37,524 nucleotides of DNA from Burkholderiales bacterium (GTDB lineage: Bacteria; Pseudomonadota; Gammaproteobacteria; Burkholderiales; SG8-41), in assembly GCA_022843705.1 (NCBI GenBank), contig JALHND010000018.1, forward strand, positions 1 through 37,524. The letters run 5' to 3'. Shown here in pieces: positions 1 to 37,524 of the stretch (position 1 is its first letter; each line of letters opens with the position of its first letter). A model generated the notes under the pieces. The model did not search any database. It saw only the letters and a program-made list of their open reading frames with translations, and was not told the origin of the DNA. The translations under genes and the position numbers were made by a program.

Positions 1-777
1 GGCGTGGTGGAGGCGGTGGGGCCGAAGGTCAGGGAGTTCAAGGTCGGCGATCGCGTTGCCTATGCCCAGCCCATCGGCGCCTACGCCGAGGTGCTGATCC
101 GGCCCGTTGCGCGGCTGGTGAAAATTCCAGCGGGGATCAAGGACGAAACCGCGGCGGCGATGATGCTCAAGGGCATGACCGCCTGGTACCTCTGCCGCCG
201 CACCTATCGCGTGAAGAAGGGTGACACCATTGTGGTCCATGCCGCAGCCGGCGGCGTTGGCCAGATTCTCTGCCAGTGGGCCAAACATCTTGGCGCCACG
301 GTGATCGGCACGGTCGGCAGCGACGAGAAGGTTGCGCTGGCGAAAAAAGTCGGCTGCAAGCACGTGGTGGTGATGTCTCGGGAGAATCTGCCGGAGCGCG
401 TGAAGGCAATCACCAAAGGCAAGGGCGTGCCCGTGGTCTACGATGGTGTGGGCAAGGACACTTTCATGGCCTCGCTGGACTGCCTCTCGCCGCTGGGCCT
501 GATGGCGAGTTTCGGCAATGCCTCCGGCGCGGTGTCCCCGGTCAACATCGGCATCCTCGCGCAGAAGGGTTCGCTGTTTCTGACCCGGCCGACGCTGGTG
601 AACTACACCTCCGCCCGCGAAGATCTGCTCACCGCGGCGCGTGAACTGTTCGCGGTGGTTAAGAAGGGCGCAGTCAAAATCACCATCAACCAGCGTTATC
701 CGCTGCGCGAGGCGGCACAGGCGCATCGCGATCTGGAAGCACGCAAGACCACCGGTTCCACGGTGCTGCTGCCGTAA
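1..777 (+). CDS. NADPH:quinone reductase / zinc-type alcohol dehydrogenase-like (MDR superfamily), 5' truncated by window edge
   Basis: Frame open from base 1; protein contains AAAGGVGQILCQWAKHLGATVIGTVGS (nucleotide-binding motif) and the QOR-type C-terminus; stop TAA at 775-777. Confidence 0.9.
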   Translation, partial: GVVEAVGPKVREFKVGDRVAYAQPIGAYAEVLIRPVARLVKIPAGIKDETAAAMMLKGMTAWYLCRRTYRVKKGDTIVVHAAAGGVGQILCQWAKHLGATVIGTVGSDEKVALAKKVGCKHVVVMSRENLPERVKAITKGKGVPVVYDGVGKDTFMASLDCLSPLGLMASFGNASGAVSPVNIGILAQKGSLFLTRPTLVNYTSAREDLLTAARELFAVVKKGAVKITINQRYPLREAAQAHRDLEARKTTGSTVLLP

Positions 778-814
778 TTCACGTCTGGACCGGGTGCGGC
801 GTTATCATTGCCGC

Positions 815-2923
815 ATGACGGATTCCGCACCCGCTCCTGGACACCAGGTAACGCCCGCGAAGCCTGACGTCGATGGCGATGCCGTCAATCGTCTGGCCTT
901 GCGGCTGATTGCAGCCAATGCCAGGGTCAACGCGATTGCACTGGTGGTCGCAGTCGGGCTGATCCTGCTGGGTGCCTGGGCATATTCCGGCATCCAGCAG
1001 TCGCTGCGCGACCTGCGGGCAGCCGGCCTGACAGCAGTGCTTGATGCCGAGGTGCAGGCGCTCAGCCTGTGGATCGAGGACCGCAAGGGTGATGTCCGGC
1101 ATTGGGCTGCGGAACCGCGGATCCGTGCTGCCGTGCTCAACCTGACCTCCGGCGAGGCACCTGACCAGGCGCGCGCCGCACTCGCTGCGGCGCTTGAATC
1201 CGCACTCAAGGAGTCGGGGGCCGTTGCCTACAATCTGATTGACGCCCAGGGAACGGTGATCGCGTCGACGGCGCCGGAATATCTCGGGCGACGCATCAGC
1301 CCGGGTGAATATCTGGCAGCGGTGCGCGACGTGCTGGGCGGCGCCACACGTTTCGTACGGCCCTATCGGGAGCATGACCGCATCGAGGGAGAGCCGAGCG
1401 CGGCTTACGCGAGGCCGATGGTCTGGTTCAAGACGCCGGTGCTTGATGCAAACGGTCGTGCCGTGGCAGGGCTGGGTTTTGCGCACCATGCCGACAGCCG
1501 GTTCACCGGGATACTGGGCGCCGCCAGCCCGGGCGCGACCGGCGAGGTCTATGCGATGACCGCCGATGGCCTGATGCTGTCGGACAGCCGCCATGCCGCA
1601 GAGCTGCGCGCGGCCGGCGCCTTGCGGCCGGAGTCCGGAAATGGCGCTTTGCAGGTGCAGATGCGTGATCCCGGCGGTGCGTTTGCCGAGGGCCATCGCT
1701 TGCCTGCCGACTGGGAAGCCGCGCCGCTGACACGGCTGGCAGCGCTGGCCGGTGCCGCCCGTGGCCGCAGCGATCCGGCGCAACTGCGCGGCGTGGTCCT
1801 CGAACCGTACCGCAACTACCGCGGCACCGAAGTGATCGGCGCCTGGCGATGGCTGGGTGACTACGACTTTGCGGTGGCCGTGGAAATGTCGCGGGATGAA
1901 GCCTATGCGCCGCTGCGCTACCTCAATTCCGCGTTCGGCCTGCTCGGTGCCCTGCTCGGCGCCGGAGTGCTCGCCGTGTTGTGGTCGATGTGGAACGTGC
2001 GGCGCCTGCGCGATGCCGCAGGCCATGCCCGTACCATCGGGCAGTACCGTCTGGAGCGGCAGATCGGTGAAGGCGCGATGGGTACCGTTTATCTGGCGAC
2101 ACATGCGATGCTCAAGCGGCCGACGGCGATAAAGCTGCTGAAGGCGCACCTGGCGACCGACGAAGTGATTGGCCGCTTCGAGCGCGAGGCGCGGCTCGCC
2201 AGCCAGCTGGTGCATCCCAATACCATCAGCATCTACGATTACGGGCGCACGCCGGAGGGCACGCTGTATTACGTGATGGAATACCTCGAGGGGCGGTCGC
2301 TGGATGACATTGTCGCCGCCGAAGGTCCGCTTCCGCCGGCACGTGTCATCCACGTGCTGCGCCAGGTCTGCGCCGCCCTGCGCGAGGCCCACGGCCGCGG
2401 CCTGGTGCATCGCGACATCAAGCCCCACAATCTGATGCTGTGCCAGCGCGGCGGCGAGCATGACGTGGTCAAGATCCTCGATTTCGGGCTGGTGAAGGAC
2501 CTGACGACCGCCCAGTCGCGCAACATCACCCAGTTCCAGCGCGTTGTCGGAACCCCGGCGTACATGGCACCGGAGCGCATCCGCAATGCCGCGGATGCCG
2601 ACAGCCGTTCGGATATCTACTCGGTGGGGGCAACCGCCTTTCACCTGCTCACGGGCCATCCGCCGTACGAGGCTGCCGGCGAGCATGATCTGACCTATCG
2701 CATATTCCACGCACCGCTGCCGTCGTTGCAGGCCGTTGCGCCCCGGACACCGGCAAGGCTGGCCGAACTGGTGGCACGTTGCCTGGCGCGCGAGAGAAGC
2801 GAACGCCCGCATGACATCGTGGTGCTGCTTGCCGCGCTGGAAGCGCTGGCGGTCGTGCATCCCTGGACCCAGCGCGATGCGGCGGCATGCTGGGTGCGTG
2901 ACTCTTCGCGTGCCGCATCATGA
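815..2923 (+). CDS. Membrane Ser/Thr protein kinase with extracytoplasmic Cache-like sensor and C-terminal kinase domain
   Basis: ATG at 815 in the 641-2923 frame; two hydrophobic segments flank ~300 aa; kinase motifs IGEGAMGTVY, AIKLLK, HRDIKPHN, DFGL, GTPAYMAPE. Confidence 0.9.
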   Translation: MTDSAPAPGHQVTPAKPDVDGDAVNRLALRLIAANARVNAIALVVAVGLILLGAWAYSGIQQSLRDLRAAGLTAVLDAEVQALSLWIEDRKGDVRHWAAEPRIRAAVLNLTSGEAPDQARAALAAALESALKESGAVAYNLIDAQGTVIASTAPEYLGRRISPGEYLAAVRDVLGGATRFVRPYREHDRIEGEPSAAYARPMVWFKTPVLDANGRAVAGLGFAHHADSRFTGILGAASPGATGEVYAMTADGLMLSDSRHAAELRAAGALRPESGNGALQVQMRDPGGAFAEGHRLPADWEAAPLTRLAALAGAARGRSDPAQLRGVVLEPYRNYRGTEVIGAWRWLGDYDFAVAVEMSRDEAYAPLRYLNSAFGLLGALLGAGVLAVLWSMWNVRRLRDAAGHARTIGQYRLERQIGEGAMGTVYLATHAMLKRPTAIKLLKAHLATDEVIGRFEREARLASQLVHPNTISIYDYGRTPEGTLYYVMEYLEGRSLDDIVAAEGPLPPARVIHVLRQVCAALREAHGRGLVHRDIKPHNLMLCQRGGEHDVVKILDFGLVKDLTTAQSRNITQFQRVVGTPAYMAPERIRNAADADSRSDIYSVGATAFHLLTGHPPYEAAGEHDLTYRIFHAPLPSLQAVAPRTPARLAELVARCLARERSERPHDIVVLLAALEALAVVHPWTQRDAAACWVRDSSRAAS

Positions 2924-2954
2924 ATCCGCAGCAATCCACCGGCAGTGCATCCCG

Positions 2955-3347
<393 letters not shown>

Positions 3348-3362
3348 CCGGCGCTTGCGCGT

Positions 3363-4139
3363 TCAGGCGCGACGGCTGCTGGCGCCGCCGTCGACGGTGA
3401 TGATGGTGCCGGTGGTATAGCCCGACAGCGGCGAACACAGGAAAGCCACCAGCGCACCGATCTCCTCGACCGTGGCCATGCGACCGAACGGCGATTTGCT
3501 GACCAGTTCCTGCCAGCGGTCGGCGTTGCCGAGTTCCTTCGTGGCGCGCTCGCGCAGCCGCTTTACGGCACGATCGGTGGCCGTGCCGCCGGGGTTGATG
3601 CCGACGACCCGCACGCCGAATGCCGGGCTTTCGGCACCAAGTGCGCGCGTGAACGCCATCAGCGCGGCATTGCCCATGCTGCCGGCAATGTAACTGGCCA
3701 CCGGGCGTTCGCCTGCGGCGCCGATCACGTTGACGATCACGCCGCTTTTGCGTTCGCGCATCCGGGCATAGATCTCGCGGGTGATGTCGATGAAGCCGAA
3801 GACCTTGAGGTCCCAGGCCCGTTTCCAGGTTTCATCATCCACCGTGTCCAGGGTGCCCTGGGGTATCGAGCCCGCGTTGTTGACCAGGAAATCGACGTCG
3901 CGGCAGTCCCGCGCCAGCGCGACGGCATTGCTGGCCACGGAAAGGTCGACAGCGTGGCAAAACACCTTGACGCGTTGTTCCGCGGTGATCTGTGCCTTGG
4001 CCGCCTCAAGATCCGCAGCGCTGCGTGCGGCCAGGTGCAGGTCGCAACCCTCCTGTGCCAGCAGCTGCGCGGCGCCAAGGCCGATGCCGCGGGAACCCCC
4101 GGTGATCAGTGCGCTTTTTCCCTTCAGTCCAAGCTCCAT
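3363..4139 (-). CDS. SDR family oxidoreductase
   Basis: N-terminal GGSRGIGLGAA (TGxxxGxG type), NNAG, and YIAGSMGNAAL catalytic region; RBS GGAGGGAAG upstream of ATG. Confidence 0.9.
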   Translation of the reverse strand: MELGLKGKSALITGGSRGIGLGAAQLLAQEGCDLHLAARSAADLEAAKAQITAEQRVKVFCHAVDLSVASNAVALARDCRDVDFLVNNAGSIPQGTLDTVDDETWKRAWDLKVFGFIDITREIYARMRERKSGVIVNVIGAAGERPVASYIAGSMGNAALMAFTRALGAESPAFGVRVVGINPGGTATDRAVKRLRERATKELGNADRWQELVSKSPFGRMATVEEIGALVAFLCSPLSGYTTGTIITVDGGASSRRA

Positions 4140-4305
4140 GGTCTTCCCTCCGGTGTCGTGAATTGGCGACGGCTGGCGATGTTAACACCGCCAGCCGCCC
4201 GTACGGTCAACCGCGGCAGTGGGCCAGCGTTACTGGCATACGACCCGAAATGTTCGGGTTGCATCGCGATCAAGCGAACCGATGTTGGTAATACATGGAG
4301 GAATC

Positions 4306-4581
4306 ATGACCAAACTGCTGACCACGCTGCTTGCTGCCGGCTTCGCCGCAGCGACCTTCAACGTTGCCGCCCAGACCGCGCCGGCTCCGGCCAAGGCCGA
4401 TCCGGCAAAAGCCACGCCGGCAACACCGGCGGCACCGGCGAAAGCCGATGCCGCAAAGGCGACGCCTGCGACCCCGGCAACGCCGCCTTCCGCCGAAACC
4501 AAGGCTGACAAGCCGAAAAAGGCCAAGGCATCGGGCAAGAAAAAAGCCAAGGCGAAGAGCACCAAGAAGAAGGCTGGCTGA
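4306..4581 (+). CDS. Small exported Ala/Pro/Lys-rich protein (histone H1-like / acid-shock-like composition)
   Basis: ATG at 4306 preceded by GGAGGA; signal peptide MTKLLTTLLAAGFAAATFNVAAQ; two AKAD-AKATPATPA repeats; poly-Lys C-terminus. Confidence 0.7.
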   Translation: MTKLLTTLLAAGFAAATFNVAAQTAPAPAKADPAKATPATPAAPAKADAAKATPATPATPPSAETKADKPKKAKASGKKKAKAKSTKKKAG

Positions 4582-4630
4582 GCACCCGCCGTACAGGGCG
4601 TCGCCGTCACCGGCGGCGCGCTACAATCGG

Positions 4631-4663
4631 GAAGGCAGGCGCGATGCGCCTGCCTTCTTTTTT
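4631..4663 (+). terminator. Intrinsic terminator
   Basis: Perfect 12-bp stem GAAGGCAGGCGC-GAT-GCGCCTGCCTTC followed by TTTTTT. Confidence 0.9.
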
Positions 4664-4677
4664 ATGGCGAAAATTAA

Positions 4678-4703
4678 AAAATATCAATATAATCAATGAG
4701 TTA
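4678..4703 (+). repeat. AT-rich IHF-like motif copy 1
   Basis: AAAATATCAATATAATCAATGAGTTA; contains AATCAA-TGAG-TTA (WATCAANNNNTTR). Confidence 0.6.
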
Positions 4704-5832
4704 TATAGACTCTTCTAGTGGCTTGCTGCATCCCACGGACACTGCGCGCTGGTGCGGCGACTCCGGTGCCTATCTGAATCTGGCGGCCGGCAGGGGCATG
4801 ACCCGCGATGCGATCAACAAGGACCTGCATTCGGTGTGGCGTTATGCGCAGGCCATTGATGTCGATGCCAGGGCTGCGGTATCGCTGGGAGAAGGCGGCA
4901 CACCGCTGCTGGAGCGCAGCTGGAACGGCGTGCCGGTGCAGTTCAAGCTTGAATTCATGATGCCGACCGGTTCGTTCAAGGATCGCGGCATGACGGTGAT
5001 GGTCAGTTACCTCAAGAGCCGGGGGATTGATCATGTGCTGGAGGATTCATCCGGCAATGCCGGCGCGTCGCTGTCTGCGTATGCGGCGGCGGCCGGCATG
5101 CGCTGCCGCATCCTCGTCCCGGAGACTGCGTCCTATCCGAAAATCGCGCAGATCGCGGCCTGCGGCGCGGACGTCGTCACCGTGCGCGGCTCGCGGCAGG
5201 ATGTCGCGGATGCGGCGCTGCGCATGAGCAGCGAGATTTTCTACGCCAGCCACAACTGGCAGCCTTTTTTCATCGAAGGCACCAAGACACTGGCTTATGA
5301 ACTCTGGGAGTCACTGGGTTTCCGCGCCCCGGACAACGTGGTGACTCCGCTCGGTTACGGCAGCAACGTGCTGGGTCTGGATCGCGGGTTCGACGAGCTG
5401 CTGCGCAACGGCGAAATCACCCGGCGGCCGCGCATATTCGGCGTGCAGGCCGCGAATTGCGCACCCTGCCATGCGGCATGGCAATCGGGCGGCGAAACGC
5501 CGGTCGCGGTGACGGTCAAGCCGACGGTGGCCGAAGGCATCGCGTCATCACAGCCGACACGGCTGCGCGAGGTGCTGCGTGCGGTGCGCGGCTCCGGCGG
5601 TGCGATCGCCGCGGTCAGCGAGGACGAAATCGTTGCGGCGCTGGGGGCGCTTGCGCGCATGGGGTTGTATGTCGAGCCGACCTGTGCGGCGGCTGCGGCG
5701 GGGCTGACACAATGGCTCGCATCCGGCGTGATCCGGCGGGACGAGACCACCGTCGTTGTGCTGACCGGCAGCGGCCTGAAGAGTTCGGAGCGCATCGGGC
5801 AGTTGCTGAACCTGCAGCCGCGCACGATGTGA
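4696..5832 (+). CDS. Threonine synthase-like PLP-dependent enzyme
   Basis: LGEGGTPLL, PTGSFKDRG (PLP lysine), SSGNAGASLSAYAAAAG, PLGYGSN motifs. Start codon uncertain (no SD upstream of 4696). Confidence 0.85.
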   Translation: MSYIDSSSGLLHPTDTARWCGDSGAYLNLAAGRGMTRDAINKDLHSVWRYAQAIDVDARAAVSLGEGGTPLLERSWNGVPVQFKLEFMMPTGSFKDRGMTVMVSYLKSRGIDHVLEDSSGNAGASLSAYAAAAGMRCRILVPETASYPKIAQIAACGADVVTVRGSRQDVADAALRMSSEIFYASHNWQPFFIEGTKTLAYELWESLGFRAPDNVVTPLGYGSNVLGLDRGFDELLRNGEITRRPRIFGVQAANCAPCHAAWQSGGETPVAVTVKPTVAEGIASSQPTRLREVLRAVRGSGGAIAAVSEDEIVAALGALARMGLYVEPTCAAAAAGLTQWLASGVIRRDETTVVVLTGSGLKSSERIGQLLNLQPRTM

Positions 5833-5879
5833 ACGATTGCGGAACACTTTTTCGCATGATGGACCGCGGGACGCGTTTC

Positions 5880-5909
5880 TTGACACGGCTCGCGGGCGGC
5901 GCCTAGATT
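5880..5909 (+). promoter_or_regulatory. Putative sigma70 promoter for the enolase-superfamily gene
   Basis: TTGACA (5880-5885), 18-nt spacer, TAGATT (5904-5909), about 48 nt before the ATG. Confidence 0.45.
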
Positions 5910-5956
5910 CCTCACCTTCCGTTGAGCACCCTGTCCAGAATACAAAGGTCTTACCC

Positions 5957-7114
5957 ATGAAAGTCACCGCCGTCAAAAGCTACGCCGTGCATCCGGGCTG
6001 GCGCAAGAACCTCATTTTCGTCAAGGTCGAAACCGATGCCGGCATCCACGGCTGGGGCGAGGCCTATTCGCAGTACGACCGCGATACCGCGGTGATGGCG
6101 CAGCTCAATGCGCTGGGCCCTTACATGGTCGGCCGCAGCCCCTTCGACATCAAGCATTTCACGCAATTCGCTTTTGACGACTATGCCGCGCGCCGCGGCT
6201 CGGTGGAACTGTTCTGCGCGATCAGCGGCATCGAACAGGCGCTGTGGGATATCGTTGGCAAGGCGACAAAGCAGCCGGTCTACAACCTGCTCGGCGGCAA
6301 GTACCGCGAGAAGATCCGCGTCTATGCCAACGGCTGGAGCTACGGCATGAAGGAGCCGGACGATTACGCCCGTGCCGCCGAGAAGGTGGTCAAGATGGGT
6401 TTTACCGCGATGAAATTCGATCCGCTGCCGTCGCCGTGGCGCACCTACATTCCGAAGGAACACGAGAAACGCGCGATCCGCATCGTCAAGGCGATCCGCG
6501 ACGCCGTCGGCCCCGATGTCGATCTGCTGCTGGAGCAGCACCGGCGTCTCGCGCCGATGCATGCCATCCGCCTCGACAAACAGCTCGCAGAGTTTGACCT
6601 CTACTGGATGGAAGAGTCCTGCCAGGCGGAGTTTCCCGACGAACTTGCCCAGATCCGCCGCGAAATCGGCATTCCGATGGTCATCGGCGAGGCGACCTAC
6701 ACCAAGACCGGGTTCCGCCCGCTGCTCGAGAAGCGTTCAGCCGACATCCTCAATCCCGATGTCGCCTGCGTCGGCGGCATTCTTGAGTTGAAGGAGATTG
6801 CCGCGATGGCGGAGCCCTTCCTGGTGGCCGTTTCACCGCACAACTACAACTCGACCCTGGTGGCGCTGGCGTCCACGGTGCATGCTTCGGCGACGATGCC
6901 CAACTTCATCATTACCGAATACTTCCTGCCGTTTGTCGAGTTCTGCGACACCATTTCGCCGAACCAGCTGAAGCCGAAAAACGGCTATATCGAGTTGCCC
7001 ACGGCACCGGGCCTGGGCGTGGATGTGCTGGAGGAAGAGCTGAAAAAGCACCCGGCGAAGGTGTACCCGGCGCGCAAGCTGCGGCATCCCGGGGACGAAC
7101 CCGGCGGCATCTGA
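5957..7114 (+). CDS. Mandelate racemase / muconate lactonizing enzyme family protein (enolase superfamily)
   Basis: KVETDAGIHGWGEAYSQ, LWDIVGKATKQPVYNLLGG, WMEES, IGEATYT, SPHNYNST motifs typical of the superfamily. Confidence 0.88.
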   Translation: MKVTAVKSYAVHPGWRKNLIFVKVETDAGIHGWGEAYSQYDRDTAVMAQLNALGPYMVGRSPFDIKHFTQFAFDDYAARRGSVELFCAISGIEQALWDIVGKATKQPVYNLLGGKYREKIRVYANGWSYGMKEPDDYARAAEKVVKMGFTAMKFDPLPSPWRTYIPKEHEKRAIRIVKAIRDAVGPDVDLLLEQHRRLAPMHAIRLDKQLAEFDLYWMEESCQAEFPDELAQIRREIGIPMVIGEATYTKTGFRPLLEKRSADILNPDVACVGGILELKEIAAMAEPFLVAVSPHNYNSTLVALASTVHASATMPNFIITEYFLPFVEFCDTISPNQLKPKNGYIELPTAPGLGVDVLEEELKKHPAKVYPARKLRHPGDEPGGI

Positions 7115-7119
7115 CCGGG

Positions 7120-8217
7120 TCAGTCTGCGGCGCAGAACACTACTGCGTTGCCCCGGACCTCAAGGCGGGTGTTGAAAGAGGCGCTGCGTTTGCGCAGCGC
7201 CTCCAGCCCCGCCTGTTCCGCGCTGATGTCACAGATCACCGTTTCGTTGCGCTCGTTGTGGCGCACGAATTCGAATGCGGCTTCGGCCGTTTTGCCGTCA
7301 TCGACCGTCACCCGCGCGATCATGCCCAGCCAGTCCCCGTGTTTGCGTCCGCCATGCCCGGTGTGGAAGGAAAAGCTGCCCAGCCCGTAATACACCGGCT
7401 TGCCCCGGTAGATTTCGACCGGCAGCGCGTAATGCGGGCCGTGGCCGATGACAATGTCGGCCCCGGCGTCAACCGCCGCATGGGCGATTTCCGTCATGTA
7501 TTCCAGCACGTCTTCCTTGAACCCCCAGTGCTGTGACGCGACCAGCACATCGACCTGTTTGCGCAGTGCGCTGATTTCGGCGGTGTATTCAGCCAGGTAT
7601 TTCGGATCGGCCCAGGTCACGATCACCGGCGGGACGCCGGGCCGGTTGGCCGGCGGGATGTCCGGACTCAGCCGGTGCAAGGGCAGCTGGTAGGCGGTGT
7701 GGCCGCGCAGCGCCGCGACACCGGGGCTCATTTCGCCGGCTTCGTGGTTGGTTGGCCAGTAGACGGACGTTCGCTGCAAAAAACCGTAACGCAGGCCGTC
7801 GCGCTCGATGATCACCGGCAGGCGCGCCTGTTTCCGGTTGAGTCCGGCGCCGGTCGACGGAATGCCCAGCTTGCCGAGTTCGGCGAGGGAGGAGCGGATC
7901 GCTTCCGCACCGTAATTGACGTTGTTGGCATTGCCGATGACATCGAAACCGGCGATCTGCAGTGCCCGGCCGGCGGCCGGCGCGGCATAAAACCCCTCGT
8001 CAGTCGCGGATCGTGCGGCCTGTGGCTCGTAAAAGCAGCATTCCAGATTGCCGAAACGCAGGTCGGCATCGCGCAGGGCATCAAGAACCCGGTTGAAGGG
8101 CAGTTGCGGGTCGGTGACATGCATCAGATTGATGTCGCCGGTGAACAGCAGTTTGCGGGTCAAGACGGAGACTCCTGCGCCGGGAGCGCGACGGTGGACA
8201 AACGCGTCATTCTTCAT
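7120..8217 (-). CDS. CapA family protein (poly-gamma-glutamate capsule-type metallophosphatase)
   Basis: LLFTGDINLM, RFGNLECCF, DVLVASQHWG, ADIVIGHGPHYALPVEIYRGKPVYYGLGSFSF motifs. Confidence 0.85.
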   Translation of the reverse strand: MKNDAFVHRRAPGAGVSVLTRKLLFTGDINLMHVTDPQLPFNRVLDALRDADLRFGNLECCFYEPQAARSATDEGFYAAPAAGRALQIAGFDVIGNANNVNYGAEAIRSSLAELGKLGIPSTGAGLNRKQARLPVIIERDGLRYGFLQRTSVYWPTNHEAGEMSPGVAALRGHTAYQLPLHRLSPDIPPANRPGVPPVIVTWADPKYLAEYTAEISALRKQVDVLVASQHWGFKEDVLEYMTEIAHAAVDAGADIVIGHGPHYALPVEIYRGKPVYYGLGSFSFHTGHGGRKHGDWLGMIARVTVDDGKTAEAAFEFVRHNERNETVICDISAEQAGLEALRKRSASFNTRLEVRGNAVVFCAAD

Positions 8218-8364
8218 TACCGGCAGTGTTTCGGGGGTGCCAAATCCGCGTTGTGGAGCCGACCGGCGTGATGCAGTTCACGGTCAGCGCATCAAGTGGG
8301 GTTTCGGTTTAATATTTCTCATCATTCCGGCAAAAAAGTATATATTGCGGAGCAGCAAAATTAC

Positions 8365-8392
8365 TTGACTCAGCGGCGTGTACTGGCAGAAT
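8365..8392 (+). promoter_or_regulatory. Putative sigma70 promoter driving a small RNA
   Basis: TTGACT (8365-8370), 16-nt spacer, CAGAAT (8387-8392). Confidence 0.5.
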
Positions 8393-8398
8393 GGGAAC

Positions 8399-8495
8399 CG
8401 TGTTGGGTGTCTTCTACAGGCATCGGCACATATCCTCCAAAACCTCCTCCTTTGGTGGAACTTCAGCGCAACCCCCCGGGGTTGCGCTTTTTTTT
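8399..8495 (+). ncRNA. Candidate ~97-nt small RNA with anti-Shine-Dalgarno loop
   Basis: Hairpin GGTGTC/GGCATC (8406-8424); hairpin CCTCCAAA/TTTGGTGG (8434-8441/8451-8458) with loop ACCTCCTCC; terminator hairpin plus T8. No convincing ORF. Confidence 0.65.
8465..8495 (+). terminator. Strong intrinsic terminator of the sRNA candidate
   Basis: AGCGCAACCCC-CC-GGGGTTGCGCT perfect inverted repeat followed by eight T. Confidence 0.92.
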
Positions 8496-8812
8496 GCCCT
8501 GATGATGTTGCGGGGCAACATATTAGCAGGTACGAATTTCGGCTGCCTGTTTTTCAATCAATCGAATGGATCAACTTCCGGGGATGCCCTTGCCTCTGCA
8601 GTCGCCGTTTCGCGGCAGCCAGCGGGTTTGATGGTCGTCGGCTGGCGCGCCCGGCCCGTGGAGCCCGTTTGATATACTCGCAAGCAGTAACTTCTGGTGG
8701 TTCGCCACGGTCAGCAGTACCCGTTGTCCGAACGGGAACTGCGCGGCGCAAATCCCGGGTTCGCCTGATGCCCTGGCGTGCCGGAATCGCGTTTTACCCA
8801 ATCGTGAGTTTA

Positions 8813-8826
8813 TTGACTGCGGTCAA
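8813..8826. promoter_or_regulatory. CRP/FNR-type palindrome, site A (upstream of sucC operon)
   Basis: TTGAC-TGCG-GTCAA; -10-like TAGATT at 8850-8855. Confidence 0.7.
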
Positions 8827-8907
8827 GGCTGCCGCGAAGTTCGCTGTAATAGATTGGCGTCCCTGCAGTGCCCGGTGACGCTGTACACCCATCACGCGGA
8901 ACTACAC

Positions 8908-10077
8908 ATGAAAATCCACGAATATCAGGCAAAAGAAATCCTGCGCAAGTATGGCGTGACCACGCCGCGCGGCATCCCGTGTTTCACGGTGGATGAAGCG
9001 GTCGGCGCGGCGGCCAAACTGGGCGGCAGTGTCTGGGTGGTCAAGGCACAGATCCATGCCGGCGGGCGCGGCAAGGGCGGTGGCGTCAAAGTCGCCAAGT
9101 CGTCGGCTGATGTGAAGGCGCATGCATCGGCGATCCTCGGCATGCAACTGAAAACGCACCAGACCGGGCCCGAGGGGCAGAAGGTGCGGCGCCTGCTGGT
9201 CGAAGAGGGCGCGGACATCAGGAAGGAACTGTATGTCGGGCTGGTCATCGACCGCGGCAGCCAGCGTGCGGTTCTGATGGCCTCGAGCGAAGGCGGCATG
9301 GACATCGAGGAAGTCGCCGCGCACACCCCGGAGAAGATCCACAAGGTTGTCATCGATCCGGTAAAAGGCCTGGCCGATGGCGATGCCGATGATGTTGCCC
9401 GCAAGATCGGGGTGCCGGAAGCCTCGGTGCCCCAGGCGCGCGCGATTCTGCAGGCGCTCTACAAGGCCTTTGACGACACCGATGCGTCGCTCGCTGAAAT
9501 CAACCCGATGATCCTGACCGGCGACGGCAAGGTGGTCGCGCTTGACGCGAAGATCGACTTTGACAACAACGCGCTGTTCCGCCATCCCGAACTGGTCGCG
9601 CTGCGTGATCTTGACGAGGAAGATCCGGCTGAAGTCGAGGCTTCGAAACACGATCTCAACTACATCCAGCTCGACGGCGACATCGGCTGCCTGGTCAATG
9701 GCGCAGGTCTCGCGATGGCTTCGATGGACATCATTAAGCTTTATGGCGGTGCTCCCGCCAATTTCCTCGACGTCGGCGGCAGCGCGACAGCGGAGAAGGT
9801 CACCGAAGCCTTCAAGATCATGCTGCGCAATCCCCAGCTGAAGGCGATCCTGGTCAACATCTTCGGCGGCATCATGAAATGCGACGTTATTGCGCAGGGG
9901 GTGGTGGCTGCTGCGCGCCAGGTCAGCCTGAGTGTGCCGCTGGTTGTGCGCCTTGAAGGCACCAACGTCGAACTCGGCAAGAAAATCCTCGCCGAATCGG
10001 GGCTGCCGATCATTTCCGCGAACAACATGGCTGACGCTGCGCAGAAAGTGGTTGCTGCGGCGAAGGGGAAAAACTGA
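8908..10077 (+). CDS. sucC: Succinyl-CoA synthetase (ADP-forming) subunit beta
   Basis: [67 protein letters not shown]. Confidence 0.95.
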
Positions 10078-10961
10078 TGTCCATCCTGATCGACAAGAAC
10101 TCCCGCGTGATGACCCAGGGCATCACCGGCAAGACCGGCATGTTCCACACCAAGACCGGCAAGGAATACGCCAACGGCAAGAATTGCTACGTTGCAGGCG
10201 TGACGCCGAAAAAAGGCGGGCAGAGCTACGAAGGCATTCCGATATTCAACAGCGTGCGCGAGGCGAAAGACGCCACCGGCGCCAACGTGTCCGTGATCTA
10301 CGTGCCGCCGCCCTTTGCCGCGGCGGCGATCGAGGAGGCGGAGGATGCCGATCTCGATCTGGTGATCTGCATCACCGAGGGCATCCCGGTGCGCGACATG
10401 GTGCGCCTCAAGTACAAGATGGAGCAGAACAAAAGCAGGACCATCCTGGTCGGCCCGAATTGTCCCGGCGTGATCACGCCTGACGAGATCAAGATCGGCA
10501 TCATGCCCGGCCATATCCATAAAAAGGGCCCGATTGGCGTGGTGTCGCGCTCGGGCACGCTGACCTACGAGGCAGTCGGCCAACTGATGGAAATCGGTCT
10601 CGGCCAGTCGTCCTGCGTCGGCATCGGCGGCGATCCGGTCAACGGCCTCAAGCACATTGATGTCATGAAAATGTTCAACGATGACCCGCAGACCGAGGCG
10701 GTGATCATGGTCGGTGAAATCGGCGGCTCGAACGAGGAAGAGTGCGCGCGCTGGGTCAAGGCCAACATGAAAAAGCCGGTGGTCGGTTTCATCGCCGGCG
10801 TCACGGCGCCGCCCGGCAAACGCATGGGCCATGCCGGGGCGATCATCTCCGGCGGCAAGGGCACGGCCGACGAGAAACTCGCGGTGATGGAGGAATGCGG
10901 CATCCGTACCACGAAGAATCCGGCGGAAATGGGCAAATTGCTGAAGTCGGTGCTGAAGTAA
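10077..10961 (+). CDS. sucD: Succinyl-CoA synthetase subunit alpha
   Basis: [80 protein letters not shown]; starts in TGATG overlap with sucC. Confidence 0.96.
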
Positions 10962-11013
10962 CCGGAAGGACGGCACCCGGGCCGCCGCAGGCAAGGCCGG
11001 AGGAGGAATCATT

Positions 11014-12711
11014 TTGGAAGGTGGCATCGTAAAACGCGGCAAACGTTCCCGTGGCGCCCTCAAGGGGCGGACTGCGGACACGGCTGCCCTTGCAGACATC
11101 CAGGCGCTGCTCGACGGCGCTCAGCGCAATACCGGCGTTGATCCGCGTCGCCGCGACCTGCTGATCGAGAACCTGCACCTGATCCAGGACCGTTACGGCC
11201 ATATTTCCGCCGCGCATGTCGTTGCGCTGGCGCGCGAGATGAGGCTGGCGATGACCGAGGTCTACGAGGTGGCGACTTTCTACCACCACTTCGATGTGGT
11301 CAAGGAAGGCGACAAGGCGCCGCCCGCGTTGACGGTGCGTGTCTGCGACTCGCTGTCCTGCGAACTGTCCGGCGCCAGTGACCTGATCCAGGGCCTGAAG
11401 AAGGCGCTGGGCGAAGGCGTGCGGGTGATTCCGGCACCCTGCGTCGGTCGTTGCGACCAGGCGCCGGTGGCCGTTGTCGGGCAGAACCCGGTGGCGCAGG
11501 CCAGCGTCGATAAAATAAAGCCGCTGGTGGCCGCGAAAAAGACGCAGTGCGCGACCGGCAAATACCTGAACTACGCCGAGTATCGCAAAAGCGGCGGCTA
11601 CGACCTCGCGATCGAATGCCTCAACGGCACGCGCGATGCCGAGTCCTTGATCAAGACCATGGAGAACTCGGGCCTGCGCGGTCTCGGCGGCGCGGGTTTC
11701 CCGGCCGGCCGCAAGTGGCGCATCGTGCGAGGCGAAAAGGGGCCGCGGGTGATGGCGGTCAACATCGACGAGGGCGAGCCCGGCACCTTCAAGGACCGCC
11801 ACTACCTCGAGCGCGATCCGCACCGTTTCCTTGAAGGCGTGATCGTTGCCGCCTGGACGGTGCAGATTTCCGAGGTCTACATTTACCTGCGCGACGAATA
11901 CGCCGGCATCCGCGCGATCCTGGAGAAGGAGATCAGGGCGCTGCAGGCTGATCCGCCCTGTCCGCTGCCGCCGATCTTCCTGCGCCGCGGCGCAGGTGCC
12001 TACATCTGCGGCGAAGAGTCGGCGATGATCGAATCGATCGAGGGCAAGCGCGGCATGCCGCGGCTGCGCCCGCCGTATGTGGCCCAGGTCGGCCTGTTCG
12101 GCCATCCGACGCTTGAGCACAACATGGAGACCTTGTACTGGGTGCGCGACATCATCCAGAAAGGCGCCGATTGGTTTTCCGGCCACGGCCGCAACGGGCG
12201 CAAGGGACTGCGCTCGTTTTCGGTGTCGGGTCGCGTGAAAAAGCCCGGCGTGCATCTTGCGCCGGCGGGCATCACGGTGAAGGAACTGATTGACGAATAC
12301 TGCGGCGGCATGCTGCCGGGCCACCGCTTCTATGGTTATCTTCCCGGCGGCGCCTCGGGCGGCATTCTGCCGGCGTCGATGGGCGACATTCCGCTCGATT
12401 TCGACACATTGAATCCCCATGGCTGTTTCATCGGCTCGGCCGCGGTGATCATCCTGTCGGACCGGGATCAGGCCCGCAGGGCTGCCGGTAACGTGATGAA
12501 GTTCTTCGCCGAGGAGTCCTGCGGGCAGTGTACGCCCTGCCGCGTCGGCACGGCCAAGGCCCTGCAGCTGATGCAGGCGCCGAAATGGGACCGCGGCCTG
12601 CTTGAGGAACTGTCGGGGGCGATGGCCGATGCGTCGATCTGCGGCCTCGGCCAGGCGGCGCCGAATCCGATCCGCACGGTCATGAAATATTTCCCCAGGG
12701 AAGTCGAGTAG
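11014..12711 (+). CDS. NAD-dependent formate dehydrogenase beta subunit, NuoE-NuoF fusion
   Basis: N-terminal NuoE-like [2Fe-2S] cysteines (CDSLSCELSG...CVGRCDQAP), NuoF motifs GLRGLGGAGFPAGRKW, INIDEGEPGTFKDR-type, GAGAYICGEESAMIESIEG, ESCGQCTPCRVG. TTG start after strong RBS (aggaggaa). Confidence 0.92.
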   Translation: MEGGIVKRGKRSRGALKGRTADTAALADIQALLDGAQRNTGVDPRRRDLLIENLHLIQDRYGHISAAHVVALAREMRLAMTEVYEVATFYHHFDVVKEGDKAPPALTVRVCDSLSCELSGASDLIQGLKKALGEGVRVIPAPCVGRCDQAPVAVVGQNPVAQASVDKIKPLVAAKKTQCATGKYLNYAEYRKSGGYDLAIECLNGTRDAESLIKTMENSGLRGLGGAGFPAGRKWRIVRGEKGPRVMAVNIDEGEPGTFKDRHYLERDPHRFLEGVIVAAWTVQISEVYIYLRDEYAGIRAILEKEIRALQADPPCPLPPIFLRRGAGAYICGEESAMIESIEGKRGMPRLRPPYVAQVGLFGHPTLEHNMETLYWVRDIIQKGADWFSGHGRNGRKGLRSFSVSGRVKKPGVHLAPAGITVKELIDEYCGGMLPGHRFYGYLPGGASGGILPASMGDIPLDFDTLNPHGCFIGSAAVIILSDRDQARRAAGNVMKFFAEESCGQCTPCRVGTAKALQLMQAPKWDRGLLEELSGAMADASICGLGQAAPNPIRTVMKYFPREVE

Positions 12712-12748
12712 TGCGGACGCCCTGCCGCACCGCACCGGAGGTACAGCG

Positions 12749-15559
12749 ATGACAGCAATGAGCAAGGACGAACTGGCCGCGATGCCGGTCGAGTTCAAAC
12801 TGAACGGCAACAGCATTGTCGCCGAAGCCGGTGAAACCATCATCCAGGCCGCCAAGCGCCACGGCGTCGAGATTCCCCACCTTTGCTACAAGGAAGGGCT
12901 GCGACCCGACGGCAACTGCCGGGCCTGCGTGGTCGAGGTCAAGGGCGAGCGTGTGCTGGCCGCCTCCTGCTGCCGCAACCCCTCGCCGGGCATGGAAGTC
13001 ACGACCGACAGCCCGCGCGCGGTCTCGTCGCAGAAGATGGTGATGGAACTGCTGCTCTCCGACATGCCGGAGCAGCGCCACACCCCGAACTCCGAACTTG
13101 ACCACTGGGCGGGAAAACTCAAGGTCGGCAAGCCGCGTTTCGCGAAACGCCACCAGCCGCAGTCCGACCTGTCGCATTACGGCATCGCCGTCAATCTCGA
13201 TTCCTGCATCCAGTGCACGCGCTGCGTCCGTGCCTGCCGCGAGGAACAGGTCAACGACGTCATCGGTTACGCCTTCCGCGGCGAACATTCGAAAATCGTG
13301 TTCGACCTCGACGATCCGATGGGCGATTCGACCTGCGTCGCCTGCGGTGAATGCGTGCAGGCCTGTCCCACCGGCGCACTGATGCCGGCACGCGAGGCCG
13401 GCCTGGTCAAGCCCGACAGGCAGGTGCACTCGGTGTGCCCGTACTGCGGCGTAGGCTGCCAGCTGACCTACAACGTCAAGGACAACAAAATCATCTCGGT
13501 CGACGGCCGCGACGGCCCGTCGAACCACGGCCGGCTGTGCGTCAAGGGCCGTTACGGTTTTGATTACGCCCACCATCCACAGCGCCTGACCAAGCCGCTG
13601 ATCCGCAAGCCCGGCGTGCCCAAACACGCCGATTTCGCGATGGATCCGGCGAATCCGCTGGAATATTTCCGTGAGGCATCCTGGGAAGAGGCGCTGGATC
13701 TCGCGGCGGGCAGGCTGAAGGCGATCCGTGACCAGCACGGCAACAAGGCACTGGCCGGTTTCGGCTCCGCCAAGGGCAGCAACGAGGAGGCCTACCTGTT
13801 CCAGAAGCTGGTGCGCACCGGCTTCGGCTCCAACAACGTCGACCATTGCACGCGCCTGTGCCACGCCTCGAGTGTTGCCGCGCTGATGGAGGCTGTCAGT
13901 TCGGGTGCGGTATCGAACCAGGTCAATGATGTTGCCCGCGCCGAGGTGATTTTCCTGATCGGCGCCAACCCGCTGTCGAACCACCCGGTGGCCGCGACCT
14001 GGATCAAGAACGCGGTCAAGAACGGCGCCAAACTGATCTATGCCGATCCTCGCCGCAACGAACTGTCGCGGCATGCCACCTATGCCCTGCAGTTCAAGCC
14101 CGACACCGACGTCGCGCTGCTCAACGCGATGATGCACGTCATCGTGCACGAGGGCCTGGTCGACGAAGCCTTCATCAAGTCGCGCACCATCGGCTACGAA
14201 GATCTGAAGAAAAACGTCGAGGGTTACAGCCCCGAGGCGATGGCTCCGGTCTGCGGCATACCTGCGCAAACCATCAGGGAAGTCGCGCGCCTGTATGCGA
14301 CCTCAAAGGGCTCGATGATCCTCTGGGGCATGGGCATTTCGCAGCACATCCACGGCACCGACAATGCGCGCTGCCTGATCGCGCTGTGCCTGATGACCGG
14401 CCAGATCGGCAAACCGGGCTCCGGTTTGCATCCGCTGCGCGGCCAGAACAACGTGCAGGGCGCCTCCGACTCGGGCCTGATCCCGATGGTGTTTCCGGAC
14501 TACCAGCGCGTCGACAATCCGCAGGCGCTGGCACGTTTCGAAAAACTGTGGGGAGCCAAGCTGGATCCCAAACCCGGCCTGACGGTGGTCGAGATCGTGC
14601 ACGCGATCCTCGACGGCGACATCCGCGGCATGTACGTGATGGGCGAAAATCCGGCGATGTCGGACCCGGATGCAAACCATGCACGCGAGGCGCTGGCGAA
14701 ACTCGACTGGCTGGTGGTGCAGGAAATCTTCCTGACCGAGACCTGCTACTACGCCGACGTGATCCTGCCGGCGACTGCCTGGCCGGAGAAGGACGGCACC
14801 GTTACCAACACCGATCGCATGGTGCAGCTGGGCCGCAAGGCGGTTGATGCCCCCGGCGAGGCCAGGCCCGACCTGTGGATCATCCAGGAACTGGCGCGCC
14901 GTCTCGGCCTTGACTGGAACTATGGCGGCCCGCAGGACGTGTTCAACGAGATGCGCAAGGCGATGAACTCGATCGCCGGCATTACCTGGGAGCGCCTGGA
15001 GGCCGAGAGTTCCGTCACTTATCCCTGCGAGAATGAAGGCGATCCCGGACAGCCTGTTGTCTTTGTTGATAAATTCCCGACGCCGACAGGGCGCGCGAAA
15101 TTCGTTCCGGCCGACATCATCCCGGCCGACGAGCGACCCGACCGCGAATTCCCCTTCGTGCTGATCACCGGCCGCCAGCTTGAACACTGGCATACCGGCG
15201 CGATGACACGGCGTGCCGGCGTGCTTGATGCGATCGAGCCTGAGCCGACGGCTTCGATGCACCCGCTGGACCTTGATGCGCTGGGCGCCAAAGTCGGCGA
15301 CGTGCTGACCGTCGAATCCCGCCGCGGCATCATCTCGCTGCACGCGCGCCCCGACGATGGCACGCCGCGCGGTTCGGTGTTCATTCCGTTCTGTTTTTAC
15401 GAGGCGGCAGCCAACCTGCTGACCAATGCCGCGCTGGATCCGTACGGCAAGATCCCCGAGTTCAAGTACTGCGCGGTCAAGGTGACGAAGGGCGGCGAAC
15501 TGATGCCGCGCTCCAGCTACGGCGGCGGGCAGGTGTTGGCGAAGGTCGCAAAAGTCTAG
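12749..15559 (+). CDS. NAD-dependent formate dehydrogenase catalytic (alpha) subunit, Mo/W-bis-MGD
   Basis: NuoG-like N-terminal [2Fe-2S], 2x[4Fe-4S] ferredoxin motifs ([23 protein letters not shown]), [38 protein letters not shown]. Confidence 0.95.
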
Positions 15560-15627
15560 AACCAGCCGGTAACCCAATGTGCCCGCGCGGCGGGCGCCGA
15601 ATCATTCACGTTCAGGAGAGGAGCATC

Positions 15628-17301
15628 ATGGCACTGTCGGACATCGAAATCGCCCAGGCTGCAAAAATGGAGCGTGTCGTCAAGATCGCGCAGAAGCTGG
15701 GCATCCCCGAGGAGCATCTCGTGCCTTACGGCCACTACAAGGCCAAGGTATCGCTGGAGTATGTCGACAGCCTGAAGGACAAGAAGGACGGCAAGCTGAT
15801 CCTGGTGACCGCGATCAACCCGACCCCCGCGGGTGAAGGCAAGACCACCACCACGGTCGGCCTCGGCGACGCGCTGAACCACATCGGCAAGAAGGCGATG
15901 ATCTGCCTGCGCGAGCCCTCGCTCGGGCCCGTGTTCGGCGTCAAGGGCGGCGCGGCCGGCGGCGGCTACGCCCAGGTGGTGCCGATGGAAGACATCAACC
16001 TGCACTTCACCGGCGACTTCGGCGCAATCGCGCTGGCCAACAACCTGCTGTCGGCGATGATCGACAACCACATCTCGCACGGCAACGAGCTCGGCATCGA
16101 CCCGCGCCGCATCACCTGGAAGCGGGTGATGGACATGAACGACCGTGCGCTGCGCGACATCGTCGTGTCGCTGGGAGGCACCGCCAACGGTTACCCCCGC
16201 GAGGACGGCTTCGACATCGTCGTCGCTTCAGAAGTGATGGCGATTTTCTGCCTGGCCACCTCGCTGAAGGACCTGAAGGAACGTCTCGGCAACATCGTCT
16301 TCGGCTACACCCGCGACAACAAGCCCCTGCGCGCGCGCGACCTCAAGGCCCACGGCGCAATGACGGTGCTGCTGAAGGACCAACTGGCGCCGAACCTGGT
16401 GCAGACGCTGGAGAACAATGCCGCCTTCATCCACGGCGGGCCCTTTGCCAACATCGCCCACGGCTGCAACTCGGTGATCGCGACCAAGACAGCCCTGAAG
16501 CTGGTCGACTACGTGGTGACCGAGGCCGGTTTCGGCGCCGACCTCGGTGCCGAGAAGTTCCTCGACATCAAGTGCCGCAAGGCCGGACTGAAACCCGCGG
16601 CGGCGGTGATTGTCGCCACCGTGCGCGCGCTGAAACACCATGGCGGCGTCGGCAAGGAGGATCTCAACAAGGAAAACCTGGCCGCCCTCGAAAAAGGCCT
16701 GGTAAACCTTGAACGCCATGTCAACAACGTCAAGAATGTTTACGGCATTCCCTGCATTGTCTCGGTGAACCGCTTTACTGCCGACACCAAGGCGGAAATG
16801 GACCTGCTCACCGACCGCATCGCCAAGCTCGGTGCAAAAGTTGTTGTTGCCAACCACTGGGCCGAGGGCGGCAAGGGCGCCGCGGAACTGGCGAAGATCG
16901 TTGTCGACATGTGCGAGCAGAAGTCGAACCCGACATTCGTCTACGAAGACAGTGATCCGCTGTGGGAGAAAATGAAGAAGATCGCCACCAAGGTCTACGG
17001 TGCTTCCGACATCACTGCGGACTCCAAGGTGCGCAACCGCATCAAGGAATTGCAGGAAGGCGGTTACGGGCACTATCCCGTGTGCGTGGCCAAGACCCAG
17101 TCTTCGTTTTCGACCGATGCCGGCGTGCGTGGCGCGCCCAGCGGGCATGTGGTGAACGTGCGCGAAGTGCGGCTTGCCGCAGGCGCAGAGTTCGTCGTGA
17201 TGATCTGCGGCGACATCATGACCATGCCGGGCCTGCCGAAGGTGCCCTCCTCGGAGCGCATCGACCTGACCGATGATGGCAAGGTGGTCGGCCTGTTCTG
17301 A
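15628..17301 (+). CDS. fhs: Formate--tetrahydrofolate ligase
   Basis: [60 protein letters not shown]-terminal [17 protein letters not shown]. Confidence 0.97.
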
Positions 17302-17308
17302 TTGTTTG

Positions 17309-17419
17309 TATAATCCGGGGCAGGCGTTGTAGTCCGACCCGGGACTGCAGCGTTGCCCCGGGTCCGGCACGGAATCCGTTCCGGACGGGCTCGGACATAA
17401 AAGGGCGGGATACACGCCC
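17309..17419 (+). promoter_or_regulatory. Consensus -10 (TATAAT) followed by three consecutive hairpins: structured 5' leader of the TerC-family gene
   Basis: TATAAT 17309-17314; two-tier stem 17315-17361; hairpin 17362-17386; hairpin GGGCG/CGCCC 17403-17419. Confidence 0.45.
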
Positions 17420-17454
17420 GGGGTCAATCTTTTCCAACTGCGTGGACAAATCAT

Positions 17455-18183
17455 ATGGAATTCGGATCACCGGCATTCTGGGTTGCGGTACTCCAGATCA
17501 TTGCCATCGACATCGTTCTCGGCGGGGACAACGCGGTGGTTATCGCCCTCGCTTCGCGGCGCCTGCCGCTGCACCAGCGCAAGCAGGCGATTTTCTGGGG
17601 CGTGTTCGGCGCGATCGCATTGCGCGTCGTGCTCATATTCTTTGCCCTGCAACTGCTGCAGATCCCGTACCTGAAGATCGTCGGCGGCATCCTGCTGTTC
17701 TGGATCGGCCTCAAGCTGATGATGCCGCAGGACGAAGGCGGGCACGAGATTGATGCCAGCAGCAACCTGATGGGCGCGATCAAGACCATCATCGTGGCCG
17801 ACGCGGTGATGAGCCTGGACAACGTGATCGCGATTGCCGGCGCGGCCAAGGACAGCATCGGGCTCGTCATTTTCGGCCTGGTGGTCAGCGTGCCCATCAT
17901 CGTCTGGGGCAGCAAACTGGTGCTGATGCTGATGGATCGTTTCCCGATCGTGATTGTCGGCGGCGCTGCGCTGCTCGGCTGGATCGGAGGCGACATGCTG
18001 GTGCATGACATCGTGGTCAAGGACTGGATGATGGCCAATGCCGCCTGGCTCAAGTATGGCGGGCCGATACTTGGTGCGTCCTTCGTGATCGTCGTCGGAA
18101 AGATACTGGCTGCCCGCAAGGCTCCGGCGGCTGCGGCCGCGGAGCCGGTTGACCTGGCGGAATCCAAGCCGAAACAGGACTGA
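17455..18183 (+). CDS. TerC family integral membrane protein (YjbE-type)
   Basis: IDIVLGGDNAVVIALASRRLP and ADAVMSLDNVIAIAGAAK repeats with multiple TM segments. Confidence 0.92.
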   Translation: MEFGSPAFWVAVLQIIAIDIVLGGDNAVVIALASRRLPLHQRKQAIFWGVFGAIALRVVLIFFALQLLQIPYLKIVGGILLFWIGLKLMMPQDEGGHEIDASSNLMGAIKTIIVADAVMSLDNVIAIAGAAKDSIGLVIFGLVVSVPIIVWGSKLVLMLMDRFPIVIVGGAALLGWIGGDMLVHDIVVKDWMMANAAWLKYGGPILGASFVIVVGKILAARKAPAAAAAEPVDLAESKPKQD

Positions 18184-18192
18184 GAGGAAAAA

Positions 18193-18621
18193 ATGCCGAA
18201 GATACTGGTGGCGGTTGATGGTTCGGAGAACTCCGGCCGCGTGGTCGATTTTCTGGTCAAGAAGAGCGGCTGGTACAGCGAGCCCGTCGAAGTGCAGTTG
18301 CTCAACGTGCAGATGCCGATTGCCGGCGTCAACGTGAAGATGTTCATCAGCCAGGAGTCGCTGAAGGAGTATTACCGCGAGGAAGGTGCCGCGGCGCTGA
18401 AGCAGGCCCGCGAGAAACTCGATGCGGCAGGCGTGGCTTATGCCCACCATATCGGGGTTGGTGACCCGGCTGAAGTGATCGTCGAATACGCGAAATCCAA
18501 GCATTGCGACCAGATTATGATGGGCAGCCGCGGGCTGGGTTCGGTGTCCGGGCTGGTGCTGGGATCCGTAGCCACCAAGGTGCTGCACCTGACCGGGGTT
18601 CCGGTGACGCTCGTTCGCTGA
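18193..18621 (+). CDS. Universal stress protein (UspA family)
   Basis: PKILVAVDGSENSGR start and MMGSRGLGSVSGLVLGSVATKVLHLTGVPVTLVR C-terminal ATP-binding motif. Confidence 0.94.
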   Translation: MPKILVAVDGSENSGRVVDFLVKKSGWYSEPVEVQLLNVQMPIAGVNVKMFISQESLKEYYREEGAAALKQAREKLDAAGVAYAHHIGVGDPAEVIVEYAKSKHCDQIMMGSRGLGSVSGLVLGSVATKVLHLTGVPVTLVR

Positions 18622-18666
18622 TGGTTTGCCATGCCCTGCTGTTTGCTGCAGGGAATCGCGTGACCA

Positions 18667-18690
18667 TAAGTTATTGTTTATAAATATTTT
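18667..18690 (-). repeat. AT-rich IHF-like motif copy 2
   Basis: Minus strand AAAATATTTATAAACAATAACTTA. Confidence 0.45.
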
Positions 18691-18852
18691 TTATCTGCGG
18701 CGCAAGCCGATGCCGCAGCTTGGGGAATCACAACAGCGTGTTCGGCAAGGGGACATGGCGAAAGACCTGCCGGCCCTGCAGGCGTGCCGGGCGTTGGCGC
18801 CGCAGTCCCTGTCTCTGACCCTGTCCCCGGCGGCAGCGGATATACTCGATTC

Positions 18853-18866
18853 TTGATTCCGGTCAA
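18853..18866. promoter_or_regulatory. CRP/FNR-type palindrome, site B (upstream of tctC)
   Basis: TTGAT-TCCG-GTCAA; -10-like AAGAAT at 18889-18894, 29.5 bp from the site centre. Confidence 0.65.
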
Positions 18867-18986
18867 TTCTTTTGTCATGACAAGACGGAAGAATGAGCCG
18901 CTACGACGTTACTAATAAAGTTGGGCTGCGGCCACAGTCGCAGATATAACTCAGCACCCGTCGGTCAATTGATAAGGAGGAGTCAC

Positions 18987-20000
18987 ATGGATATCCAAGG
19001 CGTACTGTCCCGCGGCCTGCTGCCGCTCGTTGCAGCTTTCGGGCTGGTTGCAGTATCCGCACCAGCTGCAGCATGGGAGCCGACCAAGCCCGTCGAGTTC
19101 GTCATTCCCGCCGGCACCGGCGGCGGTGCCGACCAGATGGCCCGCCTGATACAGGGCATTGTTGCCAAACACAACCTGATGAAGCAGCCGCTGATTCCCG
19201 TCAACAAATCGGGTGGCGCCGGTGCAGAGGGTTTCCTCGAAGTGAAGGCAGCCAAGGGCGATGCGCACAAGATCATCATCACGCTGTCGAACCTGTTCAC
19301 GACACCGATGGCAACCGGCGTGCCTTTCAACTGGAAGGATCTGACGCCGGTGGCGATGCTTTCGCTCGACAACTTCGTGTTGTGGGTGAATGCCGAGGAT
19401 CCGTACAAGACGCCCAAGGAATACCTTGATGCGGTGAAAAAAGGCGGCCCCAATTCGTTCAAGATGGGCGGCACCGGATCGAAGCAGGAAGACCAGATCA
19501 TTACCGTGGCGATCGAGAAGGCTGCCGGCGTCAAGTTCACCTACATCCCGTTCAAGGGCGGCGGTGCCGTGGCGACTCAGTTGGTCGGCAAGCATATCAA
19601 CTCCTCGGTCAATAACCCGATCGAGGCGGTGGCCCAGTGGCGTGCGGGCAAGCTGCGCGCGCTGTGCGTATTTGACGACCAGCGCATGCCGTACAAGAAC
19701 AAGGTCACGGATACCCAGTCCTGGAATGACATCCCGACCTGCAAGGAGGCCGGCATTCCGATGGATTACGTGATGTTGCGAGGTATCTTCATGCCGGCAG
19801 GGGTGGCGCCTGATGTCGTGAACTTCTACGTTGACCTGTTCAACAAGGTCCGCGCGACGCCGGAATGGAAGAAATTCATGGAGGACGGCGCATTCAACCA
19901 GACCTTCATGACCGGCAAGGCCTATGCCGACTGGGTGGCGAAAGCGGAGACGCTGCATCGCGACCTGATGAAGGAAGCGGGCTTCCTCGCCAAGCCCTGA
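18987..20000 (+). CDS. Tripartite tricarboxylate transporter substrate-binding protein (TctC/Bug family)
   Basis: Signal peptide then WEPTKPVEFVIPAGTGGGADQMAR; TctC-like architecture; followed by TctB and TctA genes; RBS AAGGAGGAG. Confidence 0.92.
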   Translation: MDIQGVLSRGLLPLVAAFGLVAVSAPAAAWEPTKPVEFVIPAGTGGGADQMARLIQGIVAKHNLMKQPLIPVNKSGGAGAEGFLEVKAAKGDAHKIIITLSNLFTTPMATGVPFNWKDLTPVAMLSLDNFVLWVNAEDPYKTPKEYLDAVKKGGPNSFKMGGTGSKQEDQIITVAIEKAAGVKFTYIPFKGGGAVATQLVGKHINSSVNNPIEAVAQWRAGKLRALCVFDDQRMPYKNKVTDTQSWNDIPTCKEAGIPMDYVMLRGIFMPAGVAPDVVNFYVDLFNKVRATPEWKKFMEDGAFNQTFMTGKAYADWVAKAETLHRDLMKEAGFLAKP

Positions 20001-20008
20001 TGTGTTTA

Positions 20009-20039
20009 CCCCGGCCCCGCGCATGACGCGGGGCCGGGG
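20009..20039 (+). promoter_or_regulatory. Intercistronic hairpin between tctC and tctB
   Basis: Perfect 13-bp stem CCCCGGCCCCGCG-CATGA-CGCGGGGCCGGGG with no T tract. Confidence 0.7.
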
Positions 20040-20096
20040 ATCTGTAGTACGGGTTCGCGCCCGTCCTTCCGTTCCACCTAAATCCAGGCGAAGTCC

Positions 20097-20621
20097 ATGG
20101 AAGAAAAAGACAGTTCCGCTGCTGCCGAACGCCCGTCAGGTCTGTCGACAAGGGCTGCGGAAATCGCGATTGCCCTGTTCATGATGCTGCTCGGGGGGCT
20201 GGTCGTCTATGACAGCCTGCGTCTGGGCGTGCGCTGGCTTTCAGACGGACCGCAGGCGGGTTACTTTCCGTTTTACATCGGCTTGTTCATCTGCATTTCC
20301 AGCGCAGTGACGCTGGTGCAGGCAATGCTCAACAAGGCTGCCGCAAAAAAGATCTTTGTCGAGTGGGGGCAGCTGAAGCTGGTGCTGATGGTCCTGATCC
20401 CGGCGGCACTGTTCGTGCTCGGCATCCAGTTGATCGGCATATACGTCGCATCTGCCGTCTACATCGCAGTGTTCATGATCTGGCTCGGCAAGTACGGCTG
20501 GCTCAAAAGCGTGGTCGTCGGCGTCGCGGTAAGCGTGACGGTGTTCGTTGCATTCGAGATCTGGTTCAAGGTCCTGCTTTACAAGGGTTTGTACAACCCC
20601 CTGGCCCTGATCGGTTACTGA
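20097..20621 (+). CDS. Tripartite tricarboxylate transporter small membrane subunit (TctB)
   Basis: Four-TM small protein between TctC and TctA genes; GPQAGYFPFYIGLFI typical of TctB. Confidence 0.88.
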   Translation: MEEKDSSAAAERPSGLSTRAAEIAIALFMMLLGGLVVYDSLRLGVRWLSDGPQAGYFPFYIGLFICISSAVTLVQAMLNKAAAKKIFVEWGQLKLVLMVLIPAALFVLGIQLIGIYVASAVYIAVFMIWLGKYGWLKSVVVGVAVSVTVFVAFEIWFKVLLYKGLYNPLALIGY

Positions 20622-20649
20622 GCACACACGAGCATAAGGGGACACCCAA

Positions 20650-22149
20650 GTGGAAGAAATCAATGCTTTGATGCACGGATTTTCCGTGGCATTGACGCCG
20701 TTCAACCTGATGCTGATGGCCATCGGCATCATACTTGGCGTGCTGATCGGCGTGCTGCCCGGACTGGGCGGCGCCAACGGCATCGCAATCCTGCTCCCGC
20801 TAACCTTCACGATGCCGCCCACCTCGGCGGTCATCATGCTGTCCTGCATCTACTGGGGTGCACTTTTCGGCGGTGCCATCACTTCGATCCTGTTCAACAT
20901 CCCCGGTGAGCCGTGGTCGGTTGCGACTACCTTTGACGGTTATCCGATGGCGCAGCAGGGCAAGGCGGGAGAGGCGCTGACCACGGCCTTCACATCATCC
21001 TTCATCGGCGCCCTGTTTGCCGTGGTGATGATCACCTTTCTGGCACCGCTGGTCGCGAAATTCGCTCTGCAGTTCGGCCCCCCGGAATTTTTCTCGGTGT
21101 TTTTCCTGACCTTCTGCAGCTTCATCGGTATGGGCAAGGAGCCGCCGTTCAAGATCATTGCTGCGATGATGCTCGGTTTCGGCCTGGCCGCGGTCGGCAT
21201 TGATACGGTGACCGGTCAGCTGCGGCTCATATTCGGCTGGCACGAGCTGATGCGCGGCTTTGATTTCCTGATCGCGGTGATCGGCCTGTTCGGCATAGGC
21301 GAGATCCTGCTGTCGATGGAAGAGGGGCTGTCTTTCCAGGGACGCAGCGCGAGAATAAACACCCGGATCGTCATCGAAACCTGGAAAAAGCTGCCGAAGT
21401 TCTGGGTGACATCGCTGCGCAGCTGTGTGATCGGCTGCTGGATGGGAATCACCCCCGGGGGGGCTACACCCGCCTCGTTCATGAGTTACGGCATCGCCAA
21501 ACGCATGTCGCCGGATGGCAATAAATTCGGCTCCGGCGTGCCTGAAGGCATCGTGGCGCCGGAAACTGCAGCGCACGCCGCAGGTACTGCTGCGCTGCTG
21601 CCGATGCTGTCCCTCGGCATCCCGGGTTCGCCCACCGCGGCAGTGCTGCTCGGCGGCCTGCTGATCTGGGGGCTGCAGCCCGGGCCGTTGCTGTTCGTCG
21701 AGCAAAAGGATTTTGTCTGGGGGCTGATTGCCAGCATGTACCTCGGCAACATCGTCGGCCTGATCATCGTGCTGACCTGCGTTCCCCTGTTTGCTGCGAT
21801 CCTGCGCATTCCCTTCTCTATCGTGGCACCCGTGATCATCGTCATCTGCGCGATAGGTGCCTACACGGTCAACAACGCCATGCTCGACATCTGGTTCATG
21901 CTCCTGTTCGGCGTCCTCGGTTACGCGTTCAAGAAGCTGTCCTATCCGCTGGCGCCGCTGGTGCTGGCGCTGGTGCTGGGAGACCAGGCGGAAGACGCCT
22001 TCCGCCAGGCGATGCTGATTTCCCAGGGCGATGTGCGGATATTCTTCTCGAACTGGCTGGTCGGCAGCATCATGGGGCTGGGTGTGCTGATGCTGGTCTG
22101 GCCGCTGATCGGCCGGGGCATGGCAGCCTTGCGCGGACGCGCAGCCTGA
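20650..22149 (+). CDS. Tripartite tricarboxylate transporter large permease (TctA)
   Basis: GVLIGVLPGLGGANGIAILLPLTF, YWGALFGGAITSILFNIPGEP, GIPGSPTAAVLLGGL motifs; GTG start. Confidence 0.95.
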   Translation: MEEINALMHGFSVALTPFNLMLMAIGIILGVLIGVLPGLGGANGIAILLPLTFTMPPTSAVIMLSCIYWGALFGGAITSILFNIPGEPWSVATTFDGYPMAQQGKAGEALTTAFTSSFIGALFAVVMITFLAPLVAKFALQFGPPEFFSVFFLTFCSFIGMGKEPPFKIIAAMMLGFGLAAVGIDTVTGQLRLIFGWHELMRGFDFLIAVIGLFGIGEILLSMEEGLSFQGRSARINTRIVIETWKKLPKFWVTSLRSCVIGCWMGITPGGATPASFMSYGIAKRMSPDGNKFGSGVPEGIVAPETAAHAAGTAALLPMLSLGIPGSPTAAVLLGGLLIWGLQPGPLLFVEQKDFVWGLIASMYLGNIVGLIIVLTCVPLFAAILRIPFSIVAPVIIVICAIGAYTVNNAMLDIWFMLLFGVLGYAFKKLSYPLAPLVLALVLGDQAEDAFRQAMLISQGDVRIFFSNWLVGSIMGLGVLMLVWPLIGRGMAALRGRAA

Positions 22150-22164
22150 GAATCAGTGGCGCGA

Positions 22165-22199
22165 AAAAAGCCGCAGCCGGCATCCGGCTGCGGCTTTTT
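22165..22199. terminator. Bidirectional intrinsic terminator
   Basis: Perfect 16-bp stem AAAAAGCCGCAGCCGG-CAT-CCGGCTGCGGCTTTTT. Confidence 0.92.
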
Positions 22200-22264
22200 C
22201 CGTCTGAAATCCGGACCGGCAGCGGCTGGTGGCTGCCATCTCCCCGGGGCGCACGGGCACAAGC

Positions 22265-22299
22265 AAAACGGCCGTCCCGCATTTCGCAGGGACGGCCGT
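22265..22299 (-). terminator. Intrinsic terminator of oxc (minus strand)
   Basis: Stem ACGGCCGTCCC/GGGACGGCCGT; on the minus strand the stem is followed by TTTTGCTT. Confidence 0.7.
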
Positions 22300-22319
22300 A
22301 GCCATACTCTTGCCTTGAT

Positions 22320-24053
22320 TTATTTTTTGGCGCTTTTCGGATTGAGGCTGGTGATGCGGCCGCTCTCGGTTCCGGCGGTCTCGTCGATGACGGCATTGAT
22401 CAGCGTCGGCTTGCGCGAGCGTACCGCTTCCTCCATCGCCTTGCGCAGTTCTGCCGGCGTCGTCGCGTGTACTCCGACGCCGCCAAAGGCTTCCATCAGC
22501 TTGTCGTAGCGCGCGCCCTTGACGAACACGGTGGGCGCGACGTCGGGACCGCCGGTCGGATTGACGTCAGTGCCCTTGTAGACGCCGTTGTTGTTGAACA
22601 CCACGATGCAGACCGGCAGGTTGTAGCGGCAGATGGTTTCGACTTCCATGCCGGAGAAGCCGAAGGCACTGTCCCCTTCGACCGCGATTACCGGCAGGCC
22701 GGTTTCCACGGCGGCGGCAACGGCAAAACCCATGCCGATGCCCATCACGCCCCAGGTGCCGACGTCGATGCGTTTGCGCGGCTTGTACATGTCGACAATG
22801 CTGCGGGTGAAGTCGAGCGCATTGGCCCCTTCGTTGACCAGCATCGCGTCGGGGTTGGCCTTGATGATGTCGCGCACCACGTTCAGCGCGCTGTGGAAAT
22901 TCATCGGCACCGGGTTCTTGGCCAGGGTTTCGGCCATCTTGGCGATGTTCTTGCTCTTGCGGTCCGCGATGGCGCCCAGCCAGTCGGCCGAGGGTTGCGG
23001 CCAGCCCGAGCCGGCGGCGCTGATGCCGTTTAGCAAAGCCGAGACGCAGGAGCCGATGTCGCCGACCACCGGGGCGTCGATCGGCACATTGCTGTCGGCT
23101 TCCTGCGGGGAAATGTCGATCTGGATGAATTTCTGTCCGCCCCAGGCCTTGGCGTCCTTGCCGCCCCAGGTCTTGCCCTTGCCGTGCGACAGCAGCCAGT
23201 TGAGCCTGGCGCCGATCATCACGACGACATCGGCCTCGGGCAGCACGTAGGAGCGCGCCGCCGCCGCCGACTGTTCGTGGGTGTCGGGCAGCAGGCCCTT
23301 GGCCATCGACATCGGCAGGTAGGGGATTTTGGTTTTTTCGATCAGGGTGCGGATCTCGGTGTCGGCCTGGGCGTAGGCGGCACCCTTGCCGAGGATGATC
23401 AGCGGACGTTTGGCGCCGGCGAGCAGCTGCAGCGCGCGCTGCACGGCGTCCGGCGCCGGGATCTGGCGCGGGGCCGGATCGACAACCTTGATCAGCGACT
23501 TGCGGCCCGTTTCCGCGTCCATCGTCTGCGCGAAAACCTTGGCCGGCAGGTCGAGGTAGACGCCGCCCGGGCGTCCGGACACCGCGGCGCGGATGGCGCG
23601 CGCGACACCGACGCCGATGTCTTCGGCATGCAGCACGCGGAAAGCGGCCTTGCACAGCGGTTTGGCTATCGCGAGCTGGTCCATTTCCTCGTAATCACCC
23701 TGTTGCAGATCGACAACCTCGCGTTCGCTCGATCCACTGACCAGGATCATCGGGAAGCAGTTGGTCGTCGCATTCGCCAGCGCGGTCAGGCCGTTGAGGA
23801 AACCGGGGGCCGATACCGTCAGGCAGATGCCCGGTTTCTGGGTCAGGAAGCCGGCGATGGCCGCGGCGTTGCCGGCATTCTGCTCGTGACGGAAGGAAAT
23901 CATGCGCATGCCGGCGGCCTGCGCACGGCGGGTCAGATCGGTGATCGGGATGCCCGGCAGGCCGTAGAAGTTGGTGATGCCGTTGAGTTTGAGCGCGTCG
24001 ATCAGCAGATCCGCACCGTCGCTCAGTGCCTGCGCTTGTGTTTCAGTCGTCAT
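22320..24053 (-). CDS. oxc: Oxalyl-CoA decarboxylase (ThDP-dependent)
   Basis: [74 protein letters not shown] and [22 protein letters not shown], closely matching remembered Oxalobacter OXC sequence. Confidence 0.96.
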
Positions 24054-24235
24054 GTCTGGATGCCTCGCGTTCTTGCGTCTGTGTGACAGGGGTTGTGTGG
24101 GTTGAGTGGGGCCTGGGATTGAACCCGCGCCGGCATCGACAGGGAACGGAGTCCCGCGATCGCGGCTGATTCAAACGCCTGGAAATGGCTGCTTTCGGGT
24201 GGAAAGCATCATAGGGGGAGGGGGGCTTTTTGCTC

Positions 24236-24249
24236 TTGACCCCGGTCAA
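24236..24249. promoter_or_regulatory. CRP/FNR-type palindrome, site C (upstream of oxc)
   Basis: TTGAC-CCCG-GTCAA; minus-strand -10 TATGAT (complement of 24208-24213) 29.5 bp from the site centre. Confidence 0.75.
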
Positions 24250-24348
24250 TTTTGCAGCAGTACGATGAGGCTGCGAACGTGGATTCTCTGCGGCCTGGCG
24301 GCCGGTGCTGCGTTGCATCAAACGACCTCGGGTGCCGCCTGCGGGCGC

Positions 24349-24957
24349 TCAGATTTTGCCGCGGCGCTTCAGCCGGCTGAGTGTTTCCGGGGACAGGTTG
24401 AGGTAGGACGCCAGTTCCTTCTTCGGCAGCCGGTTGCCGATCTCCGCGTTCTTGCGCATGAATCGCTGAACGCGGCCGGGCGCATCGAGCAGGTGCAGGG
24501 TGATGGTATGCGCCATGACCTCGCTCATCAGGCGCATGACTTCCAGCTCGAATTCCCCCTTGATTTTCGGGTGCCGTTCGAGGAACGCGGCCCATTGCAG
24601 CATCGACAGCTTGGCGGCGCGCACCTTGGTCACCGCGCGGATCGAGTAGGGCATCGGTGTTTTCAGGCGCCATGCCGCGTAACTGGTGTCGATGTCGCTT
24701 TCCGCCGCGAAGCGCAGGATCATTTCCTTGCCCTGCGAGTTTGACACCGTGCGCTTGAGGATGCCGTCGATGATGAAGTACTGCTCCATCGAGTGTGTGC
24801 CCTGGTGCTCGAGGGTTTCCCCCTTGGCGTAATCGGAAATTTCGAGCAGTGTTTCAAACTCGTTCCATTGCGCAGCGGTCAGGTTTTTCAGCACCAGATT
24901 CTGCCGCAGTTGCACGCGGATGATTCTGGATTGGGCGTGGAGTGCGAGCTGGGTCAT
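24349..24957 (-). CDS. CRP/FNR family transcriptional regulator, no cysteines
   Basis: cNMP-binding-like beta-roll (YAKGETLEHQGTHSMEQYFIIDGILKRTV) and C-terminal HTH LPKKELASYLNLSPETLSRLKRRGKI with FNR-type E--SR. ORF track extends to a TTG at 25002; ATG at 24957 is likelier. Confidence 0.88.
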   Translation of the reverse strand: MTQLALHAQSRIIRVQLRQNLVLKNLTAAQWNEFETLLEISDYAKGETLEHQGTHSMEQYFIIDGILKRTVSNSQGKEMILRFAAESDIDTSYAAWRLKTPMPYSIRAVTKVRAAKLSMLQWAAFLERHPKIKGEFELEVMRLMSEVMAHTITLHLLDAPGRVQRFMRKNAEIGNRLPKKELASYLNLSPETLSRLKRRGKI

Positions 24958-24980
24958 GGGTGTCGATTGTAATGCTTTTA

Positions 24981-25008
24981 TAACTGTTTGTTTATTCAGC
25001 AATATTTT
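24981..25008 (-). repeat. AT-rich IHF-like motif copy 3
   Basis: Minus strand AAAATATTGCTGAATAAACAAACAGTTA. Confidence 0.4.
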
Positions 25009-25022
25009 GGAGGCGCGGAATC

Positions 25023-25036
25023 TTGACTGCGGTCAA
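25023..25036. promoter_or_regulatory. CRP/FNR-type palindrome, site D (upstream of frc)
   Basis: TTGAC-TGCG-GTCAA; -10 TATAGT at 25059-25064, 29.5 bp from the site centre. Confidence 0.78.
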
Positions 25037-25180
25037 GGCCACGACAGGGCGCATTTCCTATAGTGGCGCCCTCCCGCCCGGAGGAGCGTGCCTCGGACAG
25101 GCGGCGTCATGGCCGCGACTGCAGCGGCATAATCAGCGGACAGGCGTTGTTCATCCGCCGCGGAATTATTGGAGATCAGA

Positions 25181-26449
25181 ATGGAAGCATTGAAGGGTGT
25201 CCGGATTCTTGACATGACCCACGTGCAGGCGGGCCCGACCTGCTCGCAGCTGCTGGCGTGGATGGGGGCCGACGTGATCAAGTTCGAACCGCCGCAGGGT
25301 GATGCCACCCGCGGCCAGCTGCGCGACGTGCCGAACGCGGACAGCCTGTATTTCACGATGCTCAACTGCAACAAGCGCTCGATCACCGTCAACATGAAGA
25401 GTGCCGACGGCAAGACGGTGTTTGTCGACCTGCTGAAGAAGTGCGACATCGTCATGGAAAACTTCGGTCCCGGCGTGCTCGACCGCTTCGGTTTCACCTG
25501 GGAAAAAATCCGCGAGATCAATCCGAAGATCGTCATGGGTTCGATCAAGGGTTTCGGCTCCAGCGGCCCGTACTCGGATTTCAAGGCCTACGAGAACGTT
25601 GCGCAGGCCATGGGCGGCGCGATGAGCACCACCGGCGTGCCGGACGGCCCGCCCTTCGTCACCGGCGCGCAGATTGGCGACTCGGGCACAGGGCTTCACC
25701 TTGCCATCGGCCTGCTGGCGGCGCTGCACCAGGCCAACCGCACCGGCAAGGGCCAGTACGTCGAGGTGGCGATGATGGACGGCGTGATGAACCTGTGCCG
25801 GGTCAAGTGGCGCGACCACCAGCGGCTGACCCGCGGCGGACTGTCCGAATACTCCGTGCCGACGCACCAGGGGATGGGCGCCACCCCGCGCGCGGGCAAT
25901 GACTCCGGCGGCGGACAGCTCGGCAACGCCATCCAGTGCAAACCCGGCGGCCCCAACGATTTCATCTATGTCGTGGTGCAGGAGGCGGTGTGGGATGCGC
26001 TGGCCAAACGCATCGGCCCCGACCTCGGCATGCCCGACCTGGCCACCGATCCGAAGTTCGCAACCATCGGCGAACGCCGCAAGAACCAGGGCGAGATGTG
26101 GGCGCTGATCACCAAATTCGCGTCGAATCACACCAAGCGCGAGTTCATGGCCATCCTCAATCCGCTGGACGTGCCCTGCGGCCCGATCATGTCGACGGAA
26201 GACCTCGCCAACGACGAGCACGTGCGCGGCCGCGACATGTATGTCGAGCTTGATCATCCGCAGCGCGGCAAGTGGTACAACGTCGGCATGCCGATCAAGC
26301 TCTCGGAGTCGCCCGCGGTGATCCGGCGTTCGCCGCTGCTCGGCGAGCACACCGACGAGGTGCTGAAGGAAGTGCTCGGCTACGATGCCGCACAGATCGA
26401 AAAACTGAAGACCGCCGGTGCGTTCAGCGCGCCGCCGAAAAAGAAATAA
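25181..26449 (+). CDS. frc: Formyl-CoA:oxalate CoA-transferase (CoA-transferase family III)
   Basis: [86 protein letters not shown]. Confidence 0.93.
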
Positions 26450-26467
26450 TTCCGGCAGAGGATGCAC

Positions 26468-27400
26468 ATGAAAATCGCGATTATCGGGCAGCAGGATTTT
26501 GGCAAATCGGTGCTTGAGGCCTTCCTCGAGCGCAAGGAAGAGGTGGCGGGCGTGTTCTGCGCGCCGGAGAAGCCGGGCGCAAAACCCGATCCCCTGCGCA
26601 TTGCGGCGGAAGAGCGCGGACTGAAGGTGTTCCAGTTTGCCTCGCTGCGGGTGCCGGAGGCGCATGACGCGCTGAAGTCCCTCAATGTCGACATCGGCGT
26701 GATGGCCTATGTATTGCAGTTTGCGCCGGACACTTTCGTGCACATTCCGCGGCTGGGCATGATCCAGTACCATCCCTCGCTGCTGCCGAAGTACCGCGGC
26801 CCGTCGTCGATCAACTGGCCGATCATCCGTGGCGACAGCAAAACCGGCCTGACCATTTTCCGTCCCAACGAGGGACTCGACGAAGGTCCGGTAATCCTGC
26901 AGAAAACCTGCGACATCGGTCCCGACGAAACCATCGGCGAGGTCTATTTCAACAAGCTGTTCCCGATGGGTGTGAAAGCGATGCTGGAAGCCGCCGACCT
27001 GGTGTATGCCGGCAAACACAGCGAGACGGTGCAGGATGAATCGCAGGCCAGTTACGAAGGCTGGTGCCGTGCCGGCGAGGCGCATATCCAGTGGGCCAAC
27101 CATGTCGATTTTGTCTACAACCTGATCCGCGGCACCAATCCGGCACCGGGCGCGTGGACCACGCTCAACGGCAAGAAAGTGCAGATTTTTGACGCGCGCA
27201 AACACCTGTTCCGCAAGTTCGGTGACGTGGTCGGCAAGATCGGTGAAGTGGCCGAAGTGACCGAGGGCAGTTTCAAGGTCACGGCACAGGGTGGTTTCAT
27301 CGAAGTGCTGCGGGCGCGTGGCGAGGACGGCAAAAAACTGTCGGGCGGCGATTTTGCGCGTGCCAATGGCCTGGCAAAGGGCGCCTTGCTCGGCAACTAG
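26468..27400 (+). CDS. Formyltransferase-domain protein resembling the N-terminal hydrolase domain of 10-formyl-THF dehydrogenase (ALDH1L1)
   Basis: MKIAIIGQQDFGKSVLEAF, YHPSLLPKYRGPSSINWPIIRGDSKTGLTIFRPNEGLDEGPVILQK, NLIRGTNPAPGAWT; ~310 aa with no ALDH domain; 18 nt after frc. Confidence 0.85.
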   Translation: MKIAIIGQQDFGKSVLEAFLERKEEVAGVFCAPEKPGAKPDPLRIAAEERGLKVFQFASLRVPEAHDALKSLNVDIGVMAYVLQFAPDTFVHIPRLGMIQYHPSLLPKYRGPSSINWPIIRGDSKTGLTIFRPNEGLDEGPVILQKTCDIGPDETIGEVYFNKLFPMGVKAMLEAADLVYAGKHSETVQDESQASYEGWCRAGEAHIQWANHVDFVYNLIRGTNPAPGAWTTLNGKKVQIFDARKHLFRKFGDVVGKIGEVAEVTEGSFKVTAQGGFIEVLRARGEDGKKLSGGDFARANGLAKGALLGN

Positions 27401-27421
27401 AACGGCACGTCTTGTACCCGG

Positions 27422-27449
27422 AAAAGCCACGCTGTTGCGTGGCTTTTTT
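27422..27449 (+). terminator. Intrinsic terminator after frc-formyltransferase operon
   Basis: AAAAGCCACGC-TGTT-GCGTGGCTTTTTT. Confidence 0.92.
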
Positions 27450-27458
27450 GTTTTTTTA

Positions 27459-27484
27459 TAAGTATTTGTTTTTATTGATATTTT
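27459..27484 (-). repeat. AT-rich IHF-like motif copy 4
   Basis: Minus strand AAAATATCAATAAAAACAAATACTTA. Confidence 0.5.
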
Positions 27485-27715
27485 TGTAAATTTATCGAAG
27501 TTGAAGGCAAAACCCACGGATTTTCCTTGAGGTGGGCAGCGCGCCGGTCGGTGAACAGTGACCGATGGTCGGATGCCCGGATCCGGGCTGTGACGTTTTG
27601 CACTAAGTCCTTAAAAAAAAGCAATTTTCAGGAACGGATATCGTAAAATCTGTGAAACACCGTCGTTAAGCCATTCTCTACAAACATAAAAACGGCACGG
27701 AACGGGCGCAAAGGG

Positions 27716-30283
27716 ATGAAAAAGCTGGGTTTCTGGAAGGCGGACTGGTTTCTGGGCCTCGTTGTCGCCGTGGTGATGCTGGTTGCGGCTCGCGGCGACC
27801 TGATCCAGAGCCTGGAGCGCAAGGCTTACGACCTCGGTGTCCAGGCCACCACGCGTATGCCTTCCGATCGCATCGCCGTCATCGCCATCGACGATGCCAG
27901 CATTGCCAACATCGGGCGCTGGCCATGGTCGCGGGACGTGCATGCCCGCATGATCGACCTGCTGGCCGGAGCCCAGGCCAAGGTGATCGCCAACACCACC
28001 TTCTTCTTCGAGCCGCAGCGCGATGCCGGACTGGTGTATGTCGAAAAACTGCTGAACCTGCACAATGAGTTGTCGGCGCAGGCCGCTGCCGATCCCAAGG
28101 CGGTGGCGGCCAACGAGGGGCTGGCTCGTATCGGCGCGGTGCTGACCGAGGCGGAACAGGCTCTCAATACCGACCGCAGACTGGCCGGCAGCATGAAGGC
28201 CGCCGGCAACGTGGTGCTGCCGATGGTGTTCCAGCAGCTGGCCGAGCCGCAGGGCAATCCGGACAAGCCGTTGCCGACCTACGTGCTGGCCAGTGGCATG
28301 GCCGGACCGAAGGCTGTGGATGCCTTGCCGCCGCCGGGCGTGTTCCCGCTGTATCCGGTGGCCGAACTCGGCCCGGCGGTTGCGAACATCGGGCACCTCA
28401 ATGCGGACATTGATGTCGACGGCGCCGTCCGCGCGGAGCCGCTGCTGGTGCGTTACTACGACCAGGTGTTTCCGGCGCTGTCGGTGATGGTGGCGGCGCG
28501 CAGCCTGAACCTGGGCGTGGCTGACATCAAGCCGGTCTGGGGTGAGGCCCTGCAGCTCGGCAAGCTGCGTGTGGCCACCGATCCCGAGCTGCGGATGCAC
28601 ACGTTTTTCTACGCTGATCGCGACGGCCGCCCGGCTTTTCCGGTGGATTCGTTCTTCGACGTGATCAGCGGCAAGGTGCCGGTCGCCAAGTACCGCGACA
28701 AGATCGTGCTGATCGGCCCCACGGCCGCCGGCCTGGGTTCCGCGCAGGTGACGCCGGTCTCGCCGGCGACGGCGCCGGTGCTGACCCTGGCGCACACCGT
28801 GTCGAGCATTCTCGGCGAACACTTTTTCGTCACGCCGTCCTGGGGCATCTGGGTGCAGCTCGGCGTGTTCGTCGCCGTGGCGCTGTACCTGATCCTGGTG
28901 CTGCCGCGGCTGAAGGCCGGCATTGCCGCGGTGATCAGCCTGGCCATCGGCGTTGCACTGCTCGGCGCGCACTTCGGCCTGATGGTGAGCCAGTTGATGT
29001 GGATACAGCTGATGGGCGCAGCGGCGCTGCTCGCCGTCGGTTACGCCGCGCTGACCACCAAGCGTTTCCTGGTGACGGAACGGGGCAAGGAAAAATCGGA
29101 TGCCGAATCCGCGGAATCGAACCGGATGCTGGGCATTGCCTACCAGGCCCAGGGCCAGCTGGACCTGGCCTGGGACAAGTTCCGCCAGTGCCCGCTCAAT
29201 GACCCGGTGATGGAAAATCTCTACAGCCTGGCCCTCGATTTCGAGCGCAAGCGCCAGTTCAACAAGGCCGAGTCGGTGTTCCGCTACATGGCCGAATTCA
29301 ACCCCAGGTTCCGCGACCTCGAGCAGAGGCTGACGCGCGCCAAGGCGCTGTCGGAAACGGTGATCCTCGGCGGCGCGCAGGGACACCCCGGCGGCACCGT
29401 GATGCTCGAGGGCGGCGGCATGGAAAAGCCGATGCTCGGCCGTTACCAGGTGGAGAAGGAACTGGGCAAGGGCGCGATGGGCGTCGTCTACCTCGGCAAG
29501 GATCCGAAGATCGGGCGCGTGGTGGCGATCAAGACCATGGCGCTGTCGCAGGAGTTCGAGGGCGACGAACTGGTCGAGGTCAAGGAGCGCTTTTTCCGCG
29601 AGGCGGAAACGGCGGGCCGCCTGACCCATCCGAACATCGTCACCATCTACGACGCCGGCGAAGAGCACGACCTGGCCTATATCGCGATGGAATTCCTGAA
29701 GGGGCGCGACCTCGTGCCGTACACCAAGCCCGATGCGCTGCTGCCCGTGCCCCAGGTGATGTCGATCATCGCCCGCGTTGCCGAGGCGCTGGGTTATGCC
29801 CACCAGCAGAATGTCGTGCATCGTGACATCAAGCCTGCAAACATCATGTACGAGCCGGAAAGCGATACGCCGAAAGTCACGGACTTCGGCATCGCGCGCG
29901 TGACTGATTCATCCAAGACCAAGACCGGCATGGTGCTGGGCACGCCCTCCTACATGTCGCCGGAGCAGCTGGCTGGCAAGAAGGTGGAGGGACGTTCCGA
30001 CCTGTTCTCGCTTGGCGTCACGCTCTACCAGATGCTCAGCGGCAAGCTGCCTTTCCAGGGGGACTCGATGGCGCAGTTGATGTTCAAGATTGCCAATGAG
30101 CCGCATGCCGACATCCGCACGCTGAACCCGGCCCTGCCGGCCTGCGTGGCTGCGGTCACCAACAAGGCGCTGGCCAAGGATCCCGACCAGCGTTACCAGA
30201 GCGGCGAGCAGATGGCCAAGGCGATCCGGCTGTGCCTGGGCACGCTGGCAGCCAAACCGTCCGCTGCTGCGGCGACGACCTGA
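27716..30283 (+). CDS. CHASE2 domain-containing Ser/Thr protein kinase
   Basis: CHASE2 signature (IAVIAIDDASIANIGRWPWSRDVHARMIDLL), three C-terminal TMs, kinase motifs LGKGAMGVVYLGKDP, HRDIKPANIMYE, DFGIARV, GTPSYMSPEQL. Confidence 0.93.
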   Translation: MKKLGFWKADWFLGLVVAVVMLVAARGDLIQSLERKAYDLGVQATTRMPSDRIAVIAIDDASIANIGRWPWSRDVHARMIDLLAGAQAKVIANTTFFFEPQRDAGLVYVEKLLNLHNELSAQAAADPKAVAANEGLARIGAVLTEAEQALNTDRRLAGSMKAAGNVVLPMVFQQLAEPQGNPDKPLPTYVLASGMAGPKAVDALPPPGVFPLYPVAELGPAVANIGHLNADIDVDGAVRAEPLLVRYYDQVFPALSVMVAARSLNLGVADIKPVWGEALQLGKLRVATDPELRMHTFFYADRDGRPAFPVDSFFDVISGKVPVAKYRDKIVLIGPTAAGLGSAQVTPVSPATAPVLTLAHTVSSILGEHFFVTPSWGIWVQLGVFVAVALYLILVLPRLKAGIAAVISLAIGVALLGAHFGLMVSQLMWIQLMGAAALLAVGYAALTTKRFLVTERGKEKSDAESAESNRMLGIAYQAQGQLDLAWDKFRQCPLNDPVMENLYSLALDFERKRQFNKAESVFRYMAEFNPRFRDLEQRLTRAKALSETVILGGAQGHPGGTVMLEGGGMEKPMLGRYQVEKELGKGAMGVVYLGKDPKIGRVVAIKTMALSQEFEGDELVEVKERFFREAETAGRLTHPNIVTIYDAGEEHDLAYIAMEFLKGRDLVPYTKPDALLPVPQVMSIIARVAEALGYAHQQNVVHRDIKPANIMYEPESDTPKVTDFGIARVTDSSKTKTGMVLGTPSYMSPEQLAGKKVEGRSDLFSLGVTLYQMLSGKLPFQGDSMAQLMFKIANEPHADIRTLNPALPACVAAVTNKALAKDPDQRYQSGEQMAKAIRLCLGTLAAKPSAAAATT

Positions 30284-30292
30284 GGGCCGGCC

Positions 30293-31102
30293 ATGGATCT
30301 TTCAGGCTTCATCGAAATCGCGACCGCCACCCACCCCGGGATGGTGCGTTCGCATAACGAGGACAGCATCGCGGCTGACGCGGCCACGGGCCTGGCGGTA
30401 CTCGCCGACGGCATGGGCGGCTACAACGCGGGTGAAGTGGCCAGCGGCATCGCGGTGGCGATGATCAGCGCCGAACTGAAAAAGGTACTTGCGGCCCGCA
30501 GCGAGGATTTTGACGTCGCGGCTGCCGAGAGGCTGGTTGGTGAGCACGCGGTCCGCGCCAACAACGCGATTTTCCAGGCATCGCAGAATCAGGCGCAGTA
30601 TGCGGGCATGGGCACCACGCTGGTGGTCATGCTGCTCCATGACAACAGCCTGGTGGTCGGGCACATCGGCGACTCGAGGCTCTACCGCTTCCGCGAAGGC
30701 AGGCTGGAACAGGTCACGCGTGATCATTCCCTGCTGCAGGAGCAGATCGACAGCGGCCTGATCACCAGGGAGCAGGCGCGCCATTCGCAGAACAAGAACC
30801 TGGTGACCCGGGCGGTGGGTATCGATCCGGAGGTCGAGGCCGAGGTCCACAGCTATCCGGTGCTGCCGGGCGACATCTACCTGCTGTGTTCGGACGGGCT
30901 CAATGACATGGTTACCGACGAGGACATGGAGTTGACGCTGGGTTCGCTGCAGGCCAACCTGCCGCTGGCGGCGGAGCAACTGGTGCAGCAGGCCAATGAC
31001 AATGGCGGTCGTGACAATGTTTCGGTTATTCTGGTGCGCGTGCTGAAGGGCTTTCCGGCCCGCGCGGGGTTGGTTGACCGGTTGAAGTCCTGGTTCAGAT
31101 AA
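30293..31102 (+). CDS. PP2C-family Ser/Thr protein phosphatase
   Basis: SHNEDSIAADAATGLAVLADGMGGYNAGEVAS, GMGTTLVV, VGHIGDSRLYRFREGRLEQVTRDHS, LCSDGLNDMV, DNVSVILVRV. Confidence 0.95.
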   Translation: MDLSGFIEIATATHPGMVRSHNEDSIAADAATGLAVLADGMGGYNAGEVASGIAVAMISAELKKVLAARSEDFDVAAAERLVGEHAVRANNAIFQASQNQAQYAGMGTTLVVMLLHDNSLVVGHIGDSRLYRFREGRLEQVTRDHSLLQEQIDSGLITREQARHSQNKNLVTRAVGIDPEVEAEVHSYPVLPGDIYLLCSDGLNDMVTDEDMELTLGSLQANLPLAAEQLVQQANDNGGRDNVSVILVRVLKGFPARAGLVDRLKSWFR

Positions 31103-31119
31103 GCAACGGGGATACTACT

Positions 31120-31893
31120 ATGGCGAAGTTGATACTTTCTCTCGAGGGCTCGATGATCCGCGAGGTTCCGCTGGACAAGGAGCGGATCATGATCGGCCGC
31201 AAACCCTCCAACGAGATCCAGATCGAGAACCTGGCCGTCAGCGGCGAACACGCCTGCATCGTGACCATACTCAACGATTCCTTCCTCGAGGACCTGGGTT
31301 CGACCAACGGGACCCTGGTCAACGGCAACCCGATCAAGAAGCACATCCTGCAGAACAACGACGTCATCGAGATCGGCAAGTACAAGCTGAAGTACGTGGC
31401 GGATGCGCCGGCAGCGGGCCATGCGGCCGGTGAGGATTTCGAGAAGACGATGATCCTGCGCGCGCCGCCGAAGGCGGCAGCAGCGCCCGTGGCAGCCAAA
31501 CCGGTCAACGAAGCGGCACCGCCGGCCAAACCCTCGATGCCGCCGCCGACGCCGCGGCCGGTTCCGCCGCTGGCGAAACCGGCCGCACCGCCGCCGCCCG
31601 CCGCACCCGCGGCCGGCACGGTGCAGCAGGCGCTTGCGGCCGTGCAGATCCTGACCGGCCCCAGCGCCGGAAAGGAACTGGATCTGGTGAAAAACCTGAC
31701 CACGCTGGGCAAGCCCGGCCTGCAGGTTGCGGTGATCACCCGCCGGCCCCAGGGATATTTCATCACCCATGTGGAGGGTGCCAAGTTTCCGGTCGTCAAT
31801 GGCAAGATGATTGATGCCCAGGCGCAGCCCCTGCAGGATCACGATGTGATCGAGCTCGCGGGTGTGAAAATGGAATTTTTCATCAAAAAATAA
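31120..31893 (+). CDS. FHA domain protein, canonical N-terminal FHA, Pro/Ala linker, degenerate C-terminal FHA-like domain
   Basis: IGRKPSNEIQIENLAVSGEHACIV...EDLGSTNGTLVNGNPI; Pro-rich linker; second GKELDLVKNLTTLGKPGLQVAVITRR...VNGKMID domain. Confidence 0.9.
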   Translation: MAKLILSLEGSMIREVPLDKERIMIGRKPSNEIQIENLAVSGEHACIVTILNDSFLEDLGSTNGTLVNGNPIKKHILQNNDVIEIGKYKLKYVADAPAAGHAAGEDFEKTMILRAPPKAAAAPVAAKPVNEAAPPAKPSMPPPTPRPVPPLAKPAAPPPPAAPAAGTVQQALAAVQILTGPSAGKELDLVKNLTTLGKPGLQVAVITRRPQGYFITHVEGAKFPVVNGKMIDAQAQPLQDHDVIELAGVKMEFFIKK

Positions 31894-32008
31894 GCACCCA
31901 CATGTCCGCGGCACCGGCAGCGGGGCGCGCCGCGGACGGCCAGGAGGCTCGCGTATTTTCACGCGTGGCGGTATCCCTGCGATGACAGGGTTGCATTAGG
32001 ACGACAGG

Positions 32009-34243
32009 GTGAAAAGAAATCTGACGCGCATTGTGATCGGCATGGCGATTGTCGTCGTGTTCCTCGCGCATGCCGTGCATCTGATGCGCGTCCCCTTCCT
32101 CGACAATCTCGAGGCCATCGTCTACGACACCCGGTTGCGGCTGACCATGCCGAACACCCTCGATCCGCGGGTGGTGATTCTCGACATCGACGAAAAAAGC
32201 CTGCAGGAGAAGGAAAAGGGCGGCGAGGGCCGCTGGCCGTGGCCGCGTGACCGGCTGGCGCTGCTGCTCGACAAGCTGTTCGACAAGTACGGCATCGCCG
32301 TGGTCGGCTTCGACGTGGTGTTTGCCGAGCGCGACGAATCCTCCGGCATTCGTGTGCTCGAGCGCCTGGGGCAGCGTGAACTGAAGGGGGTGCCGCAGTT
32401 CCAGTCGGTGCTGGACCAGGTCAGGCCGCAGCTCGAGTACGACGACATTTTCGCCCGCAAGATGAAGGGGCGCGCCGTGGTGCTGGGGCATGTGTTTCTC
32501 AGCGACGACCCGGCCAGTGCCAGCAAGAAAGGCATGTTGCCGCCGCCGGTGCTGCCTGCCGGCGCTTTCGGCGAGCGCAGGGTCGGCGTGACCTCGTGGA
32601 CCGGTTACACCGCCAACCTCGATCGCCTGCAGCGCGCCGCCAGCAGCGCGGGCCACATCAACCCGCTGCCGGACCAGGACGGCATCACCCGGCGCGTCCC
32701 CATGCTGGTCGAACACGCCGGCGCCTATTACGAACCCCTGTCGCTGGCGATGGTGCGCGCCGTCACCGGGCAGCCGCCGGTGGTCCCGGTGGTCAGCCAG
32801 GACGGTTCCGCCGATTACAGCGGACTGGAATGGGTCAAGGCGGGTCCCTTCGAGATCCCGGTCGATTTCCAGGCGGCGGCGCTGGTGCCCTACCGCGGCG
32901 GCAAGGGCAGTTACCGCTATTACTCCCTGGTCGACGTCCTCAACGAGCGGGTACCCGTCGATGAGCTGAAGGGCAAGATCGCACTGGTCGGCACCACCGC
33001 GCCGGGGCTGCTCGACTTGCGCGCGACGCCGGTGGACCCGGTGTTTCCGGGGGTGGAAATCCACGCCAACCTGATCGGCGGCATCCTCGACGGCAACATC
33101 AAGCAGCGTCCGCCCTACGTGGTCGGCGCGGAGTTTGTGCTGCTGCTGCTGTCCGGCGCGGCGCTGGCCCTGCTGCTGCCGATGCTGGCGCCCTTCAAGT
33201 CGATGCTGGTGACGGCGCTGGTGCTGCTGGCGGTGATCGGGACCAATCTGATGGTGTTCCACTCGGGGAACCTGGTGCTGCCGCTGGCCTCGGGCATCCT
33301 GCTGATACTGGTGCTGTTCACTTTCAACATGGCTTACGGCTTCCTGGTCGAAGCCCGCGGCAGCCGGCTGATCGCCGGCCTGTTCGGGCAGTACGTGCCG
33401 CCGGAACTGGTCGAGGAAATGGCGCGCAACCCGGAGCAGTTCAACATGACGCCGCGGGCCGAGGATCTTTCGGTGCTGTTTTCCGACGTGCGCGGATTCA
33501 CGACCATTTCCGAAAGCCTGACCCCGGAAGACCTGTCGGTCTACATCAATGACTACCTGACCACGATGAGCCTGGTGATCCGCGAGGGGCATCGCGGCAC
33601 CCTCGACAAATACATCGGCGATGCGATCATGGCCTTCTGGGGCGCGCCGATGGCCGATCCCAACCATGCCCAGAACGCGGTGCTGGCGGCGCTGGACATG
33701 ATGAAGCAGGCCAGGGTACTGAACGAAAAATTCCATGCCAGGGGCTGGCCGCCCTTTGCCATCGGCATCGGCGTGAATTCCGGCGTGATGCGGGTCGGCG
33801 ACATGGGCTCGCAGATCCGCAAGGCCTATACCGTGATGGGCGATGCGGTGAATCTCGGTTCCCGGCTCGAGGGCATCACCAAGCAGTACGGCGCGGATAT
33901 CCTGATCGGGCAGGAAACCAGGCAGAGAATCACGGGCATCGTGCTGCGCGAGATTGACCTGGTGCAGGTCAAGGGCAAGGATGAACCCATCACCATCTAC
34001 GAGCCGCTGGGGCTCGAGGGCGAAGTCGAACAGAAGCGCCTGGACGAGATCAGGCTCTGGAACCAGGCGCTGCGCTTCTACCGCGCACAGGACTGGGACA
34101 AGGCGGAGCTGCAACTGATCAATCTCCGGAAGGTCGCCGAAAAAACCTACCTCTACGACGTGTTTCTGGAGCGTATTGCCGCCTATCGTGCCAACCCGCC
34201 GGAACCGGAGTGGAACGGTGTTCACAAATTCGAAACCAAATGA
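32009..34243 (+). CDS. CHASE2 domain-containing class III adenylate/guanylate cyclase
   Basis: CHASE2 (VVILDIDEKSLQEKEKGGEGRWPWPRDRLALLLDKLF), TMs, cyclase domain LSVLFSDVRGFTTISESL, DKYIGDAIMAFWGAP, VNSGVMRVGDMGS, YTVMGDAVNLGSRLEG; GTG start. Confidence 0.94.
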   Translation: MKRNLTRIVIGMAIVVVFLAHAVHLMRVPFLDNLEAIVYDTRLRLTMPNTLDPRVVILDIDEKSLQEKEKGGEGRWPWPRDRLALLLDKLFDKYGIAVVGFDVVFAERDESSGIRVLERLGQRELKGVPQFQSVLDQVRPQLEYDDIFARKMKGRAVVLGHVFLSDDPASASKKGMLPPPVLPAGAFGERRVGVTSWTGYTANLDRLQRAASSAGHINPLPDQDGITRRVPMLVEHAGAYYEPLSLAMVRAVTGQPPVVPVVSQDGSADYSGLEWVKAGPFEIPVDFQAAALVPYRGGKGSYRYYSLVDVLNERVPVDELKGKIALVGTTAPGLLDLRATPVDPVFPGVEIHANLIGGILDGNIKQRPPYVVGAEFVLLLLSGAALALLLPMLAPFKSMLVTALVLLAVIGTNLMVFHSGNLVLPLASGILLILVLFTFNMAYGFLVEARGSRLIAGLFGQYVPPELVEEMARNPEQFNMTPRAEDLSVLFSDVRGFTTISESLTPEDLSVYINDYLTTMSLVIREGHRGTLDKYIGDAIMAFWGAPMADPNHAQNAVLAALDMMKQARVLNEKFHARGWPPFAIGIGVNSGVMRVGDMGSQIRKAYTVMGDAVNLGSRLEGITKQYGADILIGQETRQRITGIVLREIDLVQVKGKDEPITIYEPLGLEGEVEQKRLDEIRLWNQALRFYRAQDWDKAELQLINLRKVAEKTYLYDVFLERIAAYRANPPEPEWNGVHKFETK

Positions 34244-34308
34244 CGGGGCCGCGCATTCCGGGATTGGGTGCGGAGCTGGTGCCTGGCAGGTGCCATACCG
34301 GGTTTATT

Positions 34309-34334
34309 AAAATATCAATAAAATCAATAAGTTA
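34309..34334 (+). repeat. AT-rich IHF-like motif copy 5
   Basis: AAAATATCAATAAAATCAATAAGTTA; contains AATCAA-TAAG-TTA (WATCAANNNNTTR). Confidence 0.6.
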
Positions 34335-34637
34335 CGATATATTATCCCCGGGGCTGTCCTGTCTGACGCGGAAGCTGAACTTGCGGTAGTCTCCAGACAG
34401 CAGGCTGCAGAAGTTACAGCGGAACATTTATTTGCACGGCGGCTGAATCCGCCATTTATGTGACAGACTTCAAACTGCGGGGCACAGAAATTATCATCGG
34501 CGTCAGAGCGGCCCTTATACCGCGGTGCCGCGTTAGAAGGCCCGAGCAGGGGCAGGTATTCGAATTCTGAGTTGTCCGGCGCGAGGTTTGCGGATTTTGC
34601 GCGAGGACGGCAGGCAGCGGAAAGAAAAGGGGTGACC

Positions 34638-37019
34638 ATGAGCACAGTACTCCAGCCCAAACCGGCGGCAGCGGCAGACAATCTGGCTGAGAAGCTGAAT
34701 TTCCAGCAGAAACTGCAGGCTGTCACCAACAAGATCCACGCGACCAAGAACATCGACGAGATCATCCTCGAGCTGTCGCAGGAACTGTGCAACCTGTTCA
34801 ACGCCGACCGCCTGACCATCTACCTGCTGAGCGAGGACAAGGGCTCGATCATTTCCAAGGTCAAGACCGGGCTGAATTCCTTCAAGGACATCAAGCTGCC
34901 GATCAACGAGCAGTCCGTGGCCGGTTATGTCGCGGCGAGCAAGCGCATCGTCAACATCCGCGATGTCTACGATGATGCCGAGCTCAAATCCCACAGCGGC
35001 CAGCTCAACTTCCTGAAGGCTGTCGACGCCAAGACCGGGTACCGCACCAAGCAGATGCTGGTGGCGCCGGTGATCGAGGCGAAGTCCAGGGACCTCATCG
35101 GCGTCGTGCAGATCATCAACAACAAGTCCGGCACGCCCTTCCCGGCGATGATGGAGGAGGGGGTGCAGTCGCTGACCGAGACGCTGGCCATCGCCTTCCG
35201 CCAGCGCCAGGGTCCGATGATGCAGGTGCGCAGCAAGTATGACGGCCTGGTCACCAACGCGGTCATCTCCGGCGAGGAGCTGGAACTGGCGCAGCGTTCG
35301 GCGCGGCGCAAGAACCTCGACGTCGAAACGGTGCTGACCGGCGAGTTCCAGGTCAAGCTGCCGGCGCTGGGTGATGCCCTGGGCAGTTACTTCGGCGTGC
35401 CTTACGAGCCGTTCAAGCAGGACCGCATCAAGCCGCCGGACCTGATGAAAAACATGAACCGCGAGTTCTGCCAGACCAACCAGTGGATGCCGCTGGACGA
35501 CACCAAGGACGGCATCGTCGTGATGACCACCGACCCCGAGCGGGTCAAGGCGTCGCGGATGGTGAACAACGTGTTTCCGAAGAGCAAGATCGTCTTCCGG
35601 GTGACCACCAACAGCGAGTTCGTCAGCACCCTGGACCAGATGTTCGGCGCCAGCAGCGGTCTCGAGGATTCCGGCAACATCGAGGACATGCTCGGTACGC
35701 TGGATGACGAAGCCGAGGGCGAAGGTGCCGGCGGTGATGATGTGGCCTCCGCCGCGGCCGACAACGAACTGGTCAAACTCGTCAACAAGATCATCATTGA
35801 TGCCTACCAGATGGGGGCTTCGGACATTCACATCGAACCCTATCCCGGCAAGTCAAAAACCGAAATACGCTTCCGTCGCGACGGTTCCCTGCAGCCCTAC
35901 ATCCAGGTGCCCGCGAGTTACCGCAGCGCGCTTGCCGCGCGCCTGAAGATCATGTGCGACCTCGACATTTCCGAGCGCCGGCGGCCGCAGGACGGCAAGA
36001 TCAAGTTCAAGAAGTTCGGACCCCTCGACATCGAGCTGCGGGTGGCGACCATCCCCTCCGCCGGCGGCGTCGAGGACATCGTCATGCGGATTCTTGCCGC
36101 CGGCGAACCGATACCGCTCGACAAGCTGGGGCTGACCAAATACAACCTGGAAACCCTGAAGGAGGTCGTGTCCAAGCCCTACGGCCTGTTCTTCGTCTGC
36201 GGCCCGACCGGTTCCGGCAAAACCACCACGCTGCACTCGGTGCTGGGTTACCTCAACACCCCGGACACCAAGATCTGGACCGCGGAAGACCCGGTCGAGA
36301 TCACGCAGAAAGGTCTGCGCCAGGTGCAGATGAATCCCAAGGCCGGCATGACCTTCGCGGTGGCGATGAAGGCCTTCCTGAGGGCCGACCCGGACATCAT
36401 CATGGTCGGCGAGATGCGCGACAAGGAAACCACCGGCACCGGCATTGAAGCCTCGCTGACGGGCCACCTGGTGTTCGCCACGCTGCACACCAACAGCGCG
36501 CCGGAGTCGATCATCCGCCTGCTCGACATGGGCATGGATCCCTTCAACTTCGCCGATGCGCTGCTCGGCATCCTGGCGCAGCGCCTGGCGAAACGGCTCT
36601 GCGGCAAGTGCAAGAAACCCCACGAGGCGACCCCGGAGGAAGTCCAGTCGCTGCTCACCGAGTTCTCGCTCGAGCTGAAGAACACGGCAAGCTGGAAGAA
36701 GGATCCCAAGGCCGCCGAGGAGAAGGTGCTCGAGGATTGGGTCAAGAACTACGGCAATGAAAACGGCAAGCTGGTGATCCACGATCCGGTGGGCTGCGAG
36801 GTCTGCGGCGGCAGCGGCTACAAGGGGCGCGTCGGCCTGCACGAACTGCTGGTCGGCACCGACCCGCTGAAGAAGAATATCCAGGAGCACGCGCGGGTCG
36901 CGGAAATGGTCGCCACCGCGCTCGATGACGGCATGCGCACCCTGAAGCAGGACGGCATCGAAAAGGTGCTGATGGGCATCACCGACATGAAACAGGTGCG
37001 CGCGGTCTGCATCAAGTAA
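34638..37019 (+). CDS. GAF domain-containing GspE/PilB-type secretion ATPase
   Basis: N-terminal GAF-like (LSQELCNLFNADRLTIYLLSEDKGSIISKVKTG...VAPVIEAKSRDLIGVVQIINNKSG); Walker A CGPTGSGKTTTLHSVL; EDPVEI; tetracysteine CGKC...CEVCGGSGYKGR. Confidence 0.94.
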   Translation: MSTVLQPKPAAAADNLAEKLNFQQKLQAVTNKIHATKNIDEIILELSQELCNLFNADRLTIYLLSEDKGSIISKVKTGLNSFKDIKLPINEQSVAGYVAASKRIVNIRDVYDDAELKSHSGQLNFLKAVDAKTGYRTKQMLVAPVIEAKSRDLIGVVQIINNKSGTPFPAMMEEGVQSLTETLAIAFRQRQGPMMQVRSKYDGLVTNAVISGEELELAQRSARRKNLDVETVLTGEFQVKLPALGDALGSYFGVPYEPFKQDRIKPPDLMKNMNREFCQTNQWMPLDDTKDGIVVMTTDPERVKASRMVNNVFPKSKIVFRVTTNSEFVSTLDQMFGASSGLEDSGNIEDMLGTLDDEAEGEGAGGDDVASAAADNELVKLVNKIIIDAYQMGASDIHIEPYPGKSKTEIRFRRDGSLQPYIQVPASYRSALAARLKIMCDLDISERRRPQDGKIKFKKFGPLDIELRVATIPSAGGVEDIVMRILAAGEPIPLDKLGLTKYNLETLKEVVSKPYGLFFVCGPTGSGKTTTLHSVLGYLNTPDTKIWTAEDPVEITQKGLRQVQMNPKAGMTFAVAMKAFLRADPDIIMVGEMRDKETTGTGIEASLTGHLVFATLHTNSAPESIIRLLDMGMDPFNFADALLGILAQRLAKRLCGKCKKPHEATPEEVQSLLTEFSLELKNTASWKKDPKAAEEKVLEDWVKNYGNENGKLVIHDPVGCEVCGGSGYKGRVGLHELLVGTDPLKKNIQEHARVAEMVATALDDGMRTLKQDGIEKVLMGITDMKQVRAVCIK

Positions 37020-37039
37020 GCCCTGCAGCTGCAGCAGCC

Positions 37040-37524
37040 ATGAATTCCGTCCAAGCCCCGCCAGCCCACGGCGACCTGTCGCACCGGTTGTCCGAACTGC
37101 TGCGCATCGGCGCCGCGCTGTCCAAGGAGCGCGACATCAACCGCCTGCTGGAGGCGATCCTGGTGGCGGCCAAGGACATCACCAACGCCGACGGCGGCAC
37201 GCTCTACCGCATGACGGAAGACCAGCAGGCCCTGCGTTTTGAAATCATGCGCAACGACACGCTGGGCATCGCGATGGGCGGCACCAGCGGCGAGGACATC
37301 CCTTTTTATCCGGTCAACCTGTACGACCGGGAGGGTGGTGCGATCCACAGCATGGTTGCCGCCTACGCGGTCCACCACGATTGTTCCGTCAACATCGCCG
37401 ATGCCTACACCGAGGCCGGGTTCGATTTTTCGGGCACCAAGAATTTCGACAAGAAGACGGGCTACCGCTCGACCTCCTTCCTGACGGTGCCGATGAAGAA
37501 CCACGAGGACGAGATCATCGGCGT
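37040..37524 (+). CDS. GAF domain-containing protein, 3' truncated by window edge
   Basis: Manual translation from ATG 37040: LLRIGAALSKERDINRLLEAILVAAKDITNADGGTLYRM...FLTVPMKNHEDEIIGV; open to the window end, absent from ORF track. Confidence 0.85.
   Translation, partial: MNSVQAPPAHGDLSHRLSELLRIGAALSKERDINRLLEAILVAAKDITNADGGTLYRMTEDQQALRFEIMRNDTLGIAMGGTSGEDIPFYPVNLYDREGGAIHSMVAAYAVHHDCSVNIADAYTEAGFDFSGTKNFDKKTGYRSTSFLTVPMKNHEDEIIG

Follow-up and report, generated by a model that had tools for sequence, protein, structure and literature searches.

The N-terminal domain of ALDH1L1 strips the formyl group from 10-formyl-tetrahydrofolate (10-formyl-THF), and the thiol of a 4'-phosphopantetheine arm carries it (PMC8748788). 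In the isolated zebrafish N-domain a thiol has been proposed to attack first, and five residues, namely His106, Ser108, Asp142, Arg114 and Tyr200, bind or process the formyl group and THF (PMC4388273). The N-terminal domain of HypX has been proposed to pass the formyl group from 10-formyl-THF to CoA, the authors conceding that direct proof is lacking, and the same 2019 paper gives the exchange carried out by Frc as the only other reported substrate role of formyl-CoA (PMC6802093). The classical oxalate pathway of Oxalobacter and of E. coli (yfdWU) includes no folate formyltransferase, and formyl-CoA is converted to formate through Frc only. We found genuine frc and oxc members of this pathway in a window of 37,524 nt (the whole stretch of DNA that was analysed), where frc is followed by a gene for a stand-alone ALDH1L1-N-like formyltransferase, named FMTL in this analysis. 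Judging from sequence comparison, FMTL most likely shuttles formyl groups from coenzyme A to folate or back, and would thereby tie oxalate breakdown to biosynthesis without ATP.

The start codon of FMTL is shared by 27 out of 27 aligned homologues, despite an in-frame ATG at 26462, and it is preceded by an AGAGG motif. The Pfam search assigned Formyl_trans_N (108 bits, residues 1–160) and Formyl_trans_C (58 bits, residues 204–299) to the protein, and no further domain. Pfam, structure matches and Foldseek all agree with the earlier note, which had described an ALDH1L1-N-like protein of about 310 aa free of carrier and aldehyde dehydrogenase domains. The note had also placed the gene in an operon, 18 nt after frc, and this was borne out: the gap is 18 nt, the frc product exceeds the TIGR03253 cut-off, and a terminator-like hairpin follows FMTL, which fits a two-gene frc-FMTL transcript. 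The promoter predicted to serve both genes was not recovered, since a consensus scan gave no sigma-70 site on the + strand ahead of frc. Overall, we hold the identity of the FMTL gene, its family and its association with frc with very high confidence.

Table 1. Coordinates of the features discussed in the text; positions refer to the window unless a locus or accession is given. FMTL, stand-alone ALDH1L1-N-like formyltransferase; frc, formyl-CoA:oxalate CoA-transferase; oxc, oxalyl-CoA decarboxylase; fhs, formate-tetrahydrofolate ligase.
Feature	Position	Strand	Details
sucCD-type ligase (succinate- or malate-CoA ligase)	8908..10961	+	NF001913, 586.6 bits (cut-off 370)
NAD-dependent formate dehydrogenase	11014..15559	+	fused NuoE/F-like subunit 11014-12711, alpha subunit 12749-15559; TIGR01591, 781.6 bits (cut-off 666)
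fhs	15628..17301	+	NF010030, 914.6 bits (cut-off 652)
TctC-TctB-TctA, tripartite tricarboxylate-type transporter	18921..22149	+	ORFs 18921-20000, 20097-20621 and 20650-22149; via annotated homologues in L170
oxc, 577 aa, divergent from frc	22320..24053	-	TIGR03254, 981.1 bits (cut-off 739.4)
Crp-type regulator, divergent from frc	24349..25002	-	cNMP-binding domain, weak HTH; Pfam
frc, 422 aa	25181..26449 (stop codon included)	+	TIGR03253, 566.7 bits (cut-off 504.2)
FMTL, 310 aa	26468..27400	+	ATG start; ORF, Pfam and structure matches
Intrinsic-terminator-like hairpin closing the frc-FMTL pair	27419..27450	+	14 pairs, loop of 4, T-rich tail; consensus match only
Oxc-replacing 2-hydroxyacyl-CoA-lyase-like TPP enzyme	L127 9151-10845
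Oxc-replacing 2-hydroxyacyl-CoA-lyase-like TPP enzyme	L128 7499-9181
Oxc-replacing 2-hydroxyacyl-CoA-lyase-like TPP enzyme	L129 4842-6533
Oxc-replacing 2-hydroxyacyl-CoA-lyase-like TPP enzyme	L130 8583-10301
Oxc-replacing 2-hydroxyacyl-CoA-lyase-like TPP enzyme	L131 4700-6400
Oxc-replacing 2-hydroxyacyl-CoA-lyase-like TPP enzyme	L132 9797-11497
Plasmid cluster of Paracoccaceae bacterium La 6	CP031587.1 62036-86950 (L170)		marine strain

The solved structures that best matched FMTL were ALDH1L1 N-domains (zebrafish 4qpd, 1e-57; rat full-length 7rlu, 1e-55; human 2bw0, 4e-55), with Fmt (1e-37), ArnA (about 1e-28) and HypX (about 1e-6) further down. The match to the ALDH1L1 N-domain is full-length with about 36% identity, and both proteins have the HPSLLP, RGxSxINW and YE motifs; ALDH1L1, however, continues into a phosphopantetheine carrier and a C-terminal aldehyde dehydrogenase domain, whereas FMTL ends without either, is bacterial and lies within frc/oxc operons. 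The N-domain of HypX/HoxX has the same fold, but its identity to FMTL is just 18–19%, it is joined to a C-terminal enoyl-CoA-hydratase-like CoA-binding domain that FMTL does not have, and it is encoded among hydrogenase maturation genes rather than with frc/oxc and formyl-CoA producers. Some of the CoA-contact residues of HypX fall outside the domain common to FMTL.

Fmt and FMTL have the two-domain architecture and the fold in common, and fmt (TIGR00460) was the top NCBIfam model, but with 154.6 bits FMTL stayed under its cut-off of 201.5, as did four other members (132–165 bits). The N-x-H catalytic motif of Fmt is replaced by QYH in FMTL, while the genome's own Fmt has NIH. That Fmt also has the GRG-containing basic loop, which serves tRNA binding in Fmt and is not present in FMTL. 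The two other Formyl_trans_N proteins of the genome are encoded by purN beside purM and by a canonical fmt in the gene order def-fmt-rsmB; a second copy of Fmt was thus ruled out by cut-off, motif, loop and the genome's own def-fmt. Membership in PurU, the 10-formyl-THF deformylase, was also ruled out (25.1 bits against TIGR00655, cut-off 285.95; no ACT domain), and no PurU was seen in the source genome, which is 92% complete. In the tree, the FMTL family and ALDH1L1 split from Fmt with 100/100 support, the vertebrate ALDH1L1 sequences sitting on a long branch whose exact placement is loose. Members linked to frc and stand-alone members were intermixed, so two functions cannot be claimed for them. 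Public records name FMTL genes fmt, e.g. fmt_2 in CP031587.

We found that H102, S104, D138, R110 and Y196 were invariant in 36 members from Betaproteobacteria and Alphaproteobacteria, corresponding to the zebrafish ALDH1L1 residues His106, Ser108, Asp142, Arg114 and Tyr200, respectively. The Asn-His-Asp set suggested for inspection by the earlier note was found in part: His102, Ser104 and Asp138 are intact, but the canonical Asn is Gln100. This position (Cys in a few Alphaproteobacteria) corresponds to Ile104 of ALDH1L1 and is Asn in Fmt, ArnA and GART. Gln100 was dropped as a signature of the frc-linked group, since unlinked members also have Gln and some linked ones Cys. The AlphaFold2 model (pLDDT 93, pTM 0.89) retrieved ALDH1L1-N 4qpd first in Foldseek (E 1e-35, TM 0.88), followed closely by Fmt (TM up to 0.93), while HypX gave a TM of about 0.68–0.70 and ArnA the same fold. 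The predicted fold supports binding of 10-formyl-THF/THF; as Fmt is nearly as close as ALDH1L1, the fold alone is not diagnostic and does not choose the second substrate.

We surveyed 150 genomes of the order (Burkholderiales) and detected an FMTL orthologue (58–97% identity) in 35 of them. Frc was above its cut-off in all 35 carriers vs 3 of the 115 non-carriers, and FMTL occurred in none of the 112 genomes without Frc (p 4e-31; all Fisher tests treated genomes as independent and ignored phylogeny). Just three of the 38 Frc genomes had no FMTL (G007, G030 and G119); the presence of oxc and frc in genomes such as G119 implies that oxalate breakdown does not require FMTL. Concerning gene order, frc immediately preceded FMTL in the same orientation in 28 out of 30 fetched loci of the order, and in the remaining two FMTL was directly upstream of oxc. 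A separate collection gave frc directly upstream of FMTL in 75 out of 80 loci: two of the other five were cut at a contig end, one (L080) had only 411 bp upstream, and two (L050 and L082) were genuine exceptions. This adjacency is far above chance. Conservation of the frc neighbour across oxalotrophs, which the earlier note had proposed to check, is thus seen in oxalotroph-like genomes, and the linkage is not unique to the source genome but recurs across the order and in Alphaproteobacteria. In the literature, searched in open-licence papers only, we found no description of frc with an FMTL-type neighbour.

Some loci deserve a separate mention. The genes of L050 (8001-8930) and L082 (7221-7991) are FMTL orthologues with 87–88% identity in Methylibium bins, with no frc nearby. 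Eight metagenome bins labelled Bordetella parapertussis (L038, L045, L057, L061, L063, L068, L073 and L094) contain an environmental betaproteobacterial cluster, and these FMTL-bearing bins are probably mislabelled. A 1.4-kb contig in Methylobacterium oxalidis (L104; FMTL 71% identity) may be a contaminant.

Among 386 genomes of Alphaproteobacteria, FMTL was present in 34, Frc in 36 and both in 28, that is, Frc occurred in 28 of the 34 carriers vs 8 of the 352 non-carriers (Fisher p 1e-29). Matches near E 1e-49 were ordinary Fmt beside def and were left out of these counts. FMTL was beside frc in 15 of the 31 fetched loci, often with fhs next, and the recurrent order was an oxc or a gene for a 2-hydroxyacyl-CoA-lyase-like enzyme, then frc, FMTL and fhs. 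Where FMTL was apart from frc, Frc was usually still present in the genome (29 of 35 carriers over the cut-off), and few carriers had no Frc above the cut-off at all. Stand-alone FMTL genes in L177 and L179-L181 adjoin a pterin-4a-carbinolamine dehydratase-like gene. Among plasmids, CP031587 alone yielded a true member, and the remaining matches were Fmt.

The frc product of the window matched E. coli YfdW (6e-126) and Oxalobacter Frc (about 1e-109) in the PDB, and orthologues of the divergent Crp-type regulator adjoin frc-FMTL in most Burkholderiales loci. The Tct genes are the probable uptake system of the cluster. The sucCD-type ligase scored 524 bits against the malate-CoA ligase model, under the cut-off of 604. 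In L133 (3113-18172), frc-FMTL is followed in one row by malic-enzyme-like and CitE-like genes, sucCD, formate dehydrogenase and fhs, which suggests a possible malate-CoA ligase function for the sucCD pair. The NuoE-like and NuoF-like subunits of the window's formate dehydrogenase form a single fused protein of 565 aa. Directly 3' of FMTL (27716-34243) we named by eye a CHASE2-Ser/Thr kinase, a PP2C-type phosphatase, an FHA protein and a CHASE2-cyclase; the kinase gene comes after frc-FMTL in most Burkholderiales loci.

Seven FMTL carriers of the order had no true Oxc. Six of these instead encode another TPP enzyme directly upstream of frc-FMTL, and its score against TIGR03254 was 222–255 bits (cut-off 739). 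The same replacement, with frc-FMTL kept, was found in Alphaproteobacteria (L182, L194-L197). The nearest solved structures of this enzyme were 2-hydroxyacyl-CoA lyases/synthases and entries that had been deposited under the name oxalyl-CoA decarboxylase (E about 1e-80 to 1e-75), and it passed no NCBIfam cut-off, HACL being second best behind an 'acetolactate synthase' model. 2-Hydroxyacyl-CoA lyases and oxalyl-CoA decarboxylases are formyl-CoA enzymes, and on these similarities the replacing enzyme probably forms formyl-CoA. It may simply be a further oxalyl-CoA decarboxylase, given that genes for the same Tct transporter or for an oxalate/formate antiporter lie close by. The link of FMTL appears to track formyl-CoA production rather than Oxc itself.

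Fhs was present in 31 of the 35 FMTL carriers of the order vs 37 of the 115 non-carriers (Fisher p 3e-9). Four genomes of 1.7–2.1 Mb, complete or near-complete (rated 100%), contain Oxc, Frc and FMTL without Fhs (G031, G076, G430 and G514), and an enzyme that depletes 10-formyl-THF would be hard to explain there. Two loci (L126 and L139) have the order oxc-frc-frc-FMTL. The plasmid stretch of strain La 6 comprises formate dehydrogenase, ppc, sucDC, a GntR-type regulator, oxc, frc, FMTL ('fmt_2'), fhs and Tct genes, together with a ketopantoate-reductase family gene, glyA, an aminotransferase close to BhcA, and hprA. ApbA2 of C. necator belongs to the ketopantoate-reductase family as well. From its annotation, the cluster reads as an oxalate-to-serine-cycle island, apparently with the pathway complete: the serine-cycle reading draws on ApbA2 acting as a CoA-acylating glyoxylate dehydrogenase during growth of C. 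necator on oxalate (PMC7486775), and the rest is taken from annotation.

With a probability of roughly 0.5, we propose that FMTL is a reversible formyl-CoA/tetrahydrofolate formyltransferase, which would catalyse formyl-CoA + THF <-> CoA + 10-formyl-THF (at N10) via His102, Ser104 and Asp138. Counting exchange in either direction, we put the odds at even or slightly better. The step from formyl-CoA to 10-formyl-THF should be downhill, by estimate rather than computation. We infer CoA as the second substrate, and likewise what reaction occurs and which way it runs. Like the arm of ALDH1L1, CoA terminates in a pantetheine thiol, and FMTL is encoded with producers and consumers of formyl-CoA, so by analogy formyl exchange between CoA and THF would be the simplest reading. 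FMTL may then be a stand-alone counterpart of the half-reaction proposed for HypX and ALDH1L1. In oxalate-using cells, Oxc would make formyl-CoA, Frc would spend most of it on activating the next oxalate, and FMTL would divert a part straight into 10-formyl-THF for C1 assimilation, using no ATP and running beside the ATP-dependent route of formate and Fhs. Since Frc needs formyl-CoA to activate oxalate, the part diverted would have to be repaid by another CoA donor. Run in reverse, FMTL could turn 10-formyl-THF and CoA into formyl-CoA and so prime Frc, a possible role absent from the earlier note. Several points count against the exchange. Fhs mostly coexists with FMTL, which would often leave the transfer route partly superfluous; about half of the sampled alphaproteobacterial FMTL genes are not beside frc; a few carriers have no Frc above the cut-off, and some genomes with oxc and frc have no FMTL; the HypX residues in contact with CoA fall partly outside the common domain; and a drain on formyl-CoA would break the Frc cycle unless oxalate were re-activated by a different CoA donor.

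The main rival, which we consider unlikely, is that FMTL releases formate from 10-formyl-THF, like the isolated ALDH1L1 N-domain or PurU, with which it would then possibly have the overall reaction in common, and balances the folate pool against Fhs. The closest characterised relative carries the hydrolase name and its His/Ser/Asp set is intact in FMTL (PMC4388273), PurU was not seen in the source genome, whereas PurN, Fmt and FMTL were, and Fhs and FMTL often coexist. A hydrolase next to fhs would nevertheless form a futile, ATP-wasting pair, FMTL is kept in genomes without Fhs, and in the serine-cycle-like island of CP031587 hydrolysis would oppose assimilation. Hydrolysis also leaves unexplained the near-exclusive tie of FMTL to Frc and formyl-CoA makers, and the hydrolase reaction of ALDH1L1 has itself been proposed to need a thiol. 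Of the two functions put forward by the earlier note, formyl-CoA/THF transfer fits the comparative evidence better than 10-formyl-THF hydrolysis, and the note's interpretation as a whole is partly supported: we favour transfer because of the Oxc or HACL-like and Frc partners, the persistence without Fhs, the serine-cycle-like islands and the pantetheine-thiol chemistry of the family.

It is improbable that FMTL transfers the formyl group to another acceptor (Met-tRNA, a sugar nucleotide or a protein) or simply hydrolyses formyl-CoA (EC 3.1.2.10). The fold is that of Fmt and ArnA, the public label is fmt, and formyl-CoA hydrolase has been described as having no assigned gene (PMC10192776); against this, five diverse members are under the Fmt cut-off, FMTL has neither the N-x-H motif nor the GRG-containing loop in a genome with def-fmt-rsmB, its neighbourhoods contained no recognisable sugar or lipid-A genes, and the THF-site residues are conserved, which argues against a folate-free formyl-CoA hydrolase.

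In an about equally improbable reading, FMTL would form formyl-CoA as a primer: Fhs would make 10-formyl-THF from formate and ATP, FMTL would convert it to formyl-CoA and Frc would then activate oxalate, with ATP driving the activation and formate as carrier, which suits the order frc-FMTL-fhs but is thermodynamically uphill at the step from 10-formyl-THF to formyl-CoA unless pulled. Priming is a need known elsewhere, as suggested for E. coli YfdE, an acetyl-CoA:oxalate CoA-transferase (PMC3720670), and the HypX N-domain has been proposed to work in this direction (PMC6802093), but FMTL carriers without Fhs could not use the route and the Frc of some species already takes other CoA donors.

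More broadly, and only tentatively, the formyl-CoA/THF exchange might represent an unrecognised, widespread formyl-CoA:tetrahydrofolate N10-formyltransferase that connects the formyl pools bound to CoA and to folate, supplies C1 units without the ATP-dependent Fhs step in Pseudomonadota making formyl-CoA through oxalyl-CoA decarboxylase or the 2-hydroxyacyl-CoA-lyase-like enzyme, and replaces Fhs altogether in some streamlined genomes. No account of an enzyme of this kind turned up in the open-licence papers searched, which is not proof of absence. If the exchange is true, database entries labelled 'fmt', among them fmt_2 of CP031587, would need correction, and synthetic C1 designs based on formyl-CoA would gain a natural enzyme that connects them to folate. 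The operons common to Betaproteobacteria and Alphaproteobacteria would be explained, and growth on oxalate would have a different energy balance, given a direct bridge from formyl-CoA to 10-formyl-THF.
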